NCBI GenBank assembly: GCA_030430205.1
Contig: JAUIGE010000011.1
Location: 62,001 to 126,000 of the forward strand
DNA length: 64,000 bases
Source of the DNA: Bacteroidia bacterium
Lineage (GTDB): Bacteria > Bacteroidota > Bacteroidia > J057
Direction: 5' to 3'
Shown: piece after piece, positions 1-64,000 of the stretch
How positions within the stretch are numbered: the first letter of the stretch is position 1
How the letters are laid out: every line of letters begins with the position of its first letter
The notes under the pieces: generated by a model
What the model saw: only the letters and a program-made list of their open reading frames with translations
What the model was told of the DNA's origin: nothing
Database searches by the model: none
Program-made: the position numbers and the translations under genes

Positions 1-447
1 TTCTTTATAGCCAATGGTAGTTTGGGTGCCCGTAGAACCGCCAGATCCTCTAAAATCGACAAGGAGGGTATTGTAGCCTATTTCCTGCAATAGTTTTGCC
101 CGGGATAGCATGGCAGATTTTTCACCGCTATATCCGTGAAATAAAATGACTTCTCCAATGGCGGAGTCCTGGCTGAGATACCAGCCCTCCAGAGTTATGT
201 TTTGGTTTGTGAAAAGGACCTTTTCAAAGGAATCCTGAGGCTGCCTGATATTTTCAGGTCTGGGATTCTGAATGCCAAAGAAAAGAACGGAGGCTTTTTG
301 AAGAGCGGAAAGCTTATCTGCCTGTGTTTTGGCTGTTTTTTCGGTGGAAAAATGGGTAAAGCGATAGCCATGAAAGGCCGCGACTATATTCAGCAGGAGA
401 AAGCCTGCAAGGGCAAGGCGAATGAAAAAGCGGAATCTTTTCTTCAT
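1..447 (-). CDS. alpha/beta hydrolase (S33-like), truncated by window edge
   Basis: Only the N-terminal 149 residues are in the window; the frame is open to base 1. The ATG at 447 starts a protein with a hydrophobic N-terminal segment (RFFIRLALAGFLLLNIVAA), which suggests a signal anchor. A central part follows with the oxyanion-hole motif LFHGYSGEKS and then LLVDFRGSGGSTG, both typical of alpha/beta hydrolases of the serine aminopeptidase S33 / BAAT type. The nucleophile elbow (GxSxG) and the His/Asp of the triad would lie beyond the left edge, so substrate and activity cannot be judged. It is transcribed leftward, downstream of a strong terminator, so it is probably independent of the fibre gene at 513-1973. 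Confidence 0.75.
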   Translation of the reverse strand, partial: MKKRFRFFIRLALAGFLLLNIVAAFHGYRFTHFSTEKTAKTQADKLSALQKASVLFFGIQNPRPENIRQPQDSFEKVLFTNQNITLEGWYLSQDSAIGEVILFHGYSGEKSAMLSRAKLLQEIGYNTLLVDFRGSGGSTGTQTTIGYKE

Positions 448-450
448 TCT

Positions 451-488
451 CAAAAATAAAAAAAGCCCGGACAGTTTCCTGTCCAGGC
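451..488 (-). terminator. intrinsic terminator of the DUF1566 fibre gene
   Basis: Read on the minus strand, a stem with the core GGACAG/CTGTCC, extended by GCC/GGC across one mismatch, has a 4-nt loop and is followed by a run of seven T and a second T run. It lies just after the stop of the gene at 513-1973. Confidence 0.75.
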
Positions 489-512
489 ATATATCTTATT
501 GGTTAATCTTTC

Positions 513-1973
513 TTAGAAAGAGAAAGATCTCACGGCGCGTACGCGGAAGAGGCTAGCTTTGCTTGCGCTGGTAGGTCCATTCGTAGGGTTGAAAGACCAT
601 GCATTGGTGAAGCTGGCCTGGGTAGAACTCCAGTAAGGTGCCGGGGTCCAGGTGCCAAATCCGTTGAGGACCAGGTTGTTGAACATGTGGGTGGTGGCAT
701 CTATGGAAGGCAGGAACCAGTCACTTTTTCCATTGAGGACGAGGTCATCACATGCTTTTGCTGCGGTAGCAAGTGTACCTGAGTTGGCCACGATGGCTGT
801 GGTGTTTGTCTGACCCAGACGTACGCCGGCATTGTCAGAGTTGTTGACAAACCAGCTACCACCCCAGATGGCAGAGTCCAGATCAGCATAGGAAGCTACC
901 AGACCAAAACAATTGGCTGTATCTACATAAAAGATCATTCCTCCTTCATAATCAATTCCATAGAGGGAATCCACAGGGATGCCCATACCTATGATCTCAC
1001 AAGGATTGTAACCTTCGCCGAGCAGGAAGTTGACAGCACAGGGAGCACACTGTGAGCCACCGCAGTCAACACCAACTTCGTCGCCATTCTGTATGCCATC
1101 ATCACATCTTGGATTGGCCAGGGTAAGACCTGGGATGATTACCCAGTTACTTTGGCTCAGGAAGAGGGTATCATTGGAAAGAGAAACTCTCAATGACTGG
1201 ATTTCATTGGTTACATCGCCGTCGACCTCTGTGTCGAGTTTGTTGTTCCAGTTGCTCACATCAGCTGCTGTGATGCCACCGGCCACAGAAGCAGCAAATA
1301 CCGGATCTGACTCAGTATCCAGTTTTCCATTCCAGTTGCTTACATCAGCTGCGGTGATGCCGCCAGCCACAGAAGCCGCAAATACAGGGTCAGCCTCTGT
1401 ATTGAGTTTGCTGTTCCAGTAAGAGGTATCAGAAGAAGTGATAGCAGCAGCCAAAGAAGCTGAATAAACAGGGTCAAGCTCGTTGATTGGGCCTGTCACA
1501 GCAACAGCAGTCTGGGCATTGTCTGCCTCATTTGCTGTGTTTGCATGCAAAGCATAAGGCACACTCAGCAACTGAGAGGTACCCATCGGGCGATAAGAAC
1601 TTCCGCCTTTGTCGTCCAATTCTATCTGAACAAATTGCTCATGGCCTGCCCAGTCAACAGATGCCCAACTTCCGGCAAAGACAGTTCCCTGGCCTATATT
1701 TAAAGAAACCAGGCCAAATGCGTTGGTGGTATCTTTGTGTGTCTCAATATATCTGGCAACGCCCATAGGGCTGCCTTCGAGCATGCGGATACGCAGGCTT
1801 ACAGCCTGATTGGCAAGAGGTTGTCCAGCGGCATCGCGAATGACTGTTTGGTACTTGAAAGCATCAGGTGACTGAGCTAAGAGCTCCTGGCTGAAAAAAC
1901 CAAGCATGACAACGACAAAAAGAGTAAGCTGTTGAAGGCTCGTAAAGAAAGTTGTTTTGTTAATGTGTTTCAT
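513..1973 (-). CDS. secreted fibre-like protein with 28-residue repeats and a DUF1566-type C-terminus
   Basis: 486 residues. A signal peptide (about residues 1-34, ending LLAQ) is followed by a module typical of Bacteroidota surface proteins (FKYQTVIRDAAGQPL, residues 39-53, to SVPYALHA near 143). Next come three 28-residue repeats (about 162-245) of the type LDTESDPVFAASVAGG; two are nearly identical and the first is diverged. A cysteine-rich DDGIQNGDEVGVDCGG segment (291-306) precedes a C-terminal DUF1566-like region (about 320-486) with DWFLP and PYWSSTQ motifs. Such proteins are usually exported adhesin or fibre components; no ligand can be inferred. It follows the small T9SS protein at 1989-2471 by 15 bp, so the two are probably co-transcribed. 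Confidence 0.8.
   Translation of the reverse strand: MKHINKTTFFTSLQQLTLFVVVMLGFFSQELLAQSPDAFKYQTVIRDAAGQPLANQAVSLRIRMLEGSPMGVARYIETHKDTTNAFGLVSLNIGQGTVFAGSWASVDWAGHEQFVQIELDDKGGSSYRPMGTSQLLSVPYALHANTANEADNAQTAVAVTGPINELDPVYSASLAAAITSSDTSYWNSKLNTEADPVFAASVAGGITAADVSNWNGKLDTESDPVFAASVAGGITAADVSNWNNKLDTEVDGDVTNEIQSLRVSLSNDTLFLSQSNWVIIPGLTLANPRCDDGIQNGDEVGVDCGGSQCAPCAVNFLLGEGYNPCEIIGMGIPVDSLYGIDYEGGMIFYVDTANCFGLVASYADLDSAIWGGSWFVNNSDNAGVRLGQTNTTAIVANSGTLATAAKACDDLVLNGKSDWFLPSIDATTHMFNNLVLNGFGTWTPAPYWSSTQASFTNAWSFNPTNGPTSASKASLFRVRAVRSFSF
1239..1490 (-). repeat. three 84-bp in-frame tandem repeats in the fibre gene
   Basis: Units encode 28 residues each. The two units at 1239-1406 are nearly identical in protein and close in DNA; the unit at 1407-1490 is diverged. 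The period keeps the reading frame, so unit gain or loss would change fibre length only. Confidence 0.8.
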
Positions 1974-1988
1974 CGGAACAGAGTGTTG

Positions 1989-2471
1989 TTAGTTAAGTTT
2001 CTGAATGTTAAAAGTTTTGACAGATTTTGCGTGCTTGTCTGTCAGGCGGAGGAAGTAGGTTCCCGCTGCAAATGAAGAGAGATCAAGGCTGGTAAAAGAG
2101 CTGAGGTTTTCCCTGACCAGCAATTGCTTGCCACTGGCATCTATTAATGCCAGACCAATCCTTTCAGTAGACTCTCCAAATTCAATATTCAGAAAGTTAG
2201 TCGTGGGATTAGGAAAAACGCGAACCTGAAGACTTTCCTTCAGGTCTTCCAGAGCTGTAACCATCAAGTATGGCTGATGGAATCCCTGGGTCATGGTGGT
2301 CTGACCGTTTACCAGGGTGGCGGTTTGGATTTCTCCGATCGTCCAACTCATCTGGGAAGTGGTACCAGTAAAATGATCTCCGGAGGAACTGATTACTTCG
2401 GGCGAAGTAGTCTGGCTTAGCCCCCATAGACACATGATCATTACAAGAACAAATAAAGTAGGTTTTTTCAT
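1989..2471 (-). CDS. small T9SS type A sorting-domain protein
   Basis: 160 residues. An N-terminal signal peptide (MKKPTLFVLVMIMCLWGLSQ) is followed by a short domain containing SWTIGEIQTATLVNGQTTMTQGFHQP. This motif is widespread in small Bacteroidota exported proteins. A C-terminal T9SS type A sorting domain follows (about 80-160: VFPNPTTNFLNIEF, then GTYFLRLTD). T9SS cargo crosses the outer membrane and is usually anchored to the surface after the C-terminal domain is removed. It lies 15 bp upstream of the fibre gene in the same orientation, consistent with a two-gene surface-protein operon. No enzymatic motif is visible. Confidence 0.85.
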   Translation of the reverse strand: MKKPTLFVLVMIMCLWGLSQTTSPEVISSSGDHFTGTTSQMSWTIGEIQTATLVNGQTTMTQGFHQPYLMVTALEDLKESLQVRVFPNPTTNFLNIEFGESTERIGLALIDASGKQLLVRENLSSFTSLDLSSFAAGTYFLRLTDKHAKSVKTFNIQKLN

Positions 2472-2598
2472 CGCGAGTATTGTTTAAACATGTAAAAGAA
2501 AGTTAGTGTGCGATTACAAAGCGACAAAAGTAACTAAATAATGTACAATTATGAATGATATTTTTCCCTAATTTCGAAATGCAAAAAAATGAAATTTT

Positions 2599-4086
2599 CT
2601 AGCTTTTTTTCCCTTTCGAATCCCATTTTGAAACAAAATATCCAGCAAGCAAACCTACTGCAAAAGAAGGCCCCAACTCAGCCATTTTATCAAAATAAAT
2701 ACCAATGCCATCGACTGCAGGCATGACAAATTTGAAAAAAGGAATGCTCAAAAAACCACTAATCATAGCAGCTATAGCACCTTTTTCGGTAAAGCCTGTC
2801 CAGAATAAAGATAAAATAATGGCTGGGCAAAAACTGGCCGCAATGCCCGACCAACCAAATATGACAAACCAGAATATGGTCCGCTCGGGCGTACTCACCG
2901 CTACTACCATGGCTATTGCCAGGGCTGATAGGGCCATGATAAGGGTCACTTTTTGGGAGAATCTTGTCAGGGATTCCAATGACAAATTGGGCTTAAATAT
3001 TTGCTGGTAAATATCCCGGACGATTGCACTGGAGGCTACTACCAGCAGAGAATCTATGGTAGACATGATTGCAGCAAGTACTACTGCAACATAGAGCCCA
3101 ATGAAAAAAAGTGGCAATAGATGCTCCACCAACATGATGAGAGAGTTTTGACCATTGGCCCCCAAAACAGCTTCCACATCTGCCCCCGCATCTACAAAAA
3201 AGTAATGAGCCAAAATCCCTATCATCACTGCTGCGGCATCTGTTATCAGGGTAAAAACAACCGCAACCCAGCGCCCTTTATTGATTTCTTTCTCATCTCT
3301 GATTGATATGAAGCGGACAAACAACTGGGGGGAGCCCATGAAACCCAGCCCAATAAAGAAAAAGCCTAATAGGGTGAAAAAATTGAGGGTGGTAAACCCG
3401 CCTTTCCCCCAAATATTGAGCAAGCCAGGATCAGACTGCTCAAGACTTTGCCAAAGGGGGGGGGCTGATTTTAAGAAGAAAAAAGCCACCAAAGGAAGGC
3501 CGACTAGTCCCAAAAACATCAACAATCCCTGAAATAAATCAGACCAGGCTACCGCCACAAACCCACCAAAAAGGATGTATATAACCACAATTCCAAAGCC
3601 TACAAGGGCTCCTGTAAAGTAATTCCATCCCAGAAAAGTTTCGAAGGCTGTGCCCGTAGCATCGATCTGGGCACTTACATAGATCACCACAAAAACCGAT
3701 AATATCCCAGCTGCAATGATGCGCAAACGATGGGTTTTTGATTGGAAATGACTGACAAGAAAATCGGGAATGGTGATAGAATCATACTTATCTGTCAAGC
3801 GTTTGAAACGCCTGGCCATGACAAACCAGGCGACGCCTACGCCGATGACCTCTCCTGCAACCACCCAAAAGGCGCTTACGCCTACCACAGCTCCCAGGCC
3901 GGTAAGCCCTAGTAACAACCAGGCGGATTCGCCTGTTGCGCGGGAGGAGAAGGCCACCACCCAATAGCCCAATTTTTTCCCTCCCACATAATAGTCTTTG
4001 ATGTCCTTTATTTTCCGCGAAGCAAACCAGCCAATCAGGAACAGTATGGCAAAATATCCGAAGAGAAACAGCAGTTTTGTAAGCAT
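2599..4086 (-). CDS. putP: sodium:solute symporter, PutP-like (SSS family)
   Basis: 495 residues with about 13 hydrophobic segments. The N-terminus (GYFAILFLIGWFASRK then DYYVGGKKLGYWVVAFSSRATGESAWLLLGLTG) has the SSS-family layout of helices 1-2 with the sodium-site region. IMSTIDSLLVVASSAIVRDIYQ (about 335-356) is the conserved helix 8-9 signature. The closest well-known relative is the sodium/proline symporter PutP. Substrate assignment rests on overall resemblance and should be read as proline or a related compound. It is bounded upstream by the terminator of the 4202-6232 gene, so it probably has its own promoter in the 55-bp gap. Confidence 0.85.
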   Translation of the reverse strand: MLTKLLFLFGYFAILFLIGWFASRKIKDIKDYYVGGKKLGYWVVAFSSRATGESAWLLLGLTGLGAVVGVSAFWVVAGEVIGVGVAWFVMARRFKRLTDKYDSITIPDFLVSHFQSKTHRLRIIAAGILSVFVVIYVSAQIDATGTAFETFLGWNYFTGALVGFGIVVIYILFGGFVAVAWSDLFQGLLMFLGLVGLPLVAFFFLKSAPPLWQSLEQSDPGLLNIWGKGGFTTLNFFTLLGFFFIGLGFMGSPQLFVRFISIRDEKEINKGRWVAVVFTLITDAAAVMIGILAHYFFVDAGADVEAVLGANGQNSLIMLVEHLLPLFFIGLYVAVVLAAIMSTIDSLLVVASSAIVRDIYQQIFKPNLSLESLTRFSQKVTLIMALSALAIAMVVAVSTPERTIFWFVIFGWSGIAASFCPAIILSLFWTGFTEKGAIAAMISGFLSIPFFKFVMPAVDGIGIYFDKMAELGPSFAVGLLAGYFVSKWDSKGKKS

Positions 4087-4141
4087 CTAATAATGTGTCT
4101 TTTTCTCAAATGTTAAGGTTTATTCTCCGCTATTGCAAATG

Positions 4142-4178
4142 AAAAGCCTCAGGCTTTATAAAGAAACCTGAGGCTTTT
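4142..4178 (-). terminator. terminator after the beta-helix/dockerin T9SS gene
   Basis: A perfect 12-bp stem (AAAAGCCTCAGG/CCTGAGGCTTTT) with a 13-nt loop; the stem ends in T runs on both strands. It lies just downstream of the gene at 4202-6232 and before putP. It could act in either direction, but only minus-strand genes flank it. Confidence 0.8.
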
Positions 4179-4201
4179 ATGGGAAGAAATTAGTTGTTCC
4201 T

Positions 4202-6232
4202 TTATCGGATCAATACTTTTTTTACCCAAATCCCCTCCTCAAAAGTCATTTCAATCAGGTAAAATCCTGCTGGAATATCCTCCCAAAGAAGGTGGGATTG
4301 ACCAGAGCCTATTGTCAATTGGCTCAGCTGAAGCTTGCCTTGCAAGTCAAACAGTCTTGCCTGCTGCAAGTGGGATGATGGATGATGAATCTGCAATTCG
4401 GTATGTGCCGGAACAGGGAAGAGAGAAAGGTCAGGCTGGAAGGAGGGATCCATAGCAGTATGGGGGTCCTCTATGTTGAATTGCCCGTCACGGGCCTGGA
4501 GTTCAATCTCCTCTGCCTGGCTGCTCCAGGCAAAAGATTCCAATATTTGCAACTCAAAAGGCATGCTGCGCTTGTATAGGTCATCATCTATGACGACGAT
4601 GAGGTCTGCGATCTTGCCATGGCCACTCCGGTCCATGTGGTTTATGCGTGTGAGGGCGATGTCCACCCGTCCGTGGGAGAAGAAATCTTTGTCCAGGGTG
4701 ATCATGTCTTGATTCTTATTTCCTAACCATGAACTGCCATAATTCAGCCAAAGCCTTTCCGGCTCCACCTGGCTTGTATCATAGCCGATGGCAAAGCCGA
4801 TTCCATATATGTCATGTGCCATGCTGTCGGAGGTGCCGAGATGGATTTCGAAGGTGACAGTGTCACCTGGGAAGAAGACCGGCCTAGCCGTTGTTAGGAA
4901 TAGAGGGACATGGCCGCTGGCGCGGCCTCCACGGCTATAAATATGGGTAAGCCCATAGTTTTGGTTGATCGCGGCTGTGTCGGCAAAGCCGACGGTGCCA
5001 TTGCCGTCGCAGTCGGCATGCTTGAGGTTGCGCCCGTTGGGCAGGGTGTCGGCCCAGTCGGGGCCGTATTGTGGCGTCCAGCTCAGGCTGGCGTTGGGGC
5101 GTAGAGGCCCGGTCTCGCCGAAGGCGATGCCCAGGTAGAGCAAATCTGTATAATTACAGATTTGGTTGAAATTGGCGTCTCCCGGCATTACGGGCGTATG
5201 ATGGGCAGTTGGCACACAGCTGCTGTCAATAGGCCAGAAAACCTGGCTGTTATTATTTTTGAAAATAGTAGAATCAATGCTGAGAGAGTCCAGGGTGCAC
5301 CAGCAATTTTCCTTCAAATCTACGGTATAGGGCAAGGTGACAGAAGGAGGTAAAATCACATTGGCCAGTGCATTCTGGCAAAATGTATTGGCTCTGTATA
5401 CATGCGGGTAAACCCGCAGGGTGTCATTCAGGAATATTTCCAGACCCCGCTGGTTGTTCTTTACGGTATTTCCCCTGAAAACATGGTAAGCATGCACCGT
5501 TCCCGTCACAGGATGAGTATAGTCAGCAAGACCAAAGTAACAGCCTACAGTATTGTCAACAAATTCATTTTCAACGACTTCGCTGATGCTTATGCGCATA
5601 CCCACATGTATGTTGTGAACAAATGAGCTGTTTCGCACATCGCACATCCAAAGGTCTTCAGCTCCAAAAGAATTGAGCCGGAAACCACAGTGATGGATGT
5701 CTGCGAAATAAAGGGAGTTAATACCCAGGGTATTATTTTCAAAGAGGCATGCGATCACTTTTGACCAGGGGCCATGGTGATTTTCATCACCGGAGATGCC
5801 GTCCACATTGTGGCGAAAGTGGCAGTGTTCTATTTCGAGAGAATAGTCATTTCCCTCCATGTTGAGCCCGACTTTGGCATGCTCAATGAGGCAATAAGCC
5901 ATCACTATTTTGCCCACAGCCCGGATGCCGGGCCAGCCGATAGGCGCCGTAACAGTCGCTGTATCCAGCGTAAAAATGATCGAATCTGTCGGTCCACCTA
6001 TGGCGGACAGTTCTCCATCGACCTCGATGCGTGCCAGTTCATTGACCCGAATCACCACGCTGGGTTCAATCTCCAACCTGACACCCGTACGTACCTCAAT
6101 GGTATCGGTGACTATATAGGGACTACCTGCAAGGGTCCAGGTCGTATTGACAGTGATATCGCTGCTGATGGTCGTTTGAGCGATTAGTTGGCTAATGGCC
6201 AATAAGGCGATAAGAATGGCTATCTTTTTCAT
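4202..6232 (-). CDS. right-handed beta-helix protein with dockerin-like repeats and T9SS sorting domain
   Basis: 676 residues. Signal peptide (MKKIAILIALLAISQLIAQ). Residues about 20-330 form a parallel beta-helix-type region (GVRLEIEPSVVIRVNELARIEVDGELSAIG, then repeated turns such as MEGNDYSLEIEHCHF). About 350-430 carries two calcium-binding dockerin-like segments (GDANFNQICNYTDLLYLG and DCDGNGTVGFADTAAINQ). A cohesin-like beta region (about 445-565) and a T9SS type A domain (about 590-676: DLSLFPVPAHTELQIHH, ending KKVLIR) complete it. The domain mix suggests a surface-exposed carbohydrate-binding or polysaccharide-active protein, but no catalytic residues are recognisable. It is a single-gene unit ending in a strong terminator. 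Confidence 0.8.
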   Translation of the reverse strand: MKKIAILIALLAISQLIAQTTISSDITVNTTWTLAGSPYIVTDTIEVRTGVRLEIEPSVVIRVNELARIEVDGELSAIGGPTDSIIFTLDTATVTAPIGWPGIRAVGKIVMAYCLIEHAKVGLNMEGNDYSLEIEHCHFRHNVDGISGDENHHGPWSKVIACLFENNTLGINSLYFADIHHCGFRLNSFGAEDLWMCDVRNSSFVHNIHVGMRISISEVVENEFVDNTVGCYFGLADYTHPVTGTVHAYHVFRGNTVKNNQRGLEIFLNDTLRVYPHVYRANTFCQNALANVILPPSVTLPYTVDLKENCWCTLDSLSIDSTIFKNNNSQVFWPIDSSCVPTAHHTPVMPGDANFNQICNYTDLLYLGIAFGETGPLRPNASLSWTPQYGPDWADTLPNGRNLKHADCDGNGTVGFADTAAINQNYGLTHIYSRGGRASGHVPLFLTTARPVFFPGDTVTFEIHLGTSDSMAHDIYGIGFAIGYDTSQVEPERLWLNYGSSWLGNKNQDMITLDKDFFSHGRVDIALTRINHMDRSGHGKIADLIVVIDDDLYKRSMPFELQILESFAWSSQAEEIELQARDGQFNIEDPHTAMDPSFQPDLSLFPVPAHTELQIHHPSSHLQQARLFDLQGKLQLSQLTIGSGQSHLLWEDIPAGFYLIEMTFEEGIWVKKVLIR

Positions 6233-6395
6233 AAGGAAATGATCTTTGTGATTTGCTATGGTACAAGTATAGAGGCTTTTGTTGGGATAGTAAATGCAAT
6301 TGTTGGTGAGTTCTTGCTTTTAAATGTTGGATTAAATATTTTTAATTCATTGATTTATAGTTAGTTGTGTGTATGTTTTTTGAGTTAAAATTTTT

Positions 6396-7844
6396 ATGAA
6401 AATACCTCAAACCCGCCTCTTCCTTTTACTCAAAGACTTAAAAGAGACAGAAAAGGAATCTTTTGATGTTTTTGTACAAAATCCTTTTTTCCAGGTGGAA
6501 GACCGATCCCGGCGGTTTTGGAAGCTTATTTTTTCGCAGGAAAATTGGGCTGAGCTATCTGAAGCACAACTTTTCTCTGCGGTTTTTCCAGGGAAAAATT
6601 TTCATGCCCAACGCCTGTACGAGGCCTTTAATGCACTCTATGCACATCTTCAGCGCTTTTTAGCCTATAAGGCATGGGAAAATCTGCCTTTTGAAAAAGA
6701 GAAGGCTTTTCTTCTGGATTTGGAAAAGCGAAAGCCGCCACGGCTTTTCAATCAGCACCATAAGGCCTTTTTGCAGCGGCTGCAGGCACAGGACCGGCGA
6801 GACGCCGCTTATTTCCAGCAGCGATATGCCTTTGCCGCCCTGGCAAATGAGCATTATGGCCTCCAGCAATTGCGGGTGCCTGACAAGCACCTGCAGGAGA
6901 AAGCTACTTTTCTTGACATTTTTTACCTCGCTACCAAGCTCCGGGATTGCTGTGAGTTGCTCAACCGAGCCCATATTTTCAATGCGCCTTATGATCCGCG
7001 CGAGATCGAAAGAACCTGGGCGTTTTTGGAACTTCAGCCTGAAAACATCCGCCAGGAACCCCTGATCCAGGTCTATTGCCTGGTATTGGAAATGCTGGAA
7101 GAAAAAAGGCTGGAAGCCTTTGAAGAATTGGTCCGTGCCCTGACCGACCACCAGGGAATCTTCTCCCAGGCAGAGGTCAGAGCCCTCTATAAATATGCCC
7201 AAAACCACTGCATCCGCCGCATCAACCGCGGGGAAAGTGATTTCAATGAAGCTTTATTTGGCCTGTATAAAGAGCAATTGAGCAATGGGATGATGTATGT
7301 TTCAGGCCAGCTATCGCATACCGACTACAAAAATGTCGTTTCCAATGGCCTCAAACTGCATGCCTATGCCTGGGTGGAGGCTTTTATCGAAAACCAAAAA
7401 ATGTTCATACCCGAAGCCTTTCGGGAAAATGTCTATGAGTATTGCCGCTCGCATTTTCATTTTGAAAAAGGGCAGTGGAAAGAGGCGATTCGCCGCCTGC
7501 AACAAGTAGAATTTACAGATCTGCACTACCAGATCGGAGCGCGCTATATCATCGTCCGTTCCTATTATGAATTGGAAGATTGGGATGCCCTCAGCTACCA
7601 ATTGCCCGCTTTTATCAGCTTTCTTAAGCGAAATAAAGGCGTCTCCCCCCAAAGCCGGGCCTATCACCTGAATTTTATTCGGTTGCTCAAACAACTTGCC
7701 CGCCTCAGCGACAAGCGCGATGTGTGGAAAACGGAAGTTTTCCAGCGCCAGTGGCAGAAGTTATCTGATCTATCAGAGGAGCTTTCGCATGCCGCGCATG
7801 CGGAGTGGATTCGGGAGAAGGTGGAGGAACTGAAGGAAATATAA
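6396..7844 (+). CDS. hypothetical helical protein
   Basis: 482 residues, no signal peptide and no transmembrane segment. The sequence is rich in Leu, Glu, Phe, Arg and Gln with the pattern of an all-alpha repeat protein (for example AFEELVRALTDHQGIFSQAEVRALYKYA, about 245-273, and HFHFEKGQWKEAIRRLQQVEF, about 352-372), like a degenerate TPR or solenoid fold. I do not recognise a named family. It is the only plus-strand gene between 1 and 11 kb and converges with the deoxynucleoside kinase gene 47 bp downstream. The ATG at 6396 follows an AT-rich 160-bp gap that probably holds its promoter. A cytoplasmic scaffold or regulator is possible but unsupported. Confidence 0.75.
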   Translation: MKIPQTRLFLLLKDLKETEKESFDVFVQNPFFQVEDRSRRFWKLIFSQENWAELSEAQLFSAVFPGKNFHAQRLYEAFNALYAHLQRFLAYKAWENLPFEKEKAFLLDLEKRKPPRLFNQHHKAFLQRLQAQDRRDAAYFQQRYAFAALANEHYGLQQLRVPDKHLQEKATFLDIFYLATKLRDCCELLNRAHIFNAPYDPREIERTWAFLELQPENIRQEPLIQVYCLVLEMLEEKRLEAFEELVRALTDHQGIFSQAEVRALYKYAQNHCIRRINRGESDFNEALFGLYKEQLSNGMMYVSGQLSHTDYKNVVSNGLKLHAYAWVEAFIENQKMFIPEAFRENVYEYCRSHFHFEKGQWKEAIRRLQQVEFTDLHYQIGARYIIVRSYYELEDWDALSYQLPAFISFLKRNKGVSPQSRAYHLNFIRLLKQLARLSDKRDVWKTEVFQRQWQKLSDLSEELSHAAHAEWIREKVEELKEI

Positions 7845-7891
7845 ATTTTCGAAAGGCTCTGCTTTCAGGTCGCCCATCAGGAATTGGATAT

Positions 7892-8545
7892 TCAAAATAA
7901 CCCAAACAACTCTCCATCAATTTTATTGATCACAAAACCCAGGTCATCAGGATTACCTACATAATCCAGCTTATTGGCATCAATGATTAACAATTTTCCT
8001 TCCTCATATTCACCGATCCATTTCTCATAATACCTGTTCAAATCTTCCAGGTATTTGATGCTGATGGTATTTTCGTAGCCTCGCCCCCGTTTGGAAATTT
8101 GGCCGGTCAATTTGGAGATATCAGCTTTGAGGTAAATGAGCAAATCCGGAGGAGTCACGGTCCGCACCATGGTTTGAAATAACTCAAAGTAGGTGTCATA
8201 ATCGCGTGTCGAGAGAAAGCCTGAGTCCCTCAGGTTTTTGGCGAAGATGAAGGCATCTTCATAGATGGTGCGGTCCTGGATGATAGTACCCGCCTCATCC
8301 TTGAGGTCAAGGATGTGGTTAAAGCGGCTATTGAGGAAATAGATTTGCAGATTGAAGGCCCATTTGGACATATCTCCATAGAAATCTGCCAGATAAGGAT
8401 TGTTGTCCACAGCCTCAAACTTGGGCTTCCAGCCATAATGATGGGCAAGTTTGGTGACCAGGGTAGTCTTGCCGACACCTATATTTCCTGCCACTGCTAT
8501 ATGCTTAATGGCGGGTTTTTCCATCTTTTTTGATTCATCGTTCAT
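7892..8545 (-). CDS. deoxynucleoside kinase family protein
   Basis: 217 residues. P-loop GNIGVGKTT at residues 20-28. The dNK-family motif QDRTIYEDAFIFAKNL (about 88-103) matches the ER(S/T)xYxD pattern used for sugar binding and catalysis, and KRGRGYENTISIKYLEDLN matches the lid/RxxR region. The family phosphorylates deoxyadenosine, deoxyguanosine or deoxycytidine at the 5'-OH in nucleotide salvage. Which base is preferred cannot be read from these motifs. It is on the minus strand, 54 bp downstream of the DUF6916 gene, separated from it by a short ACGAAAA repeat. Confidence 0.85.
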   Translation of the reverse strand: MNDESKKMEKPAIKHIAVAGNIGVGKTTLVTKLAHHYGWKPKFEAVDNNPYLADFYGDMSKWAFNLQIYFLNSRFNHILDLKDEAGTIIQDRTIYEDAFIFAKNLRDSGFLSTRDYDTYFELFQTMVRTVTPPDLLIYLKADISKLTGQISKRGRGYENTISIKYLEDLNRYYEKWIGEYEEGKLLIIDANKLDYVGNPDDLGFVINKIDGELFGLF

Positions 8546-8560
8546 TGCCCGAAGCTAGCA

Positions 8561-8581
8561 ACGAAAAACGAAAAACGAAAA
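8561..8581. repeat. three-unit heptamer repeat ACGAAAA
   Basis: Three exact 7-bp units between the kinase start codon and the DUF6916 stop. It is the shortest member of the heptamer repeats scattered over intergenic sites in this window. Confidence 0.7.
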
Positions 8582-8599
8582 AGCACCGATGAATGGGAA

Positions 8600-8893
8600 T
8601 CATGTAAATACAGACTCATATAAAAAGCCTGTTTGGGGGCCTGGTCCCAGGGGTACCATAAAAAGGTGAATTTCTCCCAAATCCGCATGCCTCAGAAGAT
8701 AGGTTGCTTGCTGGAGATATTGATCTGTATGGCTTGTCTGGAATACCAGCGAAAATCGCTTGCGAGGCTGGCCTTCTATATCCGGAAATTCCTTTACTTC
8801 TGTCAGGATCAATTCCCAGTTTTCAGCGTCTTGAAAGGGAAGTTCAAAAGTGCTTTGGAGGAGAGGCTTGAATGTTTCTAGGGATAAGTCCAT
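8600..8893 (-). CDS. DUF6916-like small protein
   Basis: 97 residues, no signal peptide. The pattern FKPLLQSTFEL, then RKRFSLVFQ, then QATYLLRHADLGEIHLFMVPLGPG and a C-terminal YESVF matches my recollection of the DUF6916 family. These small proteins are often encoded beside tail-collar (MdpB-like) genes. It is the third member of the module here: three collar genes, GNAT, DUF6916. Function is unknown; a partner or assembly role for the collar proteins is inference from proximity only. Confidence 0.7.
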   Translation of the reverse strand: MDLSLETFKPLLQSTFELPFQDAENWELILTEVKEFPDIEGQPRKRFSLVFQTSHTDQYLQQATYLLRHADLGEIHLFMVPLGPGPQTGFLYESVFT

Positions 8894-8948
8894 AAAATGA
8901 GATTAAATGTTCGTGAGTTGGTTTTCTGTTCTAAGATCAATAGGCAAA

Positions 8949-9419
8949 TCAGCCTTTCCATTCCATCAGAAAATAGACACCTGTATCGCCGGTCTTCTTA
9001 AATCCCAGGCGGGTATATAGCCGCATGGCAGGGTTGTTATGTTCGACATGTATACTTACAGCCTTTCCAAGCCTTGCGCCTTCATCGAGAACGGCTTGCA
9101 TAAGCTGACGGCCAAGGCCTTTGCCGCGAAACTCGGGCAGCAGTGCGATGTCTATGATCCGGATTTGGGAAGGCCAGGTTTCCTGGTAGAGGCGCCCGAT
9201 GGGGATATCATCCATCAATACCAGCTCGAACCGAGCGTCAGGATAATGCTCCTGGTAATGCGCATGCTGCGCATCAAACTGCATCTGTAGGAAATTCTTT
9301 TTTTCCTCATCTGACCAGGGAACCTGCTTCAATTCCTCTTCACGTGTACTTGCATAAAGCATGGACAAAAAAGCTTTGTCCTGAGGAGTGATGGGGCGAA
9401 AATCGAGGATGTTTGTCAT
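8949..9419 (-). CDS. GNAT family N-acetyltransferase
   Basis: 156 residues. The acetyl-CoA-binding motif A is IDIALLPEFRGKGLGRQLMQAVLDEG (about 91-116), with the R/Q-x-x-G-x-G/A signature as RGKGLG. Motif B is NPAMRLYTRLGFKKTG (about 129-144). The acceptor (protein N-terminus, lysine, antibiotic or small amine) is not predictable. It sits 55 bp upstream of the DUF6916 gene, on the same strand as the three collar genes, after their terminator. It may be a functional part of the collar module or an unrelated neighbour. Confidence 0.85.
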   Translation of the reverse strand: MTNILDFRPITPQDKAFLSMLYASTREEELKQVPWSDEEKKNFLQMQFDAQHAHYQEHYPDARFELVLMDDIPIGRLYQETWPSQIRIIDIALLPEFRGKGLGRQLMQAVLDEGARLGKAVSIHVEHNNPAMRLYTRLGFKKTGDTGVYFLMEWKG

Positions 9420-9432
9420 GGAAAAATGGCAT

Positions 9433-9492
9433 TAAAAAAAATTGGCTTTCGACCTTCAAGAAATAAAATTTCCCTCAGGATCAAAAGCCAAT
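9433..9492 (-). terminator. terminator after the tail-collar gene cluster
   Basis: Minus-strand stem ATTGGCTTT/AAAGCCAAT with an inner partial stem, followed by a run of T. It lies 20 bp after the stop of the last collar gene and separates that operon from the GNAT/DUF6916 genes. Confidence 0.65.
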
Positions 9493-9511
9493 ATATCAAT
9501 TACGAGAAGCC

Positions 9512-10042
9512 TTAACTCCTACTTGGGTACAAACCTTGTAAAGCGATGATAAAATTCAAGGCCAGGAAAGGCTGCATATTGGAATGAGCCTGGCCTCCCC
9601 CTGTAGCAGAGAGGCTTTGACTGGCTAAATCTACCAGGTTGGCAGTGGTGTTGGCCTGATAGGCTCTGGGAGACAAGTCCCGTGCAAAGGAAGAGGTATT
9701 GGTGGGAGCACCTGCGACCCCATTCGCTGTTGAACTTCCTCTCATGGTGTGAGAATGAGAGGGAATTTGAGCTTCTGAAAGGGTTACGGTTTCAGTTCCT
9801 GTTTTTTCACCCAACCTTCTTTCTGTAAGACCTGGTCCACGGCCCGGATGCATAGGCGCTCTCCCTTCCAGATTGGGGAGGGCTGTAGTTGTTCTTCCAT
9901 CACCACCATAAGTAGTTCCTATTAAGGAAAACAAGGCGGTATTTTGGGCTATAGGCAGCAATTGCCCGTTACAGAATGCCCAGGAACGAGGGGCAAAATT
10001 GCCCGCAAATATTCTGATTTCTGCAATGAATGGTTCTGACAT
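9512..10042 (-). CDS. phage tail collar domain protein (MdpB-like), copy 3
   Basis: 176 residues. The N-terminal collar domain carries the family pattern EIRIFAGNFAPRSWAFCNGQ, then LFSLIGTTYGGDGRTT and LPNLEGRAPMHPGRGPGL (up to about 75). A serine/threonine-rich middle and a conserved end (NMQPFLALNFIIALQGLYPSR) follow. The family (PF07484; microcystin-dependent protein MdpB) resembles the short tail fibre collar of phages but is also found outside prophages, in tandem arrays. No portal, capsid or tail-tape gene is nearby. It is the last gene of a three-gene operon. Confidence 0.88.
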   Translation of the reverse strand: MSEPFIAEIRIFAGNFAPRSWAFCNGQLLPIAQNTALFSLIGTTYGGDGRTTTALPNLEGRAPMHPGRGPGLTERRLGEKTGTETVTLSEAQIPSHSHTMRGSSTANGVAGAPTNTSSFARDLSPRAYQANTTANLVDLASQSLSATGGGQAHSNMQPFLALNFIIALQGLYPSRS

Positions 10043-10053
10043 GATTTTTTGGT

Positions 10054-10578
10054 TTAGTGACGTGAAGGGTAAATGCCAACCAGGGCGAGAATGAAATGGA
10101 TACAGAGTGTAGGCATCAGGTTCGTATGGGGTTGTGTGCCTCCGGTATTCGAAATTGCAGTTGGAGCAAAATTGGCATCCTGATTTACAGTTGCGTAGAG
10201 AGTAAGTCCTGTTGCTGTACCATCGGCCACCATTTTTCCCTGGGGAGCCGATCCTATTGCCACTTCTTTGTTGGCATTAAAATCATGGGAATGAGAAGCC
10301 AGTTGGTTTACAGTCAAAGTTACTTTCTCTTCTCCTGCTTTGGACCCGAGTCTTCGGGGTGAAAGGCCAGGACCCTGGCCCTGATGGATGGGGATTCTGC
10401 CGCGCAGATCCGGCAATCCAAAAGTAGTACGGCCATCGCCGCCATAGATAGTTCCATAAAGGGAAAAAAGGGCATCGTTTTGGCTTACAGCAAGGAGTTG
10501 GCCATCACAAAAGGCCCATCCCCTGGGAGCAAAATTGCCCGCAAACATTCTGATTTCTCCAACAAACGGTTCAGACAT
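10054..10578 (-). CDS. phage tail collar domain protein (MdpB-like), copy 2
   Basis: 174 residues with the same collar layout as its neighbours: EIRMFAGNFAPRGWAFCDGQ, then LFSLYGTIYGGDGRTT, LPDLRGRIPIHQGQGPGL, and an end NLMPTLCIHFILALVGIYPSR. The middle region (about 95-150) is the divergent part, as expected if it decides binding specificity. The 11-bp gap to copy 3 and 19-bp gap to copy 1 show a single transcript. No signal peptide is visible, so export, if any, is by an unusual route. Confidence 0.88.
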   Translation of the reverse strand: MSEPFVGEIRMFAGNFAPRGWAFCDGQLLAVSQNDALFSLYGTIYGGDGRTTFGLPDLRGRIPIHQGQGPGLSPRRLGSKAGEEKVTLTVNQLASHSHDFNANKEVAIGSAPQGKMVADGTATGLTLYATVNQDANFAPTAISNTGGTQPHTNLMPTLCIHFILALVGIYPSRH

Positions 10579-10597
10579 AATTTTTTCTGTTTAAGGG

Positions 10598-11101
10598 TTA
10601 GTTACGTGAAGGGAATAAGCCCTGGATTGCTATTACAAATCCAAGCGTTAAATAAGGTTGCATATTATCGTGAGCCTGACTGCCGCCAGCATTTGTTATG
10701 GTGCCAGAGCGTAAGGAAGTGATATTCCCTGCTTCAGGATCACGATAAAGATCGGCCGCAGAAGCCAAAACTTTGTCTGTCATGGCAAACTGATCACCAA
10801 CTGAACCGGAGGCTTTTACAGCATGGGTATGAGATGCAATTTCGGCTGCGGTAAGGGTTATGGTCTCTGCACCGCCTTTTTGGCCCAGAGGATGTGAATC
10901 TCCAACATGAATAGGAGTGCGGCTTCTCAGGTCAGGCAAAGCAAAGGTGGTTCTTCCATCTCCTCCATAGGTTGTCCCCAGGAGAGAATAAAGTGACTGG
11001 TTCTGATTGATTGGCATGATCTGCCCATCACAGTAAGCCCAGCCGCGAGGTGCGAAGTTGAAACCAACAATTTTGATTTCAGCTAAAAAGGGTTCTGACA
11101 T
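10598..11101 (-). CDS. phage tail collar domain protein (MdpB-like), copy 1
   Basis: 167 residues, first gene of the triplet. EIKIVGFNFAPRGWAYCDGQ, then LYSLLGTTYGGDGRTT, LPDLRSRTPIHVGDSHPLG and the closing NMQPYLTLGFVIAIQGLFPSR mark the collar family. Its C-terminal half differs from the other two, so the triplet is an old duplication and not a recent one. The promoter should lie in the 400-bp AT-rich gap upstream. Confidence 0.88.
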   Translation of the reverse strand: MSEPFLAEIKIVGFNFAPRGWAYCDGQIMPINQNQSLYSLLGTTYGGDGRTTFALPDLRSRTPIHVGDSHPLGQKGGAETITLTAAEIASHTHAVKASGSVGDQFAMTDKVLASAADLYRDPEAGNITSLRSGTITNAGGSQAHDNMQPYLTLGFVIAIQGLFPSRN

Positions 11102-11501
11102 ATTAATAATAAGATTAAAAGTTATTAAATGAGGTTTAATCTCCGAAAAGAACGAATAAGCGATATGTTTTTCTAAAACAGAAAAATGTTCAATGGTTAA
11201 TTTGTCTCAATTAAAATTAAGCAAATTTGAGAAAAACAGAGAGTGGAATTGTTAGTGGGAAGTTTTGTGCAAGGTGAATTTTGATTGTGCGTGAGTTAAA
11301 GAAAAGGGAATAATTGAATTTGTGAGGGACACTATACTTTGTTAAAGCAAGATAGTTTTTTTTTGATTTTAACAAAAGCCAAATTAAGTAATTTTTGGTA
11401 TGCCCCCTTGAATTCAATCCTGGCATGTCATCTTCAAATCAAAATTGATAATATGTGAGGATAATCCAATATTTGCGTGAATTCCACTTTATACCCATTA
11501 T
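11102..11501. other. divergent intergenic region, AT-rich, no gene
   Basis: This gap separates the minus-strand collar operon from the plus-strand dihydroorotase gene, so promoters for both should lie here. Short open frames exist but lack coding character. Near the dihydroorotase start, a TTG and an ATTTG about 20 bp apart (about 11439-11477) weakly resemble a Bacteroidota promoter. I see no RNA structure or repeat. Confidence 0.4.
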
Positions 11502-12836
11502 ATGTCTATTCTTATCAAGCATGCCCGCCTTGTCAATGAAGGCAAACAATATGAAGCAGATGTTTATATCAAAGACGGACTGATTGATAAAATCGGTGCT
11601 AATTTACATGTAATCGCCAGTCATACCCTCGATGCCCGTGGGCTTCTCTTGCTTCCGGGTGTGATCGATGATCAGGTTCATTTTCGTGAGCCCGGGCTCA
11701 CCCATAAAACAGATATCCGCACCGCTTCGCGGGCGGCAGTAGCAGGAGGTATGACCTCCTTTATGGAGATGCCCAATACGAATCCGCAGACCCTGACACA
11801 GGAACTCCTTCAAGCCAAATACGAGCGCGCAGCGCAGGTGTCTCCGGCCAACTATTCCTTTTATATGGGAGCTTCGAATGACAATCTCGAGGAAGTACTT
11901 AAAACCAATCCACAGGATGTTTGTGGGGTAAAAGTTTTTATGGGGTCCTCTACAGGAAATATGCTGGTGGATAATGAGGTGGTTCTGGAAAGCATTTTCC
12001 GCGAGGTGCCTATGCTCATTGCAACCCATTGCGAGAAAGAGGAGCTTATCCGCGCAAATACAGCATTATATGTCGCCAAATATGGCGACGATATACCCGT
12101 GCAGTACCATCCCATCATCCGAAACCACGAAGCCTGTTATCTTTCTTCCAGTCAGGCCGTTGCTTTGGCACAAAAGCACAATACCCGCCTGCATATCCTA
12201 CATATCAGCACGGCCCAAGAGCTTGCCCTTTTTCGGAATGATATTCCCATGGAGCAAAAGCGCATCACTGCCGAGGCTTGTATCCATCATCTGTGGTTTA
12301 CAGATGAAGACTACGAACGCCTGGGCGCCCGCATCAAATGGAACCCCGCTGTCAAAACAGCAGCAGATCGCGCCGCAATCCGTGAAGCCGTCAAAGACGG
12401 GCGCATAGATGTCGTTGCCACAGATCATGCACCCCATACCTGGGAAGAAAAAAGCAATCCCTATATGCGTTGCCCTTCGGGAGCCCCTCTGGTGCAGCAT
12501 TCGCTGGTTGCCATGCTGGAAATGGCCTCTCAGGCTATCTTTAGCCTGGAGGAAGTGGTACAAAAAATGTCCCATGACCCGGCAAGATGCTTTCGGATTG
12601 AGAAAAGAGGCTACATTCGGGAAGGATATCATGCTGATCTTGTTTTGGTGGATCCCAGGAGCCGCTGGACAGTGAGCAAGGATAATTTATTATATAAGTG
12701 TGGCTGGTCGCCGCTTGAAGGCCAGGAGTTTGGACATCAGGTACGAAGTACGATTGTGAGCGGTGCTCTGGCGTATCACGAAGGGAAAATTGATGATCGG
12801 GTGAGAGGGGAGCGGATGCGGTTTTTGGGGGAATAG
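11502..12836 (+). CDS. pyrC: dihydroorotase (amidohydrolase)
   Basis: 444 residues, the usual length for this type. The enzyme cyclises carbamoyl-aspartate to dihydroorotate in pyrimidine synthesis. Metal-site and substrate motifs: DDQVHFREPGLTHK (56-69), CGVKVFMGSSTG, IATHCEKEE, LHILHIST and VATDHAPH. The first histidine of the usual HxH pair is Gln58 here; from memory this is common in Bacteroidota dihydroorotases, so it does not by itself argue for inactivity. The stop codon lies in the first unit of a heptamer repeat that fills the gap to the next gene. Which allantoinase/dihydroorotase subtype it belongs to is slightly uncertain. Confidence 0.85.
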   Translation: MSILIKHARLVNEGKQYEADVYIKDGLIDKIGANLHVIASHTLDARGLLLLPGVIDDQVHFREPGLTHKTDIRTASRAAVAGGMTSFMEMPNTNPQTLTQELLQAKYERAAQVSPANYSFYMGASNDNLEEVLKTNPQDVCGVKVFMGSSTGNMLVDNEVVLESIFREVPMLIATHCEKEELIRANTALYVAKYGDDIPVQYHPIIRNHEACYLSSSQAVALAQKHNTRLHILHISTAQELALFRNDIPMEQKRITAEACIHHLWFTDEDYERLGARIKWNPAVKTAADRAAIREAVKDGRIDVVATDHAPHTWEEKSNPYMRCPSGAPLVQHSLVAMLEMASQAIFSLEEVVQKMSHDPARCFRIEKRGYIREGYHADLVLVDPRSRWTVSKDNLLYKCGWSPLEGQEFGHQVRSTIVSGALAYHEGKIDDRVRGERMRFLGE

Positions 12837-12931
12837 AGAATAGAGAGCAGAGAATAGAGAATAGAGAGCAGAGAATAGAGAATAGAGAATAGAGAACAGA
12901 GAACAGAGAATAGAGAACAGAGAATTGAGAA
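12831..12931. repeat. heptamer tandem repeat, GARYAGA type
   Basis: About 14 units of 7 bp (mainly GAATAGA, with GAGCAGA and GAACAGA variants) fill the whole gap between the dihydroorotase stop codon (12834-12836, inside unit 1) and the SDR start at 12931. The purine-rich strand is the coding strand and supplies the sequence just upstream of the next start codon. Confidence 0.9.
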
Positions 12932-13686
12932 TGAAGAAATACTATTTCATTACGGGCGCTTCGCGTGGGATAGGCGAAGCCATTGCTTACCAGCTGCTTT
13001 CGCCTGAAAACAGGCTGTTTTGTCTGTCACGGTCAGAAAATACTTCCCTTGTAGAGGCTGCCCGGGAGCATGGCTGCGAGTTGAGCTACCATCAGGTAGA
13101 TTTGTCGCGGCCCTTTGATATACTGGAATTGGTTCCCTTGTGGTTGAGTCAGGTAGAGTTGGAGACGGCGGAATCCATTTGCCTGATCCACAATGCGGGA
13201 GTTTTGACACCCGTGGGTAGGGTGGGAGGGGAGGATCGCACAGAGGCGATCGTCGAGAGCCACCATGTCAACTTCATGAGCCCTGTGCTCCTGACAGAGC
13301 GCTTTGCAGAGTGGACGCAGGAGTGGGGCTTGCCCAAGCAGGTGTTGATGATTTCTTCGGGCGCAGCCCGAAAACCAAAGGCCGCCTGGAGCAGCTATTG
13401 TAGCACCAAAGCTGCTCTGGAGATGTTTGCTGCCTGCATGGCAGAAGAACAGGCCAGCCAGGCTCACCCGATACGGGTGGTTTCGCTTGCCCCGGGCGTG
13501 GTAGACACTGCCATGCAGGATTATATCCGTAGCCAGGATGCAGCTAATATGCCCGGAGTGGAGCGATTTGTCCAACTCAAAGAGCAGGGCCAGCTTTGGT
13601 CTCCAACATTTGTGGCAAAAAAGATCATAGAGTTACTGCAAAGTCCTACCTTTGGCGAGGAAGTGGTGGCGGATTTGAGGGGGTAG
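12931..13686 (+). CDS. SDR family oxidoreductase (benzil-reductase-like)
   Basis: 251 residues from the ATG at 12931; an in-frame TTG lies 6 bp upstream, but the ATG gives the usual MKKYYFITGASRGIG start. Cofactor motif TGASRGIG (8-15), NAG at 88-90, and catalytic Ser142/143, Tyr156 and Lys160 (SSYCSTKAALEMF) are intact. The C-terminal VVSLAPGVVDTAMQDYIRS region resembles YueD-type (S)-benzoin-forming benzil reductases and sepiapterin reductases. The physiological substrate is unknown. The region before the start is entirely heptamer repeat, so spacing and translation signals depend on the array. Confidence 0.85.
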   Translation: MKKYYFITGASRGIGEAIAYQLLSPENRLFCLSRSENTSLVEAAREHGCELSYHQVDLSRPFDILELVPLWLSQVELETAESICLIHNAGVLTPVGRVGGEDRTEAIVESHHVNFMSPVLLTERFAEWTQEWGLPKQVLMISSGAARKPKAAWSSYCSTKAALEMFAACMAEEQASQAHPIRVVSLAPGVVDTAMQDYIRSQDAANMPGVERFVQLKEQGQLWSPTFVAKKIIELLQSPTFGEEVVADLRG

Positions 13687-13767
13687 GGAGGCGGGAGGCG
13701 AGACGGGGGATGGGGAGCAGGACCGTAGCTAATTGGTTTGTGACTTTTGAAAACGAAAAACGACTAA

Positions 13768-14304
13768 ATGGAAATACTAGAACTCATCATTGAAGGCGTC
13801 AAATACGCAATTCCGGCTTTACTGGTCTACATGACCGTACGCTATTTGAATGAAACCAATCAAAAGAGCCAGCGATTCAATCAGCGGCTGTTGCTGAGAG
13901 ATGAAGTAGTGCGGCAGCAGTTACCTTTGCGGATTACTGCGCATGAACGGGCAGTATTATTTTTGGAAAGGATCAGTTTGCAAAATCTTTTGCTAAGGGT
14001 AAGACCCTCCGGGAATCTTGCCAAGATCTACCAGGGGCAACTGCTGCGTGAGATACAGTCAGAGTTTGAGCACAACCTTGCACAGCAGATTTACCTCTCC
14101 AACCACGCCTGGACAGCCCTTGTACAGGCAAAGGATGAAGTCATAGGGGTTTTGCATGCAGCCCTGGAGGAGGTGCCTCAGGAGGCTAATGATCTGGAAT
14201 TCAGCAAGAAGCTGATAGAAAGATATACATCCTTAAAAGACTTTAAGACACAAATTGCCATAAATGAGTTAAAGAAAGACATGATGGCCTCTTTAAAAAT
14301 GTAA
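13768..14304 (+). CDS. DUF7935-like membrane-anchored protein
   Basis: 178 residues. An N-terminal hydrophobic segment (about 5-24, LIIEGVKYAIPALLVYMTVRYL) is followed by a charged helical cytoplasmic part with the conserved-looking patch LPLRITAHERAVLFLERISLQNLLLRV (about 51-77). This layout matches proteins annotated DUF7935 in Bacteroidota. No function is established as far as I know. It lies just upstream of the putative oriC/dnaA region on the same strand. Confidence 0.7.
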   Translation: MEILELIIEGVKYAIPALLVYMTVRYLNETNQKSQRFNQRLLLRDEVVRQQLPLRITAHERAVLFLERISLQNLLLRVRPSGNLAKIYQGQLLREIQSEFEHNLAQQIYLSNHAWTALVQAKDEVIGVLHAALEEVPQEANDLEFSKKLIERYTSLKDFKTQIAINELKKDMMASLKM

Positions 14305-14784
14305 GATTAGGGAAAAAATTCGCTCTTTGTCCTTGGAAAATCAAAATGCTCATATTCCTTCCATTTGGTAGTTTTTTTAGCAAAGGTAATCCACAGCTTT
14401 CCACCACAGTTATTAACATTGTGGATAACCTGCAAAAGATTTTAAATTTGAATAATACAATAAAATGGAATATAAATCTACTGGTCATCTTCCCCAAATA
14501 CTAATTCAAACAATTGATTTATAGCGGGTTAACATCGGTAGATTTAGGGGAAGCTTCATCTGTTTGAAAGAAAAAATATTGATGTTATGGTGCTGATTAT
14601 CAGTCGATTATGTATAATATTCTGATTATCACATTGTTAAGGAAAAAACAATCACCTGTAAAAAAAAAACAACTATCAACTTTTATTTTTTCACAAAATG
14701 ATAGACCTTTAGGATCACACTGGAAGCATGTTGGTTTACAAATTGATCTTCTAACATTAAACAAAAATTATTAGCAAAGTGATA
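14305..14784. other. putative chromosomal replication origin (oriC) upstream of dnaA
   Basis: This 480-bp gap is AT-rich, holds no gene and precedes dnaA. It contains a perfect DnaA box on the minus strand (TGTGGATAA, 14420-14428), a one-mismatch box TAATCCACA (14387-14395), and a weaker TTATCACAT near 14626. AT-rich stretches at 14430-14480 and 14655-14700 could serve as unwinding elements. parB lies 4 kb away, as is common near origins. GC skew over the chromosome would be decisive and cannot be seen in this window. Confidence 0.6.
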
Positions 14785-16221
14785 ATGACAACGAACCACG
14801 TTGACATCTGGGATAACTGTCTGAAAGTAATTCAGGAAGAGATTTCTCCTCAGGGATTCAACACGTGGTTTAGGCCGATCAAACCGGTCAAGTTGGAAGA
14901 GAGTGTCCTGACTATTGAAGTGCCGAGTCAGTTCTTTTTCGAATGGTTGGAGGAGCACTATGTTACCTTATTAAAGAAGGCGGTGCACGCAATGATGGGG
15001 CCAGAAGGTCGCCTGGAATATTCTGTTGTCATTGACAACAATACCAGCGAGCCTTCACGCATCAAGCTGCCGACTTCGCCGGGCACGCCCGGCACCAACC
15101 GCCGCAACCTGATGGACAACCGTCAGTTGAATGTGGATCGTCCGATCCCCAATCCTTTTGTAATTCCCGGTATCCGCAAGTTTGAGGTTGACTCCAACCT
15201 CAATGCGAGCTACACCTTCGAAAACTTTATCGAAGGGGATTGCAACCGCCTCGCTCGTTCGGCTGGCTATGCCGTAGCCAACAAGCCTGGCCTCACCGCT
15301 TATAACCCCCTGTTTATTTTCGGTGGTGTAGGACTGGGTAAGACCCACATTTTGCAGGCAATTGGTAATTCCATCAAAGCACATTCTCCTAAAAAGGCGG
15401 TGCTTTACGTTTCTTCGGAGCGTTTTATCAACCAATTTGTCGATGCGGTACGCAACAATACCGTAAATGACTTTATGAACTTTTACCAGATGATCGATAT
15501 CCTTCTGGTAGATGACATCCAGTTTCTTTCCGGCAAAACCAAGACCCAGGACAATTTCTTTCACGTATTTAACCACCTCAGACAATCGGGCAAGCAAATC
15601 GTTTTGGCTTCCGACAGGGCCCCTCAGGCCATGGAAGGAGTCGAAGAGCGCCTCCTCTCACGCTTCAAGTGGGGACTCAGCGCACATTTGCAACAGCCTG
15701 ACTATTTAACGCGCGTGTCCATTCTGCGGACCAAAATGTTTCAAAACGGGATCGAACTTCCCGATGAAGTAGTTGAGTATATCGCTCACAATGTCAGTAC
15801 CAACATCCGGGAGCTCGAAGGCGCTCTCATCAGTTTGCTGGCCCAGAGCTCACTCAACCGTATCGAGGTCGACCTCGATTTGGCTCGCACCATGGTCAAA
15901 AGTTTTGTTGACAAAGTACAAAAGGAAATTACGATTGAGACGATTCAGGAAGTAGTAGGAGAGCACCTAAGCATTGGCCCCGATCTGATGCGCGCCAAAA
16001 CGCGCAAACGCGAAATCGTTCAGGCACGGCAGATCGCCATGTATTTTGCAAAAGACCTTACTAAGCACTCTTTGAAATCTATTGGGAATCATTTTGGAGG
16101 AAGGGACCATTCGACGGTCATACATGCATTGCAAACCGTAAATGACCTGATGGCCACGGACAAAAGTTTTAAGAAAAGTGTGAATGAGATCCGCAAAAGA
16201 CTAACTATGGAAATCGGATAG
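14785..16221 (+). CDS. dnaA: chromosomal replication initiator DnaA
   Basis: 478 residues from the ATG at 14785; a GTG two codons upstream (14779) is an alternative. Domain I (about 1-80, IWDNCLKVIQEEISPQGFNTWF) is followed by a short linker. The AAA+ domain has Walker A GGVGLGKTHIL (near 179) and Walker B ILLVDDIQFL (near 239). C-terminal domain IV ends with the DnaA signature FGGRDHSTVIHAL (about 434-446), which binds DnaA boxes. It initiates replication at oriC. The gene is followed by a strong intrinsic terminator. Confidence 0.97.
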   Translation: MTTNHVDIWDNCLKVIQEEISPQGFNTWFRPIKPVKLEESVLTIEVPSQFFFEWLEEHYVTLLKKAVHAMMGPEGRLEYSVVIDNNTSEPSRIKLPTSPGTPGTNRRNLMDNRQLNVDRPIPNPFVIPGIRKFEVDSNLNASYTFENFIEGDCNRLARSAGYAVANKPGLTAYNPLFIFGGVGLGKTHILQAIGNSIKAHSPKKAVLYVSSERFINQFVDAVRNNTVNDFMNFYQMIDILLVDDIQFLSGKTKTQDNFFHVFNHLRQSGKQIVLASDRAPQAMEGVEERLLSRFKWGLSAHLQQPDYLTRVSILRTKMFQNGIELPDEVVEYIAHNVSTNIRELEGALISLLAQSSLNRIEVDLDLARTMVKSFVDKVQKEITIETIQEVVGEHLSIGPDLMRAKTRKREIVQARQIAMYFAKDLTKHSLKSIGNHFGGRDHSTVIHALQTVNDLMATDKSFKKSVNEIRKRLTMEIG

Positions 16222-16261
16222 CTTTCCTGTATAAGCCTTGACACCATTAACCCCTCAATTC

Positions 16262-16304
16262 GACTCCTCAGAAAGCAATCTTTCTGAGGAGTCTTTGCTT
16301 TTAG
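16262..16304 (+). terminator. dnaA terminator
   Basis: A perfect 14-bp stem (GACTCCTCAGAAAG/CTTTCTGAGGAGTC) with a CAAT loop, followed by TTTGCTTTT, 40 bp after the dnaA stop. Confidence 0.85.
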
Positions 16305-16331
16305 GCAGATCGTTTATCTTGCAATATGAAT

Positions 16332-16451
16332 GAAAGCGCCATGCGCCGGTATCTTGGAGATACCGGATAATTTGCTCGCAAATCCTCCCCGCATCGAGTG
16401 CGGGGCAGGCTCCATTTTCCGGTATGACGGCAAGGCCGTGGGGCATGGGCG
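16332..16451 (+). repeat. palindromic repeat copy A, upstream of the GIY-YIG gene
   Basis: 120 bp. It contains several small hairpins: GCGC-CAT-GCGC, a perfect 9-bp stem CCGGTATCT-TGG-AGATACCGG (16346-16366), CCCCGCA-TCGAG-TGCGGGG, and ACGGCAAGGCCGT. The same order of elements recurs downstream in copy B, which lacks the CCCCGCA hairpin. This and the AT-rich bases to 16555 account for the whole dnaA/GIY-YIG gap. Confidence 0.85.
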
Positions 16452-16555
16452 CAAAGCGCTTTTTGGGATTTTTGTTAAGGAAAATCTCTTTCCTTGATCT
16501 TTCGATTCAATTCATCGTAGAAATAAAAATCTTTTCGCCCTAAATCAATTCCATT

Positions 16556-16873
16556 ATGCCCAGAAAAAGAGGTTTTGTCTATATCATAACCAATCACTAC
16601 AATACAACCCTTTATACAGGGGTAACAAATAATCTTGCCAGAAGAATCAATGAGCATAAGACTTTATATAACCCGAAGTCTTTTTCTGCAGCCTATAATT
16701 TGAATAAATTGGTGTATTTCGAGGAATTTGACAGGATCGAAGAGGCAATCAAAAGGGAAAAACAACTTAAACGTTGGCGTAGAATATGGAAGGAAAAACT
16801 TATATCTGAAAAGAATCCAGACTGGATTGATTTATTTCCCGAACATATTCCTGATGACCTTTTTTGGGTTTAA
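16556..16873 (+). CDS. GIY-YIG nuclease family protein
   Basis: 105 residues, a stand-alone GIY-YIG domain of the COG2827/YhbQ type. FVYIITN (8-14) supplies the GIY strand and LYTGVTNNLARRINEHK (about 19-35) the YIG strand and catalytic arginine. EEAIKREKQLKRWRR supplies the acidic residue and basic helix, and NPDWIDLF closes the domain. GIY-YIG domains cleave DNA; for small stand-alone members the substrate is usually unknown. The gene is bracketed by copies A and B of a palindromic repeat and an inverted copy C, suggesting that gene and repeats form or formed a mobile unit (inference). Confidence 0.85.
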   Translation: MPRKRGFVYIITNHYNTTLYTGVTNNLARRINEHKTLYNPKSFSAAYNLNKLVYFEEFDRIEEAIKREKQLKRWRRIWKEKLISEKNPDWIDLFPEHIPDDLFWV

Positions 16874-16901
16874 TGGGTTGGCTAAAAATCAATTTTGAAA
16901 A

Positions 16902-16998
16902 GAAAGCGCCATGCGCTGGTGTCTTGGAGATACCGGATAATTTGCTCGCAAAGCCTCACAAATTTCCGGTATGACGGCAAGGCCGTGGGGCATGGGCG
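16902..16998 (+). repeat. palindromic repeat copy B, downstream of the GIY-YIG gene
   Basis: 97 bp, directly repeated relative to copy A. It has long identical blocks (TCTTGGAGATACCGGATA, TTTGCTCGCAAA, CCGGTATGACGGCAAGGC) but lacks A's central CCCCGCA hairpin. Stem changes in the CTGGTGTCT/AGATACCGG hairpin keep pairing through G-T pairs. Confidence 0.85.
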
Positions 16999-17042
16999 GG
17001 GTTCGGCAGGCTTTTGCCTGCCATAGTTTCTATATCTCTCAA

Positions 17043-17124
17043 CGCCAAAGGCGTCATACCGGAAGCGGATGAGGTTTTGGGAATCCGCTATCCGGTATCT
17101 CCAAGACAAAAGCGCAATGCGCTT
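17043..17124 (-). repeat. palindromic repeat copy C, inverted
   Basis: 82 bp, on the minus strand relative to A and B: AGCGC-AAT-GCGCT, then TGTCTTGGAGATACCGGAT, a diverged middle, and CCGGTATGACGCC. Together with copy B it forms a large inverted repeat. A further hairpin GGCAGGC-TTTT-GCCTGCC-type sits between them (about 17004-17022). Copies B and C fill most of the 305-bp gap between the GIY-YIG gene and the lipoprotein gene. Confidence 0.8.
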
Positions 17125-17178
17125 CTACCCATCAAAACCGAAAAATCAATCATACTCGGTTTGTAATAGCAGTGGCTT

Positions 17179-18045
17179 TTAGTTGGAAATTGCTGGGGTT
17201 GGGAGTTTAGGGGGGAAGCAAATCACGTGCGAAGCATAATCGTGATATGCCATAAATGGCGTTTTCAGGAAAAGCGGGGCTGAGCTATATGCTCCCAATT
17301 CACGAGAGGGCGCTCCGCCCCAATAACATTCCTTCAAGTCTGTAAATCGGGTGATCCAGGTATGCCAACCCTGATAGCTGAAGCCCCATCCGAATTCATT
17401 TTCCGAAAGTAAGTGAGCTATTTGCTGGTCATCTTTGCCCCTTTCCAGCATAGCCTGAAGCGGAATATCGGGTTGTCGGTAAACGGGGTATTTCTGCTGT
17501 TCTATAAATGCTTTTTTGCACGCCTCGTATTCGGGTGAATGTTTTTCAATGATCAAAAAGGCTTGCCAGTCAAAATACCTGCAAAGCAAATAGGCAATGC
17601 TCCAGCCGGCATATTCGCGCTTTCCCCATTGTTTTTCATGCAATTGACTCAGACGATGCCAACCATCCCGAAGCCCAGCCTGCAGGGCTTTGTTTGCATA
17701 AAGGGTGCAGTGCAGGGCTTCAGGACAAGCGGTGTCAGGCAGTTGTTTTTGATAATACTCAAAGTAAGAAAGGCTATCTGCAAATGGGAAAAAAGCTATT
17801 GCGTTTTCGGCCCAAACGGTACCGAAAAAAGGAGAAAAACCTTCTTCATAAGCATTGAAATATGCATTTTCAATTTCTGCAATAGCATTAACTGCATCAG
17901 GAGAATGAAAGCCTTGATAGCGGTTTTCTATGGTGCTGTATTCAGTATAAATCCTTTTCTCCTTTACTTCAGGCTGGGCTTGCTGATTACTTTCCTTTTT
18001 ACAGGAAATAAGAAGACTCAGAATAAGGAGAAAAGCGATTCGCAT
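17179..18045 (-). CDS. hypothetical lipoprotein
   Basis: 288 residues. A lipoprotein signal (MRIAFLLILSLLISCKK) with the lipobox cysteine at residue 15 places it on a membrane facing the periplasm or surface. The mature part is aromatic-rich (for example ENEFGWGFSYQGWHTWITRF) and has no catalytic motif I recognise. It lies 84 bp downstream of the DUF5683 gene on the same strand and may end the parB operon. Confidence 0.75.
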   Translation of the reverse strand: MRIAFLLILSLLISCKKESNQQAQPEVKEKRIYTEYSTIENRYQGFHSPDAVNAIAEIENAYFNAYEEGFSPFFGTVWAENAIAFFPFADSLSYFEYYQKQLPDTACPEALHCTLYANKALQAGLRDGWHRLSQLHEKQWGKREYAGWSIAYLLCRYFDWQAFLIIEKHSPEYEACKKAFIEQQKYPVYRQPDIPLQAMLERGKDDQQIAHLLSENEFGWGFSYQGWHTWITRFTDLKECYWGGAPSRELGAYSSAPLFLKTPFMAYHDYASHVICFPPKLPTPAISN

Positions 18046-18129
18046 CTTTTTCTTAGAAGAGGGTTTTTAGATTGAAAATCCATACTGCAAGGCCTGCCGC
18101 CAGGCAGAAAACCAAATGATGGGAGACCA

Positions 18130-18852
18130 TCAAAACCGAAAAGTCAATCCCACGCCAGGTCCGGGCATGGAGTTCGACCCACGGATGATTCCCGGTTCAA
18201 TGCGCATAGACAGATTTTCGGACACATCCAGATCGCGCAAATGCGCGGTGATATAGGCCTCCAGCGTCTGGACGAGGTGATAGCCAATCCCCATGAGGAT
18301 ATAATTATCCCGCTGTTGGCGAAATTTATTGCGCTCCGTTTTCAGGTTGTTGGGGGCTGAAAATTCATACGAACGCTCTGTGAGGAGAAAAAGGCTATCA
18401 GCCTCGGTGATGTTGAGGCCACGTTCATCGCGTTGGATTCGAATCCTGTAAGCCCTTTGGTAATTTTTATACTCGGTATTGGAGGTGTAGATCAGGTAGC
18501 CAAAAACCCCATAACCCGCATAAACGATGGGGATTTTCCAGGCGTGACGGTTGTAATATTGGCCCCAACCGGGGATGAGGATGCTACGGCGCCAGGCCAC
18601 TTCGGGATCGAAGGGTGGGGGAGCGGGCGCATAAAGCATTTTGGGTACATAAAATTGTATGGGCCTGCGACCTGGTAGGTCGAGGTCAAATTTTATGCGA
18701 TTACCTTCCTTTTGGAAAGGAGATTTGAGGTGCAAACGAAAGGGAGTGCCTGCACTATCTGCCTCTGCATGCTCAGTCGCTGTGCTGTCTGGTTGTTGAG
18801 CAGAAAGGGAAAGGCAAAAAAAACATAAGATGGCAAGGATGATTCCTCTCAT
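18130..18852 (-). CDS. DUF5683 domain-containing membrane protein
   Basis: 240 residues. A signal peptide (about 1-18, MRGIILAILCFFCLSLSAQ) is followed by a proline-rich spacer. The DUF5683 core is EVAWRRSILIPGWGQYYNRHAWKIPIVYAGYGVFGYLIYTSNTEYKNYQRAYR (about 83-135), which includes a hydrophobic hairpin. The end is predicted beta-rich (MRIEPGIIRGSNSMPGPGVGLTFRF). Its ATG overlaps the parB stop by 4 bp (ATGA), so it is translationally coupled to parB, an arrangement I recall as common in Bacteroidota. Function unknown. Confidence 0.82.
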   Translation of the reverse strand: MRGIILAILCFFCLSLSAQQPDSTATEHAEADSAGTPFRLHLKSPFQKEGNRIKFDLDLPGRRPIQFYVPKMLYAPAPPPFDPEVAWRRSILIPGWGQYYNRHAWKIPIVYAGYGVFGYLIYTSNTEYKNYQRAYRIRIQRDERGLNITEADSLFLLTERSYEFSAPNNLKTERNKFRQQRDNYILMGIGYHLVQTLEAYITAHLRDLDVSENLSMRIEPGIIRGSNSMPGPGVGLTFRF

Positions 18853-19766
18853 ATAATCCCCAGGATTTCGAGTATCTCATTGAGTTCGGACTCGCTAGAG
18901 AATTTGACGCGAATTTCGCCCTTTTCGCTGCCTGTTTTCTGGCTTACTTCTACTTTTGCCTGCAATTTATCCTGGAGCTTGCGCTCGACCTCTCTCAGCA
19001 ATTTTTGCTGAACGCCATCTTTTATTTTGGAGGAAGTATCCTTTGGACTTGCTTTCCCTTTATTTTGAGCCTCCTTGTAGGCTTTTACCCTTTCTTCTGT
19101 TTGCCGTACCGAAAGCTTCTGTCCAACGATTTCATCAAAAAAACTTAGCTGTACATCTACCTCTTTGATTCCCTTGATGGCTTTGGCATGACCCATGGAA
19201 AAATGGCTGTCATTGACCTTGAGGGCAGCGCGTGCGCGGTCTGGAAGTTCGAGCAAACCGAGATAATTGGCGATAGTAGACCGCTTTTTCTCCACTTTCT
19301 CTGTCAGTTCCTGCTGCGTCAATTTCAACTCCTTGATCATGCGTTGGTATGAAAGCGCAATTTCAATAGGGTTGAGGTCTTCCCTCCACACGTTTTCAAT
19401 CAGGGCGAGCATAACAAGCTCTTTGTCATTGGCTTCGCGTATGTATGCGGGAATGGTCTTGATATTGGCTTCCTTGGAAGCGCGCAGGCGGCGCTCGCCT
19501 GAGATGAGCTCATACTCATCATTGTCCAACTTGCGGACAGTGATCGGCTGTATGATGCCGTGATGCCTGATGGATTCTGCCAATTCCAAAATGGCATCCA
19601 TGTCAAAATCTGTCCTGGGCTGGAATCTGTTAGGACGAATTTTATCTACAGAAATCTCATTTATAGAGACTTTCTTTTGTATTTCCTGCTTTTTTTCTCC
19701 CGAAACTGTCGGGTCATTAAGTATGCTTCCCAGGCCCCTGCCGAGGCCTCCTGCTCTTTTGGCCAT
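18849..19766 (-). CDS. parB: chromosome-partitioning protein ParB
   Basis: 305 residues from the ATG at 19766. The frame stays open 162 bp further upstream only because it runs through the AGAGGAG repeat; MAKRAGGLGRGLGSIL is the normal ParB start. ParB/CTPase domain: GERRLRASKEA (90-100) and ENVWREDLNPIE (124-135). The HTH region for parS binding is about 150-180 (LTQQELTEKVEKKRSTIANYLGLLELP), and a C-terminal dimerisation helix follows. It loads on parS and spreads to segregate the origin. The partner parA is not adjacent, and I saw no convincing parS in the window. Confidence 0.95.
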   Translation of the reverse strand: MAKRAGGLGRGLGSILNDPTVSGEKKQEIQKKVSINEISVDKIRPNRFQPRTDFDMDAILELAESIRHHGIIQPITVRKLDNDEYELISGERRLRASKEANIKTIPAYIREANDKELVMLALIENVWREDLNPIEIALSYQRMIKELKLTQQELTEKVEKKRSTIANYLGLLELPDRARAALKVNDSHFSMGHAKAIKGIKEVDVQLSFFDEIVGQKLSVRQTEERVKAYKEAQNKGKASPKDTSSKIKDGVQQKLLREVERKLQDKLQAKVEVSQKTGSEKGEIRVKFSSESELNEILEILGII

Positions 19767-19784
19767 GTGTATTTTATTTTGGCT

Positions 19785-19792
19785 CAAAGCTA
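19785..19792 (-). promoter_or_regulatory. candidate parB promoter -7 element
   Basis: TAGCTTTG on the minus strand matches the Bacteroidota -7 consensus TAnnTTTG and lies 18 bp before the parB ATG. The expected -33 region falls at the edge of the AGAGGAG heptamer array. Confidence 0.45.
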
Positions 19793-19810
19793 AGGAAAAG
19801 ATGCGAGAAA

Positions 19811-19916
19811 TGAGAGGGGGAAGCGAGAGGAGAGAGGAGAGAGGAGAGAGGAGAGAGGAGAGAGGAGAGAGGAGAGAGGAGAGAGGCGAGAGGAGAGAGG
19901 AGAGAGGCGAGAAGTA
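19811..19916. repeat. heptamer tandem repeat AGAGGAG upstream of parB
   Basis: About 14 units of 7 bp, most exactly AGAGGAG, some AGAGGCG or degenerate. The array begins about 45 bp upstream of the parB start codon. It encodes a spurious (SPLSSLL)n peptide on the minus strand. Confidence 0.9.
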
Positions 19917-19927
19917 AGACTTTTTCA

Positions 19928-19990
19928 TTGTCTCGCTTCTCGCCTCTCCTGGTCTCGCTTCTCATTGTCTCGCTTCTCTTCTCTCTATTC
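19928..19990. repeat. pyrimidine heptamer repeat, TCTCGCT/TCTCGCC type
   Basis: Degenerate 7-bp units between the AGAGGAG array and the terminator of small RNA copy 1. The last part (TCTCTATTCT) is shared with the sequence beyond the terminator of copy 3, showing that the flank was duplicated along with the RNA gene. Confidence 0.75.
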
Positions 19991-19991
19991 T

Positions 19992-20074
19992 AAAAAAAAA
20001 CCAGGGGACTCATCCTATTGGAGAATCAACCCTAGCCCTTGCTCTTGTAATTCCAGAACTATCGTCCTGTTGTA
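19992..20074 (-). ncRNA. putative sigma-54-dependent small RNA, copy 1
   Basis: About 80 nt on the minus strand. The RNA would start near 20074 with hairpin CAGGAC-GATA-GTTCTG, continue through an unpaired linker containing ACAAGAGCAAGGGC, and end in a branched-bulge hairpin. That hairpin has stems GGG/CCC, GATTC/GAGTC and TCC/GGA, loop AATA, and is followed by TGG and nine T. This is a textbook intrinsic terminator. The 71-nt core is identical to copy 3 and differs from copy 2 at one base in the first loop plus the 5' end. No reading frame is conserved. No similar RNA family is known to me. Confidence 0.75.
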
Positions 20075-20084
20075 CTTATACTAT

Positions 20085-20100
20085 TACCAGAAGTATGCCA
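20085..20100 (-). promoter_or_regulatory. decayed sigma-54-type promoter of small RNA copy 1
   Basis: TGGCAT-N5-TGGTA: the -24 GG is intact, but the -12 dinucleotide is GT instead of GC. Spacing to the RNA start is the same as in copy 3. Confidence 0.5.
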
Positions 20101-20199
20101 AATCTTATTTTCAGGAATAAATTTTTTAAATAAAATTTACTGAGTGTAATATCTGTGTTGGTAAAAAAATAGCCAAAACCCTTATTGGATTTTGGCCAT

Positions 20200-20279
20200 A
20201 AAAAAAACCAGGGGACTCATCCTATTGGAGAATCAACCCTAGCCCTTGCTCTTGTAATTCCAGAACTTTCGTCCTGTTA
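20200..20279 (-). ncRNA. putative sigma-54-dependent small RNA, copy 2
   Basis: Same RNA as copies 1 and 3. The only internal difference is in the first hairpin loop (GAAA instead of GATA), which leaves the stem CAGGAC/GTTCTG intact, as selection on RNA structure would predict. The 5' end reads TAACAGG instead of ACAACAGG. It ends in the same terminator with eight T. Spacers to copies 1 and 3 (134 and 182 bp) are unrelated in sequence apart from the promoter elements and an AAATTTAYT motif. Confidence 0.75.
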
Positions 20280-20289
20280 TAAATCTAAA

Positions 20290-20305
20290 TGCGATAAGCG
20301 TGCCA
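20290..20305 (-). promoter_or_regulatory. sigma-54-type promoter of small RNA copy 2
   Basis: TGGCAC-N5-TCGCA with exact GG-N10-GC spacing. Counting the C as -12 puts +1 at 20279, at the first base of the conserved RNA. Confidence 0.65.
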
Positions 20306-20382
20306 ATGTATGCTTATGATACAAATAAATTTTTTTAATTGTAATTTTTTCGCTGTGCATCAAAAAGCCCCTGTGGGAAAGA

Positions 20383-20452
20383 GGCGAGAAGCGAGAGGCG
20401 AGAAGTAAGACTTTTGAATAGTCTCGCTTCTCGCCTCTCTTCTCTCTATTCT
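20383..20452. repeat. heptamer repeat block beyond the terminator of small RNA copy 3
   Basis: Degenerate 7-bp units (GAGGCGA, GAAGCGA, then TCTCGCT, TCTCGCC) arranged as a purine block facing a pyrimidine block, so the region can fold on itself. It resembles the block at 19900-19990. Confidence 0.75.
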
Positions 20453-20535
20453 AAAAAAAAACCAGGGGACTCATCCTATTGGAGAATCAACCCTAGCCCT
20501 TGCTCTTGTAATTCCAGAACTATCGTCCTGTTGTC
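20453..20535 (-). ncRNA. putative sigma-54-dependent small RNA, copy 3
   Basis: The best-supported copy: a consensus -24/-12 promoter directly upstream, predicted +1 at 20535, the 71-nt conserved core identical to copy 1, and an intrinsic terminator ending in nine T. Sequence conservation among the three copies starts at the predicted transcription start and stops at the U-tract, the pattern expected of an RNA gene. Confidence 0.8.
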
Positions 20536-20545
20536 ATTCATAGTT

Positions 20546-20561
20546 TGCAATCCGTGTGCCA
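20546..20561 (-). promoter_or_regulatory. consensus sigma-54 promoter of small RNA copy 3
   Basis: TGGCAC-N5-TTGCA is a full match to the RpoN -24/-12 consensus with GG-N10-GC spacing. The first conserved RNA base is 12 bp downstream of the -12 C. An AAATTTACT motif lies 17 bp upstream of TGGCA; similar AAATTTATT motifs precede copies 1 and 2 at 15-18 bp. Confidence 0.75.
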
Positions 20562-20851
20562 CTTTTGCACCTTTTAAAAGTAAATTTTAAATGAATATTG
20601 AAAAAATAGTTATGTGATTGGAATATATTTAATGATTGAATGCGGGTGTTTTGTGTGAAAAAATAAATTGCCGAATTACTGAATTAACAAGGTAATAAAG
20701 AGTATGAACGCACTTAATTGCATGATATGCGAATGGAAAAAACATGAATGAGATAATTTGAAAATAAGTAAAAAGTATAAAATGTATTAATTATTCAGTG
20801 TGTTAAATTGAATAATGAATTAAAAATATTACGCTTTAAAAATGAATTTAT
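20562..20851. other. AT-rich gap between small RNA copy 3 and the propeller operon
   Basis: No gene or hairpin stands out. It would hold any activator-binding site for copy 3 and the 3' end of the propeller operon transcript. Confidence 0.4.
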
Positions 20852-23539
20852 TTAATTTTTTACCAATATCCTGATGGATAGATTGCTCTCTGAAGTGCTG
20901 ATATTCAGCAAATAAGCGCCTTCGGTGATTGTGGGTGGGAAGAGGATCTCTTCAAGATGGTTACCTGCAGTGCGTTGGCCTTTCAGCAATAAGGCAACTT
21001 CCTTGCCGTGAAGGTCGAGCAGGCGAAATATCACTTGCTGTGAAGCATTGAGCTGATAGGAGATATTGGCCTTGCCGTTAACAGGGTTGGGATAAAAAAG
21101 CCATTCTGAAATTCGATTTTCCTGCTCATCCAGGGGGGAAAGTATCCTAAAATCAGTCAGGATGTTAGCCATTAACAATTGGTGATTGGATTTGCCAACC
21201 AACAAAATTTCATTTTCGCTGATCTGTTTAAGGCTATAAATTATGTCTTCCTGTCCGCCCAGGTCCAGGCAAAACTGGCCATTTGTGCCAAAATCAGGAC
21301 AAGGAAGGCCATCCGATGTAAAGCATGCAAAAGCAATGTCGGTACTTTCGCTTTGCGGGTCTATCATTGAACCAGCCATCAAAATCCTTTTATTGCTCAG
21401 TCGGATCATGTCAAAACTTTTGGCAAGATTTGTCTGAAAGGTGGAACGTACTGCTCCCTGATTCCCGAAGCTGGTGTCTACCACACCGTTTGCATTTAGC
21501 AGGACTAGACCAAACTGACGGTTTGAGTTTCCTCCCAAAAGTATTTTCCCATCATTGTACACTTCCATACTATAGGCATCTCCACTATAAAAACCAGGCA
21601 TATTCACCTGTGCAATTCCATTTAGCCCAAAGTTGGTAGCCAGGTTTCCGTCTGCTTGTATTTTCGCAACCATAAAAAGAGAACCTGGACTCCCCGAAAG
21701 TAAAATTTCTTCCTGCTGATTGACAAAAAGGCCCCAGGGGTATTTTATGAATGTGGATTGGGTCGGAAGAAAAAACACACCTGACTGATTGAACGTGGAA
21801 TCCAATCTGCCATCTGCCTCCAATCGGATGATGAAAAAATGGTTTTCCCCTTCTATGAGACCCGCTCCGGCAAGGAGGAATTTGTTTCCAACTGATCCCG
21901 TAAGGCGCGTTCCAGCACTCCTTGAAATAGAAGGGAGTTGGTTGAGTGATTTTTGGACTTGCTGTGAAAACGATAAATCTATTTTGCCGCTTTTAAATAC
22001 CCGTTCCAATAGCAACTCTTTCCTGTTTTTTTGACCCGTAACAATGAAACTGCTATCGGAATCTTCTACAAAATCATAGATGCCTGTATGGTCAGGAAAG
22101 GCTTGTTCTGGGATATATTGCTGCTGAAGGAGTTGCCCAAAAGAGTCCACATGGATTAATAATCCTTTACTAAAGCCATGACTTATGTGGGAAGAAATAC
22201 CGCTGAGACCAGAAGCCCAAATTTGATTTTTGGCGTCTATTTTGACCCGGTACAGTTCACTTCCTCCATGATTGGTAGGAAAAAAGCTGTACCCCAAGTC
22301 TGCAAACCCAGGGTCCAATCGACCATCAGGAAGCAATCTGCTTATTGCCGCGAGGGTATGGGTGGACCCGGCAAGGTAAATGAGGCTGTCATCCTGAACC
22401 GCCATATCAAATGAAAAAGATACTTTGTTTTCAATTCTAAAACGAACAAGTCCCTGATAGCCAAAGTCTGGATCACGCTGACCATCAGCCTGATACCCAA
22501 ATGCGAGCATATTTCCGCTGCCTCCCCATGCACATATCCGAATTCTGCCATCCTCCAGGAAGTGAATTTCTCTTAATTGGGAAAGGGCTTGCCCGGTAGA
22601 GGGCTCCATGAATCCCTGGATTCCCCAAAGGGTATCCAGATTCCCATTGGGCGTAAACCTGGCTCCCCAAACCGCGGTGTCACTTCTGCCAATGGCAAGA
22701 AAATGTTGATTCGGAAAAACATGGATAAAATCAATAAACCTGGCGCCCCATTGGGCAGCATTCGATATGCTCTGATTTCCAAAACTAGAATCTGCCGCTC
22801 CATCCGGACCAAGGCGATGGATAAATCCGCTGCTTTCATTGTATCCCGCCACAAGCAGCAGGCTATCATGCTGAATTGCCATGCCATAGACAGCAGTCTT
22901 TTGCCCGGCGGGGAATTGCCAACTTTCAATGGGGTGAAAGCTGGTATCCAAATGGCCATTGGCAGTGAGTTTTTTTAGACTGATACCATAATTTTGAGGC
23001 CCGGCGAGGAAAAAACCTTCCTCGGGTGTCATGATCATACTGCGGAAAAAAACGGTGGCATTTTTCCAAAGGGTATCGCTGCTCAATCCGTTTAGCCCAA
23101 ATCCAGAGTCAATCTTTCCGTTTGCATCTGTTCGTAATAATGCGGGTTGGTTATCACTTGTAAAGCCAACAATCAGGCGGCCAGAGCTATCCTGACAGAT
23201 AAAGTCGATATATTCCCTAATTCCACCCGCTTCAAAAATGACATGCCCATTTTCGCCAAAAGTGCTATCCAATCGGCCATCCGGGAGAATACGGATCATC
23301 CACATTTCTTCCCAATTATCATAATTTAGATACAGATTCACGTTTATATTATAGCCGCTTCCCCCAATAATGAGCTTGCCATCAGCTTGAAGCAGACATG
23401 TATTGGCTTGACTATTTCCAGAACCCATATAGGGTTGAAAAATTCCCTGAGAGGCAAAGCTGCTGTCAAGTTTTTGTCCTGCCAGGGAGAGGATGTTGAG
23501 GAAAAGGATTATCAGGGTAAAGAGGGAATGGTTTTTCAT
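20852..23539 (-). CDS. delta-60 (DUF5122) propeller protein with T9SS sorting domain, paralog 5
   Basis: 895 residues, last gene of the propeller cluster. Signal peptide (MKNHSLFTLIILFLNILSLAG). Residues about 20-800 contain repeated units of the delta-60 type: LDSSFASQGIF, then LLQADGKLIIGGSG, MIRILPDGRLDSTFGENG and so on. These fold as blades of DUF5122-type beta-propellers. The C-terminal T9SS type A domain (about 815-895) has WLFYPNPVNGKANISYQL and ends RILVKN. No catalytic site is visible; binding or scaffolding on the cell surface is the likely role. The N-terminal GQKLDS junction is shared with its neighbour at 23562, marking close paralogy. Confidence 0.88.
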   Translation of the reverse strand: MKNHSLFTLIILFLNILSLAGQKLDSSFASQGIFQPYMGSGNSQANTCLLQADGKLIIGGSGYNINVNLYLNYDNWEEMWMIRILPDGRLDSTFGENGHVIFEAGGIREYIDFICQDSSGRLIVGFTSDNQPALLRTDANGKIDSGFGLNGLSSDTLWKNATVFFRSMIMTPEEGFFLAGPQNYGISLKKLTANGHLDTSFHPIESWQFPAGQKTAVYGMAIQHDSLLLVAGYNESSGFIHRLGPDGAADSSFGNQSISNAAQWGARFIDFIHVFPNQHFLAIGRSDTAVWGARFTPNGNLDTLWGIQGFMEPSTGQALSQLREIHFLEDGRIRICAWGGSGNMLAFGYQADGQRDPDFGYQGLVRFRIENKVSFSFDMAVQDDSLIYLAGSTHTLAAISRLLPDGRLDPGFADLGYSFFPTNHGGSELYRVKIDAKNQIWASGLSGISSHISHGFSKGLLIHVDSFGQLLQQQYIPEQAFPDHTGIYDFVEDSDSSFIVTGQKNRKELLLERVFKSGKIDLSFSQQVQKSLNQLPSISRSAGTRLTGSVGNKFLLAGAGLIEGENHFFIIRLEADGRLDSTFNQSGVFFLPTQSTFIKYPWGLFVNQQEEILLSGSPGSLFMVAKIQADGNLATNFGLNGIAQVNMPGFYSGDAYSMEVYNDGKILLGGNSNRQFGLVLLNANGVVDTSFGNQGAVRSTFQTNLAKSFDMIRLSNKRILMAGSMIDPQSESTDIAFACFTSDGLPCPDFGTNGQFCLDLGGQEDIIYSLKQISENEILLVGKSNHQLLMANILTDFRILSPLDEQENRISEWLFYPNPVNGKANISYQLNASQQVIFRLLDLHGKEVALLLKGQRTAGNHLEEILFPPTITEGAYLLNISTSESNLSIRILVKN

Positions 23540-23561
23540 GAAATATAGTCTTTAACTTATT

Positions 23562-26525
23562 CTATTTGATAAGGACCTTTATCGCTTGCCGCCCCTCTTG
23601 CGCTTCCAGCGCAAGCACATACCCACCCCGCGCCAGCCCTTCGGGCAGGCGGAGAAGCTCTTCCTGCGCGCCTTTCAGGCGCGGCTCGTCCAGCAAAACG
23701 GCCACTTCCTGGCCGCTGAGGGAGAGCAGGCGGATGCGCACCCGCTGCGCGTGAGAGAGGGTATAGCGAAGCTTTGCTTCGCTGTGGAGGGGATTGGGGT
23801 AGAGAAGGAGTGGGGGAAAGGAAGCTTCAGGATGAGGCTGTAGGTCCAGCTGTAGTTGGGGTAGGAGCTTTACGATCAGCATGCGGTCGCTGCTGTGTCC
23901 TGCCAGCAGGATGCTGCTATCCGGATTGACATGCATGTCATAGATGCATTCTCCAGCCCCGCCCGCATCCAGGATAAGGATGCCGTCTTCGCCAAATGTC
24001 GAATCCAATTGGCCATTTGGCTGATAACATGCCAGGGCCAGGTCCTGTAATTTCGATTCAATATGCTGGTAGTTACCCCCCAGGAGGATTCTGCCGTCTG
24101 GCAACTTTGTGATCGCATAGGCCCGGGCATCCCCATCGGGAAAGTAAGTGAAAGCCTTGCCATGCTCTCCAAAAGTACTGTCTGGTTTGCCGTTTTCCTG
24201 GTAGGCTGCCAGCACGAATGCCTCTCCCGAATACCCACCCATGACGATTTGATCATTCTCTTGCAGGATAAAACCTGCACAGGCTTTGGAGACAGGAAAG
24301 TCCAGTGGTGAGGAAGCAAATCCATTGATGCCAAAACTTGTGTCGGGATCACCATTGGGCAGAAATCGCATCAGGAAAAAAGCATTATAGGCGATCCCTC
24401 CGACGAGAAATCGTTTTTTGGAATCTGTCTGGATGGAAGGTGCCAGGCTGTAGTTTGTATAGGGAAGGTGTTGGGTGGCAATCCCTTGTTTGCCAAAATC
24501 GTTTTGGAGGACCTGGCCCTTTGCATCATAACAAATAATCGCCGGGGCGATGAGAAAGCTGTTAACAGGAAAATTCCCAAAAACATACAATTTCCCATCG
24601 GGGGACTGCATAGATGCACGCGCTTTCCCTGGCGGAAGCGGGATGAGTGAATTGGTTCCAAAAAGACTATCAGGCCTCCCATCAGGCAAAAATGCCTGGG
24701 CAAATGATTCAAAAGAGGAATTAAAATCGCCGATTGCGAGGGTACTGCCTCCTTTCAGTTGCAAAAAATCAGCGAAATCGATGCCCGAAGGAAGCGCATC
24801 CTTCTGACTGTTCCATACATTTTCCCCATTTCCCAAAAATTTTGACATAAAACTTAAGGGAGCAAAATCCGTCATCGTTGGATCGCTGGATCTAAATTGC
24901 CAACTCTTGCCAGCATTCCATATTCGGCCTTGCTCATCAACATGGATGATTTGACCGATACTGCTTCCGTCGGAGATCAGGTAGCTAAAAAAGCCTGTTG
25001 ACTCAAAGGCTGGGTCTAAATTGCCATCTGATCTGATTTTTCCGATATAATTTGTGGCACCCGTTTTTCCGGCAATGAAGAAGGAGGTATCTGATGCGGG
25101 AAAGATTCCGCTAACAGATGTCGAGCGTCCTTCAATTTGCCACCTTTGAAAGCCATTAAATCCAAAGGAGCTGTCAAGCTTTCCGTTTTGATCAAATTTG
25201 AAGACGAAGTCTTTGAGGATAGCAGCATAGCTGTTTGTGGCAAGTTGAATCAGGCCGGTGGGAGGATTGGAAGGAATTGGAATCTCGGCTGGAGGTAGGA
25301 GAACGCCATTTTCTCCAAATCCCCGGATGATTTCTCCCTTTCGGTTTACGGCTGTAAAGCAACCATATAAAAACCCCAACAGGTCGTTATTTCGCTTATT
25401 AGCCGAGATCAGGATGGTATCTTCAGCCAGTGGCCAAAAATAATTGTAGGAAAAAATGGCAGGGAGGCTATCGCTTGTTACAAATCCGTTTTCTCCAAAA
25501 GTGGAGTCAATCAGACCAGCAGGAGTGAGTTGAACAATCCAACTATTTATTCTATTACCTCCTCCTATCCACATGCGGCCATCCTGAAAAACATGTAATG
25601 AATGAAGATTCAAATCGCTGCCCTGATCCTGAAAAAGACTTATTCCCAGAATTCGAACCCCCTGTTTGCCCCATTCCTGCCTAAGGACTCCATCCTCTGA
25701 CAAGGAGGCAAGATAAATTTGAGTTTCTTGTGCCGTACGCTGAGAATATGCTCCAATAATAAAAAGATTGCCAGAAGGGCCAATATGAAAGCCCGATTGC
25801 GTAACATACTCCAGGTCTTCTGTTTGGAAGATCCCCTGGCTAGCAAAATCCTGGTCTTTTTTTCCATTGGGAAGCAGCCTGCAAATGAATAATTCATGGT
25901 TGAATAGCCCTGAAAGATATATTCTGCCTTTTTTGTCGATAGCAAGCTTACTTATCCTACTGGTATATAAACTTGCCTCCAAAGGAAGCAGCGCGGTCCC
26001 GCCCTCACCAAATGTCTCTATCAGATTTCCTTCCCTGTCAAAACACCTTATCCATACATCCAATCTTTCAGGATCATTTGACGAAAGATTTTGAGAGAAT
26101 CTGTAGCGTAAGTTGCTCCCTACGACAATAAAGCGATCTTCAGAGATCGCCTGGGTAAACAAGCTGTTTTCAGCACCTGTCCCAAGGCTTTGAGTGAGGA
26201 AGCCCTCCTCTCCCCACAGGCTGTCCAGCTTCTGACCCTGTAAGCTTAGTTGAGTGATAAACAGCATGAAATGCAAAAAAAGAAATACCTTTTTTAAGCT
26301 TCGGGGATTACCCGCAAGAGCCCCTACCCACAAGCCGAAATCCCCGATAGCGCTTTGTATTAAAAGGCTTTGCCTTTTGACAGGAGAAGCTGGGCCGGAT
26401 TTCCTGATTGTGGGCTGGCTTGTGGGTAATCCGGCCCTTAAGCTTCGGGGATTACCCGCAGGAGCCCCTATCCATAAGCCGAAATCCCCAATAGCGTTTT
26501 GCAAAAAAAGAAATGCCTTTTTCAT
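23562..26525 (-). CDS. delta-60 propeller T9SS protein, paralog 4, with insertion in its signal peptide
   Basis: 987 residues from the ATG at 26525, which gives the family-like MKKAFLFL start; an in-frame ATG at 26534 is also possible. The signal peptide is split: MKKAFLFL is followed by 76 extra residues containing two copies of AIGDFGLW-GA-AGNPRSL, and then KKVFLFLHFMLFITQLSLQG resumes. Removing 228 bp restores a normal signal peptide. The rest has delta-60 repeats (for example CFDREGNLIETFGEGG, RFLPNGDPDTSFGINGF) and a T9SS domain (LLLYPNPLHSEAKLRYTL, ending IKVLIK). With the insertion, export may fail or depend on the displaced hydrophobic segment. Confidence 0.85.
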   Translation of the reverse strand: MKKAFLFLQNAIGDFGLWIGAPAGNPRSLRAGLPTSQPTIRKSGPASPVKRQSLLIQSAIGDFGLWVGALAGNPRSLKKVFLFLHFMLFITQLSLQGQKLDSLWGEEGFLTQSLGTGAENSLFTQAISEDRFIVVGSNLRYRFSQNLSSNDPERLDVWIRCFDREGNLIETFGEGGTALLPLEASLYTSRISKLAIDKKGRIYLSGLFNHELFICRLLPNGKKDQDFASQGIFQTEDLEYVTQSGFHIGPSGNLFIIGAYSQRTAQETQIYLASLSEDGVLRQEWGKQGVRILGISLFQDQGSDLNLHSLHVFQDGRMWIGGGNRINSWIVQLTPAGLIDSTFGENGFVTSDSLPAIFSYNYFWPLAEDTILISANKRNNDLLGFLYGCFTAVNRKGEIIRGFGENGVLLPPAEIPIPSNPPTGLIQLATNSYAAILKDFVFKFDQNGKLDSSFGFNGFQRWQIEGRSTSVSGIFPASDTSFFIAGKTGATNYIGKIRSDGNLDPAFESTGFFSYLISDGSSIGQIIHVDEQGRIWNAGKSWQFRSSDPTMTDFAPLSFMSKFLGNGENVWNSQKDALPSGIDFADFLQLKGGSTLAIGDFNSSFESFAQAFLPDGRPDSLFGTNSLIPLPPGKARASMQSPDGKLYVFGNFPVNSFLIAPAIICYDAKGQVLQNDFGKQGIATQHLPYTNYSLAPSIQTDSKKRFLVGGIAYNAFFLMRFLPNGDPDTSFGINGFASSPLDFPVSKACAGFILQENDQIVMGGYSGEAFVLAAYQENGKPDSTFGEHGKAFTYFPDGDARAYAITKLPDGRILLGGNYQHIESKLQDLALACYQPNGQLDSTFGEDGILILDAGGAGECIYDMHVNPDSSILLAGHSSDRMLIVKLLPQLQLDLQPHPEASFPPLLLYPNPLHSEAKLRYTLSHAQRVRIRLLSLSGQEVAVLLDEPRLKGAQEELLRLPEGLARGGYVLALEAQEGRQAIKVLIK
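26272..26521 (-). mobile_element. REP-like palindrome cluster inserted in a signal-peptide gene
   Basis: A 228-bp insertion flanked by a near-identical 21-23 bp duplication (TGCAAAAAAAGAAATRCCTT, at 26272 and 26500). Inside are two 63-bp direct repeats (26294-26356 and 26438-26500), each a palindrome with GGGGAT/ATCCCC arms. Between them lies a related palindrome in opposite orientation with GGGCCGGAT/ATCCGGCCC arms (about 26392-26437), plus a small AAAAGGC-TTT-GCCTTTT hairpin. Arm changes are compensatory while the internal GGGTAATCC side is kept. This resembles alternating REP units (BIME-like). Confidence 0.75.
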
Positions 26526-26537
26526 ACAGCTCATTTT

Positions 26538-29237
26538 TTAGTTTTGGATCAGGACTTTGATCCCGATTCTATTTTCCTGTCCGCTCAGGCGGAGCATATA
26601 CAAACCCGGCTGAAGGCCGGTAGGGAAGTGCAATTGCTCCAGATGCTGGCCTGCCAGCCGCTCTTCATTCAAAAAGCTGTAAAGCTTTTTGCCGGGTAGG
26701 TCATAGAGCGATATCTCGATGCGCTGGCCGTAGGAAAGTGAATAGCTCAGGCTGGCCTGTTCGTTCAGCGGATTGGGGAATAACTGCACATGCTGGACGG
26801 CTTTTTCCTTTTCTTCCATCAGAAAAGACTGCCTATCCATCTGCAAAACGCGCATTTGATCCCTGACGGTGCCTCCCACAAAAATCCGCTCCTCGGTCAT
26901 GTGAATGCTGGAAGCTGAGGCATCCGCATTTCCGAAGGAAATCTTTCGCATCCCCCCTTCGCCAAAGGCTTCAACGGCTTTTCCATCAGCGGTAAAGTGG
27001 GCGAGCAGCCAGCTTTTTTGGGCTGTGCCCCGATCCTGAAGCTGTCCTGCAAGCAGGAAATCTCCATTCGGAAATCTCGCCGCATCGAAAATCTGGATTT
27101 CTCCAGAGGGAAAATAGGCTTTCACTATCCCGGCTTTGCCGAAGGTGGAATCTGGCCGACCATTTGCCTGGAAAGCTCTCAGTTGTAGCATGCCTTCTTC
27201 GCTGCCTGCCACCATGATGCGGCCATGTTCATCCCAAAAAATTTGTGCAGGAATAAACTGGCTCCACTGTTCCACAAGGCCCATCTGGCCAAAATCCGGG
27301 TCCAGCTCACCATTTTCCAAAAAGCGCAGCATGCTAAATTGATGGCTCCAAAAACCCGCTAACAGCACCCTGCCATCTGCATATCCGTGCATGCTGAGAA
27401 TTTTGTTTTTGGTGACATATATATCCTCGTTTTGAACAATGCCCGCACTGGCGAGGCTGAGGTCGGGAGCCCCATTGGGGAAAAAGCGCATAAAGCCCGG
27501 ATACGGATAATATCCGCCCAATATGATCCTGCCATCGGGCAGTTTTTGGACTTGCAAAGCTCGCCCATTGATGGCAAAAAGAACCTGGGTATCAAAAGTA
27601 TATTCAGGCCTTCCATCTGAAAAAACAGCTTTAAAAAGGGGTTGCAAATGGTTTTTGCCAGCAATGAGCAGGCTATCTCCCGCCTGCAATAGGTCAGCAT
27701 AAAAGACATCGGCAGCTTGCTGTTTTTGAAGAAAACTATGGCCCGGAAAACATGCCTGATGAGGCAGGAAGCTGTGTAAAAATCCCTGATTTTTAGGCGG
27801 ATTATTTCCACTTCCCCAAGTGGGATATTCGGATGCACCACAAATCCACAGCCTGCCTGTGCTGTCTTCAGCCATGGCCAGGGGAACACTGCCGCCTTCA
27901 GGCGGTGAAACGGGCTGATAGCCTGAAGGAGAGAGCGAAAAGTCGTTTTCGCCTTTGGTTCCCAGCTTTTTTAGCAAAGCCGCTTCCTCTGGGGAATCCC
28001 AAAGGAGAAAAAGATCTCCTGCTTGTGAAAGCGTAAAATCCCGCACGCTAAGGCTGGGAAGGGGGCGACTGAGGGTGCGCAGCCCCCGGAACCCAAAAGT
28101 TGAATCGTAGCTGCCATCCAGCTGTATTTGGAAAAAATTGTCTGCGTTTTTTTCTGCATAAAAAGCAGTGATTTTTCCGCCGGATAAGCTTCCGATTAAA
28201 TTTGATTGAGGTAAAGTATCCGGGATGGAAGGAGGCAATGTTGCAAATCCGTCCTGACCAAAACTCTGGTCAGGCATGCCCATGCTGTTCATTTTGAAAA
28301 TGGCAGGCCGGAAGGTAGGGTGGCTTTTTCCAAAAAGAAGGATATGCCCTGAGGAAGTCACAGAAATATCTGAAATATGTGCCAAAGGCAAGTTCTGGCT
28401 TGTCCAGAGGCCCTGCTGGGGCAGGCTTTTATTGAGAGAGCCGTCAGGCTTGAGTTGGAGGAGAAAATAGTCGGTAGAATCCGGATTTTTATAGCCCAGA
28501 ATCAGGGGGGATTCATCGGATAGAAGCTGAAGTCTTTGGTTGAAAAAAGGCCTGCTGAGCTGGACTCCGAAGATGTCCTTATCTTCAAATCTTGCCATGC
28601 CATGTTTTCCAAAACTGCTGTCTGGCTGTCCGTTGGGGTGAAATTGAAGCAGCGCCATTTCAATTTTGAGGTAATCCAGTTCTGCCAGGAGCAGTATTTT
28701 GCCATCCTTTTTGTGAACGGCATTTCTCACAGCACTCAGCTGAAAGGAAGGATTGTCCTTTATGCGAATCACCCCTTCTGAACCAAAAGTAGGGTCCAGG
28801 CTTCCATCTGCCAGCAGTTGAAACAGCAGGAGTTCCAGGCCACTTCTGCCAGCTACCAAAATCTTTTTCTGATGCTCAATCAGTAGGTTGGGCAAATACG
28901 CATCAAATCTGGAGGCCGTATAATGCTCGATTTCAAATACGACTTCACCCGCTTCCCCAAAATCCTGGCAAGGCTTGCCATCAGTTCCTACACACAAAAT
29001 GCGGTAATCCAGGTATTCCCGGGGCGCATCATAGGAGCGTGGATTGACCAAATGCCTGTTGGTTTTTCCGGCTATAAGCAGGCTGCCATTTTTCCAGCTG
29101 GAAATAGTACTTACCTCCATTTCCCCTTCCCCTAAAGCCGTCTTATAAGCAAATTCCCCACAAAATGGAGGACCAGTCCATTGGCAAAATGCTGGCAGGA
29201 GGTGGAGGAAGAGCAAAAAAGTGATGAGCTTTTTCAT
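26538..29237 (-). CDS. delta-60 propeller T9SS protein, paralog 3
   Basis: 899 residues. Signal peptide (MKKLITFLLFLHLLPAFCQ). Delta-60 units such as LLADGSLDPTFGSEGVI, FHPNGQPDSSFGKHGMARF and FQANGRPDSTFGKAGIV fill about 70-790. The T9SS type A domain (about 820-899) has QLFPNPLNEQASLSYSL and ends IKVLIQN. Each blade reports a 'D-G-x-x-D-x-x-F-G' core typical of DUF5122. It is separated from paralog 4 by only 3-12 bp, so they share a transcript. Confidence 0.88.
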   Translation of the reverse strand: MKKLITFLLFLHLLPAFCQWTGPPFCGEFAYKTALGEGEMEVSTISSWKNGSLLIAGKTNRHLVNPRSYDAPREYLDYRILCVGTDGKPCQDFGEAGEVVFEIEHYTASRFDAYLPNLLIEHQKKILVAGRSGLELLLFQLLADGSLDPTFGSEGVIRIKDNPSFQLSAVRNAVHKKDGKILLLAELDYLKIEMALLQFHPNGQPDSSFGKHGMARFEDKDIFGVQLSRPFFNQRLQLLSDESPLILGYKNPDSTDYFLLQLKPDGSLNKSLPQQGLWTSQNLPLAHISDISVTSSGHILLFGKSHPTFRPAIFKMNSMGMPDQSFGQDGFATLPPSIPDTLPQSNLIGSLSGGKITAFYAEKNADNFFQIQLDGSYDSTFGFRGLRTLSRPLPSLSVRDFTLSQAGDLFLLWDSPEEAALLKKLGTKGENDFSLSPSGYQPVSPPEGGSVPLAMAEDSTGRLWICGASEYPTWGSGNNPPKNQGFLHSFLPHQACFPGHSFLQKQQAADVFYADLLQAGDSLLIAGKNHLQPLFKAVFSDGRPEYTFDTQVLFAINGRALQVQKLPDGRIILGGYYPYPGFMRFFPNGAPDLSLASAGIVQNEDIYVTKNKILSMHGYADGRVLLAGFWSHQFSMLRFLENGELDPDFGQMGLVEQWSQFIPAQIFWDEHGRIMVAGSEEGMLQLRAFQANGRPDSTFGKAGIVKAYFPSGEIQIFDAARFPNGDFLLAGQLQDRGTAQKSWLLAHFTADGKAVEAFGEGGMRKISFGNADASASSIHMTEERIFVGGTVRDQMRVLQMDRQSFLMEEKEKAVQHVQLFPNPLNEQASLSYSLSYGQRIEISLYDLPGKKLYSFLNEERLAGQHLEQLHFPTGLQPGLYMLRLSGQENRIGIKVLIQN

Positions 29238-29299
29238 GAGATAAGGGTTGGCAAGTGTTTACTTAAGGAGTGCTAAATCCTAAAAGGATTTTTTTCATG

Positions 29300-32071
29300 T
29301 TAATCAATCTTTTGAATTTTAACAAAAGCAACAGTTTCGCCCATCTCCACCCGAATCACATACCAGCCCGGCGCAAGCGCCGGCGAAAATTCGAGCATCT
29401 GCTCGTGCTTGCCCGCAAGGCGATCGCCTTGCCAGAGCAAGCCCAGGGAGCGACCTTGCAGGTCGATGAGGGAGATGCTTATCCGCTGATCTTCAGCGAG
29501 TTCGTAGCGCAATGTCGCCGATTGGCGAATGGGGTTGGGGTAGAGGAGGGGCAAGCTTTGCCCTTTGTCGATCCATGGCTCCTGCGGAGGCAGGAGGAGG
29601 TCGCTGAGGACCTGGACCATGAAGGCCTGGCCGTTGGAGTTGCCACAAATCCAGATGTTGTCATCTTCCCGCAGGAGGAGGTCCTCCGGGAAATTGTAAT
29701 AGCCGCTCAGGTCAAAGATGAAATGCCCTTCCGTGCCGAAATCTTTTCGCAAGCGGCCAAAAGCGTCGTAACGGGACAGCATTATTTGATAGCCTGCCTC
29801 TACCAGGTTGTCGATATATCCCAGAACCAGCAAGTCGCCATTGGCGGCCATCTCCATATCGGAGAAAAAGACCGAACCCGCTTCCTGAGCGCTGGTCACC
29901 AGGCCATTTTCTCCAAAGTTGGGGTTGATTTCCCCTTCGGGCGTATACTGGATGAGGCGTATTTTGCCTCCCAGTTCGCCTGCCTGGGTGACATAGCCCG
30001 ATGAATGGAGGGCAAGTTTGCCGCCGGAAGTGGTGTTGGCTTCCGCTAGGAAATAGCCGTTTTCTCCCTGCTCTCCCCAGAATTTTTCAAAAAATCCATC
30101 CGAAGAAAGACAGGCAACACCCATCCCCAAATCCTTAATTCCGATGTTGGCGGATCTTCCGCCCAGCAGGATCTTCCCGCTGGGAAGAGGCAGGAAATGT
30201 ACTGCTTCCTGAACAGCCGATTGGCTGGGGATATCGAAAACAGCTGTGCTGCTGTTGAAGTAAGCGCTATCCAATTGCCCATTGGGCAAAAAGCGGCTGA
30301 GGCTGATGCTGTTTTTTTGGTCAAAAAAAGAACCAAGCAACAGCGTTGTGGTGGTGGCTACCAGGATTTTCTCATCCGCTAAAATATGGATAGCATAAGG
30401 TGCTATGCCGATGATTTGGTCATTGAGCTCGGGTTCTGAAAAGAGGGTGAAACCGTTTTCACCAAAGTTTTCGTCTATCGTCCCATCTGCTTTTATTTTG
30501 GTGAGAAAAGGGGCTTTTCTGATTCCCAGCGATGATTTTGTCATTCCTCCCACCACCAGCAAGCTGCCATCCCCGCTTTGCACAACATCATGAATCAGGC
30601 AGCCTTCTTTGGCAAATGGAAAAGAAATGCTGAGCTGCTCTTCGCCTTGCGAATCATACTGAAACAATTGGCTGAAAGGCTGGGCCTCCGTATTGCCTCG
30701 GTTGTTGGGCAGTCTAAAGGCGGCGATGCCGGAGGCGAGAAAACGATTGCTGGAGAGGGGAAAAAGTTTCCACAGATCACTGCCCCCGCCCGTAATTGTG
30801 CGGTTGATATAGCCTTTTTCCTGAAAATAAGGGTCAAAAGTGCCCATGCTGTCCAATTGGACAAGGGAGTAGAGATGAGAGCAACTACCAGTCATCCTGA
30901 TGTCGCCTGTGGACGAAAGCATGACATTATTGGCGAAGCAGGCTTTATTTTCTATAGTAAAAATAACTTCTCCCTGAAAGCCGAAAGTGGTATCGGGGCT
31001 GCCCGAGGGATTCAATTTGTTGAGCAAATAACTTCTTGAGAAGTAGGACTGAAAGAATATTTCTCCTTTTTCTGAGACTGCCATCGAACGAAAGGGAAAG
31101 CTTGAAGAATAGAGCGGTTTGCTTAATTTTCCATCCAAACGATCCGGATCGGGCTTTCCATCGGCAGTATAGGCTCCAAAAAAACTTTTATCACTATTCT
31201 CCCCCCAATGACCTCCGGCAATGAATGATTGATCCTTGAAAATATGCAAATCCCAGACCTTGCCAGGAAAAACGATATCGGTTATGAGAAAATAGCCATT
31301 CGTTGAAAAAGTGGGATCCAGTTTGCCTCGCGGGTCTACCCGCATGACGATAGGAAAATAATCCATCACCCCTCCCACCAAAAGCAGGGAATCCTGATGA
31401 ACAGTGAGGCAAAAAGCATCTTCATCCTTTTCACTTCCTGTGATCCCCACCCGGGCGATGCCATCATCGCCAAATGTAGAGTCAAAATGACCCTGAGCAG
31501 TCAATTGAATCAGGAGAAAGTCCTTGGACTCCTTTCCACAAAGGACAATCTCTCCCCCAGGTTTGAGAGCAAAATCTCTGATTTCGCCGGTAAAATCGGA
31601 GGAAAATATCTGCAGAAAACCCTTTTCGCCAAAAGTCGAATCTCTGCTACCATCAGCCCGAAATTTTGCCAGGACAAAAGCCTGATCGCTTTTTCCCAAA
31701 GCAAAAATTTCTCCCGAACTATGGGCCGCGACTTTGTAAAAAAACTCTCCCGATAAGCGGCCATCAATCACCAGGGCTCCATGGTTTCCAAAACTACTAT
31801 CGGGGCTTCCATCTTCTAAATGCCTGATTAATAGGAAATTCCTGTCTTTATATTGGAACCGTCCCGGATTATTTACCCAAACTGTTTTTCTCAGCTCTCC
31901 TGCAATCAGGGTTTTGCCATCTGGCTGGATCAGGGCATCATAGAGGCCGGGCTCTCCCTCGCCCCAGGGCTTTTGCAGGGCCTTGTCTGGATAGCCTGGC
32001 GCGAATTGGGGGTTTTGTGCCAACAACAAAAGGGGGAAGAGAAGCAGGAATAGGCTGCAGTATTTTTTCAT
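29300..32071 (-). CDS. delta-60 propeller T9SS protein, paralog 2
   Basis: 923 residues. Signal peptide (MKKYCSLFLLLFPLLLLAQ). Repeats include LIQPDGKTLIAGEL, HLEDGSPDSSFGNHGAL, LTAQGHFDSTFGDDGIARV and LNPSGSPDTTFGFQGEV. The C-terminal domain is LLYPNPIRQSATLRYEL with the end VAFVKIQKID. The 62-bp gap to paralog 3 holds no terminator. The 3' third of the gene is richer in GC than the rest, a common feature of the sorting-domain ends in this cluster. Confidence 0.88.
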   Translation of the reverse strand: MKKYCSLFLLLFPLLLLAQNPQFAPGYPDKALQKPWGEGEPGLYDALIQPDGKTLIAGELRKTVWVNNPGRFQYKDRNFLLIRHLEDGSPDSSFGNHGALVIDGRLSGEFFYKVAAHSSGEIFALGKSDQAFVLAKFRADGSRDSTFGEKGFLQIFSSDFTGEIRDFALKPGGEIVLCGKESKDFLLIQLTAQGHFDSTFGDDGIARVGITGSEKDEDAFCLTVHQDSLLLVGGVMDYFPIVMRVDPRGKLDPTFSTNGYFLITDIVFPGKVWDLHIFKDQSFIAGGHWGENSDKSFFGAYTADGKPDPDRLDGKLSKPLYSSSFPFRSMAVSEKGEIFFQSYFSRSYLLNKLNPSGSPDTTFGFQGEVIFTIENKACFANNVMLSSTGDIRMTGSCSHLYSLVQLDSMGTFDPYFQEKGYINRTITGGGSDLWKLFPLSSNRFLASGIAAFRLPNNRGNTEAQPFSQLFQYDSQGEEQLSISFPFAKEGCLIHDVVQSGDGSLLVVGGMTKSSLGIRKAPFLTKIKADGTIDENFGENGFTLFSEPELNDQIIGIAPYAIHILADEKILVATTTTLLLGSFFDQKNSISLSRFLPNGQLDSAYFNSSTAVFDIPSQSAVQEAVHFLPLPSGKILLGGRSANIGIKDLGMGVACLSSDGFFEKFWGEQGENGYFLAEANTTSGGKLALHSSGYVTQAGELGGKIRLIQYTPEGEINPNFGENGLVTSAQEAGSVFFSDMEMAANGDLLVLGYIDNLVEAGYQIMLSRYDAFGRLRKDFGTEGHFIFDLSGYYNFPEDLLLREDDNIWICGNSNGQAFMVQVLSDLLLPPQEPWIDKGQSLPLLYPNPIRQSATLRYELAEDQRISISLIDLQGRSLGLLWQGDRLAGKHEQMLEFSPALAPGWYVIRVEMGETVAFVKIQKID

Positions 32072-32111
32072 AGATATTCGGAAAAAGCAAGAGCTGTATA
32101 CAAGTCAAAAA

Positions 32112-33764
32112 CTATTTTAAGTCTTCCAGTTTCACACTTACAATGTCTGGATTGTCCTCCATATCGCCATCTATCACGGTCAGGATAGCGACCGAAGAAT
32201 TGAGGAAAAGGGTATAATCCCGCAGATAATATTGGGTGCGTTTGCGGCCATTGTAGATCTGCTGTCTGGGAGAATAGCTGCCAGCCTGGAGGTCTATTTT
32301 TCGGTAAAAAATGCGGGGAGGGCCGGTGTGCTTTTCGCCATCATACTCGCGGGTGACGAGGTGTAGGATTTGATTTTGTTTGTCTATCTGGTAGGTGTAA
32401 AAGCGGCCCACCCGCTCCATGGGCAGGATAGCCTGCTGAAGCAGAGGTACCATGATGACCTTGTGGATTTTGCCCCTGGGCTCAAACTCAAAGAGGAGAA
32501 TCTCCTCCATGGTGCTGACATAGGTGTCATCGAGGTTGACGGTGCGCGCGTTGACGCGCTTGGGCTGCGAGCCCCGCTCGTATTTTTGGGCGATCATCCA
32601 GAGCGCGCCGTCGTCCATTTCTATCAGGTCGCGGATCAGGTAATGATCAAAAATGGTTTCCGGTTCGAGCTTGACCTCTTCGCGGGTTTTGTTGAGTTGT
32701 ACCTGAAAGGTGGAGGAAATGGGGACGGTGCGGCTGCTGTCAATCAGCCCCTTGCCAAAGTCAAAGTTGATGACTTTGAAGAAGCGTGTATACCGCCTGC
32801 CGCGCAGGCGCTCGCGGCCCGCAAAGGCCGCGTAGACGCGGCCTTCCCTGCCGATATGAGGCGGCAGCATGGCGCCGTAGGGCGTGTTTTTGAAGGGATC
32901 GGAGAATCCCTCATAGCGCAGCATTTGGTTTTCGCCGGAGGCGATATCGTGGCGATGTATCGCCAGAAAATGCGGCTCCTGAAATATGGTAAATACCATA
33001 TTTCCCTCATTATCCACCTGCCCATCAACCACATAGGATTTTGCCTTCATGCTGCTCAGCAAGGGCATTTCCCCTTTCGATAGGGTATCCAGTTGCAGGT
33101 TGTACACCTGAAACGCTGCCCGGGTCGAGTTGGTCACTTTGAAGCCCGCACCGCCGTCAGGATAGGGATAATCGCCCATATTCCTGACTTTTTTATTGTT
33201 GTCATCATCGAGAAAATGGTAAAAGGCAAGGGTGCTGCTATCAGCCGATATATCGTAGCCCAATACCTGGTAGTTTTTTCCCCAATATTGATAGATAAAA
33301 CGCTGCTCCTCAAGCGATCCATCCTCAGCAGCAAACTTTCTGGCCCTTACGTTATGCATGCGTTCAAGGGATTTGTACATATAACTTAGCAGCACAACCT
33401 GATCGTCCGCACGGTAGACATGAAAAATGTCTTCATCCTCTTCCAACTTGACCTCGATCTCCCAATGCTGCTCCATGAGCAGATTGAAGGAAGTCAGCAT
33501 ATACTTTCTGAAACCCATGATGGGCTTCCACAAATAAGCAAAATCGCTTTCATTGAGCTTGACGATCGGCTTGAAGCCGACTTCATGGTAATCTCCCCCA
33601 TATTCGATCCATCCATAAGGATAGATGCTTTTTTCTACCGAACAATCCTTGAGCCTATGCTGCCCTATGATCTCCTGGGCGCTCAGCTTAGGTAGTGCCA
33701 AAAAGCCTGACAAAAGGAGGAAAAAAGAAAATGTTTTCAGGAATAAAAATACTTGTCGCATCAT
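32112..33764 (-). CDS. secreted protein of unknown function inside the propeller cluster
   Basis: 550 residues from the ATG at 33764; a second ATG follows directly, and an upstream TTG is less likely. Signal peptide (MMRQVFLFLKTFSFFLLLSGFLALPKLSAQ). The mature part lacks delta-60 repeats and a T9SS domain. It has a repetitive beta pattern with conserved-looking pieces such as ASGENQMLRYEGFSDPFKNT, VVDGQVDNEGNMVFTIFQEP and LIRDLIEMDDGALWMIAQKYERG, which resembles a propeller of another class. I recognise no family. It lies between paralogs 1 and 2 with short gaps (27 and 40 bp), so it is co-expressed and may act with them at the cell envelope. Confidence 0.75.
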   Translation of the reverse strand: MMRQVFLFLKTFSFFLLLSGFLALPKLSAQEIIGQHRLKDCSVEKSIYPYGWIEYGGDYHEVGFKPIVKLNESDFAYLWKPIMGFRKYMLTSFNLLMEQHWEIEVKLEEDEDIFHVYRADDQVVLLSYMYKSLERMHNVRARKFAAEDGSLEEQRFIYQYWGKNYQVLGYDISADSSTLAFYHFLDDDNNKKVRNMGDYPYPDGGAGFKVTNSTRAAFQVYNLQLDTLSKGEMPLLSSMKAKSYVVDGQVDNEGNMVFTIFQEPHFLAIHRHDIASGENQMLRYEGFSDPFKNTPYGAMLPPHIGREGRVYAAFAGRERLRGRRYTRFFKVINFDFGKGLIDSSRTVPISSTFQVQLNKTREEVKLEPETIFDHYLIRDLIEMDDGALWMIAQKYERGSQPKRVNARTVNLDDTYVSTMEEILLFEFEPRGKIHKVIMVPLLQQAILPMERVGRFYTYQIDKQNQILHLVTREYDGEKHTGPPRIFYRKIDLQAGSYSPRQQIYNGRKRTQYYLRDYTLFLNSSVAILTVIDGDMEDNPDIVSVKLEDLK

Positions 33765-33805
33765 AGAGGGAAGATACAAAAAAGATTTTAGTTGAAGGAG
33801 TCTCC

Positions 33806-36544
33806 TTACCTATACAATAGCCGTATGGCGCTTTGTCCTTCCTCTGTGTTGACATGCAGGAGGTAATAGCCAGCAGGCAAATCCTGAGGGAAAATCAAGT
33901 GCAATTTCTGCTCACCCGACGGCAGGAAACCTGCGAAGAGAGGCTTGACAAGCCTGCCCTGCATATCATGAAGCTGGACTTCCAGCTGTTGGCTTCTAAT
34001 CAGATCTAGCTGAAGCGTAGCTTCAGATGAGACAGGATTGGGATAAACCAGCGCCAGCGGTTTTGTTTCCAGCGCTGAAATGTCAAGCGCCAGCTCGCTT
34101 AAAAACCTGGCTACCAGGCCTTCGCCTCCTGCCGCTCCGGCAAGTATCAACTCTCCATTTTTTTGGGGTAAAATATCAAAGCCAAAATCATTCTGCTCAC
34201 TGAAATCCAGCACAAAGGTGCCTGATTGACCAAAGGTGCTTTTGGGATTCCCCCTATCATCCAGGCAAATGAGGATAATATCGCGCTCCAATTGCGAGTC
34301 CGTCTGATCGCCCACGATCAGGATATCGCCATTTTCGGCGATGGCGACATTGCGCGCATAGCTTTGTTTGTTGAAAAAAAGAATTTCCTTTTTCCCACCT
34401 ACGCCAAATTGATTGTCCAGGCTGCCATTGGATTGGTATTGCAGGACCAGGATTTTACCATCGAGGCTGCCTACCTGGACTATTTTTCCATTCTTTTTAA
34501 CTGCAAATTTCCCGCCTTCGATTCTGCCGGGACCACTGAATAATTGATCCACATATCCATTGTTACCAAAGCTGCTGATGGGAATCCCATTGCGATCTGC
34601 TTTGGCGATGGAAAGGATATTGGCAGAAATATTGAAGCCACCAATGAGGATATCTCCTTGGGGTAAAAGGGCAATATCTGCTGCCGATTGCTGGGCCACG
34701 GGATTGCCCATCTTCCGGTAGCCGGTGGTATTGAAGCTGTTGTCGGGGCTTCCATCAGGAAGGAAGCGGAGGATAGCCATGCTGACCTTTTGGAAGGGAT
34801 TTTGGCCCAGCGTAGCTGCAACGAGGATTTTGCCATCGGGCTGCAGGGCAATCGCCTCGCCTCCCATGCCTTTGGCATCGTTGAAGCCGCCATGGAAATG
34901 GACTTTCCCCTGATTGCCAAAATGGAGGTCGAGGCGGCCATTCGGGTACATTTTTCGGAGGAAAAATACCCGGGACATACTGTCTGAGACATTTTCCGTC
35001 CCCACATAATATATGGCTGTATCCGCAGCAAGGATCAACTCATTGCAGACATCACCCCCGGGGTGATGGAGGGTGTCGGGAAACCCCTTATCCAAACTTT
35101 TTCCCTGCGAAGAAAGAACCGTTATCAGGCTGTGAGCGGTATGACCAAGGATATGATGAGGTCGATCCTGATTTACAAAACCTCCCGCCACGATTTCTCC
35201 CAGATGATTTTCTCTTACCGTGGTAAATAGGCTGGAACCATAGCCCAAATTATCCTGAAGATTAAAGCCGGAGCCATAATATTGAGGGTCAAAGCTGCCA
35301 TCTGCATTCAGGCGAATAAAGGCGAGCCTTTTGTTGCAGTCAGCCACGATCAGGAGTTGGTCGGCGGGTAAAAAGAAAAGTTTTCTTGCTTTACACTGGC
35401 GATTGGCGACAGAAAAGTTGACCTGCCCCTGGAAGCCAAATGTGGGATCAGGAAAGCCATTTGGCAACAATTTGGTGATCAATACATTTCCCAGCCCTTC
35501 ATGCAGAAAAAATATAGATCCATCGGATTTGACAAAAATCTCCTGAACCCGACTGTTTATCGTGAGCGTTGAGCGCGAATACCCCTGGGTGAAGCGGGAA
35601 GAATCGATGCTGCCGTCCGGAAGGAAACCCGCCAAAACCGGCATGCTAAGAGATTCAAATAGGACGAAAAACTTCCCGTCCGGCTCCACATGCACATGAG
35701 AAATAGGGCTCCATAAGGGCCCTGCCCAAAACTGAAAAACCCCCTGATCAGCAAAGCTGCTGTCTGGCGTCCCATCAGGGAGCAGCCTGAAAATCGTTCC
35801 ATTGGTTTGGCTGAAGCCAGCCATGAGGATCAAAGAATCATATTGCAATTCGACATCCCGGATTTCTTCCGTTACGGGTGTCATGGACACGCTTCTGGTC
35901 AGCCAGCCATTGCTGCCAAAACTGCTGTCAGGCTTTGCATTTGCCTGAAATTGCATGATGAAAAATTGATCATTTCGGGCGCCGTACCAAAGGCTTTTTC
36001 CGTCAGATTTGGGATAAATCCCACGTATCACACTGCCCGGCATAAATGCCTCCAGGTCTCTGATACTGCCCTGAACATAGCTGGAGTCCATATTTCCCGC
36101 TGCATCAAAGCCTGCGGTAGTATAATGGGTGTCGTATTGAAAGGCCTTGATACGGCCACTGGAATCTACCGCCAATCGGTTAAACACATCATGCATGGAG
36201 GAATAGTCAGCGACTATAAATCCCTGATCTCCGAAAGTACTATCCAACTGCCCATTGGCATGAAAGCGTGCCAGGAAATAATCAAATTCTGAGTGCTGTT
36301 TAAAGCCTGGATTGAGAAAATTATGGCTAAGAAAGGGATTGAAAACATGTTTCTCCAACCTGCCTGCAAGTAGCATCTTCCCGTCTTTTTGCATGACAGC
36401 GTCAAATATCGAAGGGTTTCCAACCCCCCATTTTCCGAGAAAAATTCCCTGATCTCCAAAAGAGGTATTCAGCTCAGGATTTTGTGAAAAGAGGGAAAGA
36501 GATGCTGTGAGGCAAAACAGGACTAAAAGTGAAATTTTTTTCAT
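33806..36544 (-). CDS. delta-60 propeller T9SS protein, paralog 1
   Basis: 912 residues, first gene of the cluster. Signal peptide (MKKISLLVLFCLTASLSLFSQ). Delta-60 units include FHANGQLDSTFGDQGFI, LLPDGTPDSSFADQGVF, LLPNGFPDPTFGFQGQV, FLPDGSPDNSFNTTGY and CLDDRGNPKSTFGQSGTF. The T9SS type A domain has LVYPNPVSSEATLQLDL and the end SAIRLLYR. Upstream lies the terminator of the phosphorylase gene, so the operon promoter must fall between about 36545 and 36566 or overlap the terminator region. Confidence 0.88.
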   Translation of the reverse strand: MKKISLLVLFCLTASLSLFSQNPELNTSFGDQGIFLGKWGVGNPSIFDAVMQKDGKMLLAGRLEKHVFNPFLSHNFLNPGFKQHSEFDYFLARFHANGQLDSTFGDQGFIVADYSSMHDVFNRLAVDSSGRIKAFQYDTHYTTAGFDAAGNMDSSYVQGSIRDLEAFMPGSVIRGIYPKSDGKSLWYGARNDQFFIMQFQANAKPDSSFGSNGWLTRSVSMTPVTEEIRDVELQYDSLILMAGFSQTNGTIFRLLPDGTPDSSFADQGVFQFWAGPLWSPISHVHVEPDGKFFVLFESLSMPVLAGFLPDGSIDSSRFTQGYSRSTLTINSRVQEIFVKSDGSIFFLHEGLGNVLITKLLPNGFPDPTFGFQGQVNFSVANRQCKARKLFFLPADQLLIVADCNKRLAFIRLNADGSFDPQYYGSGFNLQDNLGYGSSLFTTVRENHLGEIVAGGFVNQDRPHHILGHTAHSLITVLSSQGKSLDKGFPDTLHHPGGDVCNELILAADTAIYYVGTENVSDSMSRVFFLRKMYPNGRLDLHFGNQGKVHFHGGFNDAKGMGGEAIALQPDGKILVAATLGQNPFQKVSMAILRFLPDGSPDNSFNTTGYRKMGNPVAQQSAADIALLPQGDILIGGFNISANILSIAKADRNGIPISSFGNNGYVDQLFSGPGRIEGGKFAVKKNGKIVQVGSLDGKILVLQYQSNGSLDNQFGVGGKKEILFFNKQSYARNVAIAENGDILIVGDQTDSQLERDIILICLDDRGNPKSTFGQSGTFVLDFSEQNDFGFDILPQKNGELILAGAAGGEGLVARFLSELALDISALETKPLALVYPNPVSSEATLQLDLIRSQQLEVQLHDMQGRLVKPLFAGFLPSGEQKLHLIFPQDLPAGYYLLHVNTEEGQSAIRLLYR

Positions 36545-36566
36545 CTGTTTGAAAATTAGGGAACAT

Positions 36567-36600
36567 AAAAAAAGGGAGTGAATTGAATCAGCTCCCTTTT
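36567..36600 (-). terminator. terminator after the phosphorylase gene
   Basis: Stem AAGGGAG/CTCCCTT with a 13-nt loop, flanked by A and T runs. On the minus strand it follows the glucan phosphorylase stop by about 80 bp. Confidence 0.7.
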
Positions 36601-36682
36601 AACGAAATATATCCTGTTGACCGTTGGGTCGATGTCGTTTTTTGAGTCTAAAGACGGTCGACTGCAGACTTAAACCTGCATA

Positions 36683-38335
36683 CTACTTATAAAGTCGTGT
36701 ATAATATTCCTTTGCCATGCGGTCGGAATCGAAAAAGGGAGACACTTCCCGCATGCTGTTTTTGACGATTTGCAGCCATTTTTCGGGCTCATTGTAGTAG
36801 GTTGGCAAAAGGTCGTCCTGGAGGATTTCCATGAGGTGCTTGTGATCATGTGTGTCCTGTGCTTCTTCGGAAGAAGTGAGGTCTGCGTGTGGGATCACAT
36901 AGGCATTGTGGCCATGTTTGGCAAATTCAGGCACCCATCCATCATCAATGGAAAGGTTGACAGAGCCGTTCATGGCGGCGGTCATGCCGCTGGTTCCCGA
37001 AGCTTCCTTGGGGCGGCGTGGCGTATTGAGCCATACGTCAGAGCCTTTTTTGAGCGCATCGCTCAGCGATATTTCGTAGCCTGTCAGGATCGCAGCCCTG
37101 GTACTCAGGCGCGTAGCAAGCACCAATTCATTGAATAGGTTGACGGCAAACTCATCCTGGGGATAAGGCTTCCCTGCCCAGATGATCTGCAAAGGCATGT
37201 TGGGCCTGTTGGCCAGGGCGTAGAAGAGTGCGCGGTTGCGCAGGATGAGGTCTGCGCGCTTGTAGCCCGCGAAGCGGCGGGCCCAGACGATCGTCAGGAT
37301 CTCGGGATCGAAGATCTTGCCGGTTTGGTCCGCCACGATTTGGAAGAGCTCGCTCTTCAGCTCGCGTTTGCGGGCCAGAAAGGCCGCATCGTCATCCCTA
37401 TCCAAAGCTGCCTGCAGCTTGTCGTCAGCCCAGAATTTTTTATTCTGGGCATTGGTGATGCCGATGATTTCTTCTTTTTCCTTAATTCCTGCCCACATAT
37501 CGTTGGACACTTTGGCATGAAGCTGAGAGACCGCATTGGCTTTGCGGGACATGCGGAGCGCCGCAGGCGTATAGCCAAAACGGTCGTTGTATTCACCGGA
37601 AATCCTTTGGGCCTCTTCTTTTCCCAAATCACCAAAAAAGCCCATCTGATGCATCAAATGAAAGTCTCTTTCCTCATTTCCAGCCTTCACAGGCGTATGT
37701 GTAGTGAAAACGAGGCGTTTCTTTACCTCCTCAACCGAGCCATGTTTTTCATACAGATGAAAAGCCAAAGGCAAGGCATGTGCTTCATTCATGTGGTAGA
37801 CATCCACCCCGCCCAGCGCTTCTACCAGTTTTGCGCCGCCGACGCCCAGCACGATGCTTTGTGCGATGCGGGCTGCATTGTTCTGATCATACAAATGATA
37901 GGAAATCGTACAGCTCAGGTAGTCGTTAAACTCCTCTCTGTCAGTCGTCAGGAGGTACATAGGGACTGTGCCAAAAGTCTCGGGAGGCAGGTAAAATGCC
38001 TGAACCTTGACGATATGGTCATTGATTTTTACCGGAAAAATTAAGTCTGTGGGCTGCAGAAAAGAATAAAAGCGCTCTCTGAATTGCGCTTTCATTTTGC
38101 TGTTGGAATCTCTGATTTGCTCATAATACCCAAATTTCCAGAGCATGCCGATGCCGATCATGTTTTGCCTGAGATCATGAGCTGATCTCATGTGTGAACC
38201 CGCCAGGTAGCCAAGGCCACCGGAGTAGATTTTAAAGGCATTGTCAATGCCAAATTCCATAGAAAAATAGGCTACACGTTTGGAGAAGGCAGGGTCTGGT
38301 TTATATGGATGTTCCCACTTACAATTGGTCTTCAT
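36683..38335 (-). CDS. glgP: alpha-glucan (glycogen) phosphorylase family protein, PLP lysine replaced
   Basis: 550 residues, the short form of the GT35 family. YFSMEFGIDNAFKIYSGGLGYLAGSH (about 24-49) is the N-terminal signature, and AGYKRADLILRN, IWAGKPYPQDE and EASGTSGM (444-451) belong to the catalytic domain. GT35 enzymes use PLP on a lysine at the position after this last motif; here it is Thr452 (GMTAAMNG). I recall similar GMTAAMNG variants among Bacteroidota relatives, so it may be a subfamily trait, but classical phosphorolysis would then be doubtful. glgB at 42.8 kb supports a local glycogen theme. It ends at an intrinsic terminator. Confidence 0.82.
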   Translation of the reverse strand: MKTNCKWEHPYKPDPAFSKRVAYFSMEFGIDNAFKIYSGGLGYLAGSHMRSAHDLRQNMIGIGMLWKFGYYEQIRDSNSKMKAQFRERFYSFLQPTDLIFPVKINDHIVKVQAFYLPPETFGTVPMYLLTTDREEFNDYLSCTISYHLYDQNNAARIAQSIVLGVGGAKLVEALGGVDVYHMNEAHALPLAFHLYEKHGSVEEVKKRLVFTTHTPVKAGNEERDFHLMHQMGFFGDLGKEEAQRISGEYNDRFGYTPAALRMSRKANAVSQLHAKVSNDMWAGIKEKEEIIGITNAQNKKFWADDKLQAALDRDDDAAFLARKRELKSELFQIVADQTGKIFDPEILTIVWARRFAGYKRADLILRNRALFYALANRPNMPLQIIWAGKPYPQDEFAVNLFNELVLATRLSTRAAILTGYEISLSDALKKGSDVWLNTPRRPKEASGTSGMTAAMNGSVNLSIDDGWVPEFAKHGHNAYVIPHADLTSSEEAQDTHDHKHLMEILQDDLLPTYYNEPEKWLQIVKNSMREVSPFFDSDRMAKEYYTRLYK

Positions 38336-38417
38336 TTTATTTGCAGCTTAATTGAGTTGTATTCAAAATAAGCGGCTAAGATATACGGCTGTTTGGCGGA
38401 ATACAAATGAAAAAAAA

Positions 38418-39221
38418 TCAAAAACGCCCCAGGCGATTCATGAGTTCCGCCTTATAATTGCGGCTGAGTTTCAGTTTAAGCCCGTTTTTGAGATGTACCA
38501 TATATTCCCCATTAAAATGCGGCTCCAATTCCCTGATTTGATCGATCTGGATGATGCTGGATTTGTGGATGCGGGCAAATAAAGTCCCGGGCAGGCGCTC
38601 CTGCATGCGCTTCATGCTTTCCCGTACCAGGAAAAAACGCCCTTTCACATGAATTTTTACATAATAATCGTAAGCCTCCACCCACTCAATTTCTTCATAA
38701 GAAAGAAAATAAATTTTACCGGAAGACTTGACTATCAGACGATTGGGGATCAGATCTTCCGCTTCTTTTTTATCGGTGATCAGTTGACCCGCATCGTCCC
38801 TGTTTTGCTCCTCCCTGTAGGTTTGCAGCAGTTTTTCCAGCTTTTGCTGGATGGATTGTTTTTGCACATGTGCCCTGGCGTGTGCCAGCGCCTGGAAGAA
38901 CCTTTCATTGGTGAAAGGTTTGAGCAAATAATCAATGGCATGCACCTCAAATGCCTTGAGCGCATATTGATCATAAGCAGTCACGAATATGACCGCTGGC
39001 CTTAGCTCGGGAGGCAGGCTGTTGAGTACTTCAAAGCCGTTGATTTCCGGCATTTGGATGTCCAGCAGGATGAGGTCCGGCTTCAGGCGAATGATCTCAC
39101 GGATGGCCTCCAGGCCATTTTTGCACATGCCCAGCAAGCTTATATCCGGGAGCTGCTCCAGCATCACGCGGAGGCCTTCGCGGGCTTCTTCTTCATCATC
39201 TATGATCAGGAGGGAAAGCAT
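38418..39221 (-). CDS. LytTR-family response regulator
   Basis: 267 residues. The receiver domain (about 1-120) has acidic pocket DDEEE (8-12), phospho-acceptor Asp54 (LLDIQMP) and the switch lysine in LLKPF. The LytTR DNA-binding domain (about 160-265) has IYFLSYEEIEWVEAYDYYVKIHV and RIHKSSIIQIDQI. It is the partner of the histidine kinase encoded 88 bp upstream; the gap is made entirely of a heptamer array. Targets are unknown. Confidence 0.92.
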   Translation of the reverse strand: MLSLLIIDDEEEAREGLRVMLEQLPDISLLGMCKNGLEAIREIIRLKPDLILLDIQMPEINGFEVLNSLPPELRPAVIFVTAYDQYALKAFEVHAIDYLLKPFTNERFFQALAHARAHVQKQSIQQKLEKLLQTYREEQNRDDAGQLITDKKEAEDLIPNRLIVKSSGKIYFLSYEEIEWVEAYDYYVKIHVKGRFFLVRESMKRMQERLPGTLFARIHKSSIIQIDQIRELEPHFNGEYMVHLKNGLKLKLSRNYKAELMNRLGRF

Positions 39222-39225
39222 GAGG

Positions 39226-39306
39226 AGGGGGAGTTTGGGGTTTTGAGTTTCGGGTTTTGAGTTTCGGGTTTTGAGTTTCGGGTTTCGGGTTTTGAGTTTC
39301 GGGTTT
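39226..39306. repeat. heptamer repeat GAGTTTC/GGGTTTT between kinase and regulator genes
   Basis: Eleven to twelve 7-bp units alternating GAGTTTC and GGGTTTT or GGGTTTC fill the kinase/regulator junction. On the transcribed (minus) strand the mRNA would read AAACYCR-type units just before the regulator start codon. Confidence 0.9.
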
Positions 39307-39309
39307 AAG

Positions 39310-40413
39310 TTAGGTTTTCCTTTTGATTCTGATTTCGACGGCTACGCCGGTATCCTGGATAGATTTAATGGAAAAGTGGAAATCTTTTCCATATATCTGT
39401 TCGAGCCGTGCGAGGGTATTGCTCAGGCCGATGCCTTTGTTTTTTTCGAGGCTCCAGCCCTCGGGCAGGGGAGGGCCGAGGTTAACCACCAAGAGGTGGA
39501 GGAAATCATCGCTGAGGCTGCTGCTGATGCTGATGCCAGCCTCCTCCATGCGTTGCGAGACGCCGTATTTGAAAGCGTTTTCGACGATGGGTTGGAGGAT
39601 GAGGTTGGGAACGGGGATTTTCAGGCTTTCTGCCTGAAGCTGAAAATTGAGCGTGAGCTTGTCTTTAAAGCGCAATTGCTCGATTTGCAGGTATTTTTTG
39701 AGCAAATCTATTTCCTCCGAGAGGGGAACCATCTGCTCACTTTGCTTCTTGAGGGAAGATCGCAACAGATCGCTAAGCGCGGAGATCATATCTACAGCTT
39801 CTTCGTCTTTTTTGCGGCGCACCATCATGGCGATGGTGTTGAGGGCATTGAAGAGAAAATGCGGCTGTAGCTGCCGCTTGAGGGTGCGGAGTTCCGCCTG
39901 GCTGAGTTGGCTCTCCAGCGCCACGGCGCGCATCTGCTGGTCGCGGTAGCGACGGTAGAAATCCAGCGCTGAAAGCGCTATTTGCATAAACCAATAGATC
40001 ATAAAGCCATTAAACAAAAAGCTGTAGGACATCTGAATGCTTTTCAACAGCCTTTCCCCAAACCCCAGCGCAGAGACCTCTCCGATCTCCAATTCCTGCC
40101 GTATCAGGATCGTAGATGCCAGATTGAGGCTCAGCACAAGCAATCCAAAAAGCAGGCTTAGGGGAAAATGAACAGCGATTTTTTTCCCTAAAGAAAAAGG
40201 CTGTGACCACCGAAACGCCAGGTAAGCTCCTGGGCTGAGAACCCAAATCCAAAAGAAATAAGGCCCGGCATAGCTGAGGCTCATCGGCCAATCAAAAGCT
40301 TCATCACGGCCTGCACTGTAGGCATACCACTGCAGGATATCCAGCACAAAGAGCAGCCCAAAAAGAGCGAAGCTCAGCAGAAAAAGGGCAGCTTTGCTTT
40401 CCACTAATCTCAT
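39310..40413 (-). CDS. sensor histidine kinase (LytS/His_kinase type)
   Basis: 367 residues. Four hydrophobic segments (about 8-28, 47-67, 80-104, 127-150) form a membrane sensor without an obvious periplasmic domain. The His_kinase (PF06580) motif LKRQLQPHFLFNALNTIAMM carries the phosphorylated His185. The ATP-binding part has LILQPIVENAFKYGVSQ and KGIGLSNTLARLEQIYG. It is cognate to the LytTR regulator downstream; this kinase-then-regulator order is usual in Bacteroidota. The signal is unknown. Confidence 0.92.
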   Translation of the reverse strand: MRLVESKAALFLLSFALFGLLFVLDILQWYAYSAGRDEAFDWPMSLSYAGPYFFWIWVLSPGAYLAFRWSQPFSLGKKIAVHFPLSLLFGLLVLSLNLASTILIRQELEIGEVSALGFGERLLKSIQMSYSFLFNGFMIYWFMQIALSALDFYRRYRDQQMRAVALESQLSQAELRTLKRQLQPHFLFNALNTIAMMVRRKKDEEAVDMISALSDLLRSSLKKQSEQMVPLSEEIDLLKKYLQIEQLRFKDKLTLNFQLQAESLKIPVPNLILQPIVENAFKYGVSQRMEEAGISISSSLSDDFLHLLVVNLGPPLPEGWSLEKNKGIGLSNTLARLEQIYGKDFHFSIKSIQDTGVAVEIRIKRKT

Positions 40414-40543
40414 GGAAGCAAATTACCAGCTCTTGAGCATGATTAAAAGGAAATTGCAGCGAAGTGGGCCTGAGCCGCAGCGAGGAGGAAAAATGCAGGA
40501 CTATTTTCTAAAATCGGGAGTTTTTGTGTAATTTGAAGATACT

Positions 40544-41146
40544 ATGGCAATCGAAAAAACAGGCGAGAATTTGACTCCCGAGGCCTATTTGGTCATGGAG
40601 GATGCTGCCGAATACAAAAGTGAATACCACGATGGGAAGATATTTGCTATGGCCGGAGGCTTGCCGAATCATAATCATTTGTGCAGCCGCATGGGTTTTT
40701 TATTGGAATCTGCCTTAGACGATAAAAACTGTTTAGTGATGAACAGTGATCAAAAAATATGGGCAGAAGCCTACAATTCATTTATGTACCCTGATGTTAC
40801 TGTTTTTTGTGGAAAACTGGAGTTTCATCAAAAAAGAAAGGATATTCTAACAAATCCTATATTGGTTGTGGAGGTTCTTTCCGAGTCTACCAAAGAATAT
40901 GATTGGGGTGGAAAATTCCTGAAATACAAATCCCTTTCTTCCTTCAAAGAATACCTGACCATATCCAGCGACCACGTTGAAGTAAATGTCTTTTTCAAGC
41001 AAGACGAGAGTTACTGGCACATGCGCACCTACAGAGAAGCAGATTCCATCATTCCTCTCCAATCCCTCGGAATCGAAATCAGCATAGCTGAACTATACAA
41101 AAAGCTCAATTTTGAGCAGGAAAATAATCCAACGGATTCAGAATAA
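40544..41146 (+). CDS. Uma2 family (DUF820) endonuclease-like protein
   Basis: 200 residues. The restriction-endonuclease-like fold motifs are present: EYKSEYHDGKIFAMAGG (about 22-38), YPDVTVFCG (about 84-92), NPILVVEVLSEST (about 106-118) and the lysine-containing KFLKYKSLSSFKEYL (about 126-140). The Asp, Glu and Lys expected for a PD-(D/E)xK-type active site are present. Uma2 proteins occur in large copy numbers in some genomes; their biological role is not settled. It is a single gene between divergent or tandem neighbours. Confidence 0.87.
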   Translation: MAIEKTGENLTPEAYLVMEDAAEYKSEYHDGKIFAMAGGLPNHNHLCSRMGFLLESALDDKNCLVMNSDQKIWAEAYNSFMYPDVTVFCGKLEFHQKRKDILTNPILVVEVLSESTKEYDWGGKFLKYKSLSSFKEYLTISSDHVEVNVFFKQDESYWHMRTYREADSIIPLQSLGIEISIAELYKKLNFEQENNPTDSE

Positions 41147-41188
41147 ACATTTTCATCCAACCTTGTCGGTCGCTATCTATTTTCCAGG

Positions 41189-41239
41189 GGATTTTATAGG
41201 TTTACTAAACTTTGGAAGTTTAGTAAACCTATAAAATCC
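41189..41239. repeat. long perfect palindrome, copy 1 (core AGGTTTACTAAACTT)
   Basis: 24-bp perfect arms around a 3-nt TGG loop. The inner 15 bp of each arm (AGGTTTACTAAACTT) recur at 61064-61116, but the outer arms differ (GGATTTTAT here). It lies between the Uma2 stop and modB. It could act as a bidirectional terminator, although no clear T-tract follows. Confidence 0.85.
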
Positions 41240-41249
41240 TCCCCCCCAA

Positions 41250-41891
41250 ATGGATCTCGCTCCATTTATCCTCTCTCTCGAACTGGCAGGCCTGACGGCG
41301 GTGATACTCCTGCTGCTGTGCATCCCCCTGATCTACGCGATCCATCGCGCCCCTGTCGGCGCCAAGGGCATCCTGAAAGCCCTCATCAGCCTGCCGCTGG
41401 TCCTGCCGCCAACCGTGTTGGGGTATTACCTGCTGATCGCCCTGCGGCCAGATGGCTGGCTGGCGCAGCTGACAGGCATCAGCCTGGCATTCAGTTTTGG
41501 GGGGCTACTGATTGGCTCGCTGATCTTCAGTCTGCCATTTATGGCCAATCCCATCCTCTCGGCTGTCGAAGAACAGCCGAAGGCCTACGAAGAAGTCGCA
41601 GCTACGCTGGGGATAAGCCGCTGGAGCGCCTATTGGCGCATTTCGCTGCCCAATGTGCGCAGCTCTATCCTGTCAGGATTTGTCATGGCTTTTGCCCATA
41701 CCATCGGCGAATTCGGCGTGGTGCTGATGATCGGCGGGAATATTCCCGGCCTGACCCGCGTGGCTTCCATTGAAATCTACCACCAGGTAGAAGCCGGGAA
41801 ATACGGCCTCGCAGATCAGTATGCGCTGATTCTGCTGGGATTTTCTCTGCTTTTGCTGGTCATGATTTATGGAGGGAGGAAGAGGTTTTGA
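41250..41891 (+). CDS. modB: molybdate ABC transporter permease ModB
   Basis: 213 residues with five hydrophobic segments. The motif LPLVLPPTVLGYYLL (about 49-63) and the EAA-loop region AYEEVAATLGISRWSAYWRISLPNV (about 112-136), followed by AHTIGEFGVVLMIGGNIPG, are characteristic of ModB. It forms the membrane channel of molybdate uptake with ModA and ModC, neither of which is adjacent. The stop codon lies inside the first unit of a G-rich heptamer array. Confidence 0.88.
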   Translation: MDLAPFILSLELAGLTAVILLLLCIPLIYAIHRAPVGAKGILKALISLPLVLPPTVLGYYLLIALRPDGWLAQLTGISLAFSFGGLLIGSLIFSLPFMANPILSAVEEQPKAYEEVAATLGISRWSAYWRISLPNVRSSILSGFVMAFAHTIGEFGVVLMIGGNIPGLTRVASIEIYHQVEAGKYGLADQYALILLGFSLLLLVMIYGGRKRF

Positions 41892-41949
41892 GTTTTGGGT
41901 TTTGGGTTTCGGGTTTCGGGTTTTGTGTTTCGGGTTTTGTGTTTCGGGT
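41886..41949 (+). repeat. G-rich heptamer repeat after modB, potential G-quadruplex
   Basis: Nine 7-bp units (GGGTTTT, GGGTTTC, GTGTTTC, GAGTTTT). At 41897-41920 four GGG runs are separated by 4-nt loops, a canonical quadruplex motif in the plus (mRNA) strand. It also carries the modB stop codon. Confidence 0.85.
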
Positions 41950-41963
41950 GCAACCCGTAACTT

Positions 41964-42680
41964 TTATAACCTTATTCCAAGGCCTACCCTTGCCTGTAAA
42001 TCAAATGGGAACAAACGCATATCTTCTCTCCAAAAAATCTGCTGAGCTAAGGGAATCGTGGGATCATCGGTCCTTTGTCTAAAGGCCCGGGCATCAATCA
42101 GGCTGATGGGGAAGTTGAAATCTACAAACCATTTTTTTGTGCCGCCAAACATGATACGCGGCACAAACTGAAGTTTTGCCCCAAACTGTATATTCCCCCT
42201 CCTGAATTCGCTGCTGGTGAATGGACTGCTGTTGGAACTTCCCAAATAAGGTTGAAGGGCGAGCCCCAGTGAATAGGATACATGGTCATTGGGAGCCCCT
42301 AAAAGGCTATTCAGAACAAAACCATATTCATATCGAATCGCTGTGTAAAAGCTGATCTGCTGGAATCCTCTCAGGACATTTTCCTGGCCCGAAATACTGT
42401 CGCTGGCAGTTTCTTTGAAGCTTCCCATCCCGAGCCGAAAATTGGACAACTCCCATTCCGTATACCTCCCACTTTCGCGGGTGGTCATCAGGGAAGGAGA
42501 AATGCCTTGCAAAATGCCTGAATAACTTTCGTTGGTCGTAGTAAGTCCATTGACAGTCTGTTGGGAAAAATAGCTGTTAAAACCACTGTTGAGATAGATT
42601 TTGGCCGCTTTTTGGGTTTGGCCTTGTAGCATGCAAAGAGAAAAAAACAGAAAACTAATGAAAATGATGGCTCTGAACAT
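41964..42680 (-). CDS. hypothetical outer-membrane beta-barrel protein
   Basis: 238 residues. Signal peptide (MFRAIIFISFLFFSLCMLQGQ). Alternating hydrophobic strands with aromatic ends (for example ISFYTAIRYEYGFVLNSL, HVSYSLGLALQPYLG, KWFVDFNFPISLIDA) and a final strand FDLQARVGLGIRL fit a small outer-membrane barrel. No specific family is recognised. It converges with modB across the G-rich repeat. Confidence 0.7.
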   Translation of the reverse strand: MFRAIIFISFLFFSLCMLQGQTQKAAKIYLNSGFNSYFSQQTVNGLTTTNESYSGILQGISPSLMTTRESGRYTEWELSNFRLGMGSFKETASDSISGQENVLRGFQQISFYTAIRYEYGFVLNSLLGAPNDHVSYSLGLALQPYLGSSNSSPFTSSEFRRGNIQFGAKLQFVPRIMFGGTKKWFVDFNFPISLIDARAFRQRTDDPTIPLAQQIFWREDMRLFPFDLQARVGLGIRL

Positions 42681-42829
42681 AAGTTGAAATTTTGGGTAAA
42701 TGCGTTTTGCCCGGATAATTTACAAGCAAATTAGGAATACTTGTACCATCAGTAAAAGGGGATTATTTTTACATAGATGGAAGGAAGGAACCTTGGAATT
42801 GCTACCTTCAAGCTTAATTAATTACTCTC

Positions 42830-44911
42830 ATGGCTAAAGCGAAGAAAAATTCGGATAAAAGTTCAAAGGCAAAAGCAGCCCCCAAAGCAAAAGCGGCTAA
42901 GAAAAAAGCTGTTTCCAGCCTAAAGATGATACAGGAGGATGATTGGCTGGAGCCCTATACGGCTGATATGGAAGGCCGACTGGCCCGTTATCACTCAGCC
43001 AAAGCAGAGATCGAGAAAGTCTATGGCAGTCTGAAAAACTTTGCTCAGGGCCACAAATACTTTGGGATAAACTATGAGCCAGAGGCCAAAGGTTGGTGGT
43101 ATCGTGAGTGGGCTCCCGCAGCCATCGCTTTGCATTTGGTAGGAGATTTCAACGGCTGGAACCGGGAAAGCCATCCTCTCATGAAACGTCCCGGAGGCGT
43201 TTGGGAGATTTTTTTACCCGAAAGCGAGTACCAAAATAGCTTCCGACACGGCGGCATATTCAAAGTGCAGGTGACCACAGCTCAGGGCAAAATGGACCGG
43301 CTTCCTGCCTATCTGAGGAGGGCTTTGCAAAATAAAAAGACCACGGATTATGCCGCTCAAATCTGGCAACCCGAGCAGGCATTCGAGTGGACAGATCATG
43401 ATTTTGATATCAAAAAGTTGGGACAACCGCTCATCTATGAATCACATACAGGTATGGCTACGGAAGACCTCAAGGAAGGTACTTACCGTGAATTTGCAGA
43501 CCTGGTCCTGCCTCGCGTAAAAAAACTGGGCTATAATTCCATCCAGATGATGGCCATCAAGGAGCATCCCTATTACGGCTCCTTTGGGTATCATGTCTCT
43601 AATTTTTTCGCTCCATGTTCCCGTTTTGGCACCCCTGAAGACCTCAAATACATGGTCAATAAAGCCCATGAAATGGGCATTGCGGTGATCATGGACATGG
43701 TGCATTCACATGCCGTGAAAAACATGACTGAGGGCCTCAATAATTTTGATGGATCAGGCGGTCAATATTTTCATGAGGGAGGCCGGGGCTACCATGAAGG
43801 ATGGGATTCCAAGTTGTTTAACTATGGAAAATGGGAAGTTCAGCAATTTTTGCTTTCCAATGTGGCCTACTGGCTGGAAGAGTTCCATTTTGATGGTTTC
43901 CGCTTCGATGGCGTTACCTCCATGCTGTATTTCCACCATGGGAATGTCTCTTTTGACCATTTCGACAAATACTTCCGGGATGGGGTAGATTGGGATTCTA
44001 TCACCTATCTGCAACTTGCCTCGACAGTGGCCCAGGAAGTGAAACCAGGAGCCATTCTGATCGCAGAAGACATGAGCGGAATGCCAGGCATGTGCCGCCC
44101 GATAGAGGAAGGTGGTATCGGCTTCAATTATCGCCTGGCTATGGGCATACCCGACTTTTGGATCAAACTGCTCAAGCATAAAAAAGATGAAGACTGGAAT
44201 GTACATGACATCTGGTCTACCTTAACCAATAGGAGGTTAGGAGAAGGAAACATCGCCTATGCCGAGTCACATGACCAGGCTTTGGTAGGAGACAAAACTC
44301 TTGCCTTCAGGCTCATGGACAAGGAGATGTACACCGGCATGGACAAAGCTGACCCCAATCCTGTGGTAGAGCGAGGCATTGCCCTGCACAAAATGATTCG
44401 CTTCATCACGGCGACGCTGGGCGGGGAAGGCTACCTGAATTTTATGGGCAATGAATTTGGCCATCCCGAGTGGATCGATTTCCCCCGGGAAGGCAACAAC
44501 TGGAGCCATCAGTATGCCCGCAGACAATGGTCTCTGGTAGACAATGGCTACCTCAAGTATGAGTGGCTCAACAATTTTGACATGGCCATGGTAGATTTTG
44601 TCAAAAAAACACATCTGTTGGGGGCTGGGAATGCAAACCAATTATGGGTAGAGGAAAAGAAGCAAATCCTCGTTTACGAGCGTGCCGGGCTGATTTTTGT
44701 ATTCAACTTTCACCACAGCAATTCTGTGAATGATTTTACTTTCCCTGCGCCGGAGCCCGGCAAATACGAAATCATTTTAAATTCAGACGATCGGGACTTC
44801 GGAGGCCACAACCGCATAGACAACGCAATTCCTCACTTCACAAATGAAAAGGGAGAGTTGAGTATTTATATAACTCAACGCACAGCTATCGCTTTGAAAA
44901 AAGTTGATTAG
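42830..44911 (+). CDS. glgB: 1,4-alpha-glucan branching enzyme
   Basis: 693 residues. After a Lys/Ala-rich tail (about 1-34), the CBM48 domain (WYREWAPAAIALHLVGDFNGW, about 87-107) and the GH13 barrel follow. The catalytic residues are in place: nucleophile Asp360 (FRFDGVTSM), acid/base Glu413 (LIAEDMSGMPG) and Asp482 (ESHD). GNEFGHPEWIDFPREGNNWS and the C-terminal all-beta domain complete it. The overall pattern resembles the eukaryotic-type GBE1 branch of the family more than E. coli GlgB (from memory). It creates alpha-1,6 branches in glycogen. The positively charged tail is unusual and could bind glycogen-associated partners or nucleic acid. Confidence 0.93.
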   Translation: MAKAKKNSDKSSKAKAAPKAKAAKKKAVSSLKMIQEDDWLEPYTADMEGRLARYHSAKAEIEKVYGSLKNFAQGHKYFGINYEPEAKGWWYREWAPAAIALHLVGDFNGWNRESHPLMKRPGGVWEIFLPESEYQNSFRHGGIFKVQVTTAQGKMDRLPAYLRRALQNKKTTDYAAQIWQPEQAFEWTDHDFDIKKLGQPLIYESHTGMATEDLKEGTYREFADLVLPRVKKLGYNSIQMMAIKEHPYYGSFGYHVSNFFAPCSRFGTPEDLKYMVNKAHEMGIAVIMDMVHSHAVKNMTEGLNNFDGSGGQYFHEGGRGYHEGWDSKLFNYGKWEVQQFLLSNVAYWLEEFHFDGFRFDGVTSMLYFHHGNVSFDHFDKYFRDGVDWDSITYLQLASTVAQEVKPGAILIAEDMSGMPGMCRPIEEGGIGFNYRLAMGIPDFWIKLLKHKKDEDWNVHDIWSTLTNRRLGEGNIAYAESHDQALVGDKTLAFRLMDKEMYTGMDKADPNPVVERGIALHKMIRFITATLGGEGYLNFMGNEFGHPEWIDFPREGNNWSHQYARRQWSLVDNGYLKYEWLNNFDMAMVDFVKKTHLLGAGNANQLWVEEKKQILVYERAGLIFVFNFHHSNSVNDFTFPAPEPGKYEIILNSDDRDFGGHNRIDNAIPHFTNEKGELSIYITQRTAIALKKVD

Positions 44912-44930
44912 GTCAGGAACCCCAAAGGTT

Positions 44931-45680
44931 CTATTTCAATTCAAAATCGATCAGATAATGATCGCTGAGGCCAGCCAGAAAGGAAAACTGGTTCAATTTC
45001 TTTTCCCATTTGTTGAGGGTTCGGATCAGTTTTTTCCTTCTGCTGTATTTTTGTTCCATGCGTGCCGGAGGAAGCGCCACACCTATGGGCTGCTGGGCTT
45101 TCAGGTGAAACCTTTTGGCAAAAATATGTTTGATGCTTTCCGGAGAATGGTAAAAAGCTTTTAGCTCGGACTCGTTTTCCTGTACCCGCTGCCGATTCTC
45201 GGCAGCAAAAAAGTCCCAAACACTTTGTTTGGGCATGATGACTGCCACAACCCTGCCGCCAGGCTTCAGCAGGCGGGGAAAGCGCATGGCAAGGCGCTCC
45301 AGGCCTTCCTGGTTGATGGTGTTCAACCCACCAAAATTGGTGAATATCAGGTCAAATTTTTCCTGCAAACGATCTGCATGAATCGCTCCCAATCCCAATT
45401 GCCGAAATTCTGGTCTTTCGGGAAATTTCCACTTGTCAGCAGTCTCTTTGGCTACTTTTAAGTTATGAAGAGAAGGATCTGTTGCCAGTACCTGATGCCC
45501 CAGTTTGGTCAGGTAAAGGGCGTCCTCTCCCAGGCCGCAATGCAATTCAAGCACCCGCTTGGGAGAATCATCAGGAAATTGTTGTTGGAGGTATGTCCAG
45601 ACATATTTGCGTTGAAGCAAACTTTCATTTCGTACATACGGCTTAGGGTTGTCAGGAGTGGAAATGGTAGAATGCAGCAT
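44931..45680 (-). CDS. class I SAM-dependent methyltransferase
   Basis: 249 residues from the ATG at 45680; an in-frame TTG four codons upstream is a weaker start. Motif I RVLELHCGLGEDALYLTKLGHQVLATDPS (about 40-68) binds SAM, and FDLIFTNFGGLNTI (about 110-123) is motif IV. RLLKPGGRVVAVIMP (about 135-149) is motif VI. The substrate is unknown. It converges on glgB with a 19-bp gap. Confidence 0.83.
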   Translation of the reverse strand: MLHSTISTPDNPKPYVRNESLLQRKYVWTYLQQQFPDDSPKRVLELHCGLGEDALYLTKLGHQVLATDPSLHNLKVAKETADKWKFPERPEFRQLGLGAIHADRLQEKFDLIFTNFGGLNTINQEGLERLAMRFPRLLKPGGRVVAVIMPKQSVWDFFAAENRQRVQENESELKAFYHSPESIKHIFAKRFHLKAQQPIGVALPPARMEQKYSRRKKLIRTLNKWEKKLNQFSFLAGLSDHYLIDFELK

Positions 45681-45846
45681 GTGAACTTGCAAAATTGTAT
45701 TTGGCGAAAAATGAACGGAAGGGAGCTAAGCAAAGGAGCGTTTTTGACTGGAAAAAGCAAAGTCTGAATTTAGACTCAAGTTAACGGATTTTTGGGCGAA
45801 GACCAACTCAATAATAACTTAAAGAAAAAAAACTCACTGGATAAAC

Positions 45847-45894
45847 AATCCTTCAAGATTTTTGTCTTGATTCTTGTAAATTCGAAGGATTTTT
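45847..45894. other. hairpin in the leader region of the dTDP-rhamnose gene
   Basis: Arms AATCCTTC/GAAGGATT enclose a smaller CAAGA-TTTTTG-TCTTG stem-loop, about 20 bp before the start codon at 45915. It could be a transcript leader structure or a terminator for leftward transcription; evidence is weak. Confidence 0.35.
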
Positions 45895-45914
45895 GAACAA
45901 AAAACTATTTGAAT

Positions 45915-46811
45915 ATGATTCATATCCTCGTAACCGGCGCAAATGGACAGGTCGGAAGTGAAATTAGGGAACTTGCTAATAATTATCCAGACTGGAAGTT
46001 TACATACATTGATATAGAAGAGTTAGATCTTACGAATCGACCAGGTGTAAAGGATTTTTTTGGAGAGCATAAATTCAACTATTGCATCAACTGTGCAGCC
46101 TATACAGCTGTAGATAAGGCCGAGTCCAATGAGGCCCTGGCTCACAAAGTCAATGCGACCGCAGTCAAGTATGTCGCTGAGGCTTGTCGGGACAATGGTA
46201 CCGGCTTGATTCACCTGTCCACAGACTACGTCTACCACAATGACCAAAACACCCCCTTCAAAGAAGGGGATATCACCACGCCCAAGGGCGTATATGCCCG
46301 CACCAAGCTGGAGGGCGATTTGCTCGCCCAGGAGATCAACCCCAAAACGCTGATCCTCCGTACTTCCTGGGTTTATTCCAGTTTTGGCGAAAATTTTGTT
46401 AAAACCATGCTTCGCCTGGGTAGAGACAAGAAGGAGCTTTCTGTGATTTTTGACCAGATCGGTAGCCCAACCTATGCTACCGACCTCGCAAAAGCGATGT
46501 TGCTCATTATCGACAAGGTAGAGAGCGGCGAAGTGCCAGCCGAAAAATTCAATGATCTCTATCACTTCAGCAATGAAGGTGTAACCAGCTGGTATGATTT
46601 TGCTAAAACGATTTTTAGCCTGGCTACGATCGATTGTGTGGTTTTACCCATAGAAACCAAGGACTATCCCACGGCCGCCGAAAGGCCACCTTTCAGCCTG
46701 CTCAACAAAGCCAAAATCAAGGAAACCTTCGGAGTCGAAGTTCCTTATTGGCGGGACAGTCTGAAAAAGTGTTTGAAGTTGCTGGGCGAAATTCGTTTTA
46801 GGAGCTATTAG
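45915..46811 (+). CDS. rfbD: dTDP-4-dehydrorhamnose reductase
   Basis: 298 residues from the ATG at 45915; the in-frame TTG two codons upstream is unlikely. Rossmann motif GANGQVGSE (8-16). The extended-SDR active site is STDYVYHNDQNTPFKEGD, then PKGVYARTKLEGD with the Tyr-x-x-x-Lys pair. ILRTSWVYSSFGENFVKTMLRL is the family signature. The enzyme makes dTDP-L-rhamnose for surface polysaccharide. The other rml genes are not in the window. A hairpin-rich leader precedes it. Confidence 0.9.
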   Translation: MIHILVTGANGQVGSEIRELANNYPDWKFTYIDIEELDLTNRPGVKDFFGEHKFNYCINCAAYTAVDKAESNEALAHKVNATAVKYVAEACRDNGTGLIHLSTDYVYHNDQNTPFKEGDITTPKGVYARTKLEGDLLAQEINPKTLILRTSWVYSSFGENFVKTMLRLGRDKKELSVIFDQIGSPTYATDLAKAMLLIIDKVESGEVPAEKFNDLYHFSNEGVTSWYDFAKTIFSLATIDCVVLPIETKDYPTAAERPPFSLLNKAKIKETFGVEVPYWRDSLKKCLKLLGEIRFRSY

Positions 46812-46948
46812 GCAGCTATTCGCCTGATCATGCCGAAGAGCATTTTGGAGACTTCTATGTAGCGTTGGCGGTAGGAGTCGGAGTGGAATATTGAGCAAAA
46901 TACGGGTACTCAAACTTGAACTCATCCGCAGGACTTGCGATTTATCGC

Positions 46949-46976
46949 AAAAAAAAATCCAGAGCATTGCTCTGGA
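46949..46976 (-). terminator. terminator of tRNA-Ser
   Basis: Minus-strand stem TCCAGAGC/GCTCTGGA, 3-nt loop, then nine T; begins 5 bp after the tRNA 3' end. Confidence 0.85.
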
Positions 46977-46980
46977 CTAG

Positions 46981-47065
46981 CGGAGAGGGAGGGATTCGAA
47001 CCCCCGGACCCGCAAAGGTCAATGGTTTTCAAGACCACCGCATTCGACCGCTCTGCCACCTCTCC
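46981..47065 (-). tRNA. tRNA-Ser (anticodon UGA)
   Basis: 85 nt on the minus strand. Acceptor stem GGAGAGG/CCTCTCC with discriminator G, D-arm with GCAGAGCGGTC, anticodon loop CTTGAAA (anticodon TGA, reads UCA), a long class II variable arm, and T-loop GGTTCGAATCC. CCA is not encoded. Confidence 0.96.
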
Positions 47066-47438
47066 TGTCTTCTAATGTGGGGCAAAGATAGTACCCTTTT
47101 TTTGATAACTACAAGGGCTGTATCATTTTTTTTTTACTTTTGAATTAACTCTTCTCAAACGATATGCTCCTTCAACACCAGCTTGATACTTATTGCTTAG
47201 GAAAGGCGACGCCCAAAGCCGGAGGCCTTTACCAAATCGAGATCCAATCCAAGGGAGGAGAAGACTCAACCAGGATGTGAGGATGGGTGAAGTATGGCTT
47301 GCCTCCGACAACTGGCAGCCGTGTTCACCTGTGGATTAAGCTAAAATGCCCCATATGGGTCATTGATGGGTGTCAGGGAGGGAACTAACTTGAAAGGGTC
47401 AATTTCTATGAATTTCCTGTTAACCTGAATGCACCATC
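47066..47438. other. intergenic region between tRNA-Ser and the giant surface-protein gene
   Basis: 373 bp without a convincing gene; short open frames at 47123-47311 and near 47163 lack start signals and family resemblance. It should contain the promoters of the tRNA (leftward) and of the giant gene (rightward). No repeat or strong hairpin is visible. Confidence 0.4.
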
Positions 47439-50400
47439 ATGAAAACTTTTACCCTTTCCTTTCTGCTTGCGGTTGCAAGTTATTTTTCCTCCTCTCTTCT
47501 CGCTCAATCCAACCTTCCCTATGAAGTAAATCAGACAGGGACCTTTGCCTTCACCTTTGTCCCGGGAGACACGGTAATCCTTGAGGATGAGGAAATTAGC
47601 GCGGCTTTGCCGATAGGATTTTCTTTTACTTTTTTTGATTCAACCTATACCTCTTTTCATATTGGGTCAAATGGCTTTCTGACATTTGAGAGCACGCTAT
47701 TTACGGGCTGCTGTGACGGACAGTCCATCCCTGATCCCGACGACCCCAACAATCTGATCGCTTTTGCCTGGAATGACCTCGACCCCGAATCGGGCGGTAC
47801 GATCATGTATGGCAATTCGGGTGTAGCACCCAACAGAACCCTGGTCGTTACTTTCCTCAATGTTCCTCACTTTGGCTCGGCGACGACGCCTGTGACGGTC
47901 CAAATAGTCCTTTTTGAAGGCAGCAATAACATCGAAATTCATTCAGGCTCTATGCCCGGAACTTCGGGTGATCATACGATGGGGCTTGAAAATAGAAATG
48001 GAACGATAGCTGTTCCGGTGCCAAGAAGAAATGCAAGTTCATGGGCAGTTGTAGCAGACTATGTGCAATTCAAGCCGAAAAGGAAAGCGGCAAATGACGC
48101 AGGAGTCAGCTCTTTATCCCTTCCTGCCTATTGTGCAGGTTTGCAGAATGTATCGGCCATCGTCCGAAACTATGGCAGCAACCAGATCAGCAGCCTGCTG
48201 GTGAATTGGGAGGTAAATGGCGTTTTGCAAACGGCTGTGCCGTTTAGCAATACTCTCGATACCCTGGGGGGAAGTGGGGCCGATTCTGCTTCGGTAATTT
48301 TGGGAAATCTCAGCCTGGTCCAGGGGCAAAGTTATGCCATCAGGGCCTGGACTTCCAGCCCCAATATGCTCACCGACAGCGTGAAAGCCAATGATTCTGC
48401 CTCCCTCGCTTTTTCCTCTGGCCTTCCGCCCGGCACCTATACCATCGGTGGCAGCAATCCGGATTATGCGAACTGGCAGGCTGCCGTAAGTGATCTGAAT
48501 AATTTTGGGATTTGTGGGCCGGTGGTTTTCGAGCTGCGCCCGGGAACATATAATGAAAACATTGAACTCAATGATATTGCTGGAAGTTCAGCTACCCATA
48601 CCCTCACCTTTCAATCGGAAAGCGGAGACAGCACAGATGTTATATTGAGCTATACTTCCTCCGGAAGCATTTTTCATACCCTCAAATTGAATGGAACCCG
48701 CTATGCCACCTTTAAAAACCTGACGATCAGGCATGGAGGCACGGGTTTTCAGGGAAATGCTGTTGTACTTGAAAATGGAGCCTCTCACAACCGGTTTTTG
48801 AATAATGAACTCCAAGGGATTTCGACCCTTATTGGGGCGACCCAATTGGCTGTGGTTTTCTCTTCCGCAGGAAGCTCAGAGGCGGATAATTCCAGCAACA
48901 ACCTGTTCCAAAACAACCGCATCAACCAGGGTTCCTATGGAATTTATATGCAGGGATTTGCGTCTTTTATGGGAAATCGGGAGCATGGAAACAAAATAAT
49001 CAATAACCATATTTCGGAGGCTTTTGCCGGGGGAATCCTTTGCACGGACCAGGACAGCCTGCTCATAGAAGGCAATGTCATCGATTCAGCAGGAGGATAC
49101 AGCCTTTTTAAAGGCATTGAATTGAGCTTTTGTTATGCAAATCTGCATGTGCACAAAAATCATTTGCGCCTGCATGATGGTACAGGCATGCGCCTGTTTG
49201 GGCTTTTCGGAAGCCCTTCCCAGGCTTTGCATGTGTACAACAACTTCATCAGCCTGACAGGCAGCCAGGCCATGACAGGCATCGAAATCCTTTCGAGTGA
49301 CTACCTGCACCTCAATTTTAACAATGTCCATCTGAGCGGTGGAGGGGCTACTGCTACGGCCATTTCGATAGATGGCAGCAGCTCAAACGCTGAAATCAAA
49401 AACAATGTTTTTGCGAATTCGGGTGGCGGTTTTGCCATCACGGATGACATGAGCACAGGCTTTAGCCTGGATTATAACGCCTATTTTGCCGATTCATCGC
49501 CCATGGCGATGCGAAATGTCAGCCTAAACGGGCTGAGAGATTGGCAGCTTGCGTCTGGCCAGGACAGCCATTCTCTGCAAGCGAATCCGCTTTTTACTTC
49601 AGCTACGGATTTGCATGTGCAAAAGGCCCTGCTCAATGCCTCCGGCATGACCATCAGTGGCATTTCCACAGATATTGACGGGGAGAACCGCGGCACGCCG
49701 CCAGATATCGGGGCAGATGAGTTTACGCCTTCGGCGAGTTATGATGCCAGCATGGCAGCGATTTTTGCGCCACAGGCGCCCTTTGCGGCGGGGACCTATC
49801 CCCTTAGCGCGGTGATCCGCAATGCCGGCGGCACTAACCTGACGGCACTGACCGTCAATTGGTGGGTAAATGGCACGCTGCAGGCGAGCCTGCCCTGGGC
49901 TGGAAACCTCGCTCCCGGACAGGGAGATACCCTCAGCCTGGGGAATTTTAGTTTCATTGCAGGGCAAACCTATGATTTGCACGCAAGAGTGGATCTTCCG
50001 CTGGGATTTACCAATGCCGACCCCAGTGATGATACACTGAAGATCAACGGTATGCGCACAGCCCTATTGGGCATTTATAGCCTGGGGGGCAGTGCCCCTG
50101 ATTTCGCCGATTTTAGCGCGGCTGTGCAGGCCCTTTCTGATGGCGGCGTATTGGGAGCTGTGACCTTTCTGGTCAGGTCAGGCGTCTATGAGGAGCAAAT
50201 TCGCATAGGCGAATTTCCCGGCTCTTCCTGCCAGAACCCTGTCGTTTTTCGCTCTCAATCAGGGGATAGCAGCCAGGTGACCCTGCAATATGCTGCCACA
50301 GATTTTACCAAAAACTATGTCCTGAAATTGGATGGAGCCGATGGCCTGAGCTTTCAGTCCATTAGCCTGAAAAGTCTCGATACCTCTTTTTATTCCCTTT

Positions 50401-53400
50401 TCCGCCTGCTGGATATACAGGGCGGAGCGAATTGTAACACCTTTGATGATGTCCATTTTATCGGCCAGCCAACGACCAGCACCTCCAGTTCAACCTCATT
50501 GGTGTATGCCGCGGATGGCAATTTGCCTGATACCAGCAACACTTTTATCAATAGCCTTTTTGAGTATGGAAGCAGAGGGATAGAAATGGAAGGCCCTGGT
50601 TTTTTGGATAGAGAAAATAACAACAGGATAGAAAATAATACTTTTCTCAACCAATACTACCGCCCCATCCACCTGGGCTATCAGCAGGATGTGAGGCTTA
50701 CAAATAACCATATTTCCAGCTTGCAATCTTTCGACAACTTCTTTACGGCCATGTATTTATTTGTCGTAAATGGAGAAAGCCAAATTGAAAAAAACAGGCT
50801 GGAAGCCGGGGCCGGAACGGGTATTTTCTTATCATCCTCGGATGGAAATATGAACCAAAAAGGCAAAATTGTTAACAATTTCATCTCTGTTGGAGGCAGT
50901 GGGCAGGCTTATGGGATATGGGGCACAGGCTCCGATTACATCGATTTTCTACATAATAGTGTGCATATTTACAGCACAGATGTCATGGCCGGCCGTGCTT
51001 TGTACCTGAGTAGCGGTACCAACCTCTTGCTGCGCAACAATATCCTCGCCAATACAGCTGGGGGCTATGCCGTCTATCTGGACGGAAGTTCCTATGCTGA
51101 TGCCGATTACAACGACCTCTATAGCTCTGGCACCCGCCTGGGCTTTCGCCTGGCAGATCTGGCCGACCTCACGGCCTGGCGAAGCGCCACAAGCCAGGAT
51201 GTCAATTCGGTTTCTCTAAACCCGCTTTTTCAGTCCAATGCTGACCTCCATATCCAGGGCAGTGCGCTGGATGGACTGGCAACGCCCCTGGCGAATGTCA
51301 CAGATGATATAGACGGCGATAGCCGGGATATGCTGACGCCGGACATCGGCGCGGACGAATTTACCTACCTGCCCGATGATATCGGGATTTTGTCGATCCT
51401 TTCGCCCAAGACAGGCTGTAGCCTGGGACAGGCAGATTCTGTCCGGATCCGCATTGCCAATTTTGGCAGCAACATCCAGACAGGCTTCAATGTAGCCTTC
51501 ATTTTTAACGGGCAGGCTGCCGTGGTGGAAAACGTAGGCGCATTTAGCATTGCAGCTGGGCAAACAAAAGATTTTACCTTCAAAACGGCCACCCTCAACC
51601 TTGTTGCTTTTGGGAGCTATAGCCTGAGCGCTTATACCGCCCTGGCGCTGGATCAGGATGTGCAAAATGACAGCTTGAGCATCAGCCTGAGTAATTTTCC
51701 TGCTTTTAGCATCAGCATCAGTGGAGATAGTGCTATTTGTGCGGGAGAGGGAACCTATTTGGAAGCTTCAACAGGGGGAAATACCTATGTGTGGAATGAT
51801 GGAAACACAGGGAGGTTTAATTTTATAACTCCCGGCTCTTCCCGAACCTATGAGGTTACTGCAACCAACCTCAACGGTTGTACCGCTACCGATACCTTTC
51901 GAATAGAAGTTTCACCCCGCCCAACGAAACCCGGCATTACGGCAAATGGCCCATTGAATGCCTGTAATGGTGACACCATTGTGTTGACATCCAGTGTGTT
52001 AAGTAATATCCTTTGGTCAAATGGAGATAGCACCGCAAGCATAGTGGTGACCGAAAGCGGGAATTATGAGGTCACTCATTTTTCTGCCAACGGCCTCTGT
52101 TTTACCAATTCTGATCCTGCGCAGGTGAGCATTTCTGATGACAGCATCAGTACCTCGGGCATGACGACCATTTGCCAGGGCAATTCAATCACCCTGTCGG
52201 CTACAAATGCTCAAAGCCTGAGCTGGTCCAATGGCTCGATGAGCAATCCCATCAATGTGAATCCTGCCGTGACTACCACCTATTGGGTAAATGCCACAAC
52301 GGCTTTGGGCTGTGCTTATTCAGACACGGTTTTGATCACTGTCGTGCCTTCATCACAACCTACGGTTATTCAAAACGCTTTTCCGCCTGATGGCTCCATC
52401 CATGTAGCATCCTCGCCCCGCCTTTCCTGGCAGGCAGGAAGCAATACCCTCTTTTATGATGTCTATCTGTGGAAAAAAGGAGATCCCAGGCCGATTATAC
52501 CTATTTCCCGCAATCAAAGCGCGATCTCCTACGAGGCCAACAACCTGGATAATCTGACCTCCTATTACTGGCAGGTAGAAGCGAAAAACGCCTGTTTAGG
52601 AGCTTTCAGCGATACGATGGAATTTAAAACCATCGGGCTGCCCGATTTGGTGATTGATGGGCTATCAGCACCGGTTTCCGGTGTAGCCGGGCAGGCGGTG
52701 AGCCTGAATTGGACGGTACGCAACCAGGGTATAGAGGGGACGGGAGCCAATGCCTGGCTGGATTATGTCTGGCTTTCGTCTGACGAAAACCTGCGCCAGG
52801 CAGAAGACATTTTGCTTGCTACTTTTCCCAACCAGACTTTCCTCAATCCAGGCCAAAGCTATACCCAGAACCGCTCTGTTTCGCTTCCAATCAGCCTGAG
52901 TGGAAGTTACTACCTCTTTGTCACCACTGACAATCCCGAGGCCTATTGCAATACGCCCAATCAGCAATGCTTTCCCGGCGCAGCCCGGGCTTCTGCGATC
53001 AGGAATATGAAGGAGTCGGACGAAACCAATAACTGGATATTGGATACCCTTCTGATCAATCCGGCTCCGGTGCCTGACCTGCAGGTCAGCAGTGTGGGCG
53101 CTCCCTCCGCCGCTTTCAGCGGCGATAATCTTTCCGTCACCTACCAGGTACAAAACCTGGGCATTGTGCAGGCCCTGGGGCCCTGGAGGGACCGTGTCTA
53201 CCTCTCCGAGGATAGCATTTTTGATCCCACAAATGCCTTTATGCTGGCAGAGAGAACCTTTGTAGGAGGACAAATAGATGCCGATAGCAGCTATACCTAT
53301 GTGGCTATGGGGAGAATTCCCTATTCGTATATGGGCACCTATTGGGTGCATGTGGAGACAGATGTGAACAACAGCCTCTATGAAGGCGCGTTTGAGGGAA

Positions 53401-56400
53401 ATAACTCAGCTGGCGCGATGACGAGCCTGCAAATTACCCTCACGCCTCCGCCAGATCTGGCCGTGACATCCGTGACCGCAACGCCTGCGGCTTTGATCGG
53501 AGGCCAGCAGCTGACCGTCAATTGGACCGTGTCCAATCTGGGAATCAATGCTTCTCCAACCAGAGTATGGGAAGACCGGGTTTATATTTCTCTCCTGGAT
53601 ACCTTTAACCTGGATTCCAGTATCTGCTTGGGTAAGGTATTTTATACAAATGGGACCAGCCTTATGAATGGCGACAGCTACAGCAGGTCCCAAAGCTATT
53701 ATCTGCCGCAGGGCCTTACAGGCGATTATTATGTCTATGTTTTTACTGATGCTACGAAAAAAGTATTTGAGTTCACTTTCGAAGCCAATAACATCAGGCG
53801 GGCCACGGTGCCGCTTATGGTAAGTCTTGCGCCTTATGCCGATCTGATCCTATCAGATATAGAGGTCGCTGCGGACAGCATGTACGGCGGCACGACCTAC
53901 CAGGTCAATTGGACTGTCAAAAATCAGGGCACGGGCCCTGCAAATGGCGGTTGGACAGACCGCATTTACCTGGGAAATTCACAGAGTACGACCCCTTTAA
54001 CTGCCTTTATTGGGGGAGATTTTTTGCATACCAAAAACCTGGCGGCAGGAGATTCTGTTCAGATTTCCATCAACTTTGTGGCTCCCAACCTATCGGGTCT
54101 TTGGTATTTTATTTTGGAAACCGATGTTAAAAAGAATCAATATGAATATCTTTTTGAAAATAATAACCGCTCGATCATAACTGATTTTGGCGGAAATGGA
54201 ACAGTCTTTTTTAAAACTGTCCATGGAGGCCCTCAGCTATTGGCCGATCTCAGAGCCATTCAAATCCTTGCCCCTGACACCCTCTCCAATGGAGATGCGC
54301 TGAATGCCACCGTAAAAGCTCAAAATGGCGGTCCCGCCTCCATCCAATCCTATCAAATTTTGTGGAAAGACGCCATTTACCTTTCCCTGGATACGATCTG
54401 GGACGGAAGTGATGTTTTGGTCAGGGAAAAGGGAATATTTGTACAGTTGGATAGTGGAGATGTCTATCAAACCCAATTGGGTGATCTGGTTCCCTATGGT
54501 ATCAGCGGGAATTATTACCTGCTGTATGTCGTGGACAAAAACGCTCACATCAGCGGAGATACCCTCCGTTCCAATAACGTTCTCGCTAAAGCCATTTACC
54601 TCAAACACCTGCCTCCGCCAGACCTGGTGATAACTCAATTTAACTTTCCAGATACCCTCTATGCAGGCCAGTCGATTCAATTCCCCTATGAAGTGACCAA
54701 TCAGGGAATGGGCGTAATCGGGGCGAATAAATTATGGTCGGATTATCTCCTTCTCGGCAATGGTCCTCATGTTAACTCCACCGCTCAGGCCCTGGCTTTG
54801 GTTTCCCGAAAAGGGCCTTTAGGGAATAATACCGCATACCAGGATACATTTTCAGGGATAATCCCTTCCTATGTCAATGGCAATTATTACCTGGTGGTAC
54901 ATACCAATAGTGGAGGACACTTATTTGAAGGTACTACGGCAAATAACACATTGTCACATCCTGTATTGGTATTGCCGGGAAATGCATTCGCAGGGGATTT
55001 GACAGTTTCTGATCTGCAAATGCCCGCCGGTATGCTCCTGGGAATGAAAGATACAGTGGAATTCAAATTGAAAAATGTAGGAAGCCGCACACTCGCGGGT
55101 AATCCACAAAATGCTTTTCATTTCTCTCTGGATCATGTTTTTAGCGGGGCAAATGATCCCCTATTTACCCAGAAAAGAAAAAACATCCTGTTGGCTCCGG
55201 GCGATTCGGTGCAGGGACAATTGATAGGTGTAAGCAAAGAAATGAAGGCAGGAAGCTATCAGGGCATACTGCGGGCCAATAGCCTGGCAGATGTGGCGGA
55301 GGCCAGTTTGGCAAACAATGAAGCCGTGGGAGGCCCCATACAGATAGATGCAAAAGCATTGACCCTGGGTGTGCCGGACACAGCAGATATGAATCTGGGA
55401 GATTTCCGCTATTACAAAGTGGATGTAGCCGCCGGCCTGGATTTACTGATTACGCTAAAAAGCAATAAACCCAGCGGCATCAATGAGGTATGGGTAGCTT
55501 TTGGGCGAACACCGATAGCAGCTGATTTTGACTTCAAAAACCTGCAAAATGTCGGCACCCACCAGCAAGTGCTGGTTCCCAATACCCAGGCGGGTACCTA
55601 CTACATCCTGGCCCAAACCCAGACGCCTTTTGCGTCCAATCAGGAAATAGAAATCCTGGCAGAAGCCCTGCCATTTTCCATCCTGAGCATCACGCCCGAC
55701 AGGGTCGGGCAAGGCAAAGTCACCACCCGCCTGGCGGGTGCAGGCTTCCAAGCAGGGGTTGGAATTGAATTGCGCGACAGCATGGGCACCACCCTGGCCT
55801 CGGCCACGATAGGAACCTATCTCAACAGCATGCAATTGGTCCTGAAATGGGACCTCAGCCAGGTTCCCATTGGATTGTATGATGTGGTGGCCATCAACCC
55901 CAATCTGAATGAAGTAAGCCTGGTCAAAGGCCTGGAAGTCGAAGAAGCCCTGGAACTGGAGATGGCTGCTTTCAGTACCAGCCCCAATGTGATCAGAATT
56001 GGAAAACAAGCTGTTTTCAACTATGTATTCCAAAATGTAGGCAACCTGGATGTGCCCTATGCAAAGGCAGAAATCGGTTTTTTGAAAGCTTCCAACCTGA
56101 AAAAACTGACCATCGCCGGGAATGTGTATAAAATGACAGATTTGATCGATACGACTGTCCTCAAATCGGAAGATTATATCGAATTGGATATTTACAAATT
56201 CATTCCTTTGTTGGCCAGAGACCTGGCTCCGGGGGAGCAGTTTTTCGCCAATGTCACTTTCGACAATTTTATCTACTCCGAATTCCCCGTGCGGGCACGG
56301 GTCGCCTCCTATACGACAGACCTCTTCGCTGAAGAGCAGGCCCGAATCATCGAGTTTCAACGCCAATATATCCTCAGCAACCTTGATAGCCTCCAGGCTT

Positions 56401-59400
56401 ATCCTGATCTGATAGCGCTGGCTCAGGATCCCTGGGCATTCAGGGATAGCGCTTTCCAGATCTTTTTTGACCAGGGGATCATGGATCCCGTCGAAATAGC
56501 GGGCATCCCGCTGGATACCTGCCGCTCTTGCGCCAACAACTATAACTTCAGCCCCGGCTTTAGCCCGGGAACCCAGACCCTCAATGATACCATCATGGGG
56601 CCGGGCGGAGCCTATCTTTGGGAAATCAACCATCCCTATGGCATGGCAGGCCGTGATCCCGGTTGGGATTTGCTGAGAATCAATGGCAGCCTGACCATTA
56701 CAGCCACGGCCCAGGACCCATTTGTGATCCTGATGTCATCCATCAGCAGCTATACCAACCTGCCGGATTTTCTGACCACCTGGTCCCCCGGCTATGATAT
56801 TTGCTGGCCCATCGTCGTGGCAAGCGGCGGAATAATTGGATTTGACAGCACCAAAGTGCTGTTGGATACGAGCTTGTTTGCAAGCTGGAATGATACCTAT
56901 GGGGGGATTTTCTCCCTGCAACTGAAGGGCACAGATAGCCTACTGATTAAATTCAAAGCTACCATTCCAGGCATAGGCCAGCCCGGCATAGCGGGCGGTC
57001 CCGGTCAACCCGGTCAAGCCGGTGGCACAGGCGGTCCTGGTGGAGCAGGTGATGGAACTATCCCTCCCGGCATCGGCGGCACAGGCGGCACGGGAGGAAT
57101 AGGCATTCCGGCTGATCTGGCATGGGATGGAGAAGAAGTTTTGCCCGCTCCGGGCGGAGAAGGTGGAGAAGGCGGCATGGCTGGTCCCAATCAGGCTGGG
57201 GGAGAAGGCGGCCAGGGGGGGATGGGCGGTCAGGCAGGACCTGGCCAAAATGGTGCGCCAGGTGGCAGCGGAGGCCCCGGCGGGATGGGTAGCTCCGGGA
57301 ATAACGGCGGGCCCGGCGGCAGTGGCGGGCCTGGAGGTGGAGGCGATACGGGTGGCCCCGGTGGTATAGCTGGCCCGGGTGGCCCGGGGGGAGGTGGCGG
57401 AGGTTCCGCCGGATCGGGTGGAAGTGCTGGTGGAGGCGGTGCCTCCGGTGGCGGATATGGCGGCGGACAGGGAGGGAATGGAAATGGAGGGGCAGGATCC
57501 GGCCCTGGAAATGGCCCCGGTGGACCGGGATTTGGGCCCATAGATTGTGATACAAATAACGACGCCAAAAAGAAATGTGAAGATTTCTGGCGCGCCGTAG
57601 GTTGTGGTACAACCGTGATAGGCTGTGGCAAGGACCTCATCAAATATGCCGGCGCAGGCGCTGTTGCGGGTGCCGGATGGGGCGCTATCATTGGCGCCGT
57701 TTATGCCGGATTAAAATGTGGAATCGGAATCTATAACTGTGGCACAGGAGGCAATTCCGTAACCAATGCCATTGGTTGTGCAACGGGTGCCATAGATCTC
57801 GCCACTGGCGACCTTTCAGGCGCCCTCGGCTGTGGCGGGTATATCTGCGAGTCTATCCCGGTGATCCGCTCCTGTGACCCCAACGAAATTGTAGGGCCGC
57901 CTGGCTATGAGCAGGAGCATTGGGTTTCGGTTCATGACAATTTGGACTATACCATTTTCTATGAAAATGACCCTGAATTTGCGACCGCTCCCGCACAGCG
58001 GGTGACTGTCCGTCAGGAACTCGATCCTGATGTGGACATGGCGACTTTCTCACTGGGTGAGATAGGCTTTAGCAATATGGTTTTTACCGTTCCAGCCAAC
58101 AAAAGTACCTATTCAACGGTCCTCCATGTGCATGACAGCATAGGCGTAGACGTGGAGGTGACCGCTGGCCTCGATTTCGTCAACAACGAAATTTTCTGGG
58201 TTTTCCAATCCATTGACCCCAATACGGGCTTGCCGCCTTACAACCCTCTCGCAGGCTACCTGCCTATCAATGACAGCACCGGAATAGGGGAGGGTTTTGT
58301 GAAATATTTTATTTCCCCCAAAGCGACTTCCCAAACGGGTGATACCATTTCTGCCAGCGCAAGTATTGTCTTCGACATCAACGATCCTTTGATTACCAAT
58401 ACCTATGAAAACCTCGTAGACGCCTTTGCGCCAGCCTCCACCCTCGATAGCATCCCTGCTGCGGTGGATTCAGCCTATACCATCACGGTAACTGCCACGG
58501 ACGATACGGGAGGCGTAGGCGCTGCGGGCTTTGATATTTATGCTGCGGAAAATGGCGGAACCTATAAGCTGCTGGCAGCGGGGATTCCAGTAGATTCTGC
58601 CTACATATTTGAAGGAAATCCGGGTTCCAGCTATTGTCTGTATTCCCGGGCTATAGACTGGGTGAAAAATAAGGAAGCCCAAAAGTCCCAGGCTGATTGG
58701 TGCTTTGTTTACCAGCTTCCGGGCGAAATAAGCCTGTTGCAACCACTAGGTGGCGAAAACTTCTGTACCGGCGATACGCTGAGAGCGATATGGACATCTC
58801 AGGATGTAGATTTTGTCAATCTCTATTATTCTGCTGATTCAGGTAAAAGCTATGTGGATATCGAAAGAGGCAGAGTAGCCTCGGACTCTGTCTTTCAATG
58901 GATTTTGCCAGATAGCCTTTCTTCTTCCGATAGCTATTTCCTGAAGGTAGAAAGTGAAGAATACCCCAGTTTATTTGCGGAAAATGAATTGCCATTTAGC
59001 ATCTATACACGACCTGAAATGCCCGTACTGACGCCTCCGGCCCAAACTAACTATTGTATGGGAGACAGCGTCAGTTTGCAGGGACCAGCAGGCTATGCAG
59101 CCTACCGCTGGAGCAATGGAGATACTTTGCAGTCTATCAAGGTGGGGCAAAGCGGAAATTATTCGCTGATCGTGCAGAATGAAAAAGGCTGCGAAAGCCT
59201 GGAAAGCAACTCCATTTCCCTGACATTCAATCCATTGCCCGCACAACCGACAGTAAGCAGTTTGTTACCTACGACTTTCTGTCAGGGTGACAGCACCCAA
59301 CTCGCTGGCCCACAGGGATTTGCTCAGTATATTTGGTCAAATGGTCTGATGACAGATACGATCTCGGTCACCACTTCGGCAAGCCTCAGCTTGCAGGTCA

Positions 59401-61049
59401 TAGACGCCAACGGCTGTACTTCTCCCGCTTCTGCGACCATTTCAACGACTGTTCATGCCTTGCCGCCTCAACCTATGATTGCTGGCAATCTGGTCTTTTG
59501 CCAGGGCGATTCCAGCCGATTGCATGCACCTTCAGGCTATACCGGCTACAGTTGGTCGAATGGCCAAAGCGATTCGGTGATCACGGTTCATTCTGCCCAA
59601 AGCCTCAGCGTCTTTGTCACGGACAACAACGGCTGCGAAAGCCCACTTTCACTTTCAGTAAATACGGTTGTCAATCCATTGCCCGCACAACCGAGCATAA
59701 CAGCCAGTGGTGCGACAAGCTTCTGTCAGGGTGACAGCACCCAACTCGCTGGCCCACAGGGATTTGCTCAGTATATTTGGTCAAATGGTCTGATGACAGA
59801 TACGATCTCGGTCACCACTTCGGCAAGCCTCAGCTTGCAGGTCACAGACGCCAACGGCTGTACTTCTCCCGCTTCTGCGACCATTTCAACGACTGTTCAT
59901 GCCTTGCCGCCTCAACCTATGATTGCTGGCAATCTGGTCTTTTGCCAGGGCGATTCCAGCCGATTGCATGCACCTTCAGGCTATACCGGCTACAGTTGGT
60001 CGAATGGCCAAAGCGATTCGGTGATCACGGTCCATTCAGCCCAAAGCCTCAGCGTCTTTGTCACGGACAACAACGGCTGCGAAAGCCCACTTTCACTTTC
60101 AGTAAATACGGTTGTCAATCCATTGCCCGCACAACCGAGCATAACAGCCAGTGGTGCGACAGGCTTCTGCGAAGGTGACAGTGTCCAACTGAGTGCGCCG
60201 GCAGGTTTTGCTCGTTATAATTGGAGCAATGGAGATAGCACAGCAAGCATCTGGGTATATCAAACAGCGATGCTGCAACTCAGCGTGAGTGATACCCATG
60301 CTTGTGAAAGCTCCCTTTCCATGCCTGTACAAGTCACTGTACATGCTTTGCCAGACCCGATCATCTCAGCAAGCGATAGCAGTTTGTGTGAAGGGGAAAT
60401 GGCAATTCTACGGACGCTCCAGGCGTATTCCGCTTACATTTGGTCGGATGGCAGCACAGCTGACAGCCTGTTGGTGACACAATCAGGAAGCTTTTCGGTC
60501 AAGGTAATGGATGCCCATATGTGCGAAGGCGAAGCCAGAGACTCCGTGACCGTCAATTTCCTGGCTATTCCAGCTAAGGCTGCTATTGTCAAAGTGGGGA
60601 TCGACAGCCTGATGGCCACAACTTTGGGTTCCAGCTACCAATGGTTTGTAGATGGAATCCTGTTGGGAAGTAATGGCCAATCCATCATGATCGCTCAAAA
60701 CGGGCACTATTCTGTTGTCGTGTATAACCAGCATTGTCCGTCAGAGCCCTCAGACAGCCTGCTGATCAATACAGGCCTCGATGAGCTGCTTGACGGCGTG
60801 CCCGTCACGCTCTTCCCGAATCCGAATTCGGGGATATTCGAAATCCGGGCAGATTTCAAAGGCAACACCTTTGTGGATGTGCAGCTCATTGCCGCTGACG
60901 GCAAATTGCTTTACAAAGCCTATGTGCATGCTGCACAGGGGAGATTGCGGGAACGCATTTACCTGCCTCAACTGGCTTCCGGGATGTATTTACTTCGCTT
61001 GCGTGTCAATGAAGATTACGTGATCCGAAAACTGGAAGTGATCAGGTAG
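47439..61049 (+). CDS. giant mosaic T9SS surface protein (beta-helix, CARDB, Gly-rich, Ig-like repeats)
   Basis: 4536 residues. Approximate order: signal peptide (1-22); nidogen-like beta domain (23-210); CARDB-like domain; two beta-helix domains, each ending PDIGADEF (about 331-761 and 878-1301); Ig/PKD-like domains (1420-1640); an FN3-like domain (1641-1734); at least six CARDB repeats (1736-2620; PDLVIDGL, PDLQVSSVG, PDLAVTSVT); a PPC-like and a TIG-like domain (2638-2835); a glycine-rich tract (3178-3366); a short Cys-rich, glycine-zipper hydrophobic segment (3368-3478); a DUF7619-like domain (from SCDPNEIVGP, 3480-3665); about seven Ig-like repeats (FCQGDSTQL to W-SNG, 3858-4445); and the T9SS type A domain (VTLFPNPNSGIFEI to the end). 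It is probably a cell-surface adhesin or gliding/aggregation factor; function is inference. It is monocistronic. Confidence 0.9.
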   Translation: MKTFTLSFLLAVASYFSSSLLAQSNLPYEVNQTGTFAFTFVPGDTVILEDEEISAALPIGFSFTFFDSTYTSFHIGSNGFLTFESTLFTGCCDGQSIPDPDDPNNLIAFAWNDLDPESGGTIMYGNSGVAPNRTLVVTFLNVPHFGSATTPVTVQIVLFEGSNNIEIHSGSMPGTSGDHTMGLENRNGTIAVPVPRRNASSWAVVADYVQFKPKRKAANDAGVSSLSLPAYCAGLQNVSAIVRNYGSNQISSLLVNWEVNGVLQTAVPFSNTLDTLGGSGADSASVILGNLSLVQGQSYAIRAWTSSPNMLTDSVKANDSASLAFSSGLPPGTYTIGGSNPDYANWQAAVSDLNNFGICGPVVFELRPGTYNENIELNDIAGSSATHTLTFQSESGDSTDVILSYTSSGSIFHTLKLNGTRYATFKNLTIRHGGTGFQGNAVVLENGASHNRFLNNELQGISTLIGATQLAVVFSSAGSSEADNSSNNLFQNNRINQGSYGIYMQGFASFMGNREHGNKIINNHISEAFAGGILCTDQDSLLIEGNVIDSAGGYSLFKGIELSFCYANLHVHKNHLRLHDGTGMRLFGLFGSPSQALHVYNNFISLTGSQAMTGIEILSSDYLHLNFNNVHLSGGGATATAISIDGSSSNAEIKNNVFANSGGGFAITDDMSTGFSLDYNAYFADSSPMAMRNVSLNGLRDWQLASGQDSHSLQANPLFTSATDLHVQKALLNASGMTISGISTDIDGENRGTPPDIGADEFTPSASYDASMAAIFAPQAPFAAGTYPLSAVIRNAGGTNLTALTVNWWVNGTLQASLPWAGNLAPGQGDTLSLGNFSFIAGQTYDLHARVDLPLGFTNADPSDDTLKINGMRTALLGIYSLGGSAPDFADFSAAVQALSDGGVLGAVTFLVRSGVYEEQIRIGEFPGSSCQNPVVFRSQSGDSSQVTLQYAATDFTKNYVLKLDGADGLSFQSISLKSLDTSFYSLFRLLDIQGGANCNTFDDVHFIGQPTTSTSSSTSLVYAADGNLPDTSNTFINSLFEYGSRGIEMEGPGFLDRENNNRIENNTFLNQYYRPIHLGYQQDVRLTNNHISSLQSFDNFFTAMYLFVVNGESQIEKNRLEAGAGTGIFLSSSDGNMNQKGKIVNNFISVGGSGQAYGIWGTGSDYIDFLHNSVHIYSTDVMAGRALYLSSGTNLLLRNNILANTAGGYAVYLDGSSYADADYNDLYSSGTRLGFRLADLADLTAWRSATSQDVNSVSLNPLFQSNADLHIQGSALDGLATPLANVTDDIDGDSRDMLTPDIGADEFTYLPDDIGILSILSPKTGCSLGQADSVRIRIANFGSNIQTGFNVAFIFNGQAAVVENVGAFSIAAGQTKDFTFKTATLNLVAFGSYSLSAYTALALDQDVQNDSLSISLSNFPAFSISISGDSAICAGEGTYLEASTGGNTYVWNDGNTGRFNFITPGSSRTYEVTATNLNGCTATDTFRIEVSPRPTKPGITANGPLNACNGDTIVLTSSVLSNILWSNGDSTASIVVTESGNYEVTHFSANGLCFTNSDPAQVSISDDSISTSGMTTICQGNSITLSATNAQSLSWSNGSMSNPINVNPAVTTTYWVNATTALGCAYSDTVLITVVPSSQPTVIQNAFPPDGSIHVASSPRLSWQAGSNTLFYDVYLWKKGDPRPIIPISRNQSAISYEANNLDNLTSYYWQVEAKNACLGAFSDTMEFKTIGLPDLVIDGLSAPVSGVAGQAVSLNWTVRNQGIEGTGANAWLDYVWLSSDENLRQAEDILLATFPNQTFLNPGQSYTQNRSVSLPISLSGSYYLFVTTDNPEAYCNTPNQQCFPGAARASAIRNMKESDETNNWILDTLLINPAPVPDLQVSSVGAPSAAFSGDNLSVTYQVQNLGIVQALGPWRDRVYLSEDSIFDPTNAFMLAERTFVGGQIDADSSYTYVAMGRIPYSYMGTYWVHVETDVNNSLYEGAFEGNNSAGAMTSLQITLTPPPDLAVTSVTATPAALIGGQQLTVNWTVSNLGINASPTRVWEDRVYISLLDTFNLDSSICLGKVFYTNGTSLMNGDSYSRSQSYYLPQGLTGDYYVYVFTDATKKVFEFTFEANNIRRATVPLMVSLAPYADLILSDIEVAADSMYGGTTYQVNWTVKNQGTGPANGGWTDRIYLGNSQSTTPLTAFIGGDFLHTKNLAAGDSVQISINFVAPNLSGLWYFILETDVKKNQYEYLFENNNRSIITDFGGNGTVFFKTVHGGPQLLADLRAIQILAPDTLSNGDALNATVKAQNGGPASIQSYQILWKDAIYLSLDTIWDGSDVLVREKGIFVQLDSGDVYQTQLGDLVPYGISGNYYLLYVVDKNAHISGDTLRSNNVLAKAIYLKHLPPPDLVITQFNFPDTLYAGQSIQFPYEVTNQGMGVIGANKLWSDYLLLGNGPHVNSTAQALALVSRKGPLGNNTAYQDTFSGIIPSYVNGNYYLVVHTNSGGHLFEGTTANNTLSHPVLVLPGNAFAGDLTVSDLQMPAGMLLGMKDTVEFKLKNVGSRTLAGNPQNAFHFSLDHVFSGANDPLFTQKRKNILLAPGDSVQGQLIGVSKEMKAGSYQGILRANSLADVAEASLANNEAVGGPIQIDAKALTLGVPDTADMNLGDFRYYKVDVAAGLDLLITLKSNKPSGINEVWVAFGRTPIAADFDFKNLQNVGTHQQVLVPNTQAGTYYILAQTQTPFASNQEIEILAEALPFSILSITPDRVGQGKVTTRLAGAGFQAGVGIELRDSMGTTLASATIGTYLNSMQLVLKWDLSQVPIGLYDVVAINPNLNEVSLVKGLEVEEALELEMAAFSTSPNVIRIGKQAVFNYVFQNVGNLDVPYAKAEIGFLKASNLKKLTIAGNVYKMTDLIDTTVLKSEDYIELDIYKFIPLLARDLAPGEQFFANVTFDNFIYSEFPVRARVASYTTDLFAEEQARIIEFQRQYILSNLDSLQAYPDLIALAQDPWAFRDSAFQIFFDQGIMDPVEIAGIPLDTCRSCANNYNFSPGFSPGTQTLNDTIMGPGGAYLWEINHPYGMAGRDPGWDLLRINGSLTITATAQDPFVILMSSISSYTNLPDFLTTWSPGYDICWPIVVASGGIIGFDSTKVLLDTSLFASWNDTYGGIFSLQLKGTDSLLIKFKATIPGIGQPGIAGGPGQPGQAGGTGGPGGAGDGTIPPGIGGTGGTGGIGIPADLAWDGEEVLPAPGGEGGEGGMAGPNQAGGEGGQGGMGGQAGPGQNGAPGGSGGPGGMGSSGNNGGPGGSGGPGGGGDTGGPGGIAGPGGPGGGGGGSAGSGGSAGGGGASGGGYGGGQGGNGNGGAGSGPGNGPGGPGFGPIDCDTNNDAKKKCEDFWRAVGCGTTVIGCGKDLIKYAGAGAVAGAGWGAIIGAVYAGLKCGIGIYNCGTGGNSVTNAIGCATGAIDLATGDLSGALGCGGYICESIPVIRSCDPNEIVGPPGYEQEHWVSVHDNLDYTIFYENDPEFATAPAQRVTVRQELDPDVDMATFSLGEIGFSNMVFTVPANKSTYSTVLHVHDSIGVDVEVTAGLDFVNNEIFWVFQSIDPNTGLPPYNPLAGYLPINDSTGIGEGFVKYFISPKATSQTGDTISASASIVFDINDPLITNTYENLVDAFAPASTLDSIPAAVDSAYTITVTATDDTGGVGAAGFDIYAAENGGTYKLLAAGIPVDSAYIFEGNPGSSYCLYSRAIDWVKNKEAQKSQADWCFVYQLPGEISLLQPLGGENFCTGDTLRAIWTSQDVDFVNLYYSADSGKSYVDIERGRVASDSVFQWILPDSLSSSDSYFLKVESEEYPSLFAENELPFSIYTRPEMPVLTPPAQTNYCMGDSVSLQGPAGYAAYRWSNGDTLQSIKVGQSGNYSLIVQNEKGCESLESNSISLTFNPLPAQPTVSSLLPTTFCQGDSTQLAGPQGFAQYIWSNGLMTDTISVTTSASLSLQVIDANGCTSPASATISTTVHALPPQPMIAGNLVFCQGDSSRLHAPSGYTGYSWSNGQSDSVITVHSAQSLSVFVTDNNGCESPLSLSVNTVVNPLPAQPSITASGATSFCQGDSTQLAGPQGFAQYIWSNGLMTDTISVTTSASLSLQVTDANGCTSPASATISTTVHALPPQPMIAGNLVFCQGDSSRLHAPSGYTGYSWSNGQSDSVITVHSAQSLSVFVTDNNGCESPLSLSVNTVVNPLPAQPSITASGATGFCEGDSVQLSAPAGFARYNWSNGDSTASIWVYQTAMLQLSVSDTHACESSLSMPVQVTVHALPDPIISASDSSLCEGEMAILRTLQAYSAYIWSDGSTADSLLVTQSGSFSVKVMDAHMCEGEARDSVTVNFLAIPAKAAIVKVGIDSLMATTLGSSYQWFVDGILLGSNGQSIMIAQNGHYSVVVYNQHCPSEPSDSLLINTGLDELLDGVPVTLFPNPNSGIFEIRADFKGNTFVDVQLIAADGKLLYKAYVHAAQGRLRERIYLPQLASGMYLLRLRVNEDYVIRKLEVIR
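56970..57537 (+). repeat. GC-rich tract coding a glycine-rich (collagen-like) region
   Basis: Dominated by GG[TC]/GGA codons in GGxGG and GPGG patterns over about 190 residues. Its reverse strand is proline-rich and open but is only a shadow. The composition differs sharply from the rest of the gene. Confidence 0.85.
59277..60164 (+). repeat. 444-bp tandem duplication inside the giant gene
   Basis: Copies 59277-59720 and 59721-60164 differ at only a few bases (for example GTCATAG/GTCACAG, GGTTCATTCT/GGTCCATTCA). Each encodes 148 residues, that is two Ig-like repeats, so the frame is kept. The near-identity shows a recent duplication or ongoing gene conversion. Confidence 0.95.
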
Positions 61050-61063
61050 GCGGTTTTAATAAT

Positions 61064-61116
61064 AAAGGATAATAGGTTTACTAAACTTCGAAAGTTTAGT
61101 AAACCTATTATCCTTT
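61064..61116 (+). terminator. palindrome copy 2, probable terminator of the giant gene
   Basis: 25-bp perfect arms around a CGA loop, followed by TTTTAG, 15 bp after the giant gene's stop. The core AGGTTTACTAAACTT is the same as in the palindrome at 41189-41239, whereas the outer arm (AAAGGATAAT/ATTATCCTTT) is different but still perfectly paired. Confidence 0.7.
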
Positions 61117-61186
61117 TAGTACTTTAGCCCCGTTTTTGCATACAGACTTTAACAAAAATTTAACAGACCGCTTGATATAGAGTCTA

Positions 61187-61194
61187 TAAATTTG
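61187..61194 (+). promoter_or_regulatory. candidate promoter of the MoxR operon
   Basis: TAAATTTG matches the Bacteroidota -7 consensus TAnnTTTG and lies 41 bp before the moxR start codon. A -33 TTTG at the ideal distance is not clear. Confidence 0.45.
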
Positions 61195-61235
61195 GATCGC
61201 GAAAAATCTAACTCAATCAAATAGAGATACTACAC

Positions 61236-62270
61236 ATGGATCTGGAAAAATCCGCTTCTTCAGCTACAGAAACCGCTGCCCCCGCCGTTGACATCCGGGC
61301 GCTCAACGAAAAGATCAAAGAGAAAAGCCAGTTTATTGAACTCATCAATATGGAAGTCCGCAAGACAGTTGTCGGTCAGAATTATATGATCGAACGCTTA
61401 TTGCTGGGCTTGCTTTCCGGAGGGCATATTTTGCTCGAAGGGGTACCTGGTTTGGCTAAAACCTTGTCTATCAAGAGTCTGGCCGCTGCCGTTGACGGCA
61501 AATTCAGCCGACTGCAATTCACGCCGGACCTGCTTCCGGCAGACCTGGTGGGTACATTGATCTACAATCAAAAGGTCAATGAATTTAAGGTCAAGAAAGG
61601 GCCGATCTTTGCCAACTTCGTCCTGGCAGACGAGATCAACCGATCTCCGGCCAAGGTGCAATCCGCCCTGCTGGAAGCCATGCAGGAAAAGCAGGTCACC
61701 ATCGGTGATGAGACTTTTACCCTGGACAAGCCTTTCCTTGTGATGGCTACCCAAAACCCCATTGAGCAGGAGGGTACCTATCCTTTGCCAGAGGCACAGG
61801 TTGACCGTTTCATGCTGAAATGCGTCATCACTTATCCTAGCAAGGAAAATGAGCGCCTCATCATGCGCCAGATAGTCAACCAGACCCAGGGCGAGATTCG
61901 CCCCGTCGTCTCTCTTAAAGAAATCATGGAAGCCCGCTCAGCGGTGCGTGAAGTCTATATGGACGAAAAAATCGAGCAATACATACTCGATATCGTCTTC
62001 GCAACCAGAGATCCACAGGCCGCAGGCCTCAAAGACATGGCCAACCTGATCTCCTATGGCGGCTCGCCACGTGCCTCCATCAACCTGGCGCTTGCCGCCA
62101 AAACCTATGCTTTCATCAAGCGGAGAGGCTATGTCGTCCCCGAGGACGTGCGCAATGTATGCCGCGATGTGCTGCGCCACAGGGTCGGATTGACCTATGA
62201 GGCAGAAGCGGAGAATATCACTTCTGAGGAGATCATCAATCGCATCCTCGATACGGTTGTTGTTCCTTAA
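61236..62270 (+). CDS. MoxR family AAA+ ATPase
   Basis: 344 residues. Walker A GVPGLAKT (69-76), Walker B FVLADEIN (about 128-135), sensor-type ATQNPIEQEGTYPLPEAQVDRF and the C-terminal lid (ISYGGSPRASINLALAAKTYAF). MoxR ATPases act as chaperone-like partners of von Willebrand factor A proteins. Here DUF58 and a Bat-like membrane protein follow, the usual order of the Bacteroidota bat operon. Promoter candidate at 61187. Confidence 0.93.
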   Translation: MDLEKSASSATETAAPAVDIRALNEKIKEKSQFIELINMEVRKTVVGQNYMIERLLLGLLSGGHILLEGVPGLAKTLSIKSLAAAVDGKFSRLQFTPDLLPADLVGTLIYNQKVNEFKVKKGPIFANFVLADEINRSPAKVQSALLEAMQEKQVTIGDETFTLDKPFLVMATQNPIEQEGTYPLPEAQVDRFMLKCVITYPSKENERLIMRQIVNQTQGEIRPVVSLKEIMEARSAVREVYMDEKIEQYILDIVFATRDPQAAGLKDMANLISYGGSPRASINLALAAKTYAFIKRRGYVVPEDVRNVCRDVLRHRVGLTYEAEAENITSEEIINRILDTVVVP

Positions 62271-62279
62271 AGAATTTTT

Positions 62280-62369
62280 GACGCAGATTTACACTGATAA
62301 TTATGGTTTTTTATGTGAAAGAAGCTCCCCAAACATCTTAAACCATAATGATCTGCGAAAATCTGCGTC
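62280..62369. repeat. imperfect inverted repeat between moxR and DUF58
   Basis: Arms of about 30 bp: GACGCAGATTTACACTGATA... and its complement ending AAAATCTGCGTC, both running into ATTATGGTTT/AAACCATAAT. Similar GCAGATT-type palindromes recur in intergenic regions of Bacteroidota genomes, from memory. Confidence 0.75.
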
Positions 62370-62403
62370 CCTCCCCATCCTCAAATCTTCAAATCTTCCT
62401 CCC

Positions 62404-63315
62404 TTGGATAAAACAACCGAAATATTAAAAAAAGTCAGAAGAATCGAGCTAAAAACGCGAGGCTTGTCTAATCAGCTTTTCTCGGGTAGCTACCATTCGG
62501 CTTTTAAAGGCCGGGGGATGTCCTTTTCGGAGGTACGCGAGTACCAGTATGGCGATGATGTGCGAAACATCGACTGGAATGTGACGGCGCGTTTTGGCGA
62601 TCCTTATATCAAGGTCTTTGAAGAAGAAAGAGAGTTGACGGTGATGTTGCTCATCGATGTGAGCGGTTCAACGCTTTTTGGGACGCAGGCCCATCCGGGA
62701 CTGGACGCTCAGTTTAAGAGCGAAGTCATGACCGAGATTTGCGCAGTGCTTTCCTTTTCTGCCATCAATAACAATGACAAAGTAGGCGTGATCTTTTTTA
62801 CCGATAAGGTTGAAATGTTTATTCCTCCGAAAAAAGGCAAGAACCATATTCTTCGGATAATCCGTGAACTTATTGACTTTCAGCCTGTTGGCAAGGGGTC
62901 CGATTTGACGGAAGCGCTTCGCTACCTGACCAATATGCTCAAAAAACGAAGCATCGTTTTCATCCTGTCTGACTTTATGCATACAGGCGAAAGGCCTTAT
63001 AAGGACGCCCTCAGCATCGCCAAAAGGCGGCATGATGTGGTAGGCGTGCATCTGTATGATGATGCCGAAAAAGACCTGCCCAATATCGGATTGGTACGTG
63101 TGAAAGATGCCGAAAGCGGTCGCGTATCCTGGTTGGATACGGCAAGCAAAAAAACAAGAGTGGCCTACAAAGCCTGGTTTTTGGAAAACCTGGCCAGGAC
63201 AAAGGACATGTTCCTCCGCTCGGGTGCGGATTTGATTAGCGTCAATACCAAAGATTCCTATGTCAAGGCATTGATGAATTTGTTCAAAATGCGCGAAAAA
63301 AGAATGGCCGAGTAA
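62404..63315 (+). CDS. DUF58 / vWA-like domain protein
   Basis: 303 residues, starting at TTG 62404. The frame is open back into moxR, but the upstream part is inverted repeat, and no ATG exists before Met38. The chosen start gives the family-like (M)DKTTEILKKVRRIELKTRGLSN. DUF58 motif GRGMSFSEVREYQYGDDVRNIDWNVTAR (about 36-63) is followed by a vWA-like segment with a MIDAS-type LLIDVSGS (about 83-90). DUF58 proteins pair with MoxR ATPases. A small gap separates it from the next gene. Confidence 0.87.
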   Translation: MDKTTEILKKVRRIELKTRGLSNQLFSGSYHSAFKGRGMSFSEVREYQYGDDVRNIDWNVTARFGDPYIKVFEEERELTVMLLIDVSGSTLFGTQAHPGLDAQFKSEVMTEICAVLSFSAINNNDKVGVIFFTDKVEMFIPPKKGKNHILRIIRELIDFQPVGKGSDLTEALRYLTNMLKKRSIVFILSDFMHTGERPYKDALSIAKRRHDVVGVHLYDDAEKDLPNIGLVRVKDAESGRVSWLDTASKKTRVAYKAWFLENLARTKDMFLRSGADLISVNTKDSYVKALMNLFKMREKRMAE

Positions 63316-63327
63316 AAAAGAGAGAGC

Positions 63328-64000
63328 GTGAAAGAGAGAGTGAGAAAAATAAACCAATGGCTCATCGCCGCTTTGTTGCTTTTCGCAACGAGTTTGCAGG
63401 CGCAGGAAATAAAGGCCGTCACACGGGCCGACAGCACCCATCTGCTCATTGGCAGTGCCCTGGGACTGGAAGTCGAAATGACTTATCCTGAAGGGGTAGA
63501 ACCCCTTTGGCCGGTATGGCAACTGCAGCTGGGCTCCTTTCTGATCATCGATCAGGGGGAGATCGAAAAAGTGGAAGAAGGCGAAAATCGCCTGATGCGC
63601 CAAAAGCTGACGCTGATGAGTTTTGACTCAGGCTATCAGCAGATTCCCATGGTACAAATGGCAGCTGTAAGCGGGAAAGATACCTTTCCCCAAAGTACCC
63701 AACCCATTGGTATAGAGGTATATACCATGGCTGTGGATACATCCAAAGCATTTATGCCGATCATCGAGCCCCTGGATGCGCCCGTGGTTTTTCGCGAGCT
63801 CTTGCCTTACCTGGTGGTGGCACTTTTGCTGATTGCGATTGCTGTCTTTATCGTGTGGTATAGAGGATACAAAGCAAAAAAGGAAGCAGAAAATTTTGTG
63901 GAACAAAAGCCGCGTATACTGCCGCAAATCCTTGCGCGCCAACGCCTGCGCGAGCTCGAAGCTGCCAAACTTTGGCAGCAGGGCGATGTCAAAACCTATT
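63328..64000 (+). CDS. Bat-operon membrane protein, truncated by window edge
   Basis: Open to the right edge (224 codons). The start is probably GTG 63328 or GTG 63340, since no ATG precedes the signal peptide (RKINQWLIAALLLFATSLQAQ). A predicted periplasmic beta domain is followed by a transmembrane segment (LLPYLVVALLLIAIAVFIVWY, about 168-188) and a basic cytoplasmic tail. Position after MoxR-DUF58 and topology fit the BatD-like / DUF4381-like proteins of this operon. The start region has a degenerate AGAGAGN heptamer pattern. Confidence 0.7.
   Translation, partial: MKERVRKINQWLIAALLLFATSLQAQEIKAVTRADSTHLLIGSALGLEVEMTYPEGVEPLWPVWQLQLGSFLIIDQGEIEKVEEGENRLMRQKLTLMSFDSGYQQIPMVQMAAVSGKDTFPQSTQPIGIEVYTMAVDTSKAFMPIIEPLDAPVVFRELLPYLVVALLLIAIAVFIVWYRGYKAKKEAENFVEQKPRILPQILARQRLRELEAAKLWQQGDVKTY

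Follow-up and report, generated by a model that had tools for sequence, protein, structure and literature searches.

A multicopy structured RNA family of Bacteroidia with candidate sigma-54 promoters at two of three copies beside parB

Three RNA copies beside parB

The window analysed here is a whole stretch of 64,000 nucleotides from a Bacteroidia bacterium. Sequence inspection and a repeat finder revealed that its minus strand carries three copies of one RNA, with parB (18849..19769, minus strand) directly downstream of the trio. Copy 3 spans 20453..20535, from a predicted +1 at about 20535, placed from the position of the -12 element, to the end of the T-run (core match 20454-20508); copy 2 spans 20200..20279 (core match 20200-20254) and copy 1 spans 19992..20074 (core match 19993-20047). 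The 71-nt core, CAGGACGAWAGTTCTGGAATTACAAGAGCAAGGGCTAGGGTTGATTCTCCAATAGGATGAGTCCCCTGGTTTTTTTT, is identical in all three except for a single loop base in copy 2 (GAAA, not GATA). A preliminary description of this DNA had claimed both the three near-identical minus-strand copies and the single loop difference, and both were borne out. It had also called the genes triplicated, which is right for the parB-side locus, although the genome has additional copies at C73:160055, C23:293268 and C4:8320 and a weak one at C20:339669. The genome thus holds six good copies (four on C73, one each on C23 and C4) and the weak one on C20.

In the fold of each copy, an unpaired AAUUACAAGAGCAAGGG stretch separates a 5' hairpin from a long bulged terminator hairpin; folding energies are -28.3 to -28.7 kcal/mol and z-scores relative to dinucleotide shuffles are -3.4 to -3.8. 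The terminator hairpin, already noted in the preliminary description, proved longer than it appeared there: the stem CUAGGG/CCCUGG is followed by a UU bulge, a second stem GAUUC/GAGUC and then a further apical stem.

Next to copies 1 and 3 (window 19820-19980 and 20380-20450) stand GA-rich repeats of low complexity (GAGAGGCGAGAAGCGAGAC), also present in inverted orientation, which may have helped to duplicate the sRNA genes. Paralogous genes were also seen elsewhere in the window. At least five large paralogous proteins are encoded almost consecutively at 20852-36544 (minus strand), the one scanned carrying DUF5122 propeller repeats and a type IX secretion tail, and three neighbouring paralogous ORFs of about 170 residues each lie at 9512-11101 (minus strand).

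A covarying RNA family with tandem arrays

That the trio belongs to a structured RNA family is near certain, and the family is apparently undescribed. No Rfam family matched the window at the gathering score, a permissive search returned chance matches only and no Qrr, and the relatives of the trio were likewise without an Rfam match. Using a covariance model built from 36 cores for searches of the order and the class, we found the RNA in 19 of the 22 genomes of the order and in 24 of 395 genomes class-wide; the members beyond the order are one genus with strong matches and one eight-genome genus with weak matches. All 13 genomes of the window's family carry it, as found by DNA search, with the copy in G011 confirmed by the covariance model alone. 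A phylum scan with R1 matched 2 of 395 genomes, namely the window's own and one borderline case. Pattern searches found the RNA in none of 2.9 million viral contigs, and the genome records that matched the pattern were almost all of uncultured Bacteroidia. The group f50 (eight genomes of one genus, 30-35 bits), with conserved GGGTTGATTC...TTGAGTCCCC and TAnnTTTG, comprises probable but not certain remote members. At four of the loci L092-L099, probable remote members from one small-genome genus, a GARS (purD-like) gene lies directly downstream.

The stems of these homologs covary strongly, which bears out the earlier claim of a multicopy RNA gene family. In a MAFFT alignment (A1), made from sequence, 96.1% of cells pair, with 74 double-side changes against 25 in shuffles (0/500). 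Among 98 distinct model-fitted rows, an alignment that leans to the structure, 98.5% of cells pair, with 250 double changes against 64 in shuffles. Covariation is free in the outer stem and at the tip, and modest in the 5' hairpin (double changes in 2 of 6 pairs, 11 sequences). The middle of the terminator hairpin, GG-UU-GAYUC ... UU-GAGUC-CC, is invariant: four of the five GAYUC/GAGUC pairs (G-C, A-U, U-A and C-G) hardly vary, with at most 1 of 96 departing, and the central pair is U-G, C-G, U-A or A-U. Since UU (or UC, UA) precedes both strands of the middle stem in most members, the bulged hairpin is almost two-fold symmetric (UUGAYUC versus UUGAGUC). A plain terminator needs no such invariance, which suggests that the hairpin is recognized by a protein. 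The preliminary description had proposed action through the linker or the loops, which may or may not hold: invariance is highest in the bulged terminator hairpin, not in the 5' hairpin. A crude search for linker-complementary 8-mers near start codons gave 5 matches, against about 2.7 expected from length alone, numbers too small to be informative.

All copies end in an intrinsic terminator. The linker GAGCAAGGG is nearly invariant in copies of types A, B and D and in arrays, and differs in types C and E, in which stem B is kept. The shortest architecture is that of L026, L118 and L048, where the RNA begins almost at AAAGAGCAAGGG and thus consists of an unpaired 5' stretch and the terminator hairpin. 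Type C members L100, L103, L106, L108 and L111 have a GGCATTACGCC hairpin, a CAGAAGCTAGGGG linker, an adjoining ScpA-like gene (identity scanned in L100 and L108) and a nearby ECF sigma factor gene; L102, L105, L109 and L115 adjoin an outer-membrane-barrel and ECF sigma pair.

Six genomes have head-to-tail arrays of a 52-58 nt unit that consists of linker and hairpin: 40 units in G003, 18 in G005, 7 in G007, 4 in G006, 3 in G004, and at least 2 on each of two contigs in G009. The arrays located were L046:743-2990 (minus strand), L041:3352-3514 (minus strand), L038:4269-5209 (plus strand), L043:8237-8633 (plus strand) and L040:3817-4028 (minus strand). The last three are followed by a gene for a dynamin-like GTPase with a weak LeoBC match; other array neighbours encode a TonB/TPR protein and a secreted protein that is vWA-like by eye (no Pfam match). 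T runs within the arrays are 4-6 long, and that of the last unit is usually longer by at least one (8 in L043, 6-7 in others, but 5 in G003), as if the inner terminators were tuned for read-through. A type III toxin-antitoxin array was considered and rejected, as no ToxN/CptN/TenpN-like toxin family was present among the array neighbours scanned. An array close to that of G005 was also seen in L166 (NZ_RCBY01000327), a 6.4 kb contig assigned to the cyanobacterium Okeania hirsuta; because it resembles the G005 array region, this contig is most likely Bacteroidota contamination.

Promoter classes and the LytS/LytTR link

We examined the upstream regions of 81 copies. Most have TAnnTTTG, the ordinary Bacteroidota box, at a fixed distance, so that sigma-54 is not the usual promoter of the family. 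Upstream of TAnnTTTG we counted 56 AC[CA][AG]TTC[AG] boxes against 2.4 expected. They form direct repeats with a spacing of mostly exactly 21 nt. In LytTR sites, repeats of 9-11 nt are separated by 11-13 nt (PMC4847170), and because the 21-nt period fits this arrangement we read the boxes as LytTR-type. At least one strict box was present in 31 of the 81 copies, and array leaders carry such boxes too; the search found none at any of the window copies.

Genes for a LytS-type kinase and a LytTR regulator (Pfam His_kinase and LytTR) lie directly behind a copy or an array in 11 genomes (G000, G001, G002, G003, G004, G005, G007, G008, G009, G010 and G021, by kinase ortholog), with the kinase at most about 600 nt, and mostly no more than 350 nt, from the RNA. 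In the three genomes of the order that lack the RNA, this kinase has no good ortholog. On the pattern of boxes and gene order, much of the family is likely to be under LytTR control, and the family looks to be switched on mainly by a two-component system.

The -24/-12 elements of the trio sit where the preliminary description had placed them. Copy 3 has a full-consensus element, TGGCACACGGATTGCA (20546..20561, minus strand), copy 2 has TGGCACGCTTATCGCA (20290..20305, minus strand), in which GG-N10-GC is retained, and copy 1 has a weak, degenerate element, TGGCATACTTCTGGTA (20085..20100, minus strand), in which GC is changed to GT. Nine copies in three genomes of three genera, namely window copies 3 and 2, six paralogs in G002 and one copy in G008, score at least 12.4 of 14.5 at an offset of -51 to -53 from the core, where about 0.02 were expected. 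The copy 3 element has the top score among 1.1 million positions tested and the copy 2 element is within the top 8; the only TGGCACN5TTGCA of the 7.24 Mb genome is the one at copy 3. A further -24/-12 element at L127 in G002 has another offset, as its leader differs, and L112 in G001 has a weaker one. Sigma-54 copies lack TAnnTTTG at -35 to -40 and keep the same predicted start, so that the two promoter classes are mutually exclusive with a common start point. Of the sigma-54 promoters claimed earlier, those of copies 2 and 3 thus greatly exceed chance and have counterparts at this offset in other genera, while that of copy 1 is too weak; copy 1 has a good promoter of neither class, and TATAAGTA, nearer its start, could be an alternative weak sigma-A -7 box.

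The window's genome has rpoN and 8 sigma-54 activator genes, none of them tied to the trio, and no common enhancer site was found upstream of the sigma-54 copies. With rpoN present and covarying homologs found, two of the conditions that the preliminary description had named as refuting it do not apply. All 22 genomes of the order have rpoN, and therefore its presence alone cannot explain which genomes use sigma-54. Some sigma-54 copies in G002 keep LytTR-like boxes farther upstream, which may be either relics or functional. In the sister species (G001, L056) a single RNA copy lies directly upstream of parB and has a sigma-A promoter, TATACTTG, together with LytTR boxes. Judged by the rest of the family, which sets the direction of change, the trio most likely arose by triplication and promoter replacement, and comparison of the parB locus would thus capture a promoter-class swap between two species of one genus.

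These observations also bear on the alternative that the -24/-12 elements are chance matches and that the trio uses degenerate sigma-A boxes (TATGAATG, TAGATTTA and TATAAGTA) like its relatives. Every window copy does have a TA-rich octamer where relatives have TAnnTTTG, the orthologous sister-species copy has its sigma-A box, and copy 1 has a poor -24/-12 element. Nevertheless, nine elements in three genera far exceed the chance expectation, even though the six G002 copies are paralogs, and exactly those nine copies are devoid of TAnnTTTG at -35 to -40 while the start is the same for either class. We therefore regard the sigma-A alternative as unlikely. Copies 2 and 3 are likely to be controlled by sigma-54, and sigma-54 promoters are, by this comparison of predicted elements, a derived minority within the family.

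Proposed mechanism and relation to known systems

In the mechanism that we favour, the copies would be trans-acting small RNAs, many of them activated by the LytTR regulator encoded with the LytS-type kinase beside one copy or array in the 11 genomes. A sigma-54 promoter would have been acquired by window copies 2 and 3 as well as by copies in genera g2 and g8, and through it the same RNA could answer a second signal. The invariant bulged hairpin would be the binding site of a putative RNA-binding protein, perhaps dimeric, and the sRNAs, above all the arrays, would titrate this protein, following the logic of Gac/Rsm or Csr without CsrA. We hold titration through the hairpin to be nearly an even chance, and favour it because a unit arrayed up to 40 times and invariant letters that are paired fit a protein site better than a seed alone. 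CsrA was found in 0 of the 22 genomes, with control genomes positive, and no Hfq scored over the cut-off in the 22; the titrated protein would therefore have to be another, new one. CsrB with CsrA and Qrr with Hfq were accordingly rejected as identities for the RNA, the partner proteins being absent. Expression, sigma-54 dependence and LytTR binding are all predictions from the DNA.

The unpaired GAGCAAGGG speaks against titration, as its conservation extends to the array units and it could serve as a seed for base pairing. The chief rival builds on this: a base-pairing sRNA family, Qrr- or FopS-like, in which the linker pairs with mRNAs, the terminator hairpin stabilizes the RNA and perhaps engages a chaperone, and the arrays are multi-seed transcripts or sponges. 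Base pairing is a common mode among multicopy sRNAs, the linker is nearly constant across types A, B and D and the arrays, and in the shortest members it is unpaired and near the 5' end, an architecture (L026, L118 and L048) matching that reported for FopS (PMC11697453). Yet the order has no Hfq, the most invariant letters are paired in stem B, where mRNA pairing does not need them, and the linker changes in types C and E though stem B stays; we give this rival an appreciable probability, clearly short of even.

It is quite unlikely that the copies are cis-acting attenuators, that is, terminator-bearing leaders for the gene behind them (LytS kinase, parB, the scpA region or purD). Many copies do have a co-oriented gene 50-350 nt downstream, above all that of the LytS kinase in 11 genomes, and every copy ends in a terminator. 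Several, however, are followed by no gene in the same orientation, and where genes do follow they are unrelated to one another. The conserved parts show no evident alternative fold that could act as an anti-terminator, tandem copies and up to 40 terminators in a row would be senseless in a leader, and the copies have promoters of their own. Mobile or repetitive DNA (REP/MITE-like, CRISPR-like or a type III antitoxin array) that has no role as an sRNA in the cell would account for multiple, dispersed and sometimes tandem copies with 52-58 nt units; against it stand the promoter and LytTR boxes at fixed offsets, kinase synteny conserved across genera, the absence of terminal repeats, transposase or spacers among the features seen, and the neighbours, none toxin-like, with the dynamin-like GTPase behind three arrays. 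As no viral contig matched the pattern, a phage or mobile origin was rejected, and we consider this reading very improbable.

Among known systems, Qrr of Vibrio resembles the new family in that one genome encodes several short sRNAs, nearly identical to each other, with sigma-54 promoters, intrinsic terminators and possible signal integration; the likeness in promoter holds, by sequence, for window copies 2 and 3, copy 1 being weak. Unlike Qrr, the new family has no sequence or Rfam relation to it, belongs to an order without Hfq and uses sigma-54 in a minority of members only. CsrB, RsmY and RsmZ are likewise sibling sRNAs that a two-component system switches on and in which hairpins recur along a single transcript, and the response-regulator (LytTR-type) boxes at many family promoters, though not at the window trio, recall CsrB and RsmZ; in contrast, the new family lacks GGA-loop repeats and an Rfam match, its 22 genomes lack CsrA, its regulator is of LytTR type and its repeats are precise tandem arrays. 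RNAIII of the Agr system is also driven by a LytTR regulator on direct repeats about 21 nt apart, but it is a single long RNA in Firmicutes, whereas the new family is short and multicopy. Control can also vary from one csrB copy to another (PMC6262261).

A case within the phylum is FopS, a multicopy sRNA family of Bacteroides with sigma-ABfr promoters (PMC11697453), so that the earlier statement that no such family is known in Bacteroidota no longer stands for multicopy sRNAs in general, although the literature searched yielded no sigma-54-driven or arrayed one. FopS/GibS (Bacteroides, with RbpB) share multiple copies, sigma-A promoters of the Bacteroidota kind and an unpaired 5' stretch followed by a terminator hairpin; they differ in host group, and the new family lacks an Rfam match. 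LytTR boxes, sigma-54 promoters and tandem arrays are not among the features reported for FopS in the available text of PMC11697453.

Taken as a whole, the data may point to a new RNA-protein system in Bacteroidota that lack Hfq and CsrA, in which LytS/LytTR-driven sRNAs and arrays would titrate a new protein and sigma-54 would have been recruited repeatedly as a second input, a view we put forward tentatively and at less than even confidence. The 52-58 nt unit, repeated 3-40 times, offers a ready bait for catching the RNA's partner. Signal-integrating sibling sRNAs (Qrr, CsrB and RsmY/Z) are known in Proteobacteria, where they act via Hfq or CsrA. A branch of the phylum without either protein appears to rebuild this sibling-sRNA logic from other parts: an RNA module of its own, LytTR control and promoter-class swaps at a fixed start.
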